From positions 1 through 59,053 of the forward strand of contig LJUR01000001.1 in NCBI GenBank assembly GCA_001304105.1: a stretch of DNA of 59,053 nucleotides, written 5' to 3'. Source of the stretch: Deltaproteobacteria bacterium SM23_61 (GTDB lineage Bacteria > Desulfobacterota > SM23-61). The notes under the pieces were generated by a model that did no database searches, had not been told where the DNA came from, and saw only the letters and a list, made by a program, of their open reading frames with translations. Of this stretch, positions 1-59,053 are shown piece after piece. The position numbers and the translations under genes are program-made. Numbering within the stretch: position 1 is the stretch's first letter; the number at the start of each line of letters is the position of its first letter.

Positions 1-354
1 TCCATCGGCTTTGCCGGCGTCGATCCCACGATCATGGGAGTGGGCCCGGTCCCCTCCACCAAGCGGGCGCTGAAGGCCGCCGGCCTCCAGGTGAAGGACA
101 TCGACTACTGGGAAATCAACGAGGCCTTTGCCATCGTGACCCTGTACAGCATCAAGGAATTGGGGATTGATCCGGAGCGGGTCAACGTGATGGGCGGCGG
201 CCTGGCCATCGGCCATCCCCTGGGAGCCACCGGCGTCCGCCTGACCGGTACCCTGGCCCGCATCCTTCAGGCCAAGAACGGCCGCTACGGCGTGGCCACC
301 GCCTGCTGCGGCGGAGGACAGGGAGTGGCGACGATTCTTGAGAGAGAACCCTAA
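1..354 (+). CDS. Thiolase (acetyl-CoA C-acyltransferase), C-terminal part
   Basis: The reading frame is open from base 1, so the gene starts outside the window; about 117 C-terminal residues are visible. Thiolases cleave 3-ketoacyl-CoA or condense acetyl-CoA. The C-terminal thiolase hallmarks are all present: NEAFA, the glycine-rich [14 protein letters not shown] loop with its catalytic His, and CCGGGQG carrying the second catalytic Cys. The next gene is a 3-hydroxyacyl-CoA dehydrogenase, which performs the preceding beta-oxidation step, so an acyl-CoA degradation cluster is likely. Substrate chain length cannot be read from this fragment. Confidence 0.93.
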
Positions 355-358
355 ATAC

Positions 359-431
359 AGCGATCAGCGGTCAGCAGTCAGCGTTCAGCCAAGGGTCCAA
401 TGATGCCGGCTGATCGCTGACCGCTGAAAGC
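359..431. repeat. Imperfect inverted repeat made of GTCAGC-like words
   Basis: The left arm (359-390) repeats the word GATCAGC/GGTCAGC/AGTCAGC/GTTCAGC. The right arm (about 408-431) carries the reverse-complement words (GCTGATC, GCTGACC, GCTGAAAGC). The transcript between the thiolase and the dehydrogenase could fold into a long imperfect hairpin. It is one of a dozen such word arrays in the window. Confidence 0.7.
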
Positions 432-452
432 TTCTTTTTAAGGAGGCATGAT

Positions 453-1328
453 ATGACCGTTAATGACATCAAAAAGATCTGCGTGGTGGGCGCGGGAAAC
501 ATGGGGCACCAGATCTCTCTCCTTTGCGCCATTCACGGGTACAAAACGACCTGTACGGACGTGGTCCCGGAGGTGCTGAAAAAGGCCGAAAAATTCGCCG
601 ACACCTACCTCCCGGGGCGGGTGGAAAAAGGGAAGATGACCAAGGAAGTGGCCGAGGCGGCGCGCAAGAACATCTCCTTCACCCAGGACCTGAAACAGGC
701 GGCCAAGGACGCGGACTTCGTCATCGAGGCGGTCCTGGAAATCCTCGACGTCAAACGGAAGCTCTTCTCCCAGCTCGACGAAGTGGCTCCGGCCCACGCC
801 ATCCTGGCCACCAACAGCTCCTACATCGTGAGCTCCCACATCGCTGACGCGACGAAACGGCCGGCGAAAGTGGTCAACATGCATTTCTTCAACCCTGCCC
901 TGGTCATGAAGCTCGTGGAGGTGGTCAAGGGTCCCCACGTCTCCGACGAGACAGCCAAGATTACCTATGAACTATCGGAGAAACTGGAGAAAATCCCGGT
1001 CCTCCTCCAGAAAGAGGTGGAGGGATTCTTGCTCAACCGGATCTTCCGGGTCATCCGAAATGAGGCGATCTGGATGCTGGAGATGGGAGTGGCCAGCTTC
1101 GAGGACATCGACAAAGCCTGCGTTTACGGCGCCGGCCACCCCATGGGCCCCTTCCGCCTGAATGACCTGACCGGGATCGACTTGAGTTACATCATGTCCA
1201 TGGAGCGCTTCAGAAAAACCGGCGACCCGGCCGACCTCCCCTCTCCCAGCGTGGTGGAAAGGTACCTGAAGGGCCATTACGGAGAAAAGACCGGCAAGGG
1301 CTGGTACGATTACACCCAGAAGAAATAG
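453..1328 (+). CDS. 3-hydroxyacyl-CoA dehydrogenase
   Basis: A protein of 291 aa, the usual size of a stand-alone 3-hydroxyacyl-CoA dehydrogenase, which oxidises 3-hydroxyacyl-CoA to 3-ketoacyl-CoA with NAD. The N-terminal Rossmann motif VVGAGNMGHQIS (residues about 11-22) binds NAD. The TNSS and HFFNP motifs hold the catalytic Ser and His, LLNR lies at the domain junction, and the C-terminal helical domain ends with KTGKGWYDY, typical of the family. The start is supported by AAGGAGG about seven bases upstream. It follows a thiolase, as expected for sequential beta-oxidation steps. A 3-hydroxybutyryl-CoA dehydrogenase role is equally possible. Confidence 0.93.
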   Translation: MTVNDIKKICVVGAGNMGHQISLLCAIHGYKTTCTDVVPEVLKKAEKFADTYLPGRVEKGKMTKEVAEAARKNISFTQDLKQAAKDADFVIEAVLEILDVKRKLFSQLDEVAPAHAILATNSSYIVSSHIADATKRPAKVVNMHFFNPALVMKLVEVVKGPHVSDETAKITYELSEKLEKIPVLLQKEVEGFLLNRIFRVIRNEAIWMLEMGVASFEDIDKACVYGAGHPMGPFRLNDLTGIDLSYIMSMERFRKTGDPADLPSPSVVERYLKGHYGEKTGKGWYDYTQKK

Positions 1329-1444
1329 CCCGGAAGCAGAGAGCCGGGAGCTGAAGGCCGAGGCCGCTCCTGTCTCTCTGTTTTTTATTGCCCCCGGGGA
1401 ATGGAAAGAACCTTCGTATGCGTCGGGGATGAAGAGACGAATTT

Positions 1445-1716
1445 CACCGCAGAGCAAACAAATTGGAATGCTCTGCGTCCTCCGCGCTCACTGCGGTTTG
1501 TGTTTTCTTTCCTTCGGGGGAATCAAAATCTTTCTCCCCCTGGATGCTCGGCAAATGAAGACAAGAGGATGAACGAAGAGAAAGCGGAGAGCACAGAGTC
1601 AATAAATTGGAATGCTGGAATGATGGAATAATGGGTGTAAATACTTTATTTTTGGCCATCATTCCAATATTCCATTCATCCATTATATCTTTTTTGCCTC
1701 TGCGATCTCTGCGGTG
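1445..1716. repeat. Two nested word-array inverted repeats (CTCTGCG and ATTCCA words)
   Basis: At 1445-1502 ACCGCAGAGCAAAC faces GCTCACTGCGGTTTG. At 1573-1716 an outer pair (GCGGAGAGCACAGAG against GCCTCTGCGATCTCTGCGG) encloses an inner pair built from GGAATG/GGAATAATGG on the left and CATTCCAATATTCCATT on the right. This fills the 424-base gap before the carboxyltransferase gene, where no gene is visible. The same two word families recur at 14117-14342. Confidence 0.7.
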
Positions 1717-1752
1717 AAAATTCTTATCCCCTTTCTTTTCGAGGACTCATTC

Positions 1753-3313
1753 ATGCCTTTCGAAAAAGAACTTGAAGAGCTGAAACGGCGCAAAGAGAAG
1801 GCCCTCCAGATGGGAGGGCCGGAGAAAATCAAGCGCCAGCATGAGAAGGGAAAGCTCACCGCCCGGGAGCGGATCGCCCGCCTGCTGGACCCGGACACCT
1901 TCTTCGAAGTGGGAATTCTGAACACCTCCGACATGCCGGGAATGGAAGACAAGACCCCCGCGGACAGCAAGATCGGCGGGTTCGGCAAGATCGACGGACG
2001 GACCGTGGCCGTAGTGGCCAATGATTTCACCGTCCTGGCCGCCACCTCCAGCCGGGTGGCGGGACACAAAGAGGGAGAAATCAAGGGGCAGGCCGTCCGC
2101 CGCGGTTTCCCGACCATCTACCTGGGAGAGGCCGGGGGGGCCCGCATGCCGGATATCATGGGCGCCAAGGGACTGGCCTCCATAGGCGGAGGGGGTTTCG
2201 ACACCTTCCTCCAACTCATGAGCCGGGTTCGGAAATCTCCCATGATCACCGCCATCCTGGGCGAGTGCTACGGCATGCCCACCTGGATGGCCTGCCTTTC
2301 CGATTTCGTAATCCAGGTGAAGGGAAGCGCCATGGCCGTCTCCGGCCCGCGGGTTCTGGAACTGGCCATCAGCGAGAAGATCACCGACGAGGATCTGGGC
2401 GGCTGGAAAGTGCACGCCCAGGTCACCGGCAACAGCGACCGGGTGGCGGAGACGGAGGAGGAATGTTTCGCCCTCATCCGGGATTTCGTATCCTACCTGC
2501 CTTCCCACTGCGACGAGCCCCCTCCGCGCAAACCCGTCCCCGAGGGCTCGGGCAGCCGCATGGACCGGATCCTGGACCTGCTCCCGGAAAAGAGGAACCG
2601 GGTGTATGATATGAACAAGATCCTCCAGACCCTCGTGGATGGAGGAATCCTCTTTCCCCTCAAACCCCTCTTCGGCAAGTGCGTGATCACTTCCCTGGCC
2701 AGAATGGACGGGCGGGTGGTGGGGATCGTAGCCAGCCAGCCCTGGTTCAACGCCGGGGCCATGGATACGGACGGCATCGATAAGGTCATGAGCTTCCTGG
2801 TCCTGTGCGACTCCTTCAACATTCCGGTCCTTTTTTTTCACGATACCCCCGGCTTTCTGGTGGGAAAAGAGGCGGAACGGAACCGGGTGGGAGCCCGGGT
2901 GATGAACTACATGAACGTTCTGGGCCAGATGACCGTGCCCCGGGTCGCAGTTATCGTGCGCAAGACTTACGGAATGGCTTACTGGAACCTGGGCGGTTCG
3001 GGTTGTGCCACGGACTTTCTGGTGGCCTGGCCCACGGCGGAAATGAGCTTCGTAGACCCCGAGATCGCCGCCAACGTGGTCTTCGCCGGAAAAATCCAGG
3101 ACTCCGGAGCTGGCCGCCCAAAAGGAAAAGTTCATCCAGCAGATGATCGAGGACAGCCGGCCGTACCCGGCCGCGGGGATGCATTATATCCATGATGTCA
3201 TCGACCCGAGGGAGACCCGCGACTACATCATCCGGGCCCTGGAGATCAGCGAGGATCGGCGAACCGGGGGGGTCGGCCAGCACCGGCTGGCCAACTGGCC
3301 GACGAAGTTTTAA
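1753..3313 (+). CDS. Acyl-CoA carboxylase carboxyltransferase (beta) subunit, frameshifted
   Basis: This is a biotin-dependent carboxyltransferase of the propionyl-/methylcrotonyl-CoA carboxylase beta type, moving CO2 between carboxybiotin and an acyl-CoA. The N-terminal GKLTARERIARLLD signature and the two crotonase-like halves (GEAGGARMPD; NLGGSGCATDF) are present. I start at ATG 1753 (MPFEKELEEL) rather than the upstream ATG at 1714, because homology begins there. The first frame ends at 3195 with a nonsense tail after GKIQD. From about 3105 the +1 frame continues the family sequence (PELAAQKEKFIQQ ... HRLANWPTKF) to a stop at 3311-3313. One extra base near 3107-3108 restores a roughly 520-aa protein of normal length. 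No biotin carboxylase gene lies nearby. Confidence 0.85.
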
Positions 3314-3455
3314 CCCGTTGCCGGTTTTCGTTTACCAGTTGCCAGCTAAAGAATAAATACGATTGTCGGGAGGGGCGATCACCATCATGGGGTTCCAAGG
3401 GAAGAGGTTTTTAAACCGGGAACGGGGAACCGGCAACATGCAACCTGAGAACCCG
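3314..3455. repeat. Word-array inverted repeat (TTGCCGGT family)
   Basis: CCGTTGCCGG and CCAGTTGCCAGC on the left face GGGAACGGGGAACCGGCAAC on the right, around a central unpaired stretch. The same word family recurs downstream of ilvC at 57635-57713. No gene is visible here. Confidence 0.65.
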
Positions 3456-3503
3456 GTGTCTCCCATGGATGAATATTCAAGGGGATTGCGAGGGAGCTGA
3501 GGC

Positions 3504-4505
3504 ATGGAGGAAATCACCCACCGTTTCGTCGAAACCAACGGCATCCGCATGCACATCGCGGAAAGGGGGAAGGGCCCTCTGGTCATCCTCACCCACGGCT
3601 TTCCGGAACTCTGGTATTCCTGGCGGTACCAGATGGTTTCCCTGGCCAAAGCAGGTTTCCATGCCGTTGCTCCGGACCAGCGCGGCTACGGGCAGACGGA
3701 CCGGCCGGAGCCGATCGAGGCCTACGATATTTTTCAGCTCACCGGCGACATCGTGGGCCTGGTGAACGCCCTGGGTGAAGACCGGGCGGCGATCATCGGT
3801 CATGACTGGGGCTCTGTAGTTGCCTACCACTGCACCCTCTTTCGCCCGGACCTTTTTCCAGCCGTCGCCCTCCTCAGCGTCCCCTTCCTGCCCCGGGTGG
3901 GCGGAAACATTTCCCCCACGGAGATCATGAAGAAGATTTACGGTGAAGAAGTGTTCTACCAGGTCTATTTCCAGGAGCCGGGGAAGGCGGAAGCGGATAT
4001 GGAAGCCGATATTCGCAAAACGATGTTGAGCATCCTGTTTTCCCTGTCGGGGAGCGCGCCCCCGGAAAAGCGCTGGCGGTACGTGTACCGCAAATCGGAA
4101 AAGCTCCTGGATACCTATTTTCTACCCGAAAAGCCCCCCGATTGGCTGGCCGAGAAAGACATCAGCTACTTTGTTCACGAATTCCAGCGGACCGGTTTCC
4201 GGGGCGGCCTCAACTGGTACCGGAACATCGACCGGGGCTGGGCCTTGACTCCTTTCCTCGAAGGGGCGAAGCTTCGGCAGCCCTGTCTTTTCATAGCCGG
4301 AGAGATGGACCCGGTCATCCGGATGTACCGAAAACCGCTGGAATCGCTCGAAACGAGCGTTCCCAATTTGAAAGGGAAAGCGATCCTCCCGGGAGCAGGT
4401 CACTGGGTGAACCAGGAACGGCCGGAGGAAGTGAATCAGCTGCTGGTTAAGTTTCTGAAATCCCTCTCTCTCCTTCCTTCTCCTTCTCCACCCGAGGTGG
4501 CCTGA
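3504..4505 (+). CDS. Alpha/beta hydrolase, epoxide hydrolase-like
   Basis: A protein of 333 aa with the soluble epoxide hydrolase / haloalkane dehalogenase arrangement. The oxyanion-hole motif HGFPE lies near residue 31, DQRGYGQTDRP follows, and the nucleophile elbow GHDWGS carries Asp rather than Ser, which points to the epoxide hydrolase branch. Near the C-terminus GEMDP and GAGHW supply the likely acid and the catalytic His. It is probably cytoplasmic, as no signal peptide is seen. It lies between acyl-CoA genes and two SDR genes, so it may act on an epoxide or activated intermediate in the same catabolic route; the substrate is unknown. Confidence 0.85.
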   Translation: MEEITHRFVETNGIRMHIAERGKGPLVILTHGFPELWYSWRYQMVSLAKAGFHAVAPDQRGYGQTDRPEPIEAYDIFQLTGDIVGLVNALGEDRAAIIGHDWGSVVAYHCTLFRPDLFPAVALLSVPFLPRVGGNISPTEIMKKIYGEEVFYQVYFQEPGKAEADMEADIRKTMLSILFSLSGSAPPEKRWRYVYRKSEKLLDTYFLPEKPPDWLAEKDISYFVHEFQRTGFRGGLNWYRNIDRGWALTPFLEGAKLRQPCLFIAGEMDPVIRMYRKPLESLETSVPNLKGKAILPGAGHWVNQERPEEVNQLLVKFLKSLSLLPSPSPPEVA

Positions 4506-4546
4506 AAAGAAGGACCGGCAGGAAAGGATTGGCTATAAAAGGAGTA

Positions 4547-4630
4547 TCGTTATACGTTATTCGTTATTCGTTATTCGTTATTTGCTCTATGCTCTATGCT
4601 CTATGCTCTTTGCTCTATGCTCTATGCGTA
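4547..4630. repeat. Tandem word array (GTTATTC x4, then GCTCTAT x6)
   Basis: A run of CGTTATTC copies is followed directly by a run of TGCTCTAT copies, just upstream of the SDR ribosome-binding site. Unlike most other arrays here it has only direct word order and no facing arm. Confidence 0.8.
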
Positions 4631-4656
4631 TTTTATTAAACAGCGGGAGGTAGCCT

Positions 4657-5409
4657 ATGGATTTCTCGTTAAAGAACAAGGTCGCACTCATCACCGGAGC
4701 CAGCCGCGGGATCGGAGAGGCGGTCGCCAGGGGGCTGGCGCAAGCCGGCGCGGACCTGGCCATCGCCAGCCGGAAACTCCCCGATTTGGAAAAGGTTGCT
4801 GCGGGAGTCACCAAGACGGGAAGAAAGTGCCTTCCCGTGGCAGCCCATGTGGGCCGGACGGAAGAGATTCAAAACCTGGTCAAGAAAGTCGTGGGGGAAT
4901 TCGGGAGGATCGACATCCTGGTGAACAACGCGGCCACCAACCCCACCATGGCCCAGGCCCTGGACGTGGACGAGCGCGCCTGGGATTCCATCATGAACCT
5001 CAACCTCAAAGGCCTCTTCTTCCTGAGCCAGGCCGTGGCCCGGGTGATGAAGGAAAAGGGGGGCGGGAAGATCATCAACGTCTCCTCCATCGCCGGGATC
5101 AGTCCGGACCTGCTCCCCATCTATTCCATCAGCAAAGCGGCCGTGATCATGGCCACCAAGGTCATGGCCATGCAGTGGGCCCAGTATAACATCCGCGCCA
5201 ATTGCATCGCCCCCGGGCTCACCAAGACCAAGTTCAGCGAGGCCCTCTGGAATAATCCCGATATCCTGAAACCGGCCATGGCCCTCACCCCCATGGGCAG
5301 GGTGGGCGAGCCTGAAGAAATGGTCGGGGCCGTCCTCTACCTCGCTTCGGACGCGTCGAGCTACGTGACCGGGCAAGTCATCGCCATCGACGGCGGCAAA
5401 ACCATATAG
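4657..5409 (+). CDS. SDR family oxidoreductase
   Basis: A protein of 250 aa, standard for a classical short-chain dehydrogenase. It shows TGASRGIGEAV (NAD(P)-binding glycine motif, about residues 14-24), NNAA in place of NNAG, the catalytic Ser in NVSSIAGIS, the YSISK catalytic Tyr/Lys pair, and the C-terminal GQVIAIDGG typical of FabG-like members. GGGAGG seven bases upstream supports the start. It is followed by a second SDR (5505-6314) of clearly related sequence, suggesting a tandem duplication. It probably reduces or oxidises a hydroxy/keto intermediate of the acyl-CoA pathway. Confidence 0.9.
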   Translation: MDFSLKNKVALITGASRGIGEAVARGLAQAGADLAIASRKLPDLEKVAAGVTKTGRKCLPVAAHVGRTEEIQNLVKKVVGEFGRIDILVNNAATNPTMAQALDVDERAWDSIMNLNLKGLFFLSQAVARVMKEKGGGKIINVSSIAGISPDLLPIYSISKAAVIMATKVMAMQWAQYNIRANCIAPGLTKTKFSEALWNNPDILKPAMALTPMGRVGEPEEMVGAVLYLASDASSYVTGQVIAIDGGKTI

Positions 5410-5504
5410 TCCGCCGGCGCCTGCCAGGCCTAGCGACGTTGACGGGTCGAAAAGCAGAAGTTACAAATCCCGAAACCCGAAATGCACAGGAGGAGGTTTC
5501 CATC

Positions 5505-6314
5505 ATGTTCGATCTCTCAAAATTCTCCCTGAAGGGTAAAATCGCCATCGTCACCGGGGGCGGCCGCGGAATCGGAAAGGCTGTAGCCCAGGGGTTCGCC
5601 AAGGCCGGGGCCAGGGTGGCCATCACCAGCCGCAAGATCAACGACCTGGAAGCCACCGCCGCGGAGATCAAAGCTTTCGGAGGGGAGGCCCTTCCGGTCC
5701 AGGCCCACCTGGCCAAGCTGGAGGAGATCAACCGCATGATCGATACGGTGATGGGCAATTTCGGCCGGATCGACATTCTGGTGAACAACGCCGGCACCAG
5801 CCCGGCCATGGGCTCGGTGCTGGATTCAGACGAGCGCCTCTGGGATACGGTCATAAACTTGAATCTCAAAGGGCTTTATTACACCAGCCAGGCGGTCGCC
5901 CGGGTGATGAAGAAGCAGGGGGGCGGCCGAATCATCAACATCGCCTCCATCGACGGTTTCAAGCCGGAACCCGGGGTCAGCATTTACAGCATCTCCAAGG
6001 CCGGGGTACGCATGGTGACCCAGGCTTTTGCCGCCGAGCTGGCCCCTTTTCACATCCGGGTGAACACCATCGCCCCCGGGCCCATCAGCACCAAGTTGCT
6101 GGATTCCCACTGGTTCCATCTTCCTCCCGAGGAGGCCCAAAAAGCCAAAGAAGCGCTGGGCAAATTGACTCCCCTGGGACGGGTGGGAGAGCCCGACGAA
6201 ATCGCCGGCGCGGCGATCTACCTGGCTTCTGACGCCTCCAGCTACACCACCGGGGCCGAGATCGTCGTCGACGGCGGGATCCTGCAGGGGGTCACCGCTC
6301 CGGGAATTCTGTGA
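5505..6314 (+). CDS. SDR family oxidoreductase (paralogue)
   Basis: A 269-aa classical SDR with TGGGRGIGKAV, NNAG, NIASIDG (catalytic Ser), YSISK (Tyr/Lys) and the terminal GAEIVVDGG motif. I start at ATG 5505 because AGGAGG lies about nine bases upstream and SDR homology starts at MFDLSKFSL; an in-frame ATG at 5439 would add 22 unsupported residues. It is closely similar in order and wording to the preceding SDR (shared ITSRK, LNLKGL, QAVARVMK), so the pair most likely arose by duplication and acts in the same pathway. Confidence 0.9.
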   Translation: MFDLSKFSLKGKIAIVTGGGRGIGKAVAQGFAKAGARVAITSRKINDLEATAAEIKAFGGEALPVQAHLAKLEEINRMIDTVMGNFGRIDILVNNAGTSPAMGSVLDSDERLWDTVINLNLKGLYYTSQAVARVMKKQGGGRIINIASIDGFKPEPGVSIYSISKAGVRMVTQAFAAELAPFHIRVNTIAPGPISTKLLDSHWFHLPPEEAQKAKEALGKLTPLGRVGEPDEIAGAAIYLASDASSYTTGAEIVVDGGILQGVTAPGIL

Positions 6315-6552
6315 AGGCGTATAGGGCCTAAAGCGGAGAGCAGAGAGTTCTCCATCGTTCTGTTCCCCCATCCCCAATGCGGGGGCGGGGGAAAATGGGT
6401 TTTCTCTACATCAAACTCTTCCCAAAGACATGGAATCCCGATCCTGAAAAATATCCAGATTAAGATCGTTCCCTAATTATTTTAAATACTTAGACCAAAA
6501 ATCAGACGGGCAGAGTGTCACTTAAGGGCTATGGGAAACAGCCAAAATTGTG
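6315..6552. other. Intergenic region with a GC-rich hairpin
   Basis: No gene is visible. Around 6365-6391 a C-run (CCCCCATCCCC) faces a G-run (GGGGGCGGGGG), able to form a strong hairpin with one internal mismatch. No clear U-run follows, so it is at best a weak or factor-dependent terminator for the acyl-CoA cluster. The remainder is AT-rich and leads into the CarD promoter. Confidence 0.35.
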
Positions 6553-6582
6553 TTGACCCATCGTGATTTTGAATGCTAAAAT
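6553..6582 (+). promoter_or_regulatory. Putative sigma70-type promoter for the carD operon
   Basis: TTGACC (6553-6558) and TAAAAT (6577-6582) are separated by 18 bases, in an AT-rich region about 35 bases upstream of the CarD start. GGGAGG precedes the ATG. It is the only good promoter match in this gap. Confidence 0.5.
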
Positions 6583-6616
6583 AGCTATGTAAGCTTAGCT
6601 GCAGGGAGGCGGGGCG

Positions 6617-7099
6617 ATGTTTAAAATTGGCGACAAGGCGGTCTATCCTGCGCATGGAGTGGGGATTATAGAAGACATCCAATGCAAGGTGATCGGCGGT
6701 TGTAAACGGACGTTTTACGTCCTGCGGATCCTCGAAAAGGACATGACCATCATGATCCCTAAGGATAACGTCCAAAATGTGGGATTGCGTGAAATCATCC
6801 AAAAAAAAGAGATTCCCAAGGTCATCCGGATTCTTTCGGAAAAGAACGGAAAAGTGGATTGTCAGACCTGGAACCGCCGGTACCGGGAATACATGGAGAA
6901 GATCAAATCCGGGTCGGTCTTTGAGGTAGCCGAGGTCCTCCGCGACCTCTTTCACCTGAAGTGCGACAAAGACCTTTCCTTCGGGGAGAGGCAAATGCTG
7001 GATCTGGCTCAAAACCTCCTGGTCAAGGAACTCGCCATCGCTAAAAACATATCCGAAGACAAGATGCGCACCCGTCTGCTGAGCATCTTCAGCGTCTGA
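6617..7099 (+). CDS. CarD family transcriptional regulator
   Basis: A 160-aa CarD/CdnL-like protein, a global regulator that binds the RNA polymerase beta subunit and stabilises open promoter complexes. The N-terminal Tudor-like RNAP-interaction domain starts with FKIGDKAVYPAHGVGII and continues through YVLRILEKDMTIMIP. The C-terminal half is helical (WNRRYREYMEKIKSGS; LARNLL-like helices), as in CdnL. A ribosome-binding site GGGAGG lies seven bases upstream. In Deltaproteobacteria this gene commonly precedes a PIN/TRAM protein and ispD-ispF, the order seen here. Confidence 0.93.
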   Translation: MFKIGDKAVYPAHGVGIIEDIQCKVIGGCKRTFYVLRILEKDMTIMIPKDNVQNVGLREIIQKKEIPKVIRILSEKNGKVDCQTWNRRYREYMEKIKSGSVFEVAEVLRDLFHLKCDKDLSFGERQMLDLAQNLLVKELAIAKNISEDKMRTRLLSIFSV

Positions 7100-7145
7100 A
7101 GCTTCACCCTTTTTAAAAATTCCAGAAGAAAGGAGGTGAAAAGCA

Positions 7146-8189
7146 GTGGGGTTGCTTATTCTCCGGGTCCTGCTTTTGGCCGCCACCGGGGCGAGTGGAT
7201 ACCTATTGACCCAGCAGCTGGCCTCCTTCCCCGGGGCCGGGCTTGCGGGGATCGGTGCGGGACTGGCCTTGGGACTGCTGGTCATCCTCATCGAACGCAG
7301 CATTCGGCGGGTCCCTTTCAAAGTCACCATCGGCGGAGCCATCGGTTTTATTCTGGGCCTGATGCTGGCCAATGTCCTTATCAATTCTTTTTTCTCCGGA
7401 ATCCTGGAAGGACTGGGCATTCAATTCTCCAGCTATTTCCTGGTCAACAGTGTCCTGGGTTATTTAGGCCTTCTCCTGGGTTTGAAGAAAGGAAAGGAAT
7501 TCGACGCTTCCCGTCTCCCCTGGGTCTCCAAGAGGGTAGGCCCGGGATTCGACGGCCATAAAGTTTTGGATACCAGCGTGATCATCGACGGGCGTATCGC
7601 CGACATCTGCGATACGGGGTTCGTGGAGGGAACCTTCATCATCCCCCAGTTCATCCTCCAGGAGCTGCAGCACATCGCCGACTCCTCCGACCCTTTGAAG
7701 CGCGGAAGGGGGCGCAGGGGTTTGGATGTTCTCAACCGAATTCAGAAGCAATCCACCCTGGAGGTCAAGATCGTCGATCAGGACTATCCGAAGATTCAGG
7801 AGGTGGATGCCAAACTGATCGCTCTGGCCAAAGACACCCACGCCAAGATCGTGACCAACGACTTCAACCTGAACAAAGTCGCGGAACTTCAGGGCGTACC
7901 GGTACTCAACATCAACCAGCTCTTCAACGCCCTCAAACCCGTGGTGCTCTTCAACGCCCTCAAACCCGTGGTTCTGCCCGGCGAAGTCATGAACGTGAAG
8001 ATCCTGAAGGAAGGGAAGGAGCCCGGGCAGGGAGTCGCCTATCTGGACGACGGCACCATGGTGATCGTGGATAACGCCCGCCGGTATATGGGCAAGAGCG
8101 TGGACGTTACCGTCACCAGTGTTCTTCAGACCACGGCCGGCCGGATGATCTTCACCATTCTGAAAGAAGACGCTCCGGAAAGCTTTTAA
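7146..8189 (+). CDS. PIN/TRAM domain membrane protein (YacL-like)
   Basis: A 347-aa protein starting at GTG 7146 behind AAGGAGGTG. Residues about 1-115 contain four hydrophobic segments. A PIN nuclease domain follows (about 138-260), with acidic residues in [10 protein letters not shown] (D142), LQELQH (E173), EVDAK (D221) and TNDF (D239), and then a TRAM domain (about 276-345; [18 protein letters not shown]). YacL-type proteins are membrane-tethered predicted RNases of unclear substrate. Residues 259-267 and 268-276 are a perfect duplication (LFNALKPVV) at the PIN-TRAM junction; normally one copy is expected. The gene lies between carD and ispD. Confidence 0.92.
7920..7973 (+). repeat. 27-base in-frame tandem duplication inside the PIN/TRAM gene
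   Basis: The 27 bases at 7920-7946 are repeated at 7947-7973 with a single difference at the last base (GTG against GTT). Each unit encodes LFNALKPVV, so the reading frame is preserved and the linker is nine residues longer. Confidence 0.95.
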
Positions 8190-8234
8190 CAGACTTTCTC
8201 GCACTGATTCGTACCCCTCAGGGATGAAAAAGAA

Positions 8235-8266
8235 AGAACCCAGGATGCCAATCCATCCTGGGTTCT
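8235..8266 (+). terminator. Perfect 13-bp hairpin between the PIN/TRAM gene and ispD
   Basis: AGAACCCAGGATG (8235-8247) pairs exactly with CATCCTGGGTTCT (8254-8266) across a 6-base loop. CTTTAT follows and an A-rich tract precedes. It is a plausible intrinsic terminator or an attenuator within the operon; the U-tract is short. Confidence 0.55.
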
Positions 8267-8341
8267 CTTTATGGTTGCCCCGGCCCTGCGCCCGTCATCT
8301 GCGCGCGGGCCGGGGACATCCAGGGGCCAGGGAGAAGGAGA

Positions 8342-9031
8342 TTGAGGGTCGCGGCCTTGATTCCCGCAGCCGGTCGGGGGAAGAGAATGGGAGCGGAAGA
8401 ACCCAAGGCCTTCCTTCCTCTGGGAGACCGTCCCATCTGGGTCCACACGCTACAGAAATTTGAAGATTGCCCCCAGGTGGATGAGGTCCTGGCACTCCTT
8501 CCCCCGGGGGAAGAGATAGCTCGGGCGGGAGAAACTGTCCGCCGCTTCGGCCTGACCAAGGTTTCCCATATCCTTCCGGGAGGAGAAGAACGGCAGGATT
8601 CGGTTTACCGGGGGCTGCAGGCCCTCCGGGGAAAAGCCGATTGGGTCATCATCCACGATGGGGTTCGGCCCTTTGTTCCCCTGGAGTTGATCCAGCGGGT
8701 TCTTTCGGAGACCCGCCGCTGGAAAGCGGTTGTGGTTGCGCTCCCGGCAAATGAAACCGTCAAGGAAGTTTCTCTGGAAAATGAAGTGGTAAGAACCGTG
8801 GACCGTCGCCGCCTCTGGATCATCCAAACCCCCCAGTCTTTCGAGTATCCCTTGATCCTCCGGGCCCACGAAGAAGCCCGGCGAGAAGGATTTTTCGGGA
8901 CGGACGATGCCTCCCTGGTCGAGCGCCTGGGCATTCCGGTGAAGATCCTGCACGGTTCCAGGTTCAATTTTAAAATCACAACGCCAGAGGACCTGGTGTT
9001 GGCGGAAGCGCTTTTGAAACACCTTAACTAA
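8342..9031 (+). CDS. ispD: 2-C-methyl-D-erythritol 4-phosphate cytidylyltransferase
   Basis: A 229-aa IspD, which couples MEP to CTP to give CDP-ME in the non-mevalonate isoprenoid pathway. The N-terminal nucleotide-binding loop PAAGRGKRMG (residues 8-17), the IIHDGVRPF motif, TPQSF and the terminal KITTPEDLVLAE motif are all characteristic. The start codon is TTG at 8342, preceded by GGAGAAGGAG, and homology begins at the next residues (RVAALIPAAG). The next gene encodes IspF, which acts two steps later, as in many bacteria. Confidence 0.95.
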   Translation: MRVAALIPAAGRGKRMGAEEPKAFLPLGDRPIWVHTLQKFEDCPQVDEVLALLPPGEEIARAGETVRRFGLTKVSHILPGGEERQDSVYRGLQALRGKADWVIIHDGVRPFVPLELIQRVLSETRRWKAVVVALPANETVKEVSLENEVVRTVDRRRLWIIQTPQSFEYPLILRAHEEARREGFFGTDDASLVERLGIPVKILHGSRFNFKITTPEDLVLAEALLKHLN

Positions 9032-9032
9032 A

Positions 9033-9121
9033 GTTTCGCGTTTCGGGTTCCGATTTTCGAGTTAAAAAACCAATCGTCTGTTTTCTTGAACCCGAAACAT
9101 GAAACTCGCAATTCGAAACGG
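9033..9121. repeat. Word-array inverted repeat (TTTCG / CGAAA words)
   Basis: GTTTCGCGTTTCGGGTTCCG on the left faces GAACCCGAAACATGAAACTCG further right, between ispD and ispF. The arms are imperfect. It belongs to the same class as the 9640-9795 array but is shorter. Confidence 0.65.
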
Positions 9122-9131
9122 TTTTTATTCT

Positions 9132-9608
9132 ATGAGAATCGGTTTCGGCTATGACATCCATCCCCTGGTCGAGGGTCGGAAGCTGATCCTGGGCGGGGTG
9201 GAGATTCCTTTCGAGAAAGGCCCGCAGGGTCATTCGGATGCCGATGTACTCCTCCATGCCATATGCGACGGGATTCTGGGAGCCTTGGGGGAAGGGGACA
9301 TCGGAACGCATTTCCCCGATTCCGACCCGCGATTCAAAGGAGTTTCCAGCGTAGAGTTGCTTCGAGCCGTAGCCGCCAAGATGGCGGAGAAGAATTTGGT
9401 CATCGGAAACCTGGATAGTACGGTGGTCGCTGAAAGGCCCAGGATCCAGCCCTTCATTCCCCGGATGAAAGAACAAATCGCCGGAGCCTTGAGGGTTTCT
9501 TCCCAGCGGATCAACATCAAAGCCACGACCTCCGAGGGACTTGGCTTCATCGGAGAGGGAAAGGGCATGGCGGCCTATGCCGTCGTGCTCTTGAAAGAAA
9601 AGACCTGA
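9132..9608 (+). CDS. ispF: 2-C-methyl-D-erythritol 2,4-cyclodiphosphate synthase
   Basis: A 158-aa IspF, the normal length; it cyclises CDP-ME 2-phosphate and releases CMP. The start ATG 9132 gives the canonical MRIGFGYDIHPL; the in-frame ATG at 9099 lies in the word-array repeat and is not used in my call. Zinc ligands are visible in GYDIHP and in the HSDADVLLHAICDGILG segment, with DIGTHFPD and the TTSEGLGFIGEGKG C-terminal signature. It is a homotrimeric cytoplasmic enzyme in the family. Directly downstream of ispD. Confidence 0.96.
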   Translation: MRIGFGYDIHPLVEGRKLILGGVEIPFEKGPQGHSDADVLLHAICDGILGALGEGDIGTHFPDSDPRFKGVSSVELLRAVAAKMAEKNLVIGNLDSTVVAERPRIQPFIPRMKEQIAGALRVSSQRINIKATTSEGLGFIGEGKGMAAYAVVLLKEKT

Positions 9609-9639
9609 TATTTTCAACGCGGAGACCGCCTAGAAACAA

Positions 9640-9795
9640 TTGATATAAAATCGAATCTCGAAGATCAAAATCCGAAAAAAAATTCAAACTCTCAATGCCC
9701 AAAATTCTCCGTCGTCTTTTTTTTGAAAATTTCGATTTCGGAAATCCGTACTTGTTTCGAATTTCGTGCTTCGAATTTCGAATTTTTTCATCTTC
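9640..9795. repeat. Word-array inverted repeat (ATTTCGAA words)
   Basis: AAATCGAATCTCGAAGATC and AAATCCGAAAA on the left face a right arm of GAAAATTTCGATTTCGG, TTTCGAATTTCG and CTTCGAATTTCGAA. This fills the gap before gltX with no gene. Confidence 0.65.
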
Positions 9796-9831
9796 TATAT
9801 TTTGCGGGCTCTGCGGTAAAGAATAAAATCT

Positions 9832-11304
9832 ATGGAAGAAAAAGTCCGAGTGCGCTTCGCCCCCAGCCCCACGGGCTCTCTCCATGTGGGCAATGCCCGG
9901 ACGGCGCTCTTCAATTTCCTCTTTGCCCGTCAGACCGGAGGCGCTTTCATCCTGCGCCTGGAGGACACCGACCGGGAGCGCTCCACCCCGGAAGCGGAAA
10001 AGGCCATTCTAGAAGACCTCCGCTGGCTGGGGCTGGATTGGGACGAAGGCCCCGGGGTTTCCGGTCCTTTCGGGCCCTACCGCCAGTCCGAAAGGATGGA
10101 GATCCACCGCCGCTATGCCCGGGAGCTGCTGGGCAAAGGGCTGGTCTATCGCTGTTACTGTACCCCCGAGGAGCTGGAAGAAAAAAGAAAACGGCTCCTG
10201 GCCAGAGGGATTCCTCCCATGTACGACGGCCGCTGTCGCCACCTGAAACCGGAGGAAGCGCAGTCCCTCATCCGGGCCGGGCGGCCCGCTTCCCTTCGTT
10301 TCCGGGTGGAGGCGCGAAGCGTGGAATTCGAAGACCAGGTGAGGGGCCGCATGTCCTTCGACGGCAGGAAGATCGGGGATTTTGTCATCCTCCGTTCGGA
10401 TGGGATCGCTCCCTATAATTTTGCCGTGGTCATCGATGACGCGCAAATGGAAGTCACCCATGTCATCCGGGGCGAAGACCACCTGGCCAACACGGCCCGG
10501 CAGGTGCTTCTGTACCGGGCCCTCGGATGGGATCCGCCCCGGTTCGCCCATCTTTCCATGATCCTGGGGCCCGACCGTACCCCCCTGAGCAAGCGTCATG
10601 GCGCCACGGCTGTATCCCACTTTCGGGAAGTCGGATATCTTCCCGAAGGTCTGGTCAACTATCTGGCTCTTTTGGGCTGGTCTTCGGAGGACGGGAAGGA
10701 GATCTTTTCTCTCCAAGAGCTCATCCAGGGTTTTTCCCTCGGACGGCTCTCCCGCAGCCCGGCGGTTTTCGACGGGGAAAAGCTGAACTGGGTAAACCGG
10801 GCTCACCTGAAGGCCCTCCAGGGGGAAAAGGGGTTGGCGCTGGCGCGGCCTTTCCTTCGGAATTCCGGGTTGGAACTCGAAGGGATCCGGGAATCCTGGC
10901 TGGCCGCCGCGCTGGAAGCGGTCTGGACGGAGGTGGACACTCTTTCTCAGATCCCCGACCGGGTGAAATTCCTCTTCGACGAGAAATGGGAACTGGAATC
11001 TGAGGCCGAAGCCCTCTTGGCCAGGGAGGAATCCCGGAAGGTGATCGCTGGGCTGCGGGAGGAACTCCGCCTGGTGGAGGAAGTAAAAGTGGAAAATTTC
11101 CGGCAGGTCGTTTCTGGCCTGGCCAAACGGGCAGGGGTCTCCGGAAGGAGTCTTTACCTCCCCCTACGGGCCGCTCTCACCGGTAGGACCCACGGCCCGG
11201 AGCTGGAGAAGGTCTTCGTCCTGCTGGGAAAAGAAAAAATATTGAAGCGGGCCGACTCGGTCTTGCGGAGAAATGGGTCAGAGAGGAGCGCGTCACGTGA
11301 ATAA
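9832..11304 (+). CDS. gltX: Glutamate--tRNA ligase
   Basis: A 490-aa class I glutamyl-tRNA synthetase charging tRNA-Glu. The HIGH-like signature is PSPTGSLHVGNARTA near residue 12, followed by LRLEDTDRERS. The KMSKS-like loop is TPLSKRHGATAV near residue 250, and the C-terminal helical anticodon-binding domain is complete. Length agrees with the bacterial family (about 460-500). Discriminating or non-discriminating specificity cannot be told from the sequence by eye. Its 3' end overlaps the next gene by eight bases. Confidence 0.95.
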   Translation: MEEKVRVRFAPSPTGSLHVGNARTALFNFLFARQTGGAFILRLEDTDRERSTPEAEKAILEDLRWLGLDWDEGPGVSGPFGPYRQSERMEIHRRYARELLGKGLVYRCYCTPEELEEKRKRLLARGIPPMYDGRCRHLKPEEAQSLIRAGRPASLRFRVEARSVEFEDQVRGRMSFDGRKIGDFVILRSDGIAPYNFAVVIDDAQMEVTHVIRGEDHLANTARQVLLYRALGWDPPRFAHLSMILGPDRTPLSKRHGATAVSHFREVGYLPEGLVNYLALLGWSSEDGKEIFSLQELIQGFSLGRLSRSPAVFDGEKLNWVNRAHLKALQGEKGLALARPFLRNSGLELEGIRESWLAAALEAVWTEVDTLSQIPDRVKFLFDEKWELESEAEALLAREESRKVIAGLREELRLVEEVKVENFRQVVSGLAKRAGVSGRSLYLPLRAALTGRTHGPELEKVFVLLGKEKILKRADSVLRRNGSERSASRE

Positions 11305-12301
11305 CCATGAATTGATTCCCTTGATCCCCAAACTCAAGAACGCCCGTGTCATGGTCATCGGAGACCTGATGGTGGATGAATACATCTGGGGAAGTGTTTC
11401 CCGGATCTCCCCGGAAGCGCCGGTCCCCGTGGTCAGCGTAACCTCGGAGAGCCTTCGTCTGGGCGGAGCAGGAAACGTGCTCAACAACATCTACACCCTC
11501 GGGGGCAAGGTGATGCTCGGGGGCGTGGTCGGGAACGACGATATGGGGCGCAAGGTCCTCCAGGACCTGCACAAGATGGGAGCGGACACGCAGGCGGTGG
11601 CGGTGGAACCCGACTGGATTACCACGGTCAAAACCCGGATCATCGCCCACCATCAGCAGGTGGTCCGGTACGACCGGGAAGTCGTCCGGGTCATCCGCCC
11701 GGAGCCGCTGAAAAAAATTCTCACCGTCCTGGAAGAGCGGATTCACGAACTGGATGCCGTACTGATCTCTGATTACGGAAAGGGGGTCGTCTGCCCGGAG
11801 ATGGTGGATGCGGTCCGCTCCATCACCCTCGGAGCGGGCAAGATCCTGACCGTGGACCCGAAAGTGCAAAATGTTCATCTTTTCCAGAAATTCACGGTGA
11901 TCACTCCCAACCACCACGAGGCCGCCCAGGCGACGGGGCGCTGGATCCAGACGGAAGAAGATCTGGTTTCCGTCGGCCGTCAGCTGCTCGGGCGGCTCCA
12001 GGCCAAATCGATCCTGATCACCCGGGGGGAAAAAGGGATGAGCCTCTTCCAGGATACCGGAGACATCACCCACATTCCCACCATGGCCAAGGAAGTCTTT
12101 GACGTGACCGGCGCCGGCGATACGGTGATCTCGGTCCTGACCATGGCCCTGGCTGTGGGGGCCGATGTAAAGCAGGCCGCGGCCCTCTCCAATTATGCCG
12201 CCGGGATCGTCGTGGGAGAAGTGGGAACCGCCACCCTGAAATCCTCCGAACTCGAGGATGCGGTGAGGAACGGCGTCCGATCGAAGAGTAAAATAACTTA
12301 A
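11297..12301 (+). CDS. rfaE1: D-glycero-beta-D-manno-heptose-7-phosphate kinase (RfaE1/HldE N-terminal type)
   Basis: A 334-aa PfkB-family sugar kinase making heptose 1,7-bisphosphate for the lipopolysaccharide inner core. Visible motifs are VIGDLMVDEYIWG with RISPEAPVPVV, GGAGNVLNNI, and the PfkB signature DVTGAGDTVISV with the catalytic Asp. There is no cytidylyltransferase domain, so this is the split RfaE1 form. I prefer GTG 11297 (overlap of eight bases with gltX, behind AGAGGAG) to the ATG at 11273. It implies a Gram-negative cell with LPS. Confidence 0.9.
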   Translation: MNNHELIPLIPKLKNARVMVIGDLMVDEYIWGSVSRISPEAPVPVVSVTSESLRLGGAGNVLNNIYTLGGKVMLGGVVGNDDMGRKVLQDLHKMGADTQAVAVEPDWITTVKTRIIAHHQQVVRYDREVVRVIRPEPLKKILTVLEERIHELDAVLISDYGKGVVCPEMVDAVRSITLGAGKILTVDPKVQNVHLFQKFTVITPNHHEAAQATGRWIQTEEDLVSVGRQLLGRLQAKSILITRGEKGMSLFQDTGDITHIPTMAKEVFDVTGAGDTVISVLTMALAVGADVKQAAALSNYAAGIVVGEVGTATLKSSELEDAVRNGVRSKSKIT

Positions 12302-12603
12302 CCGCAGAGGTCGCGGAGAACGCAGAGGCAGAAATGGCAAATGCTCAACTCCAGGATGCAGGGCGGAAGGCGTCCTCTTTTCCACCCTTCCCGGAAGGTC
12401 AAAACGGGTAAGGGCCTTTCAAGGAGTGATCTCTGCGCTCTCCGCCTTCTCTCCACTCATTCTCCGGTCTTAATCCCCGGAGGATGGAAACGCAAAGAGG
12501 AGTCTATATTCATAAAAGGATTTGTGTTTTTTATCTCTACCAAGAAAAAGCTCTGCGATCTCTGCGTACTCTGCGGTTTATTTTTTCTTCCTTTCCGGAG
12601 GGC
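12301..12603. repeat. Word-array region (ACCGCAGAG ... CTCTGCGGT) between rfaE1 and DUF4416
   Basis: The 360-base gap opens with ACCGCAGAGGTCGCGGAGAACGCAGAGG. Its facing words appear twice later: GATCTCTGCGCTCTCCGCC near 12430 and GCTCTGCGATCTCTGCGTACTCTGCGG near 12551-12577, followed by GGGCGCAGAGAC. A long, partly branched hairpin is possible. The central part holds no convincing gene. Confidence 0.65.
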
Positions 12604-12664
12604 GCAGAGACTTTCATAATTTTCTAAGCAGCAAGAAACCCGGCCCCAACGGCTAAGGAGCGTT

Positions 12665-13240
12665 GTGAGTCTTCCCCGTCCGCCCCGACCGGTTAAACTG
12701 GTGATGAGCTTCCTGTGCTCCAGGGAGGGTGACTTCGCCGCCGCTTTTTCCGAAGCCGATCGCCAGTACGGACCGGCGGATGTGGTGAGCGAGCCCCTTC
12801 CCTTCCGTTTCACCGATTATTATGAGCGGGAAATGGGCGGGGACCTGTGGCGCAGGATGGTCGGTTTTGAACCCTTGATTTCACCGGAACAGATCGTGTC
12901 CATCAAGCTCTGGGCCAACGGTGTGGAAGCCCGGAACCTGAACGAGCGGGGGGGAAGAAGGGTGAACATCGACCCGGGTTTTCTGGCCGGGTCGAAATTC
13001 GTCCTGGTCACCGGAAAGGATTACAGTCACCGGCTGTACCTCGGCGAAGGAATCTACGGGGAAATCACCTTGAAGGTTCAGCAAGGGGGATTCGCCGCCC
13101 TGCCCTGGACCTATCCGGACTACGGATCCCAACCTCTCTTGGAGATTTTGGATTCGCTGCGGAGGCGGTATCTCTGGCAGATGAAACAACTGGGCGAAAA
13201 GGGAAAAGGGCGAAAGGGCGAAGAGGGACGGACTTTATGA
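12665..13240 (+). CDS. DUF4416 family protein
   Basis: A 191-aa protein that I recognise as DUF4416, of unknown function and typical of Deltaproteobacteria and related phyla. Recognisable parts are KLVMSFL near the N-terminus, PFRFTDYYEREMG, the central NIDPGFLAGSKFVLVTGK segment, and PWTYPDYGS near the C-terminus. No signal peptide or membrane segment is seen. The start is GTG 12665 behind AAGGAG. It overlaps yicC by four bases (ATGA), so the two are translationally coupled. Confidence 0.85.
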   Translation: MSLPRPPRPVKLVMSFLCSREGDFAAAFSEADRQYGPADVVSEPLPFRFTDYYEREMGGDLWRRMVGFEPLISPEQIVSIKLWANGVEARNLNERGGRRVNIDPGFLAGSKFVLVTGKDYSHRLYLGEGIYGEITLKVQQGGFAALPWTYPDYGSQPLLEILDSLRRRYLWQMKQLGEKGKGRKGEEGRTL

Positions 13241-14115
13241 TTAAGAGCATGACCGGTTATGGCCGCGGAGAATGGCGGGGAGAAGGAAAAAAGCTGGGAG
13301 CGGAGATCAAGTCGGTCAACCACCGCTACTGCGACATCTCCCTCCGCCTTCCCCGGAAACTGAATCCTCTGGAGACCCAGGCGCGCAACTTCCTCCGCCA
13401 GCGCATCTCCCGGGGGCGAATCGAAGCCTTTGTCCAGCTGGAGGAATCTGCCCTGCCCGGGGAGAAGCTTGAGGTCGACCTGAAAGTGGCCAGGGATTAT
13501 TTTCTGGGCCTCAAAGCCCTGCAGGAAAACCTGGGGATCCCGGGGGAGGTCCGCCTGGAAACCCTGGCCGGTTTCCGGGATATTTTTACCCGGAAGGAAA
13601 CCGAGCCAGACCTGGGAAAGGAGTGGGAATGCCTGCAGGCGGCGCTCGAAGGAGCCCTGGCCGGGCTGGAAGCCATGCGGAGAGACGAGGGCCTGAAGCT
13701 GAAGGAGGATTTTCTGGCCAGGCTGGCGGCCCTGGAAAGGATGATCCGGGAAATCGAAAACCAGGCTCCCCTGGCTTTAAAGGCCTGCCGGGACCGGCTG
13801 GCCCAGCGGGTTCAGGAGTTGAGCGGGGGCTTGGGGATCGACGAGAGTCGTTTGGCGCAGGAGGTCGCTTTTCTGGCCGAGCGAAGCGATATCACCGAGG
13901 AGCTGGTCCGCCTCCGCAGCCACCTGAATCAGTACCGGGAGATGCTGAATTCGCCGGAACCGGCGGGGAGGAAGCTGGAGTTCCTCCTCCAGGAAATCAA
14001 CCGGGAGGCCAACACCATCGGATCCAAGGCTAACGACGCGGGGATCTCCCACGTGGTGGTGGAAATGAAGAGCGAGTTGGAAAAGATCCGCGAGCAGGTC
14101 CAGAACGTAGAATAA
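13237..14115 (+). CDS. yicC: YicC family endoribonuclease-like protein
   Basis: A 292-aa YicC homologue, full length. YicC proteins are reported endoribonucleases acting on small RNAs in E. coli. Diagnostic stretches are KSMTGYGRGE at the N-terminus, EIKSVNHRYCDISLRLPR, and the C-terminal KLEFLLQEINREANTIGSK and EKIREQVQNVE. It sits upstream of gmk, the common bacterial order yicC-gmk-rpoZ, and is coupled by overlap to the DUF4416 gene. Confidence 0.93.
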   Translation: MIKSMTGYGRGEWRGEGKKLGAEIKSVNHRYCDISLRLPRKLNPLETQARNFLRQRISRGRIEAFVQLEESALPGEKLEVDLKVARDYFLGLKALQENLGIPGEVRLETLAGFRDIFTRKETEPDLGKEWECLQAALEGALAGLEAMRRDEGLKLKEDFLARLAALERMIREIENQAPLALKACRDRLAQRVQELSGGLGIDESRLAQEVAFLAERSDITEELVRLRSHLNQYREMLNSPEPAGRKLEFLLQEINREANTIGSKANDAGISHVVVEMKSELEKIREQVQNVE

Positions 14116-14116
14116 T

Positions 14117-14342
14117 CGTTCACCACAGAGACACAGAGAACACAGAGTTTTAACCGAAAAAAAGAACTGGGATAATGGAACAATGGAATAATGGAATGGT
14201 GGGTAATACAACTGGTTTCCCAATATTCCAACATTCCAATATTCCAATTTTCCAGTTTTTCTCTCTGCGGTCTCTGCGTTCTCTGCGGTGGTGTTTTTAG
14301 TTTTCAATTATAATATTATCTCCGTGTCCTCTGTGTCTCTGT
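14117..14342. repeat. Doubly nested word-array inverted repeat between yicC and gmk
   Basis: Three concentric layers are visible. Outer: CACCACAGAGACACAGAGAA against CTCTGTGTCTCTGTGGTG. A second right-hand array, CTCTGCGGTCTCTGCG, lies inside it. Inner: GGGATAATGGAACAATGG and following GGAATAATGGAATGG against ATTCCAACATTCCAATATTCC. Nearly the whole 230-base spacer can pair with itself. The gmk start codon follows directly, so the fold could influence gmk translation. Confidence 0.75.
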
Positions 14343-14348
14343 GGTGAA

Positions 14349-14969
14349 ATGCCGATGAAAAAGGAAAAAGGAGTTCTGTTCGTTGTGTCCGGCGCTTCGG
14401 GAACGGGCAAGTCCACCCTCTGCCGGGCCCTGCTGAAGAACTTTCCCTCCCTTCGCTTCTCCGTCTCCCACACCACCCGTCCCCGGCGGCCCGGGGAGCG
14501 GGAGGGACGGGATTACTACTTCGTCTCTCCGGCAAAATTTCAGCAGATGATCGACCGGGGAGATTTCGTAGAGTGGGCTGAAATATACGGGAAACGGTAC
14601 GGGACCTCGAGGCGGATGTTACACAAGGCCCGGCGGGAGGGGCGGGATGTAATCCTGGATATGGACGTACAGGGGGTCCGGCAGCTGCGGAAGCAAAAGA
14701 TCCCCGCAGTTTTCGTGTTCATCCTGCCACCCTCCCTGAAGGAGCTGCAGCGGCGGCTGAAGAACCGGGAAACAGAGGGAAAGGTAGCCCTGGGACAGCG
14801 CCTCCAAAAGGCCCGGTACGAAATCTCCCAGGCCCACGGGTACGACTATTGGATCGTCAACGAGGATGTAGAAAAGGCCCGGGAAAAGCTCAAGGCTATC
14901 TTCCTGGCCGAGCACTGCCGGCGGGAAAAAATGAGCGGAGCAATCGAAAAATTGCTGGTTGAAAAATAA
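14349..14969 (+). CDS. gmk: Guanylate kinase
   Basis: A 206-aa guanylate kinase converting GMP to GDP. The P-loop [11 protein letters not shown] lies near residue 16, followed by the GMP-binding [22 protein letters not shown] stretch (shown here in two parts: [13 protein letters not shown] and GRDYYFV), [15 protein letters not shown], and [10 protein letters not shown]. The C-terminal [14 protein letters not shown] is typical. The start has a poor ribosome-binding site because the upstream sequence is the word-array repeat; the second Met (14355) is an alternative. Confidence 0.95.
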
Positions 14970-15091
14970 GCGCAAATCCCCATAGAATCAAGATGACCTC
15001 AGGAGATTTCTTGCCGCCTCCCCTCTTTTGGCGCAAGCGGTTACGGCGGCCGGATGCTCTCTGGGGTTCGCGAAAGGCAGGAGGAAGAAAG

Positions 15092-15331
15092 ATGGCCCGA
15101 ATCACCGTGGAAGATTGTCTGAAGAAAGTTTCCAACCGGTTTGCTCTGGTGCTGCTGGCTTCCGCCAGGACCAAGCAGCTCTACAAGGGGTCCCACCCCC
15201 GGGTCCAGGCCGACAACAAGGAAGTGGTGCTGGCCCTGCGGGAAGTGGCTGCCGGCAAAGTGACCCCGGCCCGGCCTCTGAAGGAAGACCTCTCGTTGCC
15301 GAACAAGGCTCCCAAAGAACTCAAGTCCTAG
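15092..15331 (+). CDS. rpoZ: RNA polymerase omega subunit
   Basis: A 79-aa omega subunit, which helps assemble RNA polymerase by holding beta-prime. [19 protein letters not shown] is the family N-terminus, followed by [13 protein letters not shown] and [12 protein letters not shown]. The start ATG 15092 is preceded by AGGAGGAAG; the longer open frame from 14993 has no family support. It follows gmk in the standard gmk-rpoZ order. Confidence 0.95.
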
Positions 15332-15343
15332 CCGGAGGCCCGC

Positions 15344-16069
15344 TTGAATGATCCATCATCCCCAGCCCAGAGAGTAATCTTCGCCCTTGACGTCGCCACC
15401 CTGGGAGAGGCCCGGGAGTTTGTGAACCTGTTAAAAGGGCGGACGGGTTTCTTCAAGGTGGGGCTGGAGCTTTATACCGCCTATGGCCAGGAAGCGGTTA
15501 AAGCCGTACAGGCGGAAGGAGGCCGGGTCTTTCTGGACCTGAAGTTCCACGACATTCCCCGCACCGTATCCCGGGCCGCCGAAGAGGCGGTCAGGCTCGG
15601 GGTGGACATGTTCAACCTCCACGCCTCCGGAGGAACCGAGATGATGCGGGAGACGGTGGAACGATGCCGGAAGGCCGCGGAAAAGATGAACCGCCGTCCC
15701 CCCCTCATCCTGGCGGTCACCGTTCTGACCAGCATGGACGATGCAAACCTGAGAGAAATCGGCATGACCGGCCCGATCGAGGAAAGAGTCGTGAGCCTGG
15801 CGGAACTGGCCCAAAAGGCCGGGCTGGACGGCGTCGTAGCTTCCCCCCGGGAGATCGCTTCTATCCGCCGGCGCTGCGGGCGGGACTTTGTCATCGTCAC
15901 CCCCGGGATCCGTCCGGCCTTCGAAGCAGGGAAGGACGATCAGAAAAGGGTGATGACCGCCCGGGAGGCGATTTCCGCCGGGGCGAGTTACATTGTGGTG
16001 GGTCGCCCGGTCCGATTGGCGCCGGATCCGGCAGCGGCCATGGACAAGGTCCTCGAAGAAATAGGGTAA
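15344..16069 (+). CDS. pyrF: Orotidine 5'-phosphate decarboxylase
   Basis: A 241-aa OMP decarboxylase, the last step of UMP synthesis. The signature FLDLKFHDIPRTV contains the catalytic Lys and Asp pair of the TIM barrel; FALDVA, VTVLTSMD, TPGIRP and YIVVGRPV are also family motifs. The start codon is TTG 15344, 12 bases after the rpoZ stop with GGAGG upstream; the ATG at 15348 is out of frame. Confidence 0.95.
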   Translation: MNDPSSPAQRVIFALDVATLGEAREFVNLLKGRTGFFKVGLELYTAYGQEAVKAVQAEGGRVFLDLKFHDIPRTVSRAAEEAVRLGVDMFNLHASGGTEMMRETVERCRKAAEKMNRRPPLILAVTVLTSMDDANLREIGMTGPIEERVVSLAELAQKAGLDGVVASPREIASIRRRCGRDFVIVTPGIRPAFEAGKDDQKRVMTAREAISAGASYIVVGRPVRLAPDPAAAMDKVLEEIG

Positions 16070-16080
16070 AGGGTACCCCG

Positions 16081-16956
16081 ATGATGAGCCGATTTCTCTT
16101 CCCGGCAGCCCTTTTTCTGTTCTTGCTCCAGGTGACCTGTGCCAAGCCTCCCGTGCGGATGCCCGCGGAGGAGGTACCCCGGCCCCTTCCTCCGCAGGTC
16201 TCCGAGTTTGTTCCCAGAAAAGTATATGATTTGAATATTATCCCGGCCTGGGAAGGAGTCCTCCAATCTCTGCGGGAGACGAATATGCCCCTTACGGTCC
16301 GGGACCGGGACAAGGGGATCCTGCGGACCGATTACATCAAAGGCGGGGAGATCCGGCGGATGGGTAAGGCATTCTCGACCCGTTATAAATACAATATTTT
16401 CTTATTCCGGGAGTCAGAGCAAAGGACAATCCTCAATGTCCGTTGCCTCTACGAGGTCAAGGAAAGAAACGGGCAGTCTTTTAGGAACGCCAATGATCTC
16501 TACCTGGATGAAGTGATTCTCCTGGAAAAGGAACTGTACCGAATCATCGAATCCACCCTGAGCGGGGCGGAAGCTTCGAGCGCCCCGGGCGTGAAAGCGG
16601 AGGGAAAAGAGAAGGCCTCGGCAATCCCTGAGGCCCCCGAACCAAAAGCACTTCCCCCGGTCTCTTCCCGGGAATCCCAAACTCCCCCACCTCCCGCAAA
16701 GGGAGAAACTGCCACTTCTCCTCGACCGGAGCAAAAGGCGGAGGCCACCATGCCCCAGCCCATTATCTATCTGGTCACCAGAAAGAACGCCAACCTGCGG
16801 GAACGGCCCTCCACACGGTCGAAAATCCTGCTGACCCTGAAGGCGGGGAGGAAGGTGGAGAAGATCCAGGAGTCGGGAAATTGGGTGCAAGTCAGAATCT
16901 GGGAAACGACGACCGGATGGATTTTTAAGGACCTGCTCCAGGAAGCCCCACCATAA
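16081..16956 (+). CDS. Secreted or lipoprotein-like protein with C-terminal SH3 domain
   Basis: A 291-aa protein. Residues 1-20 form a signal sequence (FLFPAALFLFLL) ending in VTC; Cys20 could be lipidated, although Thr at -1 is not a standard lipobox residue. Residues about 45-160 form one globular domain (VYDLNIIPAWEGVLQSL; ILNVRCLYEVKE), perhaps of the BamC/NlpB kind, which is a weak inference. A Pro/Glu/Ala-rich linker follows, then a bacterial SH3 domain (about 225-285; ANLRERPSTRSKIL, GNWVQV, GWIFKD). The start 16081 lies 11 bases after pyrF; the upstream part of the open frame overlaps pyrF and is rejected. A cell-envelope role is likely. Confidence 0.8.
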   Translation: MMSRFLFPAALFLFLLQVTCAKPPVRMPAEEVPRPLPPQVSEFVPRKVYDLNIIPAWEGVLQSLRETNMPLTVRDRDKGILRTDYIKGGEIRRMGKAFSTRYKYNIFLFRESEQRTILNVRCLYEVKERNGQSFRNANDLYLDEVILLEKELYRIIESTLSGAEASSAPGVKAEGKEKASAIPEAPEPKALPPVSSRESQTPPPPAKGETATSPRPEQKAEATMPQPIIYLVTRKNANLRERPSTRSKILLTLKAGRKVEKIQESGNWVQVRIWETTTGWIFKDLLQEAPP

Positions 16957-16981
16957 CCAATGGGGAATAAAAACCTAATGG

Positions 16982-17220
16982 GACGCGGATGAACACGGAT
17001 AAACACGGATGAATCGTTAGCAAAGAAATTATCGACCAACCACCCAAGGGACAGACAAAGAAAGATGTTTCTTATTTCCCGAACGATGAAAAAGGAACTC
17101 CGTTCAATGCCCGATGCGGAATTCGGGATGAGAAATGTAGGGGCGCGCGGCGCGCGTCCAAGCGGAATGGGGAGTAAGAAAAGAACTGACACGGGGACAC
17201 GAACACGGTGACACGGAGAA
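16982..17220. repeat. Intergenic region with ACACGGAT / ACACGG word arrays
   Basis: GGATGAACACGGATAAACACGGATGAAT (16987 onward) and GACACGGGGACACGAACACGGTGACACGGAG (17188-17218) repeat the word ACACGG in direct orientation at both ends of the 274-base gap before ettA. A short GC-rich palindrome (GCGCGCGGCGCGCG) lies near 17142-17155. No gene is supported here. Confidence 0.6.
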
Positions 17221-17230
17221 TGAAATCCCC

Positions 17231-18916
17231 ATGAGCCAGAAGCCCGATAAAGTTATCTACACCATGATGGAGGTGGGCCGATACTACGACAAGAAGCCGG
17301 TCCTGGAGGACATTTCCCTGGGTTATTTTTACGGGGCCAAGATCGGGGTGATCGGTCTGAATGGATCGGGGAAGAGCTCCCTCCTCCGGATCATGGCCGG
17401 GGTGGACATTGAATTCGTCGGCCAGACCATTCTCTCCCCGGGTTATTCCATCGGCTTTCTGGAGCAGGAACCCAGGCTGGACGATTCCAAGACCGTCCGG
17501 GAGATCGTGGAGGAAGGCGTCAAAGGAACCGTCGACCTGCTCAAGGAGTTCGAGAGGATCAACGAAAAATTTGCCGAGCCCATGTCCGACGACGAAATGA
17601 ATAAACTCCTCGAGCGCCAGGGGCAGGTCCAGGAAAAGCTGGACGCCCAGGGAGCTTGGGATCTTGACAGCCGTCTGGAAATGGCCATGGACGCCCTGAG
17701 GTGCCCGCCCGGCGATACGCCGGCCAGGGTCCTCTCCGGCGGGGAGCGCCGGCGCGTCGCCCTTTGCCGCCTTCTCCTGCAGAAACCCGACATCCTGCTT
17801 CTCGACGAACCCACCAACCATCTGGACGCCGAGACCGTAGGCTGGCTGGAGGCACACTTGCAGCAATACCCGGGCACGGTCATCGCCGTGACCCACGACC
17901 GGTATTTTCTGGACAACGTGGCCGGCTGGATCCTGGAGCTGGACCGGGGCCGGGGAATCCCCTGGAAGGGAAATTACTCCTCCTGGCTCGAGCAGAAGAG
18001 GACCCGCCTGCAGCAGGAAGAAAAGGCCGAGACCGCCCGGCAGAAAACCCTCCAGCGGGAACTGGAATGGATCCGCATGGCCCCCAAGGCCCGCCAGGCC
18101 AAGGGAAAGGCGAGGGTCAACGCCTATGAAGCCCTGTTGAGCCAGGAGACGGAAAAGCGCCGGGAGGACCTGGAGATCTATATCCCTTCCGGTCCCCGCC
18201 TGGGGAACCTGGTCATTGAAGCAAAAGATTTAAGCAAGGCTTATGGAGAAAAGCTCCTCTTCGAGGGAATGAACTTCAACCTTCCGCCCGGGGGAATCGT
18301 GGGGGTCATCGGGCCAAATGGCGCTGGAAAAACAACTCTCTTCCGGCTGATCACGAGCCAGGAAGAAGCGGACCGGGGAACGATCCGGATCGGGGAGACG
18401 GTAAAACTCGCCTACGTAGATCAGAGTCGGGATCATCTGGACTCGGAGAAAACTATCTGGCAGGAAATTTCCGGGGGACAGGACATGCTCCAGCTTGGGA
18501 ACCGGGAGGTAAATTCCCGGGCTTACGTAGCCCGTTTTAATTTTCCCGGCTCGGAACAACAGAAGAAGGTGGGTTTACTCTCGGGAGGGGAAAGGAACCG
18601 GGTTCATTTTGCCAAGATGCTGAAGGAAGGCGGCAACGTCATCTTGTTGGACGAGCCCACCAATGACCTGGACGTGAACACCTTGCGGGCTCTGGAGGAG
18701 GCCCTCGAAAACTTCGCCGGCTGCGCCGTGGTGATCAGCCACGACCGCTGGTTCCTCGACCGAATCGCCACCCACATCCTTGCTTTTGAGGGGGACAGCA
18801 AGGCCGTCTGGTTCGCCGGGAATTATTCCGACTATGAAGCCGACCGCAAAAGAAGACTCGGTGCCGCCGCCGACCAGCCCCACCGGATCAAGTACCGCCA
18901 GCTGACGCGCAGATAA
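17231..18916 (+). CDS. ettA: Energy-dependent translational throttle protein EttA (ABC-F ATPase)
   Basis: A 561-aa soluble protein with two ABC ATPase domains and no membrane segments, the ABC-F design. EttA binds the ribosomal E site and gates the first elongation steps according to ATP/ADP ratio. First Walker A is GLNGSGKSS with [12 protein letters not shown] and [11 protein letters not shown]. The interdomain linker contains [16 protein letters not shown], an EttA-type signature. Second Walker A is GPNGAGKTT with [13 protein letters not shown] and [10 protein letters not shown]. Length matches EttA (about 555). It is the last plus-strand gene before the accessory region. Confidence 0.93.
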
Positions 18917-18961
18917 GCGCCCCCAAAACAGTGCTGGGTGCTGAGAAAGTAGGATCAAAAA

Positions 18962-19969
18962 GGGGTCAGGCTTGCAAAGTTTGAGATTTTAAGAGCGCAT
19001 GTTTCAACTCTTCCATGGTTGCAGACAATTTAGTATCCCTCTTCGAAAGCACACGGACCCTCCTCGCCCCTGAACTCAAGGTCGATATATCCCGATTCAC
19101 CCGCTTGCTTAAATCCTTCAAAGTTAGCTTTCTCGACTCCAAAACTAACCAAGCAATGACCCCACGAACCTCGGAAACCCGATGGCCCCTCCCTGCAGCC
19201 GAAAGTTCCGACTCTTTTACGCCATAATAATGGCAGACTTTCTCGATTATCTTCCCCATCCCTGGGACCCGCTCGACCCTACGCTCCTCTCGGCTGAGAA
19301 CCTCTTCGATAAAAGTGTCATCCCCCAGAACTCTTCGTTCACCCCTTTTCCCCCGGTGAAATTCCTCCCGGTGTCCTTCGGCTTTGCCGGAATGAACAAA
19401 CTCCCGGTATTCTTTTCTCGCCCGACTTCGGCGCGAAGAAAATTGAGATAGAACCCAATCTCTCGTGAGCCAAGGTAACTTCTTCTCTCCTAAATAAGCG
19501 AGATGACTGCTCCACGGATACTCCTCCGGAGATCCAACCATTCCAGCCCGCACCGGATTCAGATGGAGATAACGGACCAGCTCCAGCAAATAAGAATCCC
19601 CATCCACCAGAACAGCCTTATAGCGCCCTTGGAATAGATGCCCGACCCGATCTTGCCGTCGGTTCGTCCACTGCGTATACCGAAAACATAGGTTTTGCAT
19701 GATCCGCGATAAAGAAACCTCTCCGACCTGCACGGCTAAATGAATATGATTTGGCATTAAACAAAAGGCATGGACCCGGTGATCGTATCTCTCCAGCCCA
19801 TCCTGCAATAGGCTTAGAAAATGGAACCGGTCCGCAGCCGAGAAAAAAATTTCCTGGCGTGCGTTCCCTCGCACCACGACATGATAAACCGCTCCCGGAT
19901 AGTGAATTCTCGGCTTTCGGGCCATGAAAGTAATATACCCAAAATTTCAAAATATGCAAGCCTGACCCC
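18962..19969. mobile_element. Complete RAYT-type (IS200-like, Y1) element with 15-bp inverted ends
   Basis: The left end GGGGTCAGGCTTGCA (18962-18976) is the exact reverse complement of the right end TGCAAGCCTGACCCC (19955-19969). Between them lies one transposase gene filling almost the whole 1008 bp. The stop codon of the transposase lies within the left end. No target duplication is obvious at the borders. Confidence 0.8.
18966..19925 (-). CDS. REP-associated tyrosine transposase (Y1/RAYT family)
   Basis: A 319-aa HUH single-strand transposase. The N-terminus is typical (RKPRIHYPGAVYHVVVRGN). The HUH motif appears as MPNHIHLAVQ near residue 63, and the catalytic Tyr as RYLHLNPVRAGMV near residue 118, followed by YPWSSHLAYLG. 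The C-terminal third (about 230-319; VSEVRGVIAWL, LTLKDLSKRVNRDISTLSSG) resembles a DnaA-C-like helix-turn-helix, a known fusion in this group. It appears intact, so the element may be active. A truncated relative lies 3.2 kb away at 22978-23246. Confidence 0.92.
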   Translation of the reverse strand: MARKPRIHYPGAVYHVVVRGNARQEIFFSAADRFHFLSLLQDGLERYDHRVHAFCLMPNHIHLAVQVGEVSLSRIMQNLCFRYTQWTNRRQDRVGHLFQGRYKAVLVDGDSYLLELVRYLHLNPVRAGMVGSPEEYPWSSHLAYLGEKKLPWLTRDWVLSQFSSRRSRARKEYREFVHSGKAEGHREEFHRGKRGERRVLGDDTFIEEVLSREERRVERVPGMGKIIEKVCHYYGVKESELSAAGRGHRVSEVRGVIAWLVLESRKLTLKDLSKRVNRDISTLSSGARRVRVLSKRDTKLSATMEELKHALLKSQTLQA

Positions 19970-20945
19970 CTACATAGACCGGATGTCCTTTCCGGGCGGA
20001 CTCAGCGAGGGCATCGAGGACCCGCATATTGCGGATGCTGTCTTCCGGTTCAACCTCCAGAGGCATTTGGCCAAGGGCCGCATCGGCGAAATGCTCCACC
20101 ATCCGCTGATACTCGTCAGCACCCGGAACGGTCTCCACTTTTCCTTCCTCTTCATCAACACCCCGGATTCGAAACCAGCAGTCTTTCTCCCAGGGGATGA
20201 AAGCGTCGTGAGGCAATTCGATGGCGCCCCGGGTACCCACCACGCTAAAGGTCTGTTGAAGGGCGGTCACGAAACTGGCTTCAACAATGGCCATTTCCCC
20301 CCGCGGGAATCGGAGAATTCCGACAAAAGTCAAGTCCACCCCGGTGGGCCCATACTGGGCCGACCCCTGAACGAATTCCGGTTCAGCCCCCAGGATCCAT
20401 CTGGCCAAACTCACCCCGTAGCAGCCCACATCCAGTAAGGCCCCTCCGCCCATTTCAGGCCGGAAGCGGATGTCTTGGGGGTCCGGATGGGGAAAACAAA
20501 AGGCCGAACGAACAAGCCGGATCTCACCGACGAGTCCTTCCGCTACGAGAGATTTGATACGTCGGCTTCGGGGATGGAAACGGTACATCAACCCTTCCAT
20601 CAACAACTTCCCTCTGGCTTTCGCCTCCTCGACCATCCTCTGGGCCTCTTCCCCATTCCTAGCCAGAGGCTTTTCACAAAGGACATGTTTCCCGGCCCGC
20701 AAGGCTTTGAGGGTCCATTCACAGTGGAGATGATTGGGAAGGGGGATATACACCGCATCGACGGCGGGGTTTTCCAGAACCTCCTCGTATCCCGGGCAGG
20801 CCCCGGGGATTTCATGTTCGAGAGCGAGGGATTGGGCCTGTTCCTCGGAACGGCAACCCACAGAAACAATCCTCCCGTTCCGGGAACGTTTCAATGCGGG
20901 AATCATGCAGCGCTGAGCGATTCGGGCGCTTCCCAAAATTCCCCA
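19947..20945 (-). pseudogene. Gfo/Idh/MocA family oxidoreductase lacking its own start, tail replaced by RAYT sequence
   Basis: Translation from 20945 gives WGILGSARIAQ, the NAD-binding N-terminus of a Gfo/Idh/MocA sugar dehydrogenase, then AVYIPLPNHLH, KHVLCEKPLARN, the GGGALLDVGCYGVSLARWILG motif with the catalytic His position changed, and EYQRMVEHFADA. Thus almost the whole enzyme (about 320 aa) is present. However, there is no plausible initiation codon before WGILG. The upstream part of the open frame (to 21113) overlaps the 3' end of the neighbouring gene in another frame. The last residues (GGQACIF) are encoded by the RAYT element end. Probably non-functional, or translated only through frameshifting from the upstream gene. 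Confidence 0.75.
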
Positions 20946-22500
20946 GCACCCCCAGCAATAGATGATCTGCCAGATTGCGATGGAAGGGAAACCTACCGGG
21001 AGAAAAAACGGGCAATTGTTGATCGGCCCAGACACCCGGGCTTTGACGCCGCCGAAGCATAAGCCGGGGAAGAGATTCGGTAACCGGAATGGCTTTCTCC
21101 CGGTAAAAATCAACCGGGTCTGTTTCCCGGACGGTTACTTCGCTCCAATGGCCGACGATGGCTCCTTCTGTACCCAGGAGATACCACTTCGGTTTCCTCA
21201 GCGCCGCGATGTCCGAATAAAGAAATTCTGCCTCTCGCCCGTCCTGGAAAAGAATCTGAACCCGGATCTGGTCGGCATTGGTTACATCATGCCAAACCCG
21301 CTTGTGACGGGTGCCGGTAATCGACTGGGTCGGGCCGGGAAAAAGATTCAAAATCCAATCCACATGATGGGCGCCCCAGTCGAAAGCCGCATCTCCCGAG
21401 ATCGGCTGGTGGGAATGCCAGTAGGAGCAAGGATGGGCGAAGTTTCCCACGAAAGTCTCCAAATAGAAAAGATCACCGATCCAACCGCTGCGGATGGCAT
21501 TTTGGATGGCCAGGAAATCAAGATCCCAGCGGCGGTTTTGGTAGCAACTCAGGATTCGGCCGTTCACTTGAGATGCTTCGATCATTTCTTCGGCTTCGGT
21601 CCGGGTCAGACACAAGGGCTTCTCGCATACGATATGCTTTCCGGCTTGCAGAAGCTGAATCGCCAGGGCGGCATGGGTATTGGGCGGGGTGGCAATCATT
21701 ACCAAATCTACATCCGGATCCCGTCCCAATTCGTCGGCGCTTTCATAAGCCCGACACTCAGGAAAATCCTGGCGGCATTGCAAAAGCCTCTGGGGACTAT
21801 AATCACAAAAGGCCCGCAGGTGGTACCCAGGAACTTCCTTCAGGGCCAGGGCATGCAGATATCCCACTGAACCAAGGGGTCCATAACCCAGGATGGCGAC
21901 TTGTAAGGGAGCCGGGTCGGTCAGTCCGGCCAGATGCCTCACCAAGCGATAAACGAACTGCTGAAGAAAAGGCTCCCCGTAAGCCTGTAAGGTGGTGCAG
22001 CCGATGATCCCTTTTCCTTCCTGGCGGATGACCGCCAACCCCGCTTCTTGGAAACACCACACGGTGGTCAAAAGGGACTGCGTATTTTCGTCCACGGCTT
22101 TCAAAGGTAAAAAACGATCATAGATATGAAACTCCGCCGGGAGGCGACGGGCGATGGGATGGTGGGGATCGGAGAACCGGACCCGAAGTTCCGAAACCGG
22201 CCCGGGATTCCCCGTTTGAACGCCGAAGATGGAAGGAAACCAGGAACCTCCCAAGGCCAGGCACCCGCCTCCCCCTGCGACGTAGTTCATCAACTCCTGT
22301 TGCGCTGGCAACGAAAGAACCCCGGCGTCCGTTAATATGATGACCTGATAATGATTTAATTCGGCGGGCAAGCGAGACGATGCCTGGACCTCTGCCCGAA
22401 CTTGATGGGTTTTTTGGAAATAATTATAAAGGGGCTCAATGGAATTGCGATTCTCTCCCGTCTCTCCGGCGAGAAAGAGCACACGGGCGGGTGCCAGCAT
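20812..22500 (-). CDS. ThuA-like / Gfo-Idh-MocA fusion oxidoreductase, damaged C-terminus
   Basis: The N-terminal part (residues about 1-195; RVLFLAGETGENRNS, GGGCLALGG, GIIGCTTLQAYGEPF) resembles the ThuA/GATase1-like fold often found next to sugar dehydrogenases. The rest is a Gfo/Idh/MocA dehydrogenase: VAILGYGPLGSVGYLHA, DLVMIATPPNTHA, KHIVCEKPL, DWGAHHVDWIL. Homology ends at FPFHRNLADHLLLG (about residue 518, near base 20950), which should be followed by about 50 more residues. Instead the frame runs on through unrelated sequence to 20812. Start ATG 22500 follows GGAGGGG. The fusion is plausible as a natural protein; the end has been lost in a deletion. Confidence 0.8.
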   Translation of the reverse strand: MLAPARVLFLAGETGENRNSIEPLYNYFQKTHQVRAEVQASSRLPAELNHYQVIILTDAGVLSLPAQQELMNYVAGGGGCLALGGSWFPSIFGVQTGNPGPVSELRVRFSDPHHPIARRLPAEFHIYDRFLPLKAVDENTQSLLTTVWCFQEAGLAVIRQEGKGIIGCTTLQAYGEPFLQQFVYRLVRHLAGLTDPAPLQVAILGYGPLGSVGYLHALALKEVPGYHLRAFCDYSPQRLLQCRQDFPECRAYESADELGRDPDVDLVMIATPPNTHAALAIQLLQAGKHIVCEKPLCLTRTEAEEMIEASQVNGRILSCYQNRRWDLDFLAIQNAIRSGWIGDLFYLETFVGNFAHPCSYWHSHQPISGDAAFDWGAHHVDWILNLFPGPTQSITGTRHKRVWHDVTNADQIRVQILFQDGREAEFLYSDIAALRKPKWYLLGTEGAIVGHWSEVTVRETDPVDFYREKAIPVTESLPRLMLRRRQSPGVWADQQLPVFSPGRFPFHRNLADHLLLGVLGNFGKRPNRSALHDSRIETFPEREDCFCGLPFRGTGPIPRSRT

Positions 22501-22977
22501 TGAATTCCCCTCCTTCCGGCCTGGAAGTTTTTCACCTGCTTTAAAAATCTTCTTTGGAATCCACCCGGGAAATGGCCGGTGGAGGTCCTTACGGGGACGG
22601 TCTTTTCTTTTTACCTATTGTAAATATTCGCCTTTTTCCCAGCCCGAGTTTCCTGCAGGAATGGGGACAGATGATTCAGAAATGACGTTCGATCCTGGTC
22701 ATCAAAAAAATAAGTCTCTTTTTTATGCCCCCGGCCATCACATGCTGGAAAAGTCCAGAGCAATCTAACCGAGCGCCTCGGGGCCCAAAGGCATCATAAA
22801 TCAGCGGGATCGAATAATCAAACAGAAAAGAACCTCCCCACTCAGATATTAGGATGGGAATCAAATTCAGGACTTGCAAGGGAGTAGCTCTTTCGAGCAG
22901 GCGGAGTGGGTTTTTGGAGAAAATCATAATGCCTAATTACCGACGCGTGACCCCGACGGGGCTAAGTTCTTCGAAAT
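22501..22977. other. Intergenic region, nothing recognised
   Basis: About 480 bases between the fusion oxidoreductase and the RAYT remnant. An 83-codon minus-strand frame at 22676-22927 is open but has no motif, no good ribosome-binding site and no recognised family. It may be a decayed gene. Confidence 0.4.
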
Positions 22978-23246
22978 GATCCGCGATAAAGGGATCTGTC
23001 CGACCTACACGGCCAAATGAATATGATTTGGCAATAAACAAAAGGCATGGACCCGGTGATCGTATCTCTCCAACCCATCCTGCAATAGGCTTAGAAAATG
23101 GAACCGGTCCGTCGCCGAGAAAAAAAATTCATGCCGCGCGTTCCCTCTTACCACGACATGATAAACCGCCCCCGGATAGTGAATTTTCGGCTTTCGGGCC
23201 ATGAAAGTAATATACTCAAAATTTCAAAATATGCAAGCCTGACCCC
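22978..23246. mobile_element. Truncated RAYT element (5' end of transposase and right terminus only)
   Basis: About 270 bp nearly identical to 19700-19969 of the complete element, ending in the same 15-bp terminus TGCAAGCCTGACCCC (23232-23246). Similarity stops abruptly at 22978, and no matching left end follows. Confidence 0.85.
23005..23202 (-). pseudogene. RAYT transposase N-terminal fragment with amber codon
   Basis: The 65 codons from ATG 23202 match the start of the intact transposase almost residue for residue (RKPKIHYPGAVYHVVVRGN; LPNHIHLAV). The CAG glutamine codon after HIHLAV in the intact copy is TAG here. Beyond it the frame continues to match (VGQIPLSRII) for a few residues before homology ends at the truncation. 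It is clearly a decayed copy. Confidence 0.85.
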
Positions 23247-23278
23247 TTCTTTGACACTTTTTCCATACGGATCTCTTT

Positions 23279-26200
23279 CTAGAAACCCAGCTGAGCCCTG
23301 GCCTTCTCGATCTGCTGCTTATACTCCCGGGCTTTGTTCCTATAGTCGTCTTGGGCCTCGGTCAAGAGCCGGTTGGCCAGTCGATCTGCCTTCCTGAATT
23401 CCGTCCTGGCCTCGGCCATAAGGCTGCTGTTGGCGAGATGAAGGGCCTTCTGAAAGTTCGCGATCATGAGGTAATAAACGGCCGGCATATTCTCTCCGTC
23501 TCTCTTCAGAAGTCCGGACATCGCTTCCTCGAGCTGCCTCATCTTTTCGACATTATCCAGCTTGCCGAGGGAGGCCAGGGCCGCGTTGGTCAGAAGAGCG
23601 TGCTTGTTCCGCTTTAGCGTCGCCACGTCCTTGGCCTCGAGCTGCTGCCGGGCCCCTTCAAGCCATGTCTCTATATCGCTGTCGATGTCCAGAATCAGCG
23701 ACCCGGCTTCTATGGGCTTATTCTCAATCCAGTCGCTATAGCACTTAACCAAGCTGTCGAGAACGGCCTGGCTGGCCGGATTCTCTTTCATCTGCATCCG
23801 GAGGACCTTCAACGCTCCCCGGTAGTTCTTGCTTTTCAACAAACCGTCGATCTCACCGGGGAGCTTTAGCGAATTCAAGTGCTTCCGGCATTCCTCCCGT
23901 CCTTCCTTCCAGAATCCGTTCTTAGCCGCCGCTTCCAGGAAGGGAATCGCCTTCTCCGGCACTCTCTGCTTATGATATAGGATGAAAAGGTGCTGGGCCG
24001 GACCGGTCAAAGCGGGATACCTTCTGCACCTCTCCTCTAAAAACTTCGCCGCCGCCCCTGAACCATCCGTGCCTTTCAGCGACTTTATCACTTCCTCGGG
24101 ATAGAAGCGTGAGGCTTCATCAATGGCTTTTAAAACGTTCTTCAAGTTTTCGTCATTTCTATCCGCAAGCTTTTCCCAGAACGGGCGGTATCTAGTTAGC
24201 CCTGCCGCCAGCTTCCAGAACAGGTCTTCCCGGCGTTTCCTGTCCACCCGGTCATCAAAAAGGTATTGGAGCACCATCACGGTATGTCCCGTAACCATGA
24301 AGTCGAGGGTTTCAATGACCGCTGACGCCTCCCCCGCCCGGAGGGAGCTGACGGCAGATTCTTGGTAGTCTGCGCTCGTACCGGTGGGGAGCATGTTGAG
24401 ACGGTCAAGCAGAGGGAGGAAATCAACAGACTTGATTTTGTGGATCCAATCCTTCGAGTCACGCAAGGCCACGAAGAAGGTTTTTTTCAGCCGATAAACA
24501 TCGGCAATCCAGTGGACATACTTCTCTTCGTCACGGTCAAAATCAATGTTCTTAGAAATTGTCCGGCCTTCTGTTCCAGCACACGCCTCGAAAGCCTTCC
24601 GCAGGAGGTCGGAACAGATTTTCCGGAAGCCTTCCTGCGCTTTGGGCGGCAGGTAGGTACAGGCCTCCTGCACAAACGAGAGCATTTCGTCAAGGGCCTT
24701 CTGCCGCCGCTCGGGACCGGCCGTCCTCTCCACTCCGAGGACGAGCGTCGGGGTGTTAAGGTTCATCCTTCTATTCAGGAATTCGGCAACCTTGTGGGAA
24801 ATGAACTCTTCAAGATATCCGGGGCTGTTGGCCACAGAGAGAAGGTTCGTCGCGTCTTTCTTGCCCTGGCGCGCCTCAACCTCGTCCTTTAGGAGTCCGG
24901 CCGAGTAGGCCGAGGCAAAGTCGCGGTGGAAATCCGCCCGCCTCTCGGCATGGGGACGAGGGTCCTGCAGTAGGATATCGCACAGGTAGAGTCTTTCGCC
25001 ATAGGCTCTCCACGCCCCGAGGATCGCAGAATGATCCTTTTCGTTAAGGGATTCGTAGACCGCGATGTTTTTCAGGGCATCGAGGTTGAGCGCATCTTCC
25101 GCAATGAGGTCATTCCATAAGGCCAGAGCCCTCTCCGGCTGGCTCAGCCGATAAAGGAGTTCCGCCGCCTCGGACTTGACCATGGCCCGGAGCGCTTGAA
25201 GGGACGGGTGACGCATATCCGCCTCGGAGTATTCACGGAAGGGCGCCAGTCTCTTTTCGATTACCGCGTCGACTTCCCGGTCGACGAGGTCCAGGGCTTT
25301 CTTAACGCCCTCAATTCCGGCCAGTTTGTCTGGCCATTTCTTCTCAACGGGCCCGAGATCAGGCTTCCCGCCCTCATCCCCGTTTACGACTCCGGACGGA
25401 GGCGCCTCGTCCGGCAAGCCCGAAGCTTCCCGTGCCGCCTGGATGAATCTCCCCAAATCTACCGAAATGTTGACCTCCGACGCCGTCTTCCCCTCAGCCT
25501 GAGATTTGAGGCTCCGGTCGATCCTGTTCTGGACGACGGCCAGGCCTTTGGGCATCTTGAGCTCGTTGAAATTTTTTCGGCAGGTATCTATCCGGTCGAC
25601 GAAATCATTGCCCAGTTCGGCCGCCTTAAGCTTCTGTGCCCGCCCGGTCAGGCTCTGAAGGCGCTCGATACCAGCGTTTCCCACCCTATTGAGCAAGCCG
25701 ATGAACTCCGTAACGGCGGTGTGGTCCTTGACGGCCTGAGAGTATTCTTGGGAATCGCCGATTTTCTTTGACATCGGCTCGAGTTTTGTCTTAAGAAAAG
25801 AAAAGACGTCATACCGAGCCTGTTCCAGCTTGCGGCAGGAGGCTTCGAGTTCCCCGAGAACGTTTCGGGCCCCGGCGACGTCGATCGCTTCCTCCTTCGG
25901 CTTGGCAAGGAGAGCATCGTTCATGGGCGCCGGCTCGGGAGCTTCAAGCTCCTCGGCGGCATTCAGGAGAACCTTGATGAACGTGGCGGCCTTTTTTTCC
26001 GTCTGTTCCCGAGTCTCTCCCCCCTCGGCCGATAGGCCTTCTTTCTCGACAAATCCCCGCGCCAGGCGGTACATCCCGAGGGCCCGGAATTCGAGCGGCT
26101 GTCGGAGAAGCCGTCGGTGGTGGACAAGCGCCGCCAGGAGGGGCGGGATTTTCCCCTCCTTAAGAGCGGAGGCGAGTCGCTGCGGCACGTCCGTGAGCTT

Positions 26201-27058
26201 CGCCTCAAAAAGCTCGCACAGGGTTTCAAGCAGAAGGAGAGATGCATCCTGCGGTTCGTCTGCGAAATTCTTTATGAGTCGCCGGATCGTCGAGACGGGA
26301 TATCCCGCGATCAGCCACTCTATGCCCAGCACGGAAAAGGCCATGTTTCCGCCCGTTCTCTCCCGGCACATCTTGATAATCCGGTCCAGGAGGGGCAGCA
26401 TTTCATCCCGGATTTTCTCTCGCGGCTCCCTTTCAAGGAGGTCTTCAACTATAAGATCGTAAATTCCCGTCCAGCGACAGGTGCCGGCCCCGGAGACGCG
26501 CTTCCAAAGTCCACGGGTAGATTGCGGTTTGGCCGATTCAGGGGCATCCTGTCTCTCCGGCGTCTGCGCGCCTTTGAGCTTGGGAGGGTCAAAATCCAGA
26601 AGATCCTCGGAGAATTCGTCCTGTCCCTCGCTGATCCGGGCGGCGATGTTCTCTCCTCTCAGACGCAACCCGTCTGGTTCGTACCCAGTCTTGCCGTGGT
26701 ATTCTCTGTTGATCTCTTTCTGGAGGAGACTGATGTGGGCCCAGATGCGATGGCTGCTCGGATTGTATTGAGCTGCCCGCCTGATCCAGCCTGACGCTTT
26801 CTTCATCTTGTTCTGGCCGTAGAAGAGCCGGGCCAAATGGTACGCATACCGGGGGTTGGTCCCGTCGATTCTCTGCCCTTCCTTCAGATAGGAAACGGCC
26901 TCGCTCGGCGGCGTGGCCGGGTGGAGGGCTAGGCGGAAGCAGGCTTCGGCCAGGGCTTCGAGCTCTTCGGGAGTGGCCTGTCGTCTTTTCCGCAGCAAGT
27001 GGATACGGCGGACGTGGTCGAGCAGTTTTTCTCTTTCCCACAGAAGCGCCCGCCTCAT
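23279..27058 (-). CDS. 1259-aa helical-repeat (TPR-like) protein, last gene of the Hsp70-TIR operon
   Basis: A very large, almost entirely alpha-helical protein. Residues about 30-115 look like TPR units (EAVSYLKEGQRIDGTNPRYAYHLARLFY in part, KASGWIRRAAQYNP). Residues about 600-720 and 960-1240 again show TPR-like pairs (RALALWNDLIAEDALNLDALKNIAVY in part; RGALKVLRMQMKENPASQ). No signal peptide, membrane segment, Walker motif or protease motif was seen. No enzymatic domain is recognised. It overlaps the TIR gene by four bases (ATGA), so it is translationally coupled to it. Inference: a scaffold or sensor for the TIR effector and the chaperone components. I do not recognise a specific family. 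Confidence 0.8.
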   Translation of the reverse strand: MRRALLWEREKLLDHVRRIHLLRKRRQATPEELEALAEACFRLALHPATPPSEAVSYLKEGQRIDGTNPRYAYHLARLFYGQNKMKKASGWIRRAAQYNPSSHRIWAHISLLQKEINREYHGKTGYEPDGLRLRGENIAARISEGQDEFSEDLLDFDPPKLKGAQTPERQDAPESAKPQSTRGLWKRVSGAGTCRWTGIYDLIVEDLLEREPREKIRDEMLPLLDRIIKMCRERTGGNMAFSVLGIEWLIAGYPVSTIRRLIKNFADEPQDASLLLLETLCELFEAKLTDVPQRLASALKEGKIPPLLAALVHHRRLLRQPLEFRALGMYRLARGFVEKEGLSAEGGETREQTEKKAATFIKVLLNAAEELEAPEPAPMNDALLAKPKEEAIDVAGARNVLGELEASCRKLEQARYDVFSFLKTKLEPMSKKIGDSQEYSQAVKDHTAVTEFIGLLNRVGNAGIERLQSLTGRAQKLKAAELGNDFVDRIDTCRKNFNELKMPKGLAVVQNRIDRSLKSQAEGKTASEVNISVDLGRFIQAAREASGLPDEAPPSGVVNGDEGGKPDLGPVEKKWPDKLAGIEGVKKALDLVDREVDAVIEKRLAPFREYSEADMRHPSLQALRAMVKSEAAELLYRLSQPERALALWNDLIAEDALNLDALKNIAVYESLNEKDHSAILGAWRAYGERLYLCDILLQDPRPHAERRADFHRDFASAYSAGLLKDEVEARQGKKDATNLLSVANSPGYLEEFISHKVAEFLNRRMNLNTPTLVLGVERTAGPERRQKALDEMLSFVQEACTYLPPKAQEGFRKICSDLLRKAFEACAGTEGRTISKNIDFDRDEEKYVHWIADVYRLKKTFFVALRDSKDWIHKIKSVDFLPLLDRLNMLPTGTSADYQESAVSSLRAGEASAVIETLDFMVTGHTVMVLQYLFDDRVDRKRREDLFWKLAAGLTRYRPFWEKLADRNDENLKNVLKAIDEASRFYPEEVIKSLKGTDGSGAAAKFLEERCRRYPALTGPAQHLFILYHKQRVPEKAIPFLEAAAKNGFWKEGREECRKHLNSLKLPGEIDGLLKSKNYRGALKVLRMQMKENPASQAVLDSLVKCYSDWIENKPIEAGSLILDIDSDIETWLEGARQQLEAKDVATLKRNKHALLTNAALASLGKLDNVEKMRQLEEAMSGLLKRDGENMPAVYYLMIANFQKALHLANSSLMAEARTEFRKADRLANRLLTEAQDDYRNKAREYKQQIEKARAQLGF

Positions 27059-28815
27059 CTTAATCCTCCTTTATAAAGCTCGGATAGCTCGGAGATATCG
27101 CGAATCCTCAGCCCCTCATCATCTCCTATCACCAGGCGAGAGGCCGAAAGATCGATGCTGAGGGCGCCCGAGTAATGCGTATAAACGATCCGGCCGTCCC
27201 TCATGAGCGTCCGGAACCCGCTGGGATAGAGGAACACAACGTGCCGGCCGGTATTATCCGAGGAAAGAGGACGGGCCCCTGCCGTGGTGTGGAACTGCTC
27301 CCGGATCACCAGGTCCTGGTCCAGCCGCACTCCCTTCCCGGCTTCGTCGATGGCCAAAAGAAATCCCGGTCCGCGATAGACCGATGAGACGGTCGAGAGG
27401 GGGAGGGTTTCCGTCACCACGCAAAAAGACTCGAGGGAGACCTGGTAGGCCTTGTCTTCTCCAATGATCACGGCGGCTTTCTCGAAAAGCTGGATCCCCA
27501 GGATCGTCTGTTCGAGCCTATCCTGAAAGACGCAGGCCCCGTGATGGAAGGCATGGACTTTTCCTTCAAAATCAGCGAAGACAAGGTGCTTTTCCGATGC
27601 GCCAAGAGCCTGAACGCCCTGCGGATGGCTCAGGACAGGTCGGGGCTGATTCTCCGCCGTGATCTGGAAAACATTTCCGTTCCAGAAGCCGACCACGAGG
27701 CTGCCGTCTAACAGCGCGCAGTCCGCGGGGATAGAATAGCCAGTGCCGGGAGCCAAGGCCTCCGTCCCGGAGAAGCGATAGCTGCTCCGCTCTCTATTTT
27801 CGCGGAGAATCAGGATCTCCCCGGTCCACAGTGCCGCCGCGAGGACGCCGTCCCCTTGACGGATAAACCGGATTGGTCCGCCGAGCGGCATCTGTCCCAG
27901 GCTCCCGCCCTCGGTGTCGAAGAGACTCAATGACGAGCTCGACACTGCGGCCAGCGCCCGCCCGCTCGCGAAGAACACCACGTCTGTGCATCCGCGGCTT
28001 GGGATTAGACCATAAAGGGCTTTCTTCTCAGGCAGTTCTCCCTTCGGTCTGGGCTCGACGGGACGCCTGACCACGTGCTCGAAAACCGAAAAAGGGGCGC
28101 TTTTCCCGGTCCGGTAGCCTTTGGCCTCCGCCACGAGATAGATCCCCGCCGCCTTGGATTTAAACGAGAGGTCGGAGAAGAAGGCTACCCCGCCCGAGGT
28201 CTTGACGGTGAGCGTACCCTGGAGCTCTGCGCCGGGGGCCGAAAGGGACACGGCTTCTTCGCGGAAGTTCTTCTCGCCCCGATTGGAGAGGGCGACCTCC
28301 ATTCTCGGAAGGGTGTTGTGAACGGCGATGTCCTCTGGATGAGTCAGGAAGGACAAGCTGGGCGGCTCGGACTCCTTAATGCGAACAAGGCCCATGTTCT
28401 TGACCAGCCGGCTAAACCAGTCCGGGTTCCGAGTGTCGAGATACTGAATGTGATTGATCTCAAACGGGATTTCCGACTCGGCCTCCGGGTTGATGAGGAT
28501 CGGATTGACTTTGAGCTTCTTGCCGGAGGGGTCAAGCTGGAGCGCCTTCGTCAGCTCCCAACTTGTCATTTCCTTATGAAAGTAGGTTTTGGAATAGACC
28601 AGGATCACTTTTTGGCTTTTTTGGATGGCCCGGCCCAGGGCGATCAAATAGTTCTCGCCCTGGATGATCCCGAGTTCGGAGATGTCGAGAAAAATTCGGG
28701 GGAGTTTCCCGTCGGCCAGGGTGTATTCAAGCAGCGGCCGGTAGAGTTGTTCGCGGACCCAGGTCGAATCATCGCGGGCATAGCTGATAAAGATGTCATA
28801 ATGTTCATCGCTCAT
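27055..28815 (-). CDS. TIR domain - Ig-like - beta-propeller protein
   Basis: A 586-aa protein. The N-terminal TIR domain (about 1-160) starts with YDIFISYARDDS, contains PRIFLDISELGIIQGENY, and has VILVYSKTYFHKEMTSWEL in which E87 (SWEL) occupies the place of the catalytic Glu of TIR NADases. Residues about 175-265 look like a bacterial Ig-like fold (GGVAFFSDLSFKSKAAGIYL). The remainder (about 280-586) is rich in short beta-repeats (VVFFASGRALAAVSSSSLSLFD; LVVGFWNGNVFQI), consistent with a beta-propeller sensor. Many bacterial TIR proteins deplete NAD in defence; here the activity is inferred only from the conserved Glu. GGGAGGAGAG precedes the start. Confidence 0.85.
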   Translation of the reverse strand: MSDEHYDIFISYARDDSTWVREQLYRPLLEYTLADGKLPRIFLDISELGIIQGENYLIALGRAIQKSQKVILVYSKTYFHKEMTSWELTKALQLDPSGKKLKVNPILINPEAESEIPFEINHIQYLDTRNPDWFSRLVKNMGLVRIKESEPPSLSFLTHPEDIAVHNTLPRMEVALSNRGEKNFREEAVSLSAPGAELQGTLTVKTSGGVAFFSDLSFKSKAAGIYLVAEAKGYRTGKSAPFSVFEHVVRRPVEPRPKGELPEKKALYGLIPSRGCTDVVFFASGRALAAVSSSSLSLFDTEGGSLGQMPLGGPIRFIRQGDGVLAAALWTGEILILRENRERSSYRFSGTEALAPGTGYSIPADCALLDGSLVVGFWNGNVFQITAENQPRPVLSHPQGVQALGASEKHLVFADFEGKVHAFHHGACVFQDRLEQTILGIQLFEKAAVIIGEDKAYQVSLESFCVVTETLPLSTVSSVYRGPGFLLAIDEAGKGVRLDQDLVIREQFHTTAGARPLSSDNTGRHVVFLYPSGFRTLMRDGRIVYTHYSGALSIDLSASRLVIGDDEGLRIRDISELSELYKGGLR

Positions 28816-28835
28816 CGGCGCGTCTCTCCTCCCGC

Positions 28836-29702
28836 CTATTGTTTAAAGAGTCGCGTCAAATAATCGAAATCGCCGCTGTTGACAAAATCCAGGAGGCTCT
28901 TAATCCGGAACGGGACAAAGGGGTGGCCGGCGTTCACGCTGATCGGCCCGGCCGCGGGGCTTGTGGAAAGCAGGGGAATCTGGACGGACAGATATTTCTG
29001 GAGGTCAATATTCCGGGCCAGGCCCGCACTCTTGAAGCTCGTGGCCAGGAGGGCCGAAGCGGCTCTCCTCCAGTCTCCGCACAGAATAAGGCCCAATCGG
29101 TCGCAGCGGACTTCCATGGTCCGGCAGTTGGACATGATCCTCTGGTATATCTCCCTCCAAGGAAAGCCCGGGAGGAAAGCCGCCAGCTCCTGTTCCCGGC
29201 TGCCCTCCACGAACTCGCGGATGAGGAAGCTGAGCGAGATCTCCTTGCGCCACTCTCCGGTATAGCCCAACAGATGCCCGGTCTCATGCCCGATGACAAA
29301 GGCCAGTTCAACGATATCGAGGTTTTCGACCAGATCGGTCCCGAGAAGGAGCACCGGCTTCGTCTTGCTCAGGACGCTGACGGCCGACCAGGAGTCGATC
29401 CCTTTGCGGCCGAGCCCGGAGACGACATAGGCCTCGGGCCGGGCCCATCCGGACTGGCTGTACAGATACTCGACCAGATGGTCGAGCCCGGGCAGGACGC
29501 GGTAGTCGATGAGAATTCCGCCGTCGAGGCCGATAATCCGGATCTTTTCCGTCCATTCGTCGTGGCGCTGGAGATAGGGATCGAGCAGCGGGAACGAGCA
29601 GTTTATCTTTTCGAGCGGGAACGGCTCCCACAGCTTTTTGACGTCGACCCTGCCGAGCTTGGGAAGCGAATCCAACTCGACTTGAGAATTCAGAATATCC
29701 AC
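28836..29702 (-). CDS. M48-like zinc metallopeptidase
   Basis: A 288-aa protein with HETGH (H139, E140, H143), the HExxH zinc-metalloprotease motif, inside AFVIGHETGHLLG. The segment EVRCDRLGL (E197, D201) matches the position of the third zinc ligand and Asp in M48 enzymes (ExxxD). Unlike HtpX there are no membrane segments, so it resembles the soluble M48 group. The start is GTG 29702, ten bases after the preceding stop. It sits directly upstream of the TIR gene, so proteolytic activation or control of an operon partner is a reasonable inference; no substrate is known. Confidence 0.82.
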   Translation of the reverse strand: MDILNSQVELDSLPKLGRVDVKKLWEPFPLEKINCSFPLLDPYLQRHDEWTEKIRIIGLDGGILIDYRVLPGLDHLVEYLYSQSGWARPEAYVVSGLGRKGIDSWSAVSVLSKTKPVLLLGTDLVENLDIVELAFVIGHETGHLLGYTGEWRKEISLSFLIREFVEGSREQELAAFLPGFPWREIYQRIMSNCRTMEVRCDRLGLILCGDWRRAASALLATSFKSAGLARNIDLQKYLSVQIPLLSTSPAAGPISVNAGHPFVPFRIKSLLDFVNSGDFDYLTRLFKQ

Positions 29703-29711
29703 GGCTCCGTC

Positions 29712-31757
29712 CTAGAGATTCCTCTCCAACTGCCTGTTGATGTCTCTGACCCTTTCGAGCAGCTTGGACAGGGCATCCTTGGCCTCATAGGAAAATACTT
29801 TGGACTTGTCTTCCTCGATCATCCGGATGAACCCGGAGCTTACTTCGGCCCACATCTGAAGGTCCTGCCGGGACTTTATCGTCTTCCTGTCGTTGAGCCT
29901 GTCGACCATCGTCTTGAAGAACTGGAAATCTTTGTTGAGGATCTCGTTGTCTCCTCCCTCTATGACCTTGCGCCTGATCTTGCTGACTTCTTCAATGTCC
30001 CGAGCAATGATGTCCTTCAACTTCTTCAGCGATTCTTTGGCCTGTTCGGATTTTACGGTGGCGATATCGGTCGTCACCTGTTGTTGGAGGGACTCCAGCC
30101 GCTCGATGATGTCTTCCCTTCCTTGTTCTGTGCTGATGTGCGACTTGGCGTACTCGCGGATCGATTGGAGTTCCTGGCTGGCTTGCTGGATGGCCGCGCT
30201 GTCCCGCTGCGTCGTTTCCAGAGCGGTCATGTTCGCCTTGATTGCAGCCATGAGCTGGGCGAAGACCTTCTTGTTGTCCTGGAAGGTGAGTTTCGGCTGG
30301 ATGGCCTGAGCCCGCTTTTGGAGAGCCTTCATGCATCCGGCAACATCGTGCAGCATCTCGAGGCTGGTGATGCCCGCTTTCGCCGACTCCATGATCTTGG
30401 AGAATTCCATGATGGTCTCATTGACCTGCCTGACTTCCACCTTGAACCGTTCGACGTCCTGCTTCAACCTGTTCAGAAAGGTCAACACGTCGTCGATGCC
30501 CTGGATGAGTTTCTTGGGCTCATCGCTGCTCTTGTCCCGCGCCCCGATCTCCGCGAGATTTCTGGCCTCCTTCAGCTCGGCGATGGCGGCGTCAAAATCG
30601 GTCAGCTTCCTAGCCATGAAGAGGAGGGTGATCTTCCTGTACTTGAGCCCGCCCAACATGAAGTTCACGTAGGGATAAGAAGCGGCATAATTTTTGGCCA
30701 CCCCGAGCTCGCGCTCGGCTTTATCCAGGTCGCCCCGCTGGAGGTAGAGCAAGGAGCGGGCGATGTCCTCACGAACGATGAGGGACTGAAGCACTTCCCG
30801 GTCCTTGGCGGATCCCTGGAATTCGACGTCGCTCGGCACTTTTTTCCTGAAAATCCCGGTGCTGAGGGTTTGCAGGTAGGCGTCGAGCAGGCGATATTCG
30901 CGGGCATCGCGGAACCGGACATCCACCCCGGCCATGTCCTTTCGAGCCTTGCCGAAAGCGCCCTTCCGGTAGAGCCGCACGACCCCCGCCAGCAGCTCCC
31001 CGAGCAGCCGCCTTTCAATTTCGATCTTCAAAAGGCCGAGCTGCTGAGGGTTTTTGAGGAGCGGGTTTTGGAGGGCCTTCGTGACGCAGTCGTGCGCCTC
31101 CTGGGGCCTGCCGGACTCCAGGTAGATGATGGCCAGCAGGAACGGGTAGAACTCAAAGTCCGGGTCGAGGTTGATAAACCCGGCGAGCTCTCGGGCGATC
31201 GTCTCCCGGTTAACGATGAAAAATTGGAGGAGCAGGCGGAATTGAAGGCGGGTCCGCAGCTCGCCCAGAAGTGTATACACCCGGGTCTCCAGCCGGGGAT
31301 CAAGCGGCGTGTCCTTATCCCTCAGCGGATAAAGCGCCTTGAGAGCCTCCATCTCTCTGTTCAACCCGGTATGGCAGAGGGCAACGAGGTAGTGCGCTTC
31401 ATGATGAGTGGGATTGATGGCCAGGACCTGGCCGAGCTCGGTGAGCGCTTCCCGGTACTTCTTCTGGTTGATCAGCAAACGGGCCTGCTGGAGGTGCCGC
31501 TCTTCCGGACGGAGGGCCTTAACCTGATCGACCGTGGTGAGCGCCATGTCGATGTCCACGTCGGTAACGCGGAGTCCGGGTCCCGGCTTCCCTTCGGCAC
31601 CCTTGGCTTTCTCGGACATTTTCTTGATCTCGTCGAGGTAGTTAAACTCAAACTTCTTCTCCTCGAGCTTTATGTCCTCGATCTTGGGCCTTTCATCGAA
31701 GACCAGGGGGGGCGTTTCCTCCTTCCTGAGTGTTGGCGCATCGACAAATTTGGCCAT
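29712..31757 (-). CDS. TPR and coiled-coil protein of the Hsp70-TIR operon
   Basis: A 681-aa soluble protein. After a charged N-terminus (residues 1-75), TPR units are visible (about 85-150: ARLLINQKKYREALTELGQ, VLAINPTHHEAHYLVALCH; about 195-235; about 320-355). The C-terminal 300 residues are long helices with heptad character (about 420-680; VRQVNETIMEFSKIMESA, ESLQQQVTTDIATV, LLERVRDINRQLERNL), typical of coiled coils. No catalytic motif is recognised. AGGAGGGCAG precedes the start. Neighbours on both sides are only about ten bases away, so it is cotranscribed. A scaffold role is inferred. Confidence 0.8.
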   Translation of the reverse strand: MAKFVDAPTLRKEETPPLVFDERPKIEDIKLEEKKFEFNYLDEIKKMSEKAKGAEGKPGPGLRVTDVDIDMALTTVDQVKALRPEERHLQQARLLINQKKYREALTELGQVLAINPTHHEAHYLVALCHTGLNREMEALKALYPLRDKDTPLDPRLETRVYTLLGELRTRLQFRLLLQFFIVNRETIARELAGFINLDPDFEFYPFLLAIIYLESGRPQEAHDCVTKALQNPLLKNPQQLGLLKIEIERRLLGELLAGVVRLYRKGAFGKARKDMAGVDVRFRDAREYRLLDAYLQTLSTGIFRKKVPSDVEFQGSAKDREVLQSLIVREDIARSLLYLQRGDLDKAERELGVAKNYAASYPYVNFMLGGLKYRKITLLFMARKLTDFDAAIAELKEARNLAEIGARDKSSDEPKKLIQGIDDVLTFLNRLKQDVERFKVEVRQVNETIMEFSKIMESAKAGITSLEMLHDVAGCMKALQKRAQAIQPKLTFQDNKKVFAQLMAAIKANMTALETTQRDSAAIQQASQELQSIREYAKSHISTEQGREDIIERLESLQQQVTTDIATVKSEQAKESLKKLKDIIARDIEEVSKIRRKVIEGGDNEILNKDFQFFKTMVDRLNDRKTIKSRQDLQMWAEVSSGFIRMIEEDKSKVFSYEAKDALSKLLERVRDINRQLERNL

Positions 31758-31766
31758 CCTGCCCTC

Positions 31767-32003
31767 CTATTCAGACTCGATGTCGAGGTCGTCGGGCTCG
31801 GGCACCCGCTCGAGCAGCCGCTCGGCCGCCCGCCGGCAAAGCCCGTATTCCCGCTCATGGTCGATCTCTGCCAGCTTGAGGAGCGACCGGGCAAGGCTCA
31901 TCTCCTCGATGACCGAATCCCTGGCTTCCTCCTCGGGACTGAGTTCGATCGGCTCAAGCCGCTTGACCAGGTCCGCCTTTTCGAGCTTGATTTTCTTTCC
32001 CAT
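31767..32003 (-). CDS. Small 78-aa protein of the Hsp70-TIR operon
   Basis: A highly charged, probably helical protein (KKIKLEKADLVKRLEPIEL; SLARSLLKLAEIDHERE; acidic end PEPDDLDIESE). No family is recognised. The start ATG 32003 is preceded by GGGAGGAAAAG; the longer frame beginning at 32087 overlaps the upstream gene and is not needed. Spacing of 22 bases before and nine bases after fits the compact operon. It could be an adaptor for the TPR proteins; that is a guess from context. Confidence 0.72.
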   Translation of the reverse strand: MGKKIKLEKADLVKRLEPIELSPEEEARDSVIEEMSLARSLLKLAEIDHEREYGLCRRAAERLLERVPEPDDLDIESE

Positions 32004-32025
32004 CTTTTCCTCCCTACCCCGATTC

Positions 32026-33849
32026 CTAACGGCCGCCGCCGCTCTCGCCCGTCCCGGGCTTTTCCTCTTCGCCGAGCAGAAACTCACCGGTGCTGAGCAT
32101 GATCTGTTGCTCGGTTGTCTCCAACCGGCGCGCGGAATCGGCCAGCGTCCGGGTGGTCTTGTTGATTTCGGCCATCAGGTCGCTGTAGCGGGCGACGACA
32201 TCGGCGCCGGCGTCTTTGAGTTTTGTCTTCATGATGCCCGTGATCCGCTTGTGCAGAATTTCTCCCCGGGCCTGGATGTCCTTCAGGGTGGCGACCACTT
32301 CGTCGTCCTCCTCGCCGATCGAGACCTCCTCAGCCATACTCCTGAACTTGGAGAACCTCTGGAGCTGATCGCTGACCTCTTTCCTGAGTCGGGCGGGTAT
32401 CGCCCGATCGCCCAGGTATTTTTTGAGAAGGACGATGAAGCGGCGGACGGTATCTCGCTGGTATTCGATCAGCTTCTTCTCCCGCTTGGCGATGATCTCG
32501 GCTTCCGGCACCTTGACTCCGGATTTCTCGAGGCTCTCGACGGCCGTCTCTCGGTGCGTTTCGTAGGCGAAATAGTAATCGACAAGCCCCATTAGGAAGA
32601 GCGGGTCTCCCATGCGGGGGTCGACGGAGCTCACTTTTTCCAGCCGCTCCCTCAGGATTTCTCTCTCCCGATCGGGAAGCCCCGATTTTTCCTTGCGGCG
32701 CAGCCACAAGAAAATCCTGGAAACCGCAAGCCAAAGGAAGGCGTTGCGCAGGAGGAGCCGCTCCTCGCTCAGCAAGGTTCGTTCCGACTCCCCGGTTTCC
32801 TTTCCGGAAGCGGGCGCCTTGGCGGGCTGGCTCAACTCCGCGGCCATTTCCTTTTCCATGCTGGCGACGATCCCGGCCAGGCGGTCATCGACATCGGGAT
32901 AGTCCGTCTTTCGCCATTCGCACAAGAGGAGCCCCAGCTCGGCCATGAGGCCGGACGATTTTTCCTTTTTCGCCTGCTCAAGAGCGCTCTGGAAATTCTC
33001 TTCCGCCTCGTCATAATGCTTATCGAAGAGGGCCAGGATCCCCAAGGTGACTTGGTGGGAGCTGATCGCCTTGGGAACCTGGTCGAGGTGGACGCCGAGT
33101 TTGCGCACCTGGTCGAAGTAGTGAACGGCGGCCTCGATCTCGCGGGCTCTCCAGTGGTCCCGGCCGAGGTGGAGGCAGGCGATGCTCGCCAACTTCTTGG
33201 CCTCGGGCATTCTCTCGACGACACCGTCGTGCTTGACGGCGATTTCGTACGCCTCCTTGTATTCTTCGAGGTTAACCTTGAGCCACAGCCGGAAATACAC
33301 GGTCTCCGGTTCGTCACCCCGGACATTGTCCAGGTCCACGGCGGCCTCTTTGGTCTTCTTCAACCTGGCCCTGACATAGGCAAGGGCAAAATACGCCTCG
33401 GAGACGTCCCCGGCCTTCAGCCCCGAGACGATAGCTCTCTGGAGGATTTCCTCGGCGCGGGGAAATTCCGGCTCGTGATTCCTCTCGATGATTTCGAAAG
33501 CCTCCCCCAGCAGCTTCCGCTTCTTGGCAGGCTGGATCGACAGGAAGTAGAAAAGAATCGCTCCGATCACGGCCAGGAAGACGAGCGAGACGATGAGCAC
33601 GACCGTCATCGGCAGAACGCCTTTTTCCCCTCCCGCGGTTTGAGGCGGAGCCGTTGCCGCTGGTTCCGCCGGCTTTTTGGCGAACTTCTCGACCGGGGCC
33701 GGAGGGCTCTGCGTGCCTTCCTTCAGGTACTTCCAGGTGCCGCCGTCCCGGAGGAGGACCTTCCTCCCGTCCTCGGTCACGACCACCTGATCCGCCCAAC
33801 AGACGGAGACAACGACCAACAGCATGAGGACATACGCGGCGCATCTCAT
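32026..33849 (-). CDS. Membrane-anchored TPR protein of the Hsp70-TIR operon
   Basis: A 607-aa protein with three parts. A signal-type hydrophobic N-terminus (residues 3-19) leads into a short exported segment with TEDGRKVLLRDGGTWKYL, a motif I associate with small envelope proteins, and a Pro/Ala-rich linker. A second membrane segment (about 81-105; MTVVLIVSLVFLAVIGAI) follows. The large C-terminal part holds helical repeats of TPR type (about 120-330; AEEILQRAIVSGLKAGD, YDEAEENFQSALEQAKKEK) and a helical tail. The start ATG 33849 has GAGG upstream; a TTG at 33873 is the alternative. It would tether the complex to the inner membrane and perhaps sense the envelope. Confidence 0.8.
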   Translation of the reverse strand: MRCAAYVLMLLVVVSVCWADQVVVTEDGRKVLLRDGGTWKYLKEGTQSPPAPVEKFAKKPAEPAATAPPQTAGGEKGVLPMTVVLIVSLVFLAVIGAILFYFLSIQPAKKRKLLGEAFEIIERNHEPEFPRAEEILQRAIVSGLKAGDVSEAYFALAYVRARLKKTKEAAVDLDNVRGDEPETVYFRLWLKVNLEEYKEAYEIAVKHDGVVERMPEAKKLASIACLHLGRDHWRAREIEAAVHYFDQVRKLGVHLDQVPKAISSHQVTLGILALFDKHYDEAEENFQSALEQAKKEKSSGLMAELGLLLCEWRKTDYPDVDDRLAGIVASMEKEMAAELSQPAKAPASGKETGESERTLLSEERLLLRNAFLWLAVSRIFLWLRRKEKSGLPDREREILRERLEKVSSVDPRMGDPLFLMGLVDYYFAYETHRETAVESLEKSGVKVPEAEIIAKREKKLIEYQRDTVRRFIVLLKKYLGDRAIPARLRKEVSDQLQRFSKFRSMAEEVSIGEEDDEVVATLKDIQARGEILHKRITGIMKTKLKDAGADVVARYSDLMAEINKTTRTLADSARRLETTEQQIMLSTGEFLLGEEEKPGTGESGGGR

Positions 33850-33879
33850 GTCAAGCCTCTGCTTTCTGAGCAAGAATCC

Positions 33880-35418
33880 TCAATGCCCAGGAGCATAGGT
33901 TCCTCCCTTTTTCTGACGGAGGTCAAACAGCATGGCCTCGAGGCGGCTGTACTCTTTGCCGTATTCGTGTATCTTCTGGGGGTCCATCCTCCGCTCGTCT
34001 CTGACCTTCATCAGCTTCGTCTTTATGCCGGCCAGGAACTCGGACGATTCCTCGAGACGCTCCATGCCGATGAGCGACTCGGCGTAGGCCAGGGTCTTCG
34101 GAAACTCCCACCAGAGAAAGGTGCTCCCTTCAAAGAGGAAATTATAGAGCAGCTTGGCCGCCTGCTCGTGCTTCCGGCGCCAGTTGAAATACCGTGCGGT
34201 GTCAACGACCAAGCCCTTCTGCTCGAGGACCGGAATCCCTTTGAAATCACGGTCAATCATCTCATCGAGCTTCTCCGAGATTGACAGCCTCTGCTCGATC
34301 TGAAGGGCCAGGAGTGCCAGGGTCTCTTTGCGCAGCAGGATCCGGAGCTGGGCCCGCTTGGCCGCAATATTTCCCGCGTCCTTTTTGATGGCCCGCTCGT
34401 ATAGCTGGACCGCTTCAAGCGGGCGTTTCAAATCGTCCTGGGCGATCTCGCCGCCCAGGGCGTATAACTCCGAAGTCGGGTTTTCCAGGTAAACGTCCTG
34501 GAGGAGAGAATAGGCTTTTCCCGCCTGGCCTTTTTCGCGCAATTCCGCCGCCACGCTGTTCGGATCGAAGAATTTCAGCCTCTCCTCGATGGCCTTGGCT
34601 ATATTAAGCGGATTCAGACCGCTCCTTCTCCCGGCATCCGGGTCCACGACGGCTTGGACGGTGGCCAGTATTTCGTTGACCCGCTCGGCCTTGTCCACCC
34701 AGAGGGGGAGCCTTCTCTCCAGGTTCTTGGCGGTGAAGAGCCGGCCCGTGGCCGAGATCGGCAGGAGGCCGTCTGCCTTGAGTTCCGTCCTGAGACCGTA
34801 GAGGCCCTGCATAAGGGCGGCGCCGACCGCGTAAAGATCCAGCCCTTTTTTGCCCGTTGCCGTCGGCTGTCCGCGGAGGACTTCCGGAGCCAGGTATAAA
34901 ATCCTTTCCGCGACGGCGAATAGGGATTCGAGGCGCGGAAAGCCAAGGAAGGCAGGGAGGGCCAAGATAAAGGGATCCTTTTTCAGGAAGCAGATGTCGG
35001 CCGGCATCGGCAGGAAACCTTCGTAGAGGGTTTCCCACCAATAAGGCAGCGCCCGAAGTACCTGAACCCCGTATTCCAGGCGGGCCCGAAGCGGCTGGTC
35101 GCGAACCACGTCCTGCCAGATGACATCCGGCCTCACTTCGTAGCGAACATAGTAGAAGCCCTGGCCGTTGAGGGTCCGCTGGGCGGAATCGACGATCGGA
35201 GCGATCAGCCGCCGGCGGGGCTCACCGATCTGCCGGTGCGTCGCCTCCCGTTTTTCGGCGTCCCGTATGTCGTCAATCGGAATGAGGCGGTAAAGATAGG
35301 AACCCGTCTCTTCCCGGTAAACACCCCCCCAGGCGCTGGCGCCCACCCGTTCGACCCGCCTGTTTGCGCCGTCGCTCGTCTCCAGGGTCAATTTGTGGGG
35401 GAACATATCGGCTCTCAC
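33880..35418 (-). CDS. Pseudokinase - TPR protein
   Basis: A 512-aa protein. Residues about 20-270 follow a protein-kinase fold in degenerate form. GASAWGGVYR (26-35) stands for the glycine loop, R44 in YLYRLIPI lies where the ATP-binding Lys should be, GFLPMPADI (134-142) replaces HRD...N, and LPAF (154-157) replaces DFG. In contrast, LYLAPEVLRGQ (174-184) and GLDLYAVGAAL (192-202) preserve the APE and F-helix signatures. So catalysis is unlikely. Residues about 290-500 are TPR-like (KAYSLLQDVYLENPTSELY, PLEAVQLYERAIKKDAGN). The GTG start overlaps the Hsp70 stop by four bases (GTGA). It is probably a regulatory or docking subunit. Confidence 0.78.
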   Translation of the reverse strand: MRADMFPHKLTLETSDGANRRVERVGASAWGGVYREETGSYLYRLIPIDDIRDAEKREATHRQIGEPRRRLIAPIVDSAQRTLNGQGFYYVRYEVRPDVIWQDVVRDQPLRARLEYGVQVLRALPYWWETLYEGFLPMPADICFLKKDPFILALPAFLGFPRLESLFAVAERILYLAPEVLRGQPTATGKKGLDLYAVGAALMQGLYGLRTELKADGLLPISATGRLFTAKNLERRLPLWVDKAERVNEILATVQAVVDPDAGRRSGLNPLNIAKAIEERLKFFDPNSVAAELREKGQAGKAYSLLQDVYLENPTSELYALGGEIAQDDLKRPLEAVQLYERAIKKDAGNIAAKRAQLRILLRKETLALLALQIEQRLSISEKLDEMIDRDFKGIPVLEQKGLVVDTARYFNWRRKHEQAAKLLYNFLFEGSTFLWWEFPKTLAYAESLIGMERLEESSEFLAGIKTKLMKVRDERRMDPQKIHEYGKEYSRLEAMLFDLRQKKGGTYAPGH

Positions 35419-37499
35419 CGGTCTCTTGCGTCCTCGTGTGCGTCGGCCAGGTCGTCTCCGACCTCTTCCAGCTCTTCCTCGCTTTTGCCCAAATTGAGGG
35501 CGGTGACGAAGGCGTTAAAAGCCGTGAAGAGCTCCCGGTCGAATTTCCTGAGGAGCTGCTTTTTCGCCCGGCGGACGATCTGCTTGAATTGATCGGGGAC
35601 TTCCACGGTCGGAATGAGCAGGCCCTCGATCTGGCCTTCAGCCGGAGGCGGCTCGACCGCTCCCGTGGGCTGGGATAGACCCTGGGCGCGGGGTTCCGCG
35701 GGCGGCGGGGACACGGCCTCCGGGGCAGGACGCGGCGGTTCCGGCGGAGCGCCGGCTGCCCGACCGGCTGGTCCGGCCGGATGAGGGGGCGGGACCACGA
35801 CTTCCGCTTCCCGGGGGACCTGGGCCGCTCTCTGGGCGTAAAGCTTCAGGACCTTGTTGCGCAGGGCGACGAGCGCCTGCTCTCCGCCGACGCTCGTTTT
35901 CTGGTCGAAGCGGGCCTCGTAGGTCTTGTTTTCGTTGATATGATGGACGATCATGCTCAACAGACCGTTCTCATCGAGCTTAAAAGTCACTTCGAACTTA
36001 TGCTCCCCCATGGGCTTCGGCTCCAGGGGGCCCATGTGGAGCGAGCCGATCAGAGTGTTCTCATAGGTAAAACTTCCCTCCCCCTGGAAGACGTTGACAA
36101 TGATCTCCGGGGTCGGACCAGGGTTGGTGAAGCCGCCCCTGGTTATCTCCACGGGAATGCTGGTGGCCTGGTTGACGATCCTCTCGACGCGGCTGTCCTG
36201 GACCTCCACACCCAGCGAATGCTCGGTGATCAGGGGGACGATCACCTGTTCGCCGAAGTCCATATTAAGAGTGCTCTCTTTCCTTTTACGGACATCGAAC
36301 GGAGCGGGAGAGGGGGCAAACTTGTAGGCCATGATCGCGGCTCCCCGGGCGACGACTGAATCCGGGTTGATCTCACCGAGGACGAAGCTCTCGCTTTTCC
36401 CGAAATAGTCAAGGAGAAGGCTCAGGGCCTTCGGGATCTTGGTCGACCCTCCCACCAGCAGGATGGCGTCGATGTGCTCCCTCTTGACCCCCTTATTTTC
36501 GCTGGAAATCTTGATGGCCTCCTCTACCTTGGCCAGGGACCTTTTGAGGAAAGGATCGACAATCTCGTTGAACTTATCCCGGGTCAGGACCAGCTTATAG
36601 ATCTGACGAGAATCGGGAAAGGTCAGTTCGAGCGTCGCTTCCTCGAACGTCGAGAGCAGTATTTTGGCATCCTCGGCCCGGGCTTTGATATAGGCTTCCG
36701 CCAGACGATCGCCCTGGACTTGCCGGCCGTGTTTCTCCTTCAACTCGCCCAGCGCCCATTTCGTGATCGCCTCGTCAAAGTCACTTCCGCCCAGGCGGGA
36801 GTCCCCCGAGGTGGCGACGACGCTGATCTTCTGCTCCTCAACCACGATGATGGACACGTCAAAGGTGCCTCCGCCCAAGTCATAGACTAGGAATGTTTTC
36901 TTACCGGTCTGGAACTTGTCCACGCCGTAGCAGATGGCCGCAGCCGTCGGCTCGGGGATGAGCTGCCGGGGGTAGAGCCCGGCCAGCAGGGCGGCCTCTT
37001 CAGTCGCCTTTTTCTGCTTTTCCGTAAAATAGGCCGGCACCGTCACGACGGCATCGCGGATCTCCTCTCCGATTTCGACCTCGGCAATTTCCTTCATCTT
37101 CGTCAGGATGAAGGCGCTGATCTCTTGGGGTGTAAACCAGCGCTCCTGCTCGGAGAGCCAGGGAATCTGAAGGTGGACCTTAAGCGGATGCTCTACGGAA
37201 TAGAACCGCTCGGCCCCGAACTTTTTCAGCGTCTCCGGCCGGAAGTTCTCGCCCATTTCCCGCTTGATCTCGATGATCGTGTTTTCGGGATCGTTCGCCA
37301 GGTTCCGTTTAGCCGCATACCCGACGATGGCCTTATTGAGTATGGGGTCGAGGCTGACCACCGAGGGTGTCGTCGGCCGGTCACCCTCGGCCTTGTTATT
37401 GATGATCTCCGAAGCCTCGGCAAACTTGTTGTAGGCCGCCACGGCGCTGTAGGTCGTTCCAAGGTCGATGCCTATGACCCGATGGAATTTATCGCTCAT
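35415..37499 (-). CDS. Divergent Hsp70 (DnaK-like) chaperone with atypical C-terminus
   Basis: A 694-aa protein. The ATPase domain (1-390) is well conserved: IGIDLGTTYSAV (9-20), VTVPAYFTEKQKKAT (152-166), VYDLGGGTFDVSI (205-217) and ILLVGGSTKIP (346-356). A beta substrate-binding domain follows (about 410-540; LGVEVQ, IPVEITRGGF). Then comes a Pro/Ala-rich linker (about 565-625), and a short helical tail (637-694; FKQIVRRAKKQLLRKFDREL) instead of the DnaK lid and EEVD-like end. The start 37499 has AAGGAGG at proper spacing; an upstream ATG at 37505 is possible. It lies next to GrpE-like and J-like genes, making a dedicated chaperone set. Confidence 0.9.
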   Translation of the reverse strand: MSDKFHRVIGIDLGTTYSAVAAYNKFAEASEIINNKAEGDRPTTPSVVSLDPILNKAIVGYAAKRNLANDPENTIIEIKREMGENFRPETLKKFGAERFYSVEHPLKVHLQIPWLSEQERWFTPQEISAFILTKMKEIAEVEIGEEIRDAVVTVPAYFTEKQKKATEEAALLAGLYPRQLIPEPTAAAICYGVDKFQTGKKTFLVYDLGGGTFDVSIIVVEEQKISVVATSGDSRLGGSDFDEAITKWALGELKEKHGRQVQGDRLAEAYIKARAEDAKILLSTFEEATLELTFPDSRQIYKLVLTRDKFNEIVDPFLKRSLAKVEEAIKISSENKGVKREHIDAILLVGGSTKIPKALSLLLDYFGKSESFVLGEINPDSVVARGAAIMAYKFAPSPAPFDVRKRKESTLNMDFGEQVIVPLITEHSLGVEVQDSRVERIVNQATSIPVEITRGGFTNPGPTPEIIVNVFQGEGSFTYENTLIGSLHMGPLEPKPMGEHKFEVTFKLDENGLLSMIVHHINENKTYEARFDQKTSVGGEQALVALRNKVLKLYAQRAAQVPREAEVVVPPPHPAGPAGRAAGAPPEPPRPAPEAVSPPPAEPRAQGLSQPTGAVEPPPAEGQIEGLLIPTVEVPDQFKQIVRRAKKQLLRKFDRELFTAFNAFVTALNLGKSEEELEEVGDDLADAHEDARDR

Positions 37500-37524
37500 C
37501 TTCATCCTCCTTGTCTGACGGTTT

Positions 37525-38094
37525 TCAGTACACCAGGCCTTCGCGGCCCAGGACAACACCGCACGGCTTGACGACGGTCTCCCCGGCCCTGTAGCCGGCC
37601 CGGATCGTCCGGACAACCTTGCCTTCCTCGCCAGGGGAAAAATCCAGGCACTCCATGGAGGCGGGATCGAACGGCTCGCCCGGCCCGGCCTCGAACGCGG
37701 TGAAGCCGAGGCCCTTGATGATGTTCCGGAGCATGGCCGAGAGCACCGAGACGTGGTCGCCTTCCGGATCGCTTACCCCCGATTGCGGGGCCTTCTGCAT
37801 GATCTCCAAAGACTCGAGGGTGGGCAACAAAGCGTTGAGAGTGGAGACGGCCAGGAAAGCCTTCCTGTCGGAGAAGAGGGCTTCCTTCAGTTTCTCGATT
37901 TCCAGCCCCAGACTTTTGAGGCCACGGGCCTGGGCTTCCTGAAGCTCGCCGACCGCCGAGACCAAAGTCCGGAGGCTCTCCTCGATCGGGCCGACCCTTT
38001 CGATGAGATGCAGCATGTCGTCCGCCAACTCCTCGACGGTCTCGGCCGTATCCTCAGGGCGCTTCGGGCTTGCGTCGTCCTTCTTGGGCTCCAT
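37525..38094 (-). CDS. GrpE-like nucleotide exchange factor
   Basis: A 189-aa protein with the GrpE outline. An acidic N-terminus leads to a long helix (about 20-90; LADDMLHLIERVGPIEESL, AQARGLKSLGLEIEKLKEAL), a helical middle, and a C-terminal beta domain (about 135-189) containing FDPASMECLD and VVRTIRAGYRAGETVVKPCGVV. The latter corresponds to the GrpE pattern of FDP...H and GY..G..V.RPA.V. GrpE releases ADP from Hsp70. It is divergent from housekeeping GrpE, so it probably serves the adjacent Hsp70 only. The start ATG 38094 overlaps the upstream stop region (TGAGATG). Confidence 0.85.
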   Translation of the reverse strand: MEPKKDDASPKRPEDTAETVEELADDMLHLIERVGPIEESLRTLVSAVGELQEAQARGLKSLGLEIEKLKEALFSDRKAFLAVSTLNALLPTLESLEIMQKAPQSGVSDPEGDHVSVLSAMLRNIIKGLGFTAFEAGPGEPFDPASMECLDFSPGEEGKVVRTIRAGYRAGETVVKPCGVVLGREGLVY

Positions 38095-38095
38095 C

Positions 38096-38707
38096 TCACT
38101 CTCCATCCAGGTAGTCGTTGGGGGAAAAATCCGACTCGAAGTTCTTCCTGGTAAAATCGCTCGGATGGTAGGCGGCCAGTTTTTTTTCTTTCTCCAGGAA
38201 AGCGGCGACTTCCAGCCTGACGAAATGTTGGACGACATGCCGCTCGGCGAAGAGGGGGAAGCTGGGCACGAACAATTTCAGCAGGGCGCAGGGTGGAGTT
38301 TCCAGGTCGTACTTCTTTCGTTCATCCGGGCTCTCGATCCTCATGTTGTTGATTTCGTTGATTTTCTTGGTGATATCCTCGATCTGCTTCCTGAACTCCC
38401 GGTATTTTGGCTCGCATTTCACGGCTTCGTTTTCGAGCGCGGTCAGCTTGAGAAGGGCCTGCTTCAGCTTCGCCGGGTTTTCCGCTTGCTGCCGCTGCTG
38501 CTCGGTGACCGATTTCGCCGCGGCTTCGAGTTCGGGGATCCTGTCATAAACGGCCCGGAGTTTTTTCTCCAACTCCTTTTTCTGGTCCATCAGGGAATTC
38601 ACCTGTTCCATCTTGGCCTCCAGGATATCGGCCTGAGTGGCTTCGGGTGAAATGCCGAGTTTATGGTAGAGTGTCCTCCGCGGTTTGGACAGTGGGTAGT
38701 CAAACAC
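38096..38707 (-). CDS. J-domain-like protein with coiled-coil insertion and no HPD motif
   Basis: A 203-aa protein, the first of the operon. TLYHKLGISPEATQADILEA (12-31) matches helices I-II of a J domain. INEIN...SPDERKKYDLE (116-136) matches helices III-IV (family pattern INEAY.VLSDPEKRAxYD). Between them, where the HPD loop should be, lie about 85 residues of charged coiled coil (about 30-115), and no HPD tripeptide is present. The C-terminal region (140-203) is unrecognised. The start is GTG 38707 behind GGGAGG. It may bind the operon Hsp70 without stimulating ATPase in the usual way. Assignment rests on the motif match and the GrpE/Hsp70 neighbours. Confidence 0.7.
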   Translation of the reverse strand: MFDYPLSKPRRTLYHKLGISPEATQADILEAKMEQVNSLMDQKKELEKKLRAVYDRIPELEAAAKSVTEQQRQQAENPAKLKQALLKLTALENEAVKCEPKYREFRKQIEDITKKINEINNMRIESPDERKKYDLETPPCALLKLFVPSFPLFAERHVVQHFVRLEVAAFLEKEKKLAAYHPSDFTRKNFESDFSPNDYLDGE

Positions 38708-38747
38708 TCCCTGCGCCTCCCTCGATAGGTCCGCTCCAAAAGTATAG

Positions 38748-38777
38748 AGTATATTGAGGGGCGAATGGCATTGCCAA
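38748..38777 (-). promoter_or_regulatory. Putative vegetative promoter of the Hsp70-TIR operon
   Basis: Read on the minus strand, TTGGCA (38777-38772) and TATACT (38753-38748) are 18 bases apart, each one mismatch from the sigma70 consensus. Transcription would begin near 38741, about 35 bases before the GTG start. A proper heat-shock (sigma32) spacing is not seen. Confidence 0.5.
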
Positions 38778-38933
38778 GGGGAAGAAAATACCTATAAATT
38801 TGTCGTGCACCCGGTAAAGAGCTTGCTGCGCGAATATCCTATCCAAATAAAATATTTTATTCAAGACCTATTAATTGGTGACCCCTAGCCTCTTTCTTTT
38901 TGCCCCAATTGATTGTGCGTCGGAATATCAGTT

Positions 38934-39404
38934 TTATCTCTTTTCATTCTGTCTTTTTTTCCCCCGCTCGTCACCGTGGTAGAAGAGGCGGAGGTCTTTG
39001 GTCCACTTGATGCAAGAATGAGGAAGTTTCCTGCCGAGCTCGACAAGGGGCTCGTCGCACATCAGGCCGCCCGGTTCGACTCCAGTGTCCGACCAGGGTG
39101 ACTTCCGGGCGTTCCACCACTCCCGGATGGCCTGTTTGATTTCCGGGGGCCATTCCTTGAGGGGACGGAAATCTAAAAAACAATGCACAGCTTTGATGAA
39201 ATTTGAATCCCCGTAGCGGATCAAGAAGCTGACCGGCCAGTCATTCGGTATGTTGACCAGGGTGATGTATTGGTATTTTTTCCCGAGGTACAAGAGATCC
39301 TTCCGGACCTGGACCCTGCCCGCTCGCCAATCCGCAATCGGAATCAGATTGCTTCCCTTGCCAAGAGTGGGCTTTGGGCTCTTATGGAGTTTTACCGCCA
39401 GCAT
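38934..39404 (-). CDS. Hypothetical protein between two candidate conflict modules
   Basis: A 156-aa protein of no family that I recognise. It is rich in aromatic and charged residues (LLYLGKKYQYITLVNIPND; WPPEIKQAIREWWNARK), with no signal peptide or membrane segment. GAGG six bases upstream supports ATG 39404. The two Cys residues are far apart and no metal motif is visible. It is separated from the Hsp70 operon by about 220 bases including that operon's promoter, and from the SLOG gene by a repeat, so it is probably its own transcription unit. Confidence 0.6.
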   Translation of the reverse strand: MLAVKLHKSPKPTLGKGSNLIPIADWRAGRVQVRKDLLYLGKKYQYITLVNIPNDWPVSFLIRYGDSNFIKAVHCFLDFRPLKEWPPEIKQAIREWWNARKSPWSDTGVEPGGLMCDEPLVELGRKLPHSCIKWTKDLRLFYHGDERGKKRQNEKR

Positions 39405-39467
39405 TTTTCCTCTTTGGAAAAGGTTAGCGTGCTAAACCCAAAACTTCTTTACGTTAATTCCAAGCCC

Positions 39468-39553
39468 GTCATTCTTGCGGGGGCGAAAATCCAGTTTGAA
39501 AAGACTGGGTTCCCCGTATCAAGTACGGGGCAGGCTTAGTCACGCCCGGAATG
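39468..39553. repeat. Remnant of a GTCATTC-type intergenic palindromic repeat
   Basis: The order CGTCATTCTTGCGGGGGCGA, ATCCAG, a short AAAGACTGGGTT segment, then CCCCGTA-TCAAG-TACGGGG (perfect 7-bp stem, 39512-39530) matches the layout of the widespread bacterial GTCATTCCCGCGAAAGCGGGAATCC class of non-coding repeats, here degraded at its right end. Confidence 0.55.
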
Positions 39554-39601
39554 AGAATTACCCATTTGAGGCACTAATACTCTCTCAAAACATTGGAGCT
39601 T

Positions 39602-41287
39602 TTATGCTGCGGGCTTTAACTCGACAAATTTCATCAACATCAGCCAGTCCTGAGTCTCACGGAGCATCAATACATTTGTTTCTCTTAATAATGACTCAAG
39701 AGCTTCGGGCGTGTTTGCATGAGAGAATTGCTCATCCAGTTCTCTCAGAATAATTTCCATGTTACTACTCCGCTTTCCCACGCGTGAATACTCACGGTGA
39801 GAACGGATGCCGCCAATCGCCGCTCCGACCGCTGGTAGTACAATAGCAAAGAAAATAAGTAGTTCCTCCAGGGTCTTTGATTGAAATTCTCTTCCAGGAT
39901 AAAAAAAGATTAGATGCGAAATCGCTGCAGCCATGGCGATGAAAAATATCGCCATCCCAGTCCATTCAAGAATACTGCTGATCTTCCTGACATCAATGGC
40001 CTTATCCCCATGATATGCTATCTGATCCTGAATCCAATGTTTGCGAACAAATTCATTGCATTGTCGACAATACGCTTCCTGGCAACCTTTCATCTCAGGC
40101 AGCCTATTCCATATTTCGTAAAAGACTTTTACCATCCAGTCATCAGGATGGTGCGCAGTGCGCATGTACGGAGGCACTTCAATGGGCGATGTCTCAACAT
40201 TGCATACAACAAAGAATATGGCAGACCTGATCTGCTCGGCTAAAAAGCGGCTTTCTATCCATTTTCTCTGGGTCTTCCGCCAGTTGGCAATAATAACCAT
40301 CAAAAGTATGGATGCCAGGATTAAGAACTCTAAGGTAAAGGCATAGATCGACCATTTACGCAGCAGAACTCCTAGAACAACAGAAGTAATCGCTGCCGCC
40401 GATAAAGAGTACACTGCGGTACCCACATGCCGGTATATTGTTTGATTTTGCTTGGATATCTTTGAAGCCCGAACATAAAAGGGCAGTAACATTTCCCTCA
40501 CAAGCTTTTTTGAATCCTCGGGTATCTCTTTTCCTTCGGCATTGTCGAAAAGCTCCTTGTACACGTTGTCAACGTAGGCAATCTGCTCTTCTTCTGGCAT
40601 GCCGAAGGTATTGAACATATCGATTTGGCCTATAGAACCGCCATCAAGACCATGACCTTCGTAAATTGAAATATCATGGGGGGCTCCCGTAAAAACAACA
40701 ATCACCGGTCGTTGTTTATTCTTCGCATAATGAATGATTTCAGCCGTGCCTCCCTTTCCCCGCGAATTCTGGCCATCCCAGAGGGCAATCAGCACATCGC
40801 ACTTATCAACAACATACCGCCCCACATCTTCATAAGCCTGGCGCCTGACTTCTTTGGGGTCACCTTCTGAATACTCCGCCTTGAGGTTGGTCTCTTTTAA
40901 GGTTATAGGTCTTCTTGCTTTTTTGAATAATTCTTCAAATTCCGTACGGGATTCTTCATTTTCAAAATCTTCAAGATAATTTTCTTTCGTCAACGGTAAA
41001 ACTACTTCAATTCTGGAGTCCGGGAATTTTAATACCTCTTTAGCGATCAGGCGGTCAGCTCCTTCGGCTAAAGGGGTAAGTATGCTGAAATTAACAGGCG
41101 TATTGAGGGATGAACGAATTATTCTTTTCGAATGCTCATCAAAAAGGTCATAGATCCTCTTTTTGAGGACATCTCTGACCTTTTCTCTTAGTATCTCCTC
41201 ATCCTGCAGCACTCGATGACCAGTCACACCTAACCGTATACGAAATGCAATGGGAACGTGCTGCATTTGTGTCTTGTCTTTGTTCAT
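39602..41287 (-). CDS. SLOG-type Rossmann domain protein with four membrane segments
   Basis: A 561-aa protein. The N-terminal part (about 14-200) is a Rossmannoid domain of the SLOG/LOG type: RIRLGVTGHRVL (16-27), ILTPLAEGADRLIA (69-82), CDVLIALWDGQNSRGKGGTAE (in two parts, 163-172 and 173-183) and PVIVVFTGAP (194-203). Membrane segments follow at about 290-310, 318-336, 442-464 and 474-494, with helical stretches between and after. SLOG domains are predicted ligand-nucleotide sensors or processors in conflict systems, often fused to membrane effector modules. The start 41287 lies ten bases after the stop of the upstream RyR gene, so the pair is coupled. Predicted action: a nucleotide-gated membrane effector. 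Confidence 0.78.
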   Translation of the reverse strand: MNKDKTQMQHVPIAFRIRLGVTGHRVLQDEEILREKVRDVLKKRIYDLFDEHSKRIIRSSLNTPVNFSILTPLAEGADRLIAKEVLKFPDSRIEVVLPLTKENYLEDFENEESRTEFEELFKKARRPITLKETNLKAEYSEGDPKEVRRQAYEDVGRYVVDKCDVLIALWDGQNSRGKGGTAEIIHYAKNKQRPVIVVFTGAPHDISIYEGHGLDGGSIGQIDMFNTFGMPEEEQIAYVDNVYKELFDNAEGKEIPEDSKKLVREMLLPFYVRASKISKQNQTIYRHVGTAVYSLSAAAITSVVLGVLLRKWSIYAFTLEFLILASILLMVIIANWRKTQRKWIESRFLAEQIRSAIFFVVCNVETSPIEVPPYMRTAHHPDDWMVKVFYEIWNRLPEMKGCQEAYCRQCNEFVRKHWIQDQIAYHGDKAIDVRKISSILEWTGMAIFFIAMAAAISHLIFFYPGREFQSKTLEELLIFFAIVLPAVGAAIGGIRSHREYSRVGKRSSNMEIILRELDEQFSHANTPEALESLLRETNVLMLRETQDWLMLMKFVELKPAA

Positions 41288-41297
41288 AAGGTCACTT

Positions 41298-43853
41298 CTA
41301 ATCCAACTTGCATATCTCAAAACCTGCTTGGGCAAGGTAATCTAAGAATCTCCTCACTGTGTGGCGGTCCTTATCCTGCTCCTTTTTGGGCAGTTTGCCC
41401 CAGTCACAGAGGCACGGATGGAGCTTTTTCGCGGTATCTTTCTTTTCACCGTATTTCCACCCAGTTCCCATCTTTTCGACAACCCACCGTTCATGTTCCA
41501 TTCTCGCCATTTTTCCTATTTCATCTATCGATAACTTTACTCTTACTGGTTCCCTTCTAACTACGGGAGAAAACCCGTACCCAGCGGCATGAAGGTACCT
41601 GGGGATATTGTCAGCCTGCTGTCGGTTTGATTCTTTGTAATGTTCGTTCAACTTATCCCATGGTTTTATCGCTGGGTCATTCTTAGGCCTCTTTTCCTTG
41701 CTCTTTTTTATATCCTGAAGGAAACTATTATGAATAATTCGGGCAAGGTCTTCCCTTTTCTCACCAAATAGGACATCCATTGTCACTAATTTGGAGAACA
41801 ATTCTGCATCAACATGAAGTTTCAACTGTTTCGGTGGTGGAAGGGCAGACTGTTCAAATACTCGTTTGTCCGTTAACATACTCATATCAAGGATTGCCTC
41901 CATCGAACGCACACCATGCCTGTATTCAGGCACCTTAATCATTGCTCGTCTCACACCTGGGTCAATTTGTAGAATACCAGTGCTGTCAAAAAAGTGTCTT
42001 GCTTTTTGGTCCAAGAGTGATCGAAGGAGTATTGCTCTCCTGATCATGTAAAGTTTATCGTTCTCGCCGATCTTGTTTAAACCTAATATATCTACATAAC
42101 CTCTGAGCCTGCTCAGAAAGTCAGGCCCTTTGGCTTCTTTAAAAAGGTTTATCTCCTTCTCATCGCAACCTTCCCTGGAGAAATTCTTAAAAGCCTCACT
42201 GGTGCCACCGGCGAATATAAAAATCGATTTACCAATAGGGTGGGTTATGTCACCGTGTTTAAATACTCCGCTCTGCATTGGTTCAAGGAAATATTTGAGC
42301 CACCCTAAGGGCAAACCCTGAAAATTGGAATCAAATTCATCAAAAAAGACAAGGGGAACAGAGCCCCTGAGTACAGTGTCACGTACTTGATGTAGGGCCT
42401 TAATAAGATCGTCCGGAGATTCCCATTGAGAAATATTGAATTCGAGGCGTTCAATGGATTCTTCGCCGATACTCTTCGCAACCTGTGTAGCACCAAAGGA
42501 TTTACCAGATCCCGGAGGTCCAAATATCGCTATGGATAATGGGCGATTCTGGAAGCCCTTTGAAAGATACTCCACCATGAGATTCTTTATGCTGCGGAAA
42601 CTTTCGATTTCTGTCCTGTCTAGCGTTTTTAACTTTCCAAATTGGCCGATAGGGACTTTATCCAGCGCCGGGTCTTTGCCTGCAGTTAGCGTGTTATAGG
42701 CAACATCCTCAAGCCTCTGTTGGGTTAAATCCTCAAGAATAGTCCAAACTCGAATTTCTTCAGAATCCAAAGCGTTTTGCCTAGGGACAGGAACATCCAT
42801 TATTTGTGGTTCATCTTTCTGAGGGGGAAGAAAAAGCTCTTTACCAGGGTAATCAACCCGTGCACTGTCATTGCCAAAACCCTTTTGCAAAAGCCTTCGT
42901 GAGGTTACTATGCCTCTCCGTATCCCTTCGCCCAGCCCATCAAGACCTCCATTGGCAAGCTCTGCTACCATGGTAGCCACAAATGCTGAGGTTAACCCTA
43001 TCATCCCTCCACGGTGCATTTGACTAAAACCCCCCTCGATTTGCAGCGGGTCATAGTAAAGATGGACCTTAAAAGAGTCTTTGTCCTTCATGTAATGGAT
43101 AACCCCATCAAGGCCAAAAAATACCACAAGATTATGACACGCAGCCAGGGTTTCAAGACTGCGGTTGTTGGTTATCTGCCAGATAAAATCCGCTGCCGTG
43201 CGTTCCCAGGAAAGTTGTCGTGATATTTGGACACCTTCGGTACGCAGGTCATCAGCACTGATAACCACCACTAAGCGTTCAGCATGGCTTTTTTGCACCC
43301 AATCCCATAATTTACCTCTTGCTAGGGGACCACACATCTTCAAAACTACAAAAGGTTCCTGTCGTTTATCTTTTAATGCTGCAGGCCATACAGGTTCTTC
43401 ATCCCGAAAACCATTGCCCGCATCATCGATCACCACAATCTCTGCATCCGGATCATCATCCGCAACCGTGAGCTGCTTCACCTTCCCCAGGGTTGGACCT
43501 GTATAGCCAGCTTCCTTTTCCACCCGCAAGACCATATCTTTCTCAGCTTTCCTGACTGAAGAGTAAGGGAATCTACTAAGCATCACCGTAAAATGGAGAA
43601 CCTCTTCAGGAGGAATTTGGTTGAGATTCGTGAGCTGAGGAGAAATTACAATGCTACCTGTTACATCTTTGACAAAACGGGCGAGAAGCATTGCCCCACC
43701 GGGTATCACTTCCTTTCTCATACCCGTGTGAAGCTCCCAATTTAACGGGATTTCACCACCCATACCGCCTGGATCCATTCCCTTAACACTCCAAAAAAAC
43801 CAATCTACAGTAACATCCCCGGAAACAACCATCTTTTTCATCTTTCTCTCCAT
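41298..43853 (-). CDS. PfkB-like / AAA+ ATPase / RyR domain protein
   Basis: An 851-aa three-part protein. Residues about 5-330 resemble a ribokinase-like (PfkB) fold (VSGDVTVDWFFW; VIPGGAMLLARFV; a late HRGGMIGLTSAFVATMVAEL segment in the position of GAGD), but the normal catalytic GAGD is not evident. Residues about 415-660 are an AAA+ module: Walker A GPPGSGKS (445-452), Walker B LVFFDEFD (501-508), sensor IFIFAGGTS (544-552). Residues about 735-845 are an RyR domain: MARMEHERWVVEKMGTGWKY, KKLHPCLCDW, LPKKEQDKDR. RyR and SLOG domains co-occur in nucleotide-centred conflict systems. Codon use is AT-richer than the flanks. Confidence 0.85.
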   Translation of the reverse strand: MERKMKKMVVSGDVTVDWFFWSVKGMDPGGMGGEIPLNWELHTGMRKEVIPGGAMLLARFVKDVTGSIVISPQLTNLNQIPPEEVLHFTVMLSRFPYSSVRKAEKDMVLRVEKEAGYTGPTLGKVKQLTVADDDPDAEIVVIDDAGNGFRDEEPVWPAALKDKRQEPFVVLKMCGPLARGKLWDWVQKSHAERLVVVISADDLRTEGVQISRQLSWERTAADFIWQITNNRSLETLAACHNLVVFFGLDGVIHYMKDKDSFKVHLYYDPLQIEGGFSQMHRGGMIGLTSAFVATMVAELANGGLDGLGEGIRRGIVTSRRLLQKGFGNDSARVDYPGKELFLPPQKDEPQIMDVPVPRQNALDSEEIRVWTILEDLTQQRLEDVAYNTLTAGKDPALDKVPIGQFGKLKTLDRTEIESFRSIKNLMVEYLSKGFQNRPLSIAIFGPPGSGKSFGATQVAKSIGEESIERLEFNISQWESPDDLIKALHQVRDTVLRGSVPLVFFDEFDSNFQGLPLGWLKYFLEPMQSGVFKHGDITHPIGKSIFIFAGGTSEAFKNFSREGCDEKEINLFKEAKGPDFLSRLRGYVDILGLNKIGENDKLYMIRRAILLRSLLDQKARHFFDSTGILQIDPGVRRAMIKVPEYRHGVRSMEAILDMSMLTDKRVFEQSALPPPKQLKLHVDAELFSKLVTMDVLFGEKREDLARIIHNSFLQDIKKSKEKRPKNDPAIKPWDKLNEHYKESNRQQADNIPRYLHAAGYGFSPVVRREPVRVKLSIDEIGKMARMEHERWVVEKMGTGWKYGEKKDTAKKLHPCLCDWGKLPKKEQDKDRHTVRRFLDYLAQAGFEICKLD

Positions 43854-44047
43854 TCATTTTCTCCCCATTATCTTAGAATTCACCTTCAATTGACTTTAAG
43901 GATATGGCCCTCATCCCGGGGAAATCCGGAATCTAGCACGTAGGTTCTGAAACAACTTAAAGGTTTTTTTAAAATTCATATTGAAAATCGATCGCCCCCC
44001 TAATTATTCTCAGTCCTGGCCTGTATTGACAAAGGACTTAAGAAAAA
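43854..44047. other. Upstream region of the RyR-SLOG module
   Basis: AT-rich, no gene. On the minus strand, TTGTCA near 44029-44034 and AATAAT about 18 bases further could form a weak promoter for the module. This is only a weak match. Confidence 0.25.
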
Positions 44048-44081
44048 TAAACCCCATCCCTCTTACGAGAAATGGGGTTTA
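44048..44081. other. Hairpin TAAACCCCAT ... ATGGGGTTTA
   Basis: A perfect 10-bp stem (44048-44057 with 44072-44081) around a 14-base loop that could itself form a 3-bp pair. It lies upstream of the RyR module and could be a terminator for minus-strand transcription entering from 45 kb, or a regulator target. Confidence 0.5.
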
Positions 44082-44412
44082 CTGTTTCCGCACATTTTTA
44101 CGTCTCCAATGCGGGAAAAGGAGAAGCCATTTGTAAGTTGCCTATTTTACATTATTATTTTTGTGAAAATCAGTCTTTCCTTAATTTCCTTGTCAGACCG
44201 AGCGGATACTTTTGGGCCTGCAACGAGCGAATAAATCTGACATCCGGTTTCCCTTGTCGAGCATTTTTCATATGTGGGGGAAAAAGTCAAGAACTTTTTG
44301 GGTAATTTCTTTCTCTTTTCCTTATGTGAAAGAAGGTACTAAAACGATTATGGATTCCTGACTTAGGAGGAAGTGAGTTTAGCGGAGTAAAAGGGGTTCC
44401 TTACCATGACCA

Positions 44413-44444
44413 GGGGCAATTCGTGAATTGCTCCTAGTTTTTTT
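44413..44444 (+). terminator. Intrinsic terminator on the plus strand with no assigned gene
   Basis: GGGGCAATTC (44413-44422) pairs with GAATTGCTCC (44425-44434), one mismatch, followed after TAG by seven T. It is a good intrinsic terminator shape for rightward transcription, yet no plus-strand gene is visible in 44.08-44.41 kb. Confidence 0.55.
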
Positions 44445-44449
44445 GCCTC

Positions 44450-44498
44450 TACAGGGCGATCACCCCTTTGATCTTGGCCGCTCCCAGTCTTTCCTTCA
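44450..44498 (-). pseudogene. Duplicated 3' tail of the DUF493 gene
   Basis: Bases 44450-44475 are identical to 52072-52097, the end of the DUF493 gene. On the minus strand a 16-codon frame starting inside the DUF2848 stop (ATGA) reads MKERLGAAKIKGVIAL and stops; DUF493 ends AAKIKGVIAL. The rest of DUF493 is absent here, so it is a leftover fragment or recombination footprint. Confidence 0.75.
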
Positions 44499-45197
44499 TA
44501 GGTACTGAGGCAGGACCTTTACCCGGTAGCTGTGCTTGATCGTCCTCTTCAAAACCGGATCCTCCAGCTCCATCCCGTAGGAATCGCCGAAAATAAGCCC
44601 TCCTTTGGTGGGAATCGTTCCGGAGAATAGAACCAGCCCTTCTTCTTTTTTATCCATGCCTTCGCCGGGCATCTTCTGCAACAACTCCTGAGGGTCAAGG
44701 ATCTCTGACAGGAGGGCTTCCTGATAAAGGGTCATCTCCGTTCCCTTGCCGGCCCAACATCGCAGGATCAATTTCCCCCAGTGATCCTTTACCTCCGGGT
44801 AGAGCCAGCATTCCGGGGCCAAACACTTGGCATACATCTGTTTGGACCCGGGAATGGATTTGGTCTCCACATCCCGGTCGGTATGATCACTTCCTACGGT
44901 AACCCAGATTTCCTCCCCTGAACAGAGAAGAACGTATTCCACCTCTCCCGAGCTCTTGTCGCTGACCACCGTGACCTCATCGTCCGTCGTCAGCAGGTAG
45001 GTGGAAAAGTTCATGTAGATGGGAATCCTTCGGGGGCCGGGAACTCCCAGTTTAGCCAGCTCGTCAATATGGGCCTGCAGAGCTTTTTGGTCTTTGCCCA
45101 CCCATCCCCCGCAAACCAGGTGGTTGGCGGTAAAGACCAGATCCCGGGAATCTTTCAGCAAGTTCATTTTGAGATACAGAATCTTGGGGGTGATCAT
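44496..45197 (-). CDS. DUF2848 family protein (FAH-like hydrolase fold)
   Basis: A 233-aa protein of the DUF2848 family, related to fumarylacetoacetate hydrolase-like enzymes of catabolic clusters. Diagnostic pieces are VTVGSDHTDRDVE, SIPGSKQMYAK, WGKLILRCW, LVLFSGTIPTKGGL and a FGDSYGMELEDP segment near the end. I start at ATG 45197, behind GAGGAG, rather than 45212, where the Shine-Dalgarno would be inside the frame. It is encoded just downstream of an amidase on the same strand, a recurring pairing in small-molecule catabolic operons. The substrate is unknown. Confidence 0.82.
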   Translation of the reverse strand: MITPKILYLKMNLLKDSRDLVFTANHLVCGGWVGKDQKALQAHIDELAKLGVPGPRRIPIYMNFSTYLLTTDDEVTVVSDKSSGEVEYVLLCSGEEIWVTVGSDHTDRDVETKSIPGSKQMYAKCLAPECWLYPEVKDHWGKLILRCWAGKGTEMTLYQEALLSEILDPQELLQKMPGEGMDKKEEGLVLFSGTIPTKGGLIFGDSYGMELEDPVLKRTIKHSYRVKVLPQYL

Positions 45198-45290
45198 GAT
45201 TCGACTCCTCATCTAGATTTGGAAAAATTTAAGGCCAGGCAGGAAGCCTGCCCCTGCGCCGGCCCTGCGGGCCATTCAAGAATGGCCTGC

Positions 45291-46712
45291 CTATTCCCCC
45301 TCAAGGAAGGGACGGCGGTCCTTCCAGGGGGTGCTTTCCTCGTACGCAGAACCCACCCGCAACACCGTTCTTTCATCAAAAGGGCCTCCGGCAATCTGTA
45401 ACCCGATGGGAAGCCCGGCAGCAGAAAACCCGCAGGGAATCGAGAGGCTGGGAATCCCCACCAAGTTATAGATTCGGGTGAATCGAGTCAGAGCCGATGG
45501 CACGGCTTCGGTTTGCTTTCCCCAGGATACGCCCCCCTGATCGAGCTTGGGTGCGGTGATGGGAAGCTGCGGGGTAACAATCACGTCGACCTTCTCCAGA
45601 GCACGGCAGAAATTCTCCCGGATCTTTCGCCGGACCGCCTGGGCCTTCAGGTACTGAGCGGCCATGACGGCCGCTCCCAGGTTGAGCCGGGACCGAACGT
45701 CGTCTCCCAGGTCCTTGGCCCGCGTCCGGTGCCATTTCTCCAGGGTAGCAGCCGCTTCGGCCAAGAGAATGATGAAGGCGGCGATCGAAGCTTCGGGCAG
45801 CAGGGGGATGGAGATTTTTTTGACCGTCGCTCCCAATCTCTTGCCGACCTGGAGGGCTCTCTGCACTGCGGTGGCGACTTCCGGGTCCAGGCGGTCGAAG
45901 TAATAGGTGTCCGGGACTCCGATGCGGACTCCCTTCAAACCATCGGACAGGCCCCGGGTGTAATCGGGGACCGAAACGGAAGAGGTGGAGGGGTCGAGCG
46001 GGTCGGCACCCGCCAGGACATTCATGGCGATCGCCAGGTCGGCTACGCACCGGGTCATGGGGCCGGGGTGGTCCATCGTCCAGCAGAGGGGATACACCCC
46101 GTGCTTGCTGATCCGCCCGAAGGTGGGCTTCAATCCAGATGTTCCGCAGAGGGCTGAAGGAATGCGAACGGACCCTCCCGTATCGGTCCCCAGGGTGAGG
46201 GGTACAAAGGCGCTGGCCACAGCGGCGGCTGATCCTCCGCTGGATCCTCCACTGACCCGGTTACGATCCCAAGGATTACGGACCGACCCGAAGTGGGGAT
46301 TTAAGGAGGTCGTTCCGTAAGCGAATTCGTGCATGTTCAGTTTTCCCAGGAGGGTTGCCCCCGCTGCCTGGAGCCGTTCAACCACCGTTGCATTGTAAGC
46401 GGGAACAAAATCCTTCAGAATCTTTGACCCACAGGTCGTCCGGATCCCCCTAGTAAAAAAGAGATCTTTGACCGCGAAGGGAATCCCATGCAAAGGTCCC
46501 AGGGATCTGCCCTTCAGCAGCTCCTTTTCGGCGGAACGCGCCGCTTTAAGCGCCGTTTGAGGGAGGACGGTAATAAAAGAGTTTATTTTCCCGTCGAAAG
46601 TTTCAATCCTTTGGAGATAGGCCTGAGTGATCTCCACCGGGGAAACCTCTCTTTTCCGCAGAGCTTTGGAGAGGGAACGGAGGGTCCAGGTTTCAGGATT
46701 GGAAGAGATCAT
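45291..46712 (-). CDS. Amidase (amidase signature family)
   Basis: A 473-aa amidase hydrolysing carboxamides. The Ser-cisSer-Lys triad is visible: Lys in PFAVKDLFF, cis-Ser in RVSGGSSGGSAAAVA, and the nucleophile Ser in GTDTGGSVRIPS. GLKPTFGRIS and HPGPMTRCV are also family motifs. Start ATG 46712 has GGGAGGGGG upstream; the open frame reaching to 46793 is unsupported and overlaps the small upstream gene heavily. Because GatB is absent nearby and a DUF2848 gene follows, a catabolic amidase is more likely than GatA of the tRNA amidotransferase. Confidence 0.9.
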   Translation of the reverse strand: MISSNPETWTLRSLSKALRKREVSPVEITQAYLQRIETFDGKINSFITVLPQTALKAARSAEKELLKGRSLGPLHGIPFAVKDLFFTRGIRTTCGSKILKDFVPAYNATVVERLQAAGATLLGKLNMHEFAYGTTSLNPHFGSVRNPWDRNRVSGGSSGGSAAAVASAFVPLTLGTDTGGSVRIPSALCGTSGLKPTFGRISKHGVYPLCWTMDHPGPMTRCVADLAIAMNVLAGADPLDPSTSSVSVPDYTRGLSDGLKGVRIGVPDTYYFDRLDPEVATAVQRALQVGKRLGATVKKISIPLLPEASIAAFIILLAEAAATLEKWHRTRAKDLGDDVRSRLNLGAAVMAAQYLKAQAVRRKIRENFCRALEKVDVIVTPQLPITAPKLDQGGVSWGKQTEAVPSALTRFTRIYNLVGIPSLSIPCGFSAAGLPIGLQIAGGPFDERTVLRVGSAYEESTPWKDRRPFLEGE

Positions 46713-46902
46713 TTTCCCCCTCCCTGGATGAGTAGAGAACGGCCGGCTCGGTCTCCGGAGGGTCGAAAACCCCCAGCCGGTCATTTTGCTCATCCAACTG
46801 CCGAACCGAAGCGAGAAAAATCTCCCTTTCTTTGGGATTCGAAAAAGACAAGGGAAGTCGAACCCACTGGTTCGCTGATTTCTTGACTGCCTGCTTTTTC
46901 AT
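46693..46902 (-). CDS. Small protein preceding the amidase (possible AtzG/GatC-like partner)
   Basis: A 69-aa protein, starting at ATG 46902, that overlaps the amidase start by 20 bases, so translation is likely coupled. It has a basic N-terminus (KKQAVKKSANQW), a helical centre (KEREIFLASVRQLDEQNDRL) and ends with PETEPAVLY and a short acidic tail. Small AtzG/DUF4089 or GatC-like helpers with EPA-containing ends are encoded next to some amidases. The resemblance is weak but the position fits. Confidence 0.55.
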   Translation of the reverse strand: MKKQAVKKSANQWVRLPLSFSNPKEREIFLASVRQLDEQNDRLGVFDPPETEPAVLYSSREGENDLFQS

Positions 46903-46929
46903 TCTTGGCCCTCCGACGGATGATTTCAC

Positions 46930-47527
46930 TAACCTTCTCCGACCAGTGGAGTGCGTCCCCTGGGTCCCCTCCTAAATCCCCCTTGCATTGGCAGCGGGCA
47001 TACCGGCCGATGGAAAATCGACTGAAATTACCCACTCGATTGGACGAAGATCCAAAATAGATACCGAGGAAAAAATTGGATTTGCGGCAGGAGCATTTCT
47101 GATGAGCCTGAGTATAATGAATAGGAATCAAAATAACAAGAGAATATTTACGAAACATTTTTTATTTAAACTTGTTTGCAACATTAAAACTTGTGGATCA
47201 TCTCCAAATTCTTTGAAAGCCAAAGAGTTTGTCTTTGCAGAATTTCCTGTGAATTCATGGGCCCGCAAGAAAAGTCATCTTGCTTGCAATCATGAGGCGC
47301 ATATCTCTCCCCACCGGTGGCGGGGGTATCGGTTATTTCTTCGAAGCTTACTCATTCCGCCCCCGCTGCGCTTTGCGGATGAACACCAGGAGGTTCATGG
47401 AAAGCGGATATCCCGCCGATGCTTGCTGCGCAATCTGACTTTCCTTCCGGGCCCTTGGCAGGCTTTCATGGAAAATTCGACCAACGAATTTGGAGATGGA
47501 CTTGTTTATGGACTTGTTTATACTCTC
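46930..47527. other. Long intergenic region, nothing recognised
   Basis: Open frames on both strands (46988-47743 plus; 47348-47668 minus) have no recognisable motifs and are AT-rich and low in coding character. A short direct repeat (GGACTTGTTTAT twice, near 47492-47518) lies before the DUF1445 promoter. Possibly decayed DNA. Confidence 0.4.
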
Positions 47528-47556
47528 TTGACCGCCAATGGACTTTTCAGTATACT
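47528..47556 (+). promoter_or_regulatory. Putative sigma70 promoter of the DUF1445 gene
   Basis: TTGACC (47528-47533), 17-base spacer, TATACT (47551-47556), about 170 bases upstream of the gene. A stem between GCGGGT and ACCCGC (about 47571-47613) would lie in the 5' leader. Confidence 0.5.
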
Positions 47557-47724
47557 CCCTATACCCAAAAGCGGGTTTTTCTCGATTCATTTGGCGGAAA
47601 AACAGACCCGCATGAACCTGAGTGAATCCCGAACGTTTGCCTGGTTTTTTCCCATGAGAAGCCCCCACGAATTGGGAAAAGGGATCATAAACTCTTGGCT
47701 TAAACCAAAAGAAAGGAAGAACCG

Positions 47725-48522
47725 ATGGACCGAGAAATATTAAGGAATATGCCCCCTGGGGAGGTCCGGCAACTCATCCGGGAAGGGAAATGGCGGGGGG
47801 TGACTGCCTTTGTTTCCGCCGGATATGCGCAGGCCAACCTGGCCATTCTTCCCAAGAGCCTGGCTTTCGAATTCCTGCTTTTTTGCCAACGGAACCCCAA
47901 ACCCTGCCCCGTCTTGGAAGTCTCCGAACCGGGGAACCCCATCCTTTCCCAGATCGCCAAGGGGGCGGATATCCGCACGGATATTCCGAAGTACCGCATC
48001 TACCAAAAGGGTAAATACTTAGCGGAGGTGGAAAACATCAAAGATTACTGGCGGGATGATTTGGTGGCCTTTCTGATCGGTTGCAGTTATACCTTCGAAT
48101 CGGCCATGGACAGGGCCAACATCCCCCTGCGGCATGTGCAGGATAACAAGAATGTTTCCGTGTACATCACCAATATTCCCTGCCTTCCCGCGGGAATCTT
48201 TTCAGGACCCATGGTCGTTTCCATGCGTCCCATTCCCGAAAAATTGGTAACCCGCGCGATCCAGGTTACCTCCCGGTTTCCGGCCACTCACGGCGCCCCG
48301 GTGCACGTGGGAGACCCCCAAAAAATCGGGGTCCGAGACCTCCAGAAGGTGGACTGGGGAGATCCTCTTCGCTTCGAGAAGGATGATGTCCCTGTATTCT
48401 GGGCCTGCGGCGTCACTCCCCAGGCGGTGGCCATGGCTTCCAAGCCGGAGATCATGATCACCCATTCCGCCGGGCACATGTTCCTATCGGACATCCGGGA
48501 TGAGGAATTGGCAGCCTTATGA
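47725..48522 (+). CDS. DUF1445 family hydro-lyase (D-glutamate cyclase-like)
   Basis: A 265-aa protein of the DUF1445/YcsI family. Recognisable parts are RNMPPGEVRQLIREG, VTAFVSAGYAQANLAILP, IPKYRIYQKG, DDLVAFLIGCSYTFESA, VSMRPIP, the FPATHGAPVHVGDP segment, VPVFWACGVTPQ and THSAGHMFLSD near the end. The mitochondrial homologue DGLUCY converts D-glutamate to 5-oxoproline, and bacterial members are annotated as hydro-lyases. It stands alone on the plus strand between an amidase unit and a TRAP transporter, so it may belong with uptake and breakdown of an amino-acid-like substrate. Confidence 0.9.
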   Translation: MDREILRNMPPGEVRQLIREGKWRGVTAFVSAGYAQANLAILPKSLAFEFLLFCQRNPKPCPVLEVSEPGNPILSQIAKGADIRTDIPKYRIYQKGKYLAEVENIKDYWRDDLVAFLIGCSYTFESAMDRANIPLRHVQDNKNVSVYITNIPCLPAGIFSGPMVVSMRPIPEKLVTRAIQVTSRFPATHGAPVHVGDPQKIGVRDLQKVDWGDPLRFEKDDVPVFWACGVTPQAVAMASKPEIMITHSAGHMFLSDIRDEELAAL

Positions 48523-48731
48523 CCCGGCCTGAACCGCCCGGCGAGTCTGGGCTCTTTCGGGATGAATGGCTTGCCGATGGCCCTATGAACAGGTCGTCGG
48601 AAATCCTCAGCCCCCGGTAACCCCAATTTTCCCCAGTCCCTGAGGGACAGGGATCGAGAAGCCTGCGGAGAATTCTTCATCCCCCCTTCCCATATCCCCA
48701 CGACTCGCCGGCACGCCCTTAGGAGCGGCGT

Positions 48732-50018
48732 TCAACCGCTCGCTACCCGCGGTAACCAGAGCGCAAGGTTCGGGTAGATGGAGATAATCGCCAGCATGGC
48801 GAACATGGCCAGGACGAACGGCAAGGAACCGACGATCACGTCGTTGATGCGGCCGCCCTGGCGAATGCCCTGCACCACGTACAGGTTGATGCCCACCGGC
48901 GGGGTGATCATCGCCGTCTCGATCAAGATCACGAACAGCACTCCATACCAGACGGGATCGAAGCCCGCCTTGAAGATGATGGGTGCGATGATCGGTACGG
49001 TGGCCACCATCATGGAGAGCGTTTCCATGACCATCCCGAGGATGACGTAGAAAACAATCACCGCAAAGAGCAGCTGCGCCGGCGTCAGCCGAAGCCCCAT
49101 GATCAGGTCATTCACCTTCCCGATCAGGCCGATCGAACTCAAGACGAAGTTGAGAAAGTAGGCCGCAATCAGGATGGCCATGATCATCGCCGTGGTGCGC
49201 ATGGTGCCTTCGAAAGCCTGGAGCAGCATCTTCACCGAGATAGCCCGGTGCCACGCGGCGATGCCGAGGGCGGCGATCACCCCGAGGGCGGCGGACTCGG
49301 TGGCCGTGGCCCAGCCCGCATAGATCGAACCCAGCACCGAGATGAAAATCACCACCGGAGGGATGAGATCGGGCAGCGCCCGCACCCGATTTCCCCAGCT
49401 CGCCGACGTGCGCTTCCCGCCCCAGTCCGGCCGAATGAGGCAGCACACCAGAACGGTCAGGCAGAACAGGCTGGCCAGAATGATTCCCGGGACGAAGCCG
49501 GCGAGGTAGAGCTTGGGAATCGATGTATCCGTCAGGACCCCATACACGATCATGTTGATCGACGGCGGGATGAGGATGCCGAGGGTCCCGCCTGCGGCGA
49601 TCGTGCCGAGGAACAGCTGTTCCGAATAGCCGCGCTTGTGGATCTCTCCCATGGCCACCGTGCCGATGGTGGCGGCGGTGGCCACGCTCGAGCCCGAGGT
49701 GGCGGCAAACATGGCACAGGTGGCGATGTTGGTGTGCATGAGGCCGCCGGGCAGCCAGGGCACCCACAGCACCAGCGCGTTGTACATGCGCTCGGCGATC
49801 CCCGAGCGCAACAGGATTTCACCGAGGAGCACGAAGAAAGGGATGGCCACGAGCAGAAAATTGTTCGACGTGGCCCAGGAGAGCTCGCCGATTGCCAGGC
49901 TCAGCGGCAGTTTGGCATAGATCTCCGCCAGCGCCAGGCCGAGCACGCCAAGACCAGCAGCCACCGGCACGGCGAGGGCCAGAAGCCCGATAAGGAGCAA
50001 AAGGGTTGTCCCCAGCAT
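48732..50018 (-). CDS. dctM: TRAP transporter large permease
   Basis: A 428-aa polytopic membrane protein of the DctM family, with about 12 hydrophobic segments. Characteristic stretches are the PFFVLLGEILLRSGIAERMYN region, GGLMHTNIATCAMFAATSGSSVATAATIG (in two parts: GGLMHTNIATCAMFAATS and GSSVATAATIG), ILIPPSINMIVYG, and TPPVGINLYVVQGI. It forms the sodium-dependent transport channel with DctQ. It overlaps dctQ by one base (TGATG). GC content and codon choice are higher in GC than in the conflict genes. Confidence 0.95.
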   Translation of the reverse strand: MLGTTLLLLIGLLALAVPVAAGLGVLGLALAEIYAKLPLSLAIGELSWATSNNFLLVAIPFFVLLGEILLRSGIAERMYNALVLWVPWLPGGLMHTNIATCAMFAATSGSSVATAATIGTVAMGEIHKRGYSEQLFLGTIAAGGTLGILIPPSINMIVYGVLTDTSIPKLYLAGFVPGIILASLFCLTVLVCCLIRPDWGGKRTSASWGNRVRALPDLIPPVVIFISVLGSIYAGWATATESAALGVIAALGIAAWHRAISVKMLLQAFEGTMRTTAMIMAILIAAYFLNFVLSSIGLIGKVNDLIMGLRLTPAQLLFAVIVFYVILGMVMETLSMMVATVPIIAPIIFKAGFDPVWYGVLFVILIETAMITPPVGINLYVVQGIRQGGRINDVIVGSLPFVLAMFAMLAIISIYPNLALWLPRVASG

Positions 50019-50605
50019 CAGCTCACCGCCCCGTCAGATCTGCGCCCTTTCAGGAGGCGGAGTTCTTGCTCGGCCTCTTCCGTGGCGGAGCGGGTGCTGA
50101 TGGCCCTGGCCGCCGCCCCGGACTCGCCGCCCGCGATCAGCAGGACCGCATGGACGAACAGCGCGCAGCCCAACAAGACGAGCACCGCCAGGCCCAAGAC
50201 CCATATGAACTGGGGAATCACCGTAGGCGTGGCCAGGGCGGTATGGCTTCGCGAGGACGACACCCAGGACTGCTCCACGACAGTCCAGCCGCGCCAGCCG
50301 ACCATTCCGAAAAAGCCGACGAACAGCGCCACTCCTGCAAAATCGAGCCCCAGGCGCAGCCCGCGGGGAAAGTGCCCGTAGAGGGAATCGATGCGGATAT
50401 GGGCACGGTCCAGAAGAGCCGCCCCCAGCGACCAGGATGTACCGATGGCCAGGGCGTAGCCGGCGAGTTCGTCCGCACCGCCGATCGACGTCTCGAAAAA
50501 TTTACGCAGCAGCACGTCGATGCCGATCAGCACGGCCGCCAACAGCACCAGTGCGCCGCCGAACAAAAGGCCGAATCGGCCCAGACGGCGCGCTAGGGTC
50601 ATCAT
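50018..50605 (-). CDS. dctQ: TRAP transporter small permease
   Basis: A 195-aa membrane protein with four predicted segments (about 12-30, 50-68, 90-112, 135-155), the DctQ layout. It contains DVLLRKFFETSIGGADELAGY, a typical DctQ first-loop motif (shortened here to LRKFF and GGADELAGY), and RAHIRIDSLYGHFP. It partners with DctM. The C-terminal cytoplasmic tail is rather long and charged (about 160-195). Confidence 0.9.
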   Translation of the reverse strand: MMTLARRLGRFGLLFGGALVLLAAVLIGIDVLLRKFFETSIGGADELAGYALAIGTSWSLGAALLDRAHIRIDSLYGHFPRGLRLGLDFAGVALFVGFFGMVGWRGWTVVEQSWVSSSRSHTALATPTVIPQFIWVLGLAVLVLLGCALFVHAVLLIAGGESGAAARAISTRSATEEAEQELRLLKGRRSDGAVS

Positions 50606-50645
50606 AAATTCAAATATCCCCCTTTCGGAAAGCTTACCGCCGCGG

Positions 50646-51701
50646 TCATCGTTTGACCGGAGCCTTCAACCCCAGGACCTTGCCCACGGTCTTGTTCCAT
50701 TCGGCCGCGCACTCGGGGCCGCACCGCTTCGCCCATCCCGCGAGGACCGCGCCTTCGACCAGCTTCTTGCCCATCTTGGCCTCCTCCGGCTTCACCGGAA
50801 CGATGGTCATATGGGCCAGCTTGCCCAAGGTGCAGGGCTGCTTGCCGGTATTGCAGTTATCGGCCTCGGTCATGGCTTGGTTTTGGATCTTCCACATATC
50901 GTCTTCGAAGGTCTTGAACTCCTTGAGCAGGAAGTTCTGGGTGGGCTGATCGAGGCGTTTCCAGTTGTTCAGGTTCGCCGCGAACACAATAATGCTCCAG
51001 CCGACCGACATGGGATAGAGGGACTTGGTCACCTCCGGCCAGCCCGCCGTGTTGCCCGAAAGGCTGCCGGTGACGGCGCAGTCTACCACGCCCTGCTTGA
51101 GGGCGGGGACCACCTCGGCAAAAGCCATGCTCACGGCCGTCGCGCCGATGCCGCTCAGAAAGTCACGCATGGTGGGGTTGAAGACGCGGATCTTCTTGCC
51201 CTTGAGGTCGTCTAGCCCGCTGATCATCTCGCGGCACCAGAACACCTGCGGCGGATTGGCACCGAAAGCGATCAGCTTGCCATTCCAGTTCTTCTGCATC
51301 TGCCGGTCGAGCACCCCGCGGTAGGCTTCGCAGGCGGCCCGCGCTTTGACCGGGTCGAGCGTGAGGCCGGCCAGGTCAACGCCCTCGAAACGCGGGTCGT
51401 CCCCTGCCATCTTGGAGATATCCATCATGGCGAAGTCCATCACCCCCAGGCGCAGCAGGCGCAGCATCGTTTTATCGTCGATGCCCATATGGTCAATGGG
51501 CGTAACATCGGCGGAAATGGCGCCTTTCGATGCCTTGGGTATGTGTTCGCGCCAGAAAGGCAGCTCGACCTTCGGCGATGTAACCACGGTGCTATGATAG
51601 CCGATGACCTTGAAATGGTGCCTCGGCAGGTCCTGCGCACCGACCGCACCGGCTGCGAATACCATCATCAGAGCGACGAGAATACAAATTGTAGCTTTCA
51701 T
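50646..51701 (-). CDS. dctP: TRAP transporter substrate-binding protein
   Basis: A 351-aa periplasmic binding protein of the DctP family, with a signal peptide (residues 1-22, ICILVALMMVFAAGAVGAQ). Visible family features are FWREHIPKASKGAI, LRLGVMDFAMMD, LKGKKIRVFNPTMRDFL, SMAFAEVVPALKQGVVDCAV, and the following helix. The start ATG 51701 has AAGGAGGGCAAG upstream, so the extended frame is rejected. Four Cys residues, including CNTGKQPC, may form disulfides. Substrate is likely an organic acid. Confidence 0.92.
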   Translation of the reverse strand: MKATICILVALMMVFAAGAVGAQDLPRHHFKVIGYHSTVVTSPKVELPFWREHIPKASKGAISADVTPIDHMGIDDKTMLRLLRLGVMDFAMMDISKMAGDDPRFEGVDLAGLTLDPVKARAACEAYRGVLDRQMQKNWNGKLIAFGANPPQVFWCREMISGLDDLKGKKIRVFNPTMRDFLSGIGATAVSMAFAEVVPALKQGVVDCAVTGSLSGNTAGWPEVTKSLYPMSVGWSIIVFAANLNNWKRLDQPTQNFLLKEFKTFEDDMWKIQNQAMTEADNCNTGKQPCTLGKLAHMTIVPVKPEEAKMGKKLVEGAVLAGWAKRCGPECAAEWNKTVGKVLGLKAPVKR

Positions 51702-51737
51702 CTTGCCCTCCTTTCTTGGGTGATAGGTTTTAGACAA

Positions 51738-52070
51738 ATCAAAGGGGAATAGGAATAAAAACCGGGGAGGTTGTACTCCCGAACAGATTCCAGAAGGGTA
51801 ACCAATTCGAAACCATGGGGCTCGTGGGAAAAATATTTTCTCCGGAAGCCTATCTGCCTGGCATCTTATGGAAACTCCGTTCCATGAATCTCCAAAAAGG
51901 TAAGGTCAAGTTGTCAGGTAGCTCATCTGCGGTTATGATGATTCCATCATCAAAATTATCAAAATCTTCCCTCCGGGTCAACAGGAAAATAGAAGAAGGT
52001 GCCCATAACCCGACCGCGGATCAAAAAATAAGGCTGTTTCTTGAAATTGGGCTGGAACCCTCCACCTCTT
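51738..52070. other. Intergenic region upstream of the TRAP operon
   Basis: About 330 bases with no convincing gene; open frames here lack motifs. No clear promoter for the TRAP genes was found on the minus strand. Confidence 0.4.
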
Positions 52071-52334
52071 TTACAGGGCGATCACCCCTTTGATCTTCGC
52101 CGCCTCGCGGTAGAAAGAAATCACTTCCTCGCTGGACCGCACTTCCCATTCCGCGGTAAAACTCACGTATTTGGCGTTCTTCGAATACCGGGTGGTGAAG
52201 GGCTTTCCCTTGAGTAACTGGGCGAGTTCGTCCACCCGGGCCATGGGGGCGATGAACTTGAAAACGTACCCACACGGGAAGGTGTAGAACTCATCCAGTT
52301 TGGCTTGGAGGCTGAGGAGAGACGGGTCTTCCAA
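52071..52334 (-). CDS. DUF493 (YbeD-like) protein
   Basis: An 87-aa protein of the DUF493 family, small ferredoxin-fold proteins of unclear function that may be allosteric regulators. Family features are YVFKFIAP near residue 23, KPFTTRYSKNAKYVSFTAEW, and EVISFYREAAKIKGVIAL at the end. The start is TTG 52334. It follows plsC by 58 bases and is probably cotranscribed with it. Its last 26 bases have an identical copy at 44450-44475. Confidence 0.85.
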   Translation of the reverse strand: MEDPSLLSLQAKLDEFYTFPCGYVFKFIAPMARVDELAQLLKGKPFTTRYSKNAKYVSFTAEWEVRSSEEVISFYREAAKIKGVIAL

Positions 52335-52392
52335 GAAGGAAATCCTCGGTGACGATTGGGAGATGAAAAATTTTTCTCCGCTTTGCTCTCTT

Positions 52393-53121
52393 TTACGAAG
52401 CGGCGCCTTGGCGCTGCAGGTTTCGGAAAATAATGGACCTTACCTTTTCCAAAAGGGTTTCCCGGTCCTCCTCGGTGAAGGGGGTGGTATCGATGGGCTT
52501 GTCCACAATGACTCTCATGACCCCCGGCTTTATGCGCAGGGCTCTTTTGGGAAAAAGCTTATGACCGTCCAGGATGGTGATGGGCACGATGGGCAGCTTG
52601 GCCTTGAGGGCCAGTACAACCCCTCCCTTTTTGAAGGCCTGCAGGTTCCCGCCCACGGACCGGGTTCCTTCGGCAAAAAAATAGGCACTGATCCCGTCTT
52701 TAAGTTCCTTAATGGCCTGGTTGATCCGGTCGATGGACTTCGGGCTGTCACTCCGGTCGATGAAAATGACCTTGGCCCGCCGCGCGGCCCAGCCGAAGAG
52801 AGGAATCTTTTCCAGGGATTGCTTCCCGATAAACCGCAAGGGGTTGGGCAATTTCCAGGCTACCGCCAGGGGATCCAGATTGCTGGAATGGTTGGAGATA
52901 AAGATGTAAGATCGTTTTTTTTCTATATTTTCAAGGCCTTGGATCCGCACCTTGACACGATTCGTGTTCATGATCAGCCAGGCCCAAACTCTTCCCAGGC
53001 CATAGGGAGCTCTTCCCGTTTTGCTGAAAAGGCTGATGAATAGGACCAGGGGGCCCAGAATTAGGGTATAGATGATGGTGGTCACAGCCGCCCAAAAGGC
53101 CATGGTACCGTTCAAGAGCAT
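52393..53121 (-). CDS. plsC: 1-acyl-sn-glycerol-3-phosphate acyltransferase
   Basis: A 242-aa PlsC-type acyltransferase making phosphatidic acid. The N-terminal membrane segment (about 8-30) anchors it. The catalytic NHSSNLDPLAV (NHx4D) lies near residue 77, the second block IPLFGWAARRAKVIFIDR follows, and the glycerol-phosphate-binding FAEGTRS lies near residue 150. KLPIVPITILDG is the fourth block. Length fits the family. Confidence 0.93.
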   Translation of the reverse strand: MLLNGTMAFWAAVTTIIYTLILGPLVLFISLFSKTGRAPYGLGRVWAWLIMNTNRVKVRIQGLENIEKKRSYIFISNHSSNLDPLAVAWKLPNPLRFIGKQSLEKIPLFGWAARRAKVIFIDRSDSPKSIDRINQAIKELKDGISAYFFAEGTRSVGGNLQAFKKGGVVLALKAKLPIVPITILDGHKLFPKRALRIKPGVMRVIVDKPIDTTPFTEEDRETLLEKVRSIIFRNLQRQGAAS

Positions 53122-53342
53122 ACTGATTCCCCCCGTCTCAAAAACGAGTTTGAGCTCTAATGGGGCCTAAGTTGTTGTGAGGCAACCGCAAGGAAGGCTT
53201 ATCTTGGGATTTTATACCACGCCAAGGCCAAGAATGCAATCTTTACAGGGCCGTTGTTTTCCTGGGCTCCGACAAGTCTTCTTTCATCACCGACCGGCCC
53301 CTGGGCATGTCCGGGGGTTAATGATGCGCTAACAGACAAGAA
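53122..53342. other. Intergenic spacer
   Basis: No gene seen. It joins the word array at 53343-53431; together they form the roughly 310-base gap between the cupin and plsC. Confidence 0.4.
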
Positions 53343-53431
53343 GCATGGTGCATAGAGCATAGGGCATGGAGCAAAAGCCACGAATTATTAGTCTTTCGCC
53401 TTGCGCCTTACGCCTTGTGCCTTGCGCCGCT
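53343..53431. repeat. Two word arrays (GCATAGAGCATAGG and CGCCTTGCGCCTTA)
   Basis: GCATGGTGCATAGAGCATAGGGCATGGAGC is followed by CGCCTTGCGCCTTACGCCTTGTGCCTTGCGCC. Each is a tandem set of a short degenerate word; the two words are unrelated and no facing arm is seen. Confidence 0.75.
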
Positions 53432-53773
53432 TTAAAACAAGGGCGGCGTGAATACATCGTAATTCAGAAGATCCTCGGCCACGTCGTAGATCCGGTGTTT
53501 GGTGTTCTTGGGAACCCGGATGAAAGTGCCCTTCTCCAGGGCGAAATCGCCCATTCCATCGATCCACATTTTTGCCTTGCCGGCCATGGTGAAGATGATG
53601 TCCTCCTGGGTTTCATGGACATGCTCGGGGATTTCTTTCCCGGCAGGGAGGCTTACCAGGAAGATGGTTATGTCTCCCTGGTCGTCTTTCCGGGTGAGGA
53701 GGTTCTTAATCTGGATCGGCAAAAAGGGGTGAGCGCTCCACTGGAGTTCCTTCTCCCGTTTAACGTATTTCAT
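53432..53773 (-). CDS. Cupin domain protein
   Basis: A 113-aa single-domain cupin. The two cupin motifs are visible: GKEIPEHVHETQEDIIFTMAG (in parts EIPEHVHETQEDI and TMAGKAKMWIDG; metal-binding His/His/Glu type) and FIRVPKNTKHRIYDV. Small cupins of this kind are metal-dependent enzymes or sensors; the role is unknown. AGGAGGTCAT precedes the start. Confidence 0.85.
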   Translation of the reverse strand: MKYVKREKELQWSAHPFLPIQIKNLLTRKDDQGDITIFLVSLPAGKEIPEHVHETQEDIIFTMAGKAKMWIDGMGDFALEKGTFIRVPKNTKHRIYDVAEDLLNYDVFTPPLF

Positions 53774-53785
53774 ATGACCTCCTTA

Positions 53786-53863
53786 ATCATTGATCATTGA
53801 ACATTGAGCATTGTTGAATGACCATGTTCATTGACCATTCTTCAATGATTATTGTCCATTATA
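53786..53863. repeat. Word-array inverted repeat (TCATTGA words)
   Basis: AATCATTGATCATTGAACATTGAGCATTG on the left repeats the word ATTGA. TTCATTGACCATTC and CAATGATTATTGTCCATT on the right repeat it in both senses, allowing a long imperfect hairpin between the divergent cupin and ilv units. Confidence 0.7.
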
Positions 53864-53921
53864 CCTAATTCCCCATGGTTCCATGGATTTTTCGCGGCCC
53901 AACGGCGCCTAGTCTAAATTA

Positions 53922-53950
53922 TTGACTTCAATCAGAATTTAGAATATCAT
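53922..53950 (+). promoter_or_regulatory. Putative sigma70 promoter of the DUF465-ilvBNC operon
   Basis: TTGACT (53922-53927), 17-base spacer, TATCAT (53945-53950), about 43 bases before the first start codon. No leader peptide rich in Ile/Leu/Val was seen, so classical attenuation is not evident. Confidence 0.55.
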
Positions 53951-53992
53951 GAAAATTCATGATTACATCTCCCCGGTGAGGAGGCCAGGGCC

Positions 53993-54235
53993 ATGGAGAA
54001 GCGTGACCTGGAAATGATCCAGAAGTACATCTCCACCGATGCCGAATTGAAACGGCACATGGACGAGCATGAGGAGTACGAACGGAGGCTCCAGGAATTC
54101 AACCGCCGGATTTATCTCACCCCGGATGAAGAAATAGAACGAAAAAGGCTTCAAAAGCTGAAGCTTGCCGGCCGCGATCGGATTGAGTCCATTCTGGCCA
54201 AGTATCGATCTCAAGAACCGAGGGGGAAAGTTTGA
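53993..54235 (+). CDS. DUF465 (YdcH-like) small protein
   Basis: An 80-aa helical protein of the DUF465 type: a charged helical hairpin ([43 protein letters not shown]). The motif with DEE..R..LK..KL..KD.I is typical. Function unknown. GAGGAGGCC precedes the start. Its TGA stop overlaps the TTG start of ilvB (TTGA), so it opens the branched-chain amino acid operon and is translationally coupled to ilvB. Confidence 0.83.
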
Positions 54236-55923
54236 AAAAGACGGGCGCCGAAATCGTATTTGAGTCTCTCAAGTTGGAAGGGGTCGACACCGTATTCGGG
54301 TTGCCCGGCGGGGCGGTCCTGACCCTGTACCATGCCATGGGCAAGTATGCCGAGGAGATCCGGCACATCCTGGTCCGTCACGAGCAGGGTGCGGTCCATG
54401 CCGCGGACGGTTATGCCCGGTCTTCCGGCAAGGTGGGCGTCTGCATCGTGACCTCCGGCCCCGGCGGCACCAATACCGTCACCGGGTTGGCCACGGCCTA
54501 CATGGATTCCGTCCCCCTGGTGGTCTTCACCGGGCAGGTCCCCACCATGCTGATCGGCAACGATGCCTTTCAGGAGGCGGATATCACCGGAATCACCCGG
54601 CCCTGCACCAAGCACAACTACTTGGTCAAGGATGTCCAGGACCTGCCCATGATCATCAAGCAGGCTTTTCACCTGGCCCGCACGGGAAGGCCGGGGCCCG
54701 TTCTGATCGATTTACCCAAGGATGTCATCGCCGCCACTACGGATTTCAGCTATCCCTCCAAGCTGAAAATGCGCAGTTACAATCCGACCTACCACGGCCA
54801 TCCCGGCCAAATCAAACGGGCGGCCAAGCTCATCGCCAGCGCCAAAAAGCCGCTGATCTACGCCGGGGGCGGGGTCATCCTCTCCAACGCTTCCAAGGAA
54901 CTCACCGCCCTGGCCCAGAAGTTCTCCATCCCGGTCACCACGACCCTGATGGGGCTGGGCTCTTTCCCCGCGACCCATCCCCTCTTCCTGGGCATGCTGG
55001 GGATGCACGGCACCTTCCATGCCAACATGGGGGTTACCCACTGCGACGTTCTGATTGCCATTGGAGCCCGCTTCGATGACCGGGTGACCGGCAGGATCGA
55101 ATCCTTCTCTCCCCACTCCAAGAAGATACACATCGACATCGACCCCACTTCCATCTCCAAGAACGTGCCGGTGGACATTCCCATCGTGGGAGACGCCCGG
55201 AATATTCTCAAAACCCTTCTGAAATACCTGGAGGAGGAGGAACACGATTGGGGCCGAAAACATGCCGACTGGCACAACCAGATCGCCAGCTGGAAGAACA
55301 ACACCGTTCCCCAGGACGCCTCCTGCGGGCCTTGTATCAAGCCGCAATACGTGATCGAGAAGATCAACGAGCTCACCCGGGGAGACGCGATTATTTCCAC
55401 CGAAGTGGGCCAGAATCAAATGTGGACGGCCCAGGCCTTCAAATTCATCCACCCCCGGACCCTGCTCACCTCCGGAGGGCTGGGCACCATGGGCTACGGT
55501 TTCCCCGCAGCCATCGGAGCGCAGGTGGCCTTCCCGGACAAGACGGTGATCGACATTGCCGGAAACGGCAGCATCCAGATGAACATCCAGGAGCTGGCCA
55601 CGGCGGTCCAGTACAACCTGCCGGTCAAGGTGGCCATCCTGAACAACCACTGCCTGGGAATGGTGCGCCAGTGGCAGCAGCTCTTCTACGAGCAGAAGTA
55701 CATCCAGTCGGTCTTCGACGTGGTCCCCGATTTTGTAAAGCTGGCCGAGGCTTACGGCGCCCTCGGCCTGCGGGCCAGCAAGCCGGAAGAAGTGGAAGCG
55801 GTGATCCGCCAGGCGCTCTCCACCCCCAAGCCCGTGCTCATGGAATTCCTGATCGATCAGAACGAATGTGTCTATCCCATGGTCCCGGCGGGGGCAGCGC
55901 TGACCGAAATGCTTCTGGTGTAG
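54232..55923 (+). CDS. ilvB: Acetolactate synthase large subunit
   Basis: A 563-aa thiamine-diphosphate enzyme condensing two pyruvates, or pyruvate and 2-oxobutyrate, in valine/leucine/isoleucine synthesis. The catalytic Glu lies in [16 protein letters not shown] (E51). [15 protein letters not shown] follows, and the ThDP/Mg motif is [15 protein letters not shown] with [18 protein letters not shown]. The start codon is TTG 54232, preceded by AGGGGGAAAG. The normal length is about 560-590. The small subunit follows after eight bases. Confidence 0.95.
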
Positions 55924-55931
55924 GGTGAACG

Positions 55932-56456
55932 ATGCGGCACGTCATCTCCATACTGGTGGAAAATGAGCCCGGGGTCCTCTCCCGGGTCTCGGCCCTTTTC
56001 AGCGGCCGGGGATTCAACATCGAAAGCCTCAACGTGGCCGAAACCCTGGACCCCACCATCTCGCGGATGACCCTGATCACCGCCGGCAACGAGCAGATCA
56101 TCGAGCAGATCATCAAGCAGCTCAACAAGCTGGTCAACGTGATCAAAGTGATGGACCTGACCGGGTCCGATTTCGTGGATAGGGAGATGATTCTGGTCCG
56201 GGTCCGGGCGGAAGCGACCTCCCGGGCTGAAGTTCTGCGCATTCTGGAGATCTTCCGGGGCCGGGTGGTGGATGTGTCCCCCAAATCTTTCACCCTGGAA
56301 CTCACCGGGGATGAAAAGAAAATCCAGGCAGTGGTCGAGCTCCTGACCCCCTTCGGGATCCTGGAGATCGTGCGCACGGGCAAGGTGGCCATCATGCGGG
56401 CGAAAAAGAATTCTTTCCACGGCGGAAAGGTTCAGGAGCCGAAAGCAGAGAGTTAA
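55932..56456 (+). CDS. ilvN: Acetolactate synthase small (regulatory) subunit
   Basis: A 174-aa regulatory subunit (IlvN/IlvH type) carrying an N-terminal ACT domain (residues 1-75: ISILVENEPGVLSRVSALFS, GFNIESLNVAET) and the ALS_ss C-terminal domain (SRAEVLRILEIFRGRVVDVS, FGILEIVRTGKVAIMRA). It binds valine or another end product and controls IlvB. Full length. Confidence 0.95.
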   Translation: MRHVISILVENEPGVLSRVSALFSGRGFNIESLNVAETLDPTISRMTLITAGNEQIIEQIIKQLNKLVNVIKVMDLTGSDFVDREMILVRVRAEATSRAEVLRILEIFRGRVVDVSPKSFTLELTGDEKKIQAVVELLTPFGILEIVRTGKVAIMRAKKNSFHGGKVQEPKAES

Positions 56457-56574
56457 CCCGTCGATCCAGTCCCGTTCGGAACATCCCTCCCGTCCGGCAG
56501 AGGCCTTCCCCAAAAAAGCGGCAGGTCCACCCGTTGGACCCGGAGCGACGATTATTTCTGAAAAGGAGAATGAA

Positions 56575-57633
56575 ATGGCAAAAATCAGCTTTGGCGGCGT
56601 CATAGAAGATGTGGTGACCCGGGAAGAATTTCCCCTCTCCAGGGCTCAGCAGGTTCTCAAGAACGAAGTGGTGGCCGTCCTCGGCTACGGGGTACAGGGG
56701 CCCGGGCAGAGTCTCAACATGCGGGACAACGGAATCCGGGTGATCGTGGGACAGCGGAGCAAAACCCCTACCTGGGATAAAGCCGTCAAGGACGGCTGGG
56801 TCCCCGGGCAGACCCTTTTCTCCCTGGAAGAAGCTGCCGCCAAGGGAACGATCATCGAGTACCTTCTCTCCGATGCGGGGCAGAAAGAGTTCTGGCCCAA
56901 GTTGAAACCGCACCTGACCGAAGGGAAGACCCTTTTCTTCTCCCACGGGTTCTCCATCACCTACCGGAACCTGACCGGGATCGTCCCCCCAAAAAACGTG
57001 GATGTGGTCCTGGTCGCCCCCAAAGGGTCCGGCCTGTCGCTGCGCCGCAACTTCCTGGAAGGGAGCGGAATCAACAGCAGCTACGCCCTCTTCCAGGACT
57101 ACACGGGGAAAGCCAGGGACAAGACCCAGGCCCTGGGAATTGCCATGGGGTCCGGCTACCTCTTTCCCACCACCTTCGAGAATGAGGTGTACAGCGACCT
57201 GGTGGGAGAGAGGGGGGTTCTGATGGGGGCCATCGCCGGAATCATGGAGGCCCAATACAACGAGCTGCGCAAGCACGGGCACAGCCCCAGCGAGGCCTTC
57301 AACGAAACCGTGGAGGAGTTCACTCAGAGCCTGATCAAGCTCGCCGCCGAGAAGGGAATGGACTGGCTCTACGCCAACTGCAGCACCACCGCCCAGCGGG
57401 GTGCCCTGGACTGGAAGGGGAGATTCCGGGATACGGTGGCTCCCCTCTTTTCCGAACTCTACCAGAGGGTCGAGGACGGAACCGAAGCCAAGATCGTCCT
57501 GGAGAAGAACACCCAGCCCGACTACCGGCAGAAGCTGGACGCCGAGCTGGCCCAGATGAGGAATTCCGAGATGTGGCAGGCCGGAGAGAAAGTCCGCGAC
57601 CTCCGTCCGGAGAATTGGAAGAAAGAAGCTTAA
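56575..57633 (+). CDS. ilvC: Ketol-acid reductoisomerase
   Basis: A 352-aa enzyme turning acetolactate into 2,3-dihydroxyisovalerate using NADPH and Mg. The N-terminal motif GYGVQGPGQSLNMRDNG (about 38-54), VIVGQRSK, and FSHGFSITY are present; the knotted domain has EVYSDLVGERGVLMGAIAG, and HGHSPSEAFNETVEE. The GYGVQGPGQ wording differs from the usual GYGSQGHAH of class I enzymes and resembles the variant I associate with Bacteroidetes. GAAAAGGAGAA precedes the start. Confidence 0.93.
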   Translation: MAKISFGGVIEDVVTREEFPLSRAQQVLKNEVVAVLGYGVQGPGQSLNMRDNGIRVIVGQRSKTPTWDKAVKDGWVPGQTLFSLEEAAAKGTIIEYLLSDAGQKEFWPKLKPHLTEGKTLFFSHGFSITYRNLTGIVPPKNVDVVLVAPKGSGLSLRRNFLEGSGINSSYALFQDYTGKARDKTQALGIAMGSGYLFPTTFENEVYSDLVGERGVLMGAIAGIMEAQYNELRKHGHSPSEAFNETVEEFTQSLIKLAAEKGMDWLYANCSTTAQRGALDWKGRFRDTVAPLFSELYQRVEDGTEAKIVLEKNTQPDYRQKLDAELAQMRNSEMWQAGEKVRDLRPENWKKEA

Positions 57634-57634
57634 T

Positions 57635-57713
57635 TACCGTTGCCGGTTGCCAGTTGCCGGTTATCGATTATCGCCTTCGGACGGGCAACAGGAAACGGGC
57701 AACGGGGAACGTT
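57635..57713. repeat. Word-array inverted repeat (GTTGCCGG family)
   Basis: CCGTTGCCGGTTGCCAGTTGCC and TTATCGATTATCG face GGGCAACAGGAAACGGGCAAC. It is the same word family as at 3314-3455. It lies just upstream of the ABC gene start. Confidence 0.7.
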
Positions 57714-57720
57714 TCTATTT

Positions 57721-59053
57721 ATGCCCAGCGGTCAACCCTTTATCACCCTCGACCGGATTACGGTCCGTTTGCCCAACCGGCTTATCCTGGAAGAGAGCTC
57801 CTGGAAGATGGGGGCGGACGAGCATTGGGCCATTCTCGGGCCGAACGGCTCGGGAAAGACCACGCTGGTCCGCTCCCTGTGGGGAGGCGTTCCGCTGCGC
57901 GGCGGGACGATTCACTTTGATTTTCTCGGCCCGGACTCGCACCCTTCAGAAATCCCCCCCCTGGAAGCCATCGGGTATGTCTCCCTGGAAATGCACCAGC
58001 GGCTGATGGAGCAGGAGGATCTCCAGGAAGAATACCGGGCTTACGCCGAAAAGGAAGGAGAGGGAAGCACCGCCCGGGAGGCGGTTTTTTCGGGAATCCT
58101 GGCCGGCCGGCCTCTCCGGGAGGGGGATGAGGCCCGGCTTTCCGAGGTGGCCCGGCTGGTAAACATATCCCATCTCCTCTCCCGGCCGATTCGTTCTCTT
58201 TCCACGGGAGAAATCCGGAAAATCATCATCGCCCGGGCGCTGATGAAAACTCCCCGCCTCCTCATCCTGGATGAGCCCTTCGAGGGGCTGGACGAAGAGG
58301 AGCGGGACCTGCTGGCCCGGTCCATCAACGGGCTGATGACCGGGCCCATGCGGGTCATCCTGGTGGCCCATCGCCTGGAGGAGATCGTTCCCAATATCAC
58401 CCACGTCCTTTTGGTCAAGGACGGACGCCTGTTTGGCCAGGGCCCCAAGGATGAAATCCTGACCTCGGAAAACCTGAGCCGGCTCTATGGATGCAGCCTC
58501 CGGCTGGGGAAAAACAACGGGACTTATTTCTTGAGTTACGGAGAGGAAAAGGCTTCTCTCCGCGACCTGCCGGCAGAACGCCGGGAAGCTCCATCCGAAG
58601 GTCTGGAAACGCTGATCGAGATGAAGGATACCACGATCCGCTACGACGATCGGGTCGTCCTGGACCGGATCGGCTGGTCCATGAGGCGGGGAGAAAACTG
58701 GGCCGTCCTGGGGCCGAACGGCGCCGGAAAATCGACCCTGGTAAAGCTCATCCTGGGGGAAAACCTTCAGGCCTACGCCAACCCAATCTTTCTGTTCGGC
58801 CGGCCCCGGGGTTCGGGGGAGTCCATCTGGGATATCCGGAAACAAATCGGGGTCGTCTCCGCAGAACTTCAAGTCCAGTACCGAAAGAGGATCAGCGCCT
58901 TCGAGGTCATTGCCTCAGGATTCTACGACTCCATCGGCCTGTACCGGGCCCCCACTCGCGAGCAGGGGGAAGTCGCCGACCTGTGGATCGATTTCCTGGG
59001 CATTAAAGATCTTGCCAAGGAGCCCTTTCTTCAGCTATCCTTCGGACAGAGGA
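57721..59053 (+). CDS. ABC ATPase with two ATP-binding domains (ModF/PhrA-like), 3' end missing
   Basis: The frame runs from ATG 57721 to the window end (444 codons). First domain: GPNGSGKTTLV (about residue 40), LSTGEIRKIIIARAL signature, LLILDEPFEGLD. Second domain: GPNGAGKSTLVKLI (about 330), ending just at the LSFGQR signature. No membrane segments are seen. The paired-ATPase architecture, the STGE signature and FLFGRPRGSGESIWDIRK match ModF/PhrA (photorepair protein) relatives. The cellular role is unclear. It follows ilvC by a repeat-filled gap; the true end lies outside. Confidence 0.85.
   Translation, partial: MPSGQPFITLDRITVRLPNRLILEESSWKMGADEHWAILGPNGSGKTTLVRSLWGGVPLRGGTIHFDFLGPDSHPSEIPPLEAIGYVSLEMHQRLMEQEDLQEEYRAYAEKEGEGSTAREAVFSGILAGRPLREGDEARLSEVARLVNISHLLSRPIRSLSTGEIRKIIIARALMKTPRLLILDEPFEGLDEEERDLLARSINGLMTGPMRVILVAHRLEEIVPNITHVLLVKDGRLFGQGPKDEILTSENLSRLYGCSLRLGKNNGTYFLSYGEEKASLRDLPAERREAPSEGLETLIEMKDTTIRYDDRVVLDRIGWSMRRGENWAVLGPNGAGKSTLVKLILGENLQAYANPIFLFGRPRGSGESIWDIRKQIGVVSAELQVQYRKRISAFEVIASGFYDSIGLYRAPTREQGEVADLWIDFLGIKDLAKEPFLQLSFGQR

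What the first reader, a model, noticed from the sequence alone, without database searches (positions are those of the whole stretch)
23279..38707. Ten-gene Hsp70-TIR-M48-TPR operon, candidate undescribed chaperone-controlled effector system
Seen: ten minus-strand genes with overlaps or gaps of at most about 30 bases (J-like, GrpE-like, Hsp70, pseudokinase-TPR, membrane TPR, 78-aa, TPR/coiled coil, M48-like HETGH peptidase, TIR-propeller, 1259-aa helical repeat). Established: TIR domains are NAD-cleaving or signalling effectors, Hsp70/J/GrpE form an ATP-driven client-remodelling cycle, and M48 proteins are zinc proteases. Inference: an ATP-dependent sensor holds a TIR effector on a membrane scaffold, released by remodelling or proteolysis. 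I know no described system with this exact set.
Basis: partly seen in the sequence, partly recalled or inferred. Interest (0 to 1): 0.92.

Follow-up and report, generated by a model that had tools for sequence, protein, structure and literature searches.

The report
Mobile Hsp70-TIR chaperone-effector gene system
A ten-gene bacterial operon pairs a rewired Hsp70 chaperone with a TIR (likely NAD-cutting) protein, and seven of its genes recur in the same order in a distantly related bacterium, so it is a real, rare, transferable system that probably serves defence or self-poisoning, though no function has been tested.

Summary
In detail: ten minus-strand genes lie head to tail (23279-38707; gaps of 30 bases or less). 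The operon is not housekeeping, since a separate dnaK lies on contig C120. One genome scan found the same unit in Nocardia concava: J-like, Hsp70, kinase-like/TPR, membrane TPR, ~77-aa protein, TIR-propeller and ~1200-aa repeat protein, seven genes in the same order. GrpE, the TPR/coiled-coil protein and M48 are absent there, so they look accessory. In Nocardia the block is a low-GC3 island (0.63-0.71 against 0.83-0.93), which fits transfer as a unit. It is rare: 1 of 396 Actinomycetota genomes, and apart from one weak match only the window's own among 395 of its phylum. The two system Hsp70s pair off in a tree (100/99). Both have lost three residues that couple DnaK to J-domains but keep the ATP motifs; their J-like partners lack HPD. 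The kinase-like protein lacks catalytic motifs. The TIR keeps the glutamate used by TIR NADases. I read it as a chaperone-gated TIR effector on a membrane TPR scaffold, probably a conflict system. Function is inferred. I found no description of this set in the papers searched.

The parts
38096..38707 (-). J-like protein, 203 aa: J-domain-like start (LYHKLGISPEATQADI), long coiled-coil-like insert, no HPD; core gene
   Evidence: homologue L021:9139-9582 (E 3e-5)
37525..38094 (-). GrpE-like exchange factor, 189 aa from the ATG with a ribosome site; accessory (absent in the Nocardia locus)
   Evidence: Pfam GrpE E 2e-11; PDB 3a6m E 1.9e-12; start; no match among 19 Nocardia ORFs
35415..37499 (-). 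system Hsp70, 694 aa: intact ATP motifs and beta substrate domain; after it a Pro-rich linker and a C-terminal helical-looking segment instead of a canonical lid; J-contact residues lost; core gene
   Evidence: homologue L021:9497-11548 (E 2e-166)
33880..35418 (-). pseudokinase-TPR protein, 512 aa; core gene
   Evidence: homologue L021:11529-13028 (E 4e-49)
32026..33849 (-). membrane-anchored TPR-like protein, ~607 aa: signal-like segment, short extracytoplasmic stretch, TM near residue 90, TPR-like rest; core gene
   Evidence: hydropathy; TPR below cut-off; homologue L021:13036-14577 (E 1e-46)
31767..32003 (-). 78-aa protein; core gene
   Evidence: counterpart L021:14558-14788, 76 aa, same position; local score 81, 0 of 2000 shuffles reach it
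29712..31757 (-). TPR/coiled-coil protein, 681 aa; accessory
   Evidence: Pfam TPR; no Nocardia homologue; no plasmid match
28836..29702 (-). M48-type metallopeptidase without a membrane segment, HETGH plus EVRCD, 288 aa; accessory
   Evidence: no Nocardia homologue; in 297 phylum genomes the own one plus four weak M48-region matches
27055..28815 (-). TIR protein, 586 aa: TIR domain with conserved Glu87, beta-rich middle, propeller-like end; likely effector; core gene
   Evidence: homologue L021:14815-16569 full length (E 1e-64)
23279..27058 (-). 1259-aa TPR/helical-repeat protein; core gene
   Evidence: homologue L021:16566-20120, residues 13-1159 aligned (E 2e-79)

Best explanation
A horizontally transferred, Hsp70-gated TIR effector system, most likely for biological conflict (phage defence or self-poisoning). 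Shown: a seven-gene core conserved in order and strand between two distant bacteria, with accessory genes inserted in one; an Hsp70 that keeps ATP motifs but lost canonical J-domain contacts; a J-like partner without HPD; a pseudokinase-TPR protein; a membrane-anchored TPR-like protein; a TIR protein with the catalytic glutamate position. Inferred: the Hsp70 is uncoupled from ordinary DnaJ and cycles on the membrane TPR/pseudokinase scaffold, where it holds the TIR-propeller protein (with the ~1200-aa repeat protein) inactive or primed. Infection or proteotoxic stress draws Hsp70 or the J-like sensor away (a guard or threshold switch), the TIR assembles and consumes or converts NAD, and the cell stops growing or dies. 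GrpE, M48 and the extra TPR protein tune reset or turnover in some versions only.
For: Synteny and homology of seven genes. The Nocardia block is a GC3 island. Sporadic distribution, in samples that partly overlap: 1/151, 1/396 and 1/108 in Nocardia's family, phylum and genus, each time the source genome itself; 2/276 in its class (source plus one E 5e-4 match at profile positions 248-381); 2/395 in the window's phylum (own plus one E 4e-5 match in the TPR part). System Hsp70 pair 100/99. J-contact residues changed in 2 of 2 system Hsp70s and kept in 14 of 14 distinct DnaKs aligned; the roles of R167 and D393 read as passages in PMC7289447 and PMC8215388. TIR glutamate aligned with that of a bacterial TIR; the catalytic glutamate is needed for bacterial TIR activity in passages of PMC10022894. 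Neighbouring low-GC AAA-RyR plus SLATT-like pair. Precedents: HSP70-containing conflict systems (PMC7159879, passages and section 29) and DnaJ-dependent phage sensing by bNACHT25 (PMC12169576, abstract).
Against: No activity is tested. Only two loci are known. PADLOC gives weak matches only: a candidate family and other TIR models to the TIR part (best 3e-6 window, 5e-9 Nocardia), one to part of the Nocardia Hsp70 (3.5e-5) and one to the window GrpE (0.03). The Nocardia flanks look metabolic (my reading). The AAA-RyR/SLATT-like neighbours differ strongly in GC, so their proximity may be accidental. Loss of J contacts is not unique: a caspase-Hsp70 fusion lacks two of the three and a second, divergent Nocardia Hsp70 all three. 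Toll-like receptor and MyD88 TIRs are also among the matches (that most of these lack NADase activity is recalled). Both models are of low confidence (pLDDT 56 and 52).
Confidence: 0.5

Rival explanations
1. A membrane-associated chaperone/assembly or stress-signalling module with no conflict role: Hsp70 and TPR-like proteins assemble a surface or envelope complex, and the TIR-propeller protein is a scaffold or regulatory NADase.
For: Several TPR-like proteins and a membrane anchor with an extracytoplasmic stretch in the window version. Recalled, not tested: Myxococcus SglK Hsp70/GrpS needed for extracellular fibrils (a search for both names found no paper).
Against: Rare, sporadic distribution and island-like transfer fit an ordinary envelope function poorly; TIR catalytic position kept.
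Confidence: 0.3
2. The TIR makes a signal nucleotide that opens a membrane effector outside the core (8xMP in Nocardia, the SLATT-like protein in the window), as in two-step Thoeris-like systems.
For: The Nocardia 8xMP gene shares the island's GC3; a protein with sub-cut-off SLATT matches lies next door in the window.
Against: The two membrane proteins are of different families, the window pair has a very different GC, and the 8xMP gene is on the opposite strand.
Confidence: 0.12
3. Chance clustering of unrelated genes.
For: Three genes are not shared with Nocardia.
Against: Seven genes in identical order and strand with sequence similarity in a distant genome.
Confidence: 0.02

Closest known systems
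GAP1-N2 GTPase-centred conflict systems, HSP70 theme (Kaur et al. 2020, PMC7159879)
   Same: HSP70 plus GrpE in one neighbourhood, DnaJ- or TPR-linked proteins, membrane association, predicted conflict role (section 29 read)
   Different: No GTPase or FNIII domain found here; here the set is pseudokinase-TPR, TIR-propeller and a giant repeat protein, and the Nocardia core has no GrpE
Thoeris and other TIR NADase defence systems
   Same: TIR domain with the catalytic glutamate position; NAD is the likely target
   Different: No ThsA-like effector found in the operon; the window TIR matches ThsB only at E 0.029; the switch seems chaperone-based
DnaK/DnaJ/GrpE chaperone machine
   Same: Hsp70 ATP motifs and beta substrate domain; GrpE-like protein in the window
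   Different: Canonical J contacts and HPD lost; no canonical lid; fixed partners and TIR in the same operon
bNACHT25 with host DnaJ (PMC12169576)
   Same: A chaperone lies between phage cue and immune protein (abstract)
   Different: There DnaJ is the host's and the immune protein is a NACHT protein

Membership tests
GAP1-N2 GTPase-centred HSP70 systems | GAP1-N2 GTPase core | tested here: not met
   No GTPase Pfam match in the ten window ORFs or in six of the seven Nocardia system proteins; very divergent ones could be missed
GAP1-N2 GTPase-centred HSP70 systems | FNIII protein fused to DnaJ or TPR | tested here: not met
   No FNIII match in the same scans
GAP1-N2 GTPase-centred HSP70 systems | HSP70 with GrpE | tested here: inconclusive
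   Met in the window; no GrpE in the Nocardia locus
TIR NADases | TIR domain with catalytic glutamate | tested here: met
   Pfam TIR_2 9e-15; Glu87 conserved in both and aligned with the glutamate of bacterial TIR 3h16 (that this is the catalytic one is recalled)
TIR NADases | NAD cleavage | not testable with these tools
   needs an assay
Thoeris | ThsA-type effector beside the TIR gene | tested here: not met
   No such match among ten ORFs by Pfam or eight of them by PADLOC
Housekeeping DnaK | J-domain contacts R167, N170, D393 | tested here: not met
   Q, P and L in both system Hsp70s; kept in 14 of 14 distinct DnaKs aligned
J-domain proteins | HPD motif | tested here: not met
   Absent in both J-like proteins
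Active protein kinases | VAIK Lys, HRD Asp, DFG Asp | tested here: not met
   Absent by my reading of alignment A1; kinase fold supported weakly
M48 metallopeptidases | HExxH plus third zinc ligand | tested here: met
   HETGH and EVRCD (the role of the second motif is recalled), Pfam 1e-6; activity untested
Anti-phage defence system | protects cells against phage | not testable with these tools
   inferred from distribution and domains only

The most novel reading that the evidence does not exclude
A categorically new immune architecture: a dedicated Hsp70 that has given up control by ordinary J-proteins and acts as the infection sensor and safety catch for a TIR enzyme on a membrane TPR/pseudokinase scaffold, a bacterial analogue of chaperone-guarded immune receptors in plants and animals.
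Probability: 0.35. Interest if true: 0.92.

Novelty: new variant of a known kind. Interest (0 to 1): 0.77.

Why it matters
Chaperones guard immune receptors in plants and animals (general knowledge). A compact bacterial operon in which a rewired Hsp70 travels with a TIR enzyme would make chaperone-gated immunity testable in simple cells. The loss of HPD together with its Hsp70 contacts gives a sharp biochemical prediction: an Hsp70 that has escaped DnaJ. The small core (seven genes) makes reconstitution feasible.

Tried and rejected
Viral contigs: five scans (Hsp70, Hsp70 fragment, M48, alignments A3 and A5) found no relative. Plasmids: the window Hsp70 matched 262 records, all under 60% identity and none with 80% of the query covered, 30 of them listed; M48, the Nocardia repeat protein, the TPR/coiled-coil protein and the Nocardia TIR protein matched none. 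Phages: the Nocardia Hsp70 matched 42 records, all under 60%, three with 80% covered, five listed. Chloroflexota: 0 of 301, with no positive control. Weak A1 matches G1219 (E 4e-5; only its short stretch was listed) and G1448 (E 5e-4) were set aside. Besides Nocardia, the other six loci are five Oscillospiraceae (one, L022, is that genome's DnaK; four were not examined) and one Anaerolineae caspase-Hsp70 fusion. The Nocardia J-like protein alone scores barely above shuffles against five J-domains (probability 3.9, against a maximum of 3.2 in 100), so 'J-like' rests mainly on the window protein (44.9) and position. The housekeeping explanation was rejected.

Naming the host failed: the 16S piece of the own genome is about 78% identical at best to the plasmid-borne 16S of the 30 listed of 557 records, which are mostly proteobacterial (14 records showed higher identity over what they matched but were not among the listed rows), and no 16S was found in the Nocardia assembly. 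So 'different phylum' for the two hosts is inferred: the listed genomes of the two phylum samples do not overlap and their DnaKs group apart.

Papers: ten searches were made. Those aimed at this set were; they gave no paper that, from listing or the passages I opened, describes it. Of the listed papers I opened passages or sections of PMC7159879, PMC8195603 and PMC3710099 and the abstract and outline of PMC12169576; the rest I saw as listings only. Subscription papers and most preprints are outside the library. No Rfam match in 19000-46000.

In one search two rows (G033b, G030b) repeat other rows and were dropped from the count of 14; the own DnaK row is a fragment without the first phosphate motif; the caspase-Hsp70 and a divergent Nocardia Hsp70 were not counted as DnaK and have themselves lost J contacts.

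Full report
Observation. The ten ORFs exist as described on the minus strand between 23279 and 38707. Choosing starts by ribosome-site context, the Hsp70 begins at 37499, GrpE at 38094, the membrane protein at 33849 and the small protein at 32003; junctions then run from 4-base overlaps to a 30-base gap. Pfam recognises Hsp70, GrpE, TIR_2 and Peptidase_M48 above cut-off, and TPRs above cut-off in the 1259-aa and TPR/coiled-coil proteins; TPR matches in the membrane and kinase-like proteins are below cut-off; the J-like and small proteins have no meaningful match (the small gene was scanned as its longer 106-aa ORF).

Not housekeeping. The genome (G000, 286 contigs, 88% complete, 7% contamination estimated) holds a separate dnaK on contig C120 with a dnaJ-like gene beside it. 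In a tree of 17 Hsp70 rows the own DnaK groups with DnaK of the same genus and family, while the window Hsp70 does not.

The unit travels. One scan of genome contigs with a 416-aa Hsp70 fragment gave seven loci. The best, Nocardia concava NBRC 100430 (L021), carries in the same order and on one strand: J-like (147 aa), Hsp70 (42% identity), kinase-like/TPR (27%), membrane protein (27%), a 76-aa protein, TIR-propeller (28%) and a 1184-aa repeat protein (26%). Six of the seven pairs match by BLASTP, the five large ones over most of their length. The 76/78-aa pair was not in that comparison; its local alignment scores 81, against a maximum of 52 in 2000 shuffles. The window adds GrpE between J-like and Hsp70, and TPR/coiled coil plus M48 between the small gene and TIR. 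None of these has a significant match among the 19 Nocardia ORFs compared, and at the matching places Nocardia has no room: the J-like gene ends at 9582 with Hsp70 starting at 9575, and the small gene ends at 14788 with TIR starting at 14815. The rest of the Nocardia genome was not searched for the three. So the conserved unit is seven genes, not ten.

Transfer and rarity. In Nocardia the seven genes and an adjoining 8xMP gene have GC3 0.63-0.71, against 0.83-0.93 for the eleven flanking genes measured on both sides, a compositional island. In the window the operon has GC3 0.70-0.83, inside the range of its flanks (0.59-0.86 apart from a transposase and the low-GC pair), while the neighbouring AAA-RyR and SLATT-like genes have 0.43-0.45. 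Profile searches with the kinase-like/TPR pair found little besides the source genomes: 1 of 151 (family of Nocardia), 1 of 396 (phylum), 0 of 301 Chloroflexota without a positive control, 2 of 395 in the window's phylum (own genome plus a weak match in the TPR part), 2 of 276 in the Nocardia class (source plus a weak match). The TIR pair rang in 1 of 108 genomes of the Nocardia genus at E 1e-20. M48 rang in 5 of 297 phylum genomes: the own one and four weak matches. The samples overlap in part, and the large searches score only a few candidates per genome, so absence is soft.

The Hsp70. Window and Nocardia system Hsp70s are sisters with support 100/99 (long branches and unusual composition are flagged there). 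Both keep GIDLGTTYS, DLGGGTFD and the glutamate of EPTAAA. At the positions of E. coli DnaK R167, N170 and D393, both have Q, P and L, while all 14 distinct housekeeping DnaKs aligned have R, N and D. The placing of the numbers on these sequences and the role of N170 are recalled; the roles of R167, D393 and HPD were read as passages in PMC8215388 and PMC7289447: D35 of HPD bonds to R167, changes in HPD abolish stimulation, and changes at R167 or its partners somewhat raise basal activity and make stimulation ineffective. HPD is absent from both J-like proteins. This paired loss is the most telling molecular finding: the ATP cycle is probably uncoupled from ordinary DnaJ. It is not unique: a caspase-Hsp70 fusion lacks two of the three contacts and a divergent Nocardia Hsp70 all three. 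The Pfam match ends at profile position 501 of 599; a proline-rich linker and a conserved, helical-looking C-terminal stretch follow (my reading).

Other parts. The kinase-like half keeps an APE motif and a D-L-Y/F helix start but not the VAIK lysine, HRD or DFG (my reading); a poor model (pLDDT 56) still returns protein kinases at the top, with low TM-scores. The membrane protein has two hydrophobic segments in the window and one in Nocardia. The TIR protein has TIR, a beta-rich middle and a propeller-like end (pLDDT 52). Glu87 is conserved in the pair and lines up with the glutamate of the bacterial TIR 3h16; the catalytic glutamate is required in bacterial TIRs such as AbTIR (PMC10022894 passages). 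M48 has HETGH and a downstream EVRCD and no membrane segment.

Mechanism. Shown: composition, conservation, loss of J-coupling residues, membrane segment, catalytic position. Inferred: Hsp70 on a TPR/pseudokinase membrane scaffold restrains or primes the TIR; a cue that engages Hsp70 or the J-like protein releases it; NAD is consumed. Why conflict: TIR enzyme, rarity, island-like transfer, AAA-RyR/SLATT-like neighbours in the window, published HSP70-containing conflict systems (PMC7159879) and DnaJ-dependent phage sensing (PMC12169576 abstract). Against: PADLOC gives only weak matches, metabolic-looking flanks in Nocardia, no activity data.

Comparison. The nearest published set I found is the HSP70/GrpE theme of GAP1-N2 GTPase systems, which also has DnaJ- or TPR-linked proteins; the defining GTPase and FNIII components are not found here. 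It is not Thoeris (no ThsA found). I therefore call it a new variant of chaperone-coupled conflict systems, with the bolder reading kept in the section on the most novel reading. That the set is undescribed rests on searches in an open-access library only. The window's host could not be named; that it lies in another phylum than Nocardia is inferred.

Noticed in passing
window 39602-43853: Low-GC gene pair: a 577-aa protein with sub-cut-off SLATT-like matches and an 851-aa AAA plus RyR protein; looks like a separate, recently acquired conflict pair next to the operon.
   Followed up: partly
window 18966-19969 and 22976-23246: IS200-type (Y1) transposase gene with a DnaA-like HTH and inverted ends, and a 271-base partial copy (93%) just past the operon's 3' end.
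   Followed up: partly
L027:365-3063: Anaerolineae Hsp70 fused to a caspase domain behind a gene with a sub-cut-off EACC1 match: another Hsp70 in a conflict-like setting.
   Followed up: partly
L021:20113-20787: 8xMP octameric membrane protein gene sharing the system's low GC3, on the opposite strand at the island's end; possible extra effector.
   Followed up: partly
L034:4894-6009 and L050: The dnaJ-like gene near dnaK in this genus lacks HPD in both genomes looked at.
   Followed up: no
L034:2748-4611: The housekeeping dnaK of this assembly is split between two frames on contig C120; assembly error or real frameshift not resolved.
   Followed up: no
window 38934-39404: 156-aa ORF between the operon and the low-GC pair, without any Pfam match.
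   Followed up: no
window 44450-44481 and 52072-52103: 32-base repeat, 97% identical, 7.6 kb apart, meaning unknown.
   Followed up: no
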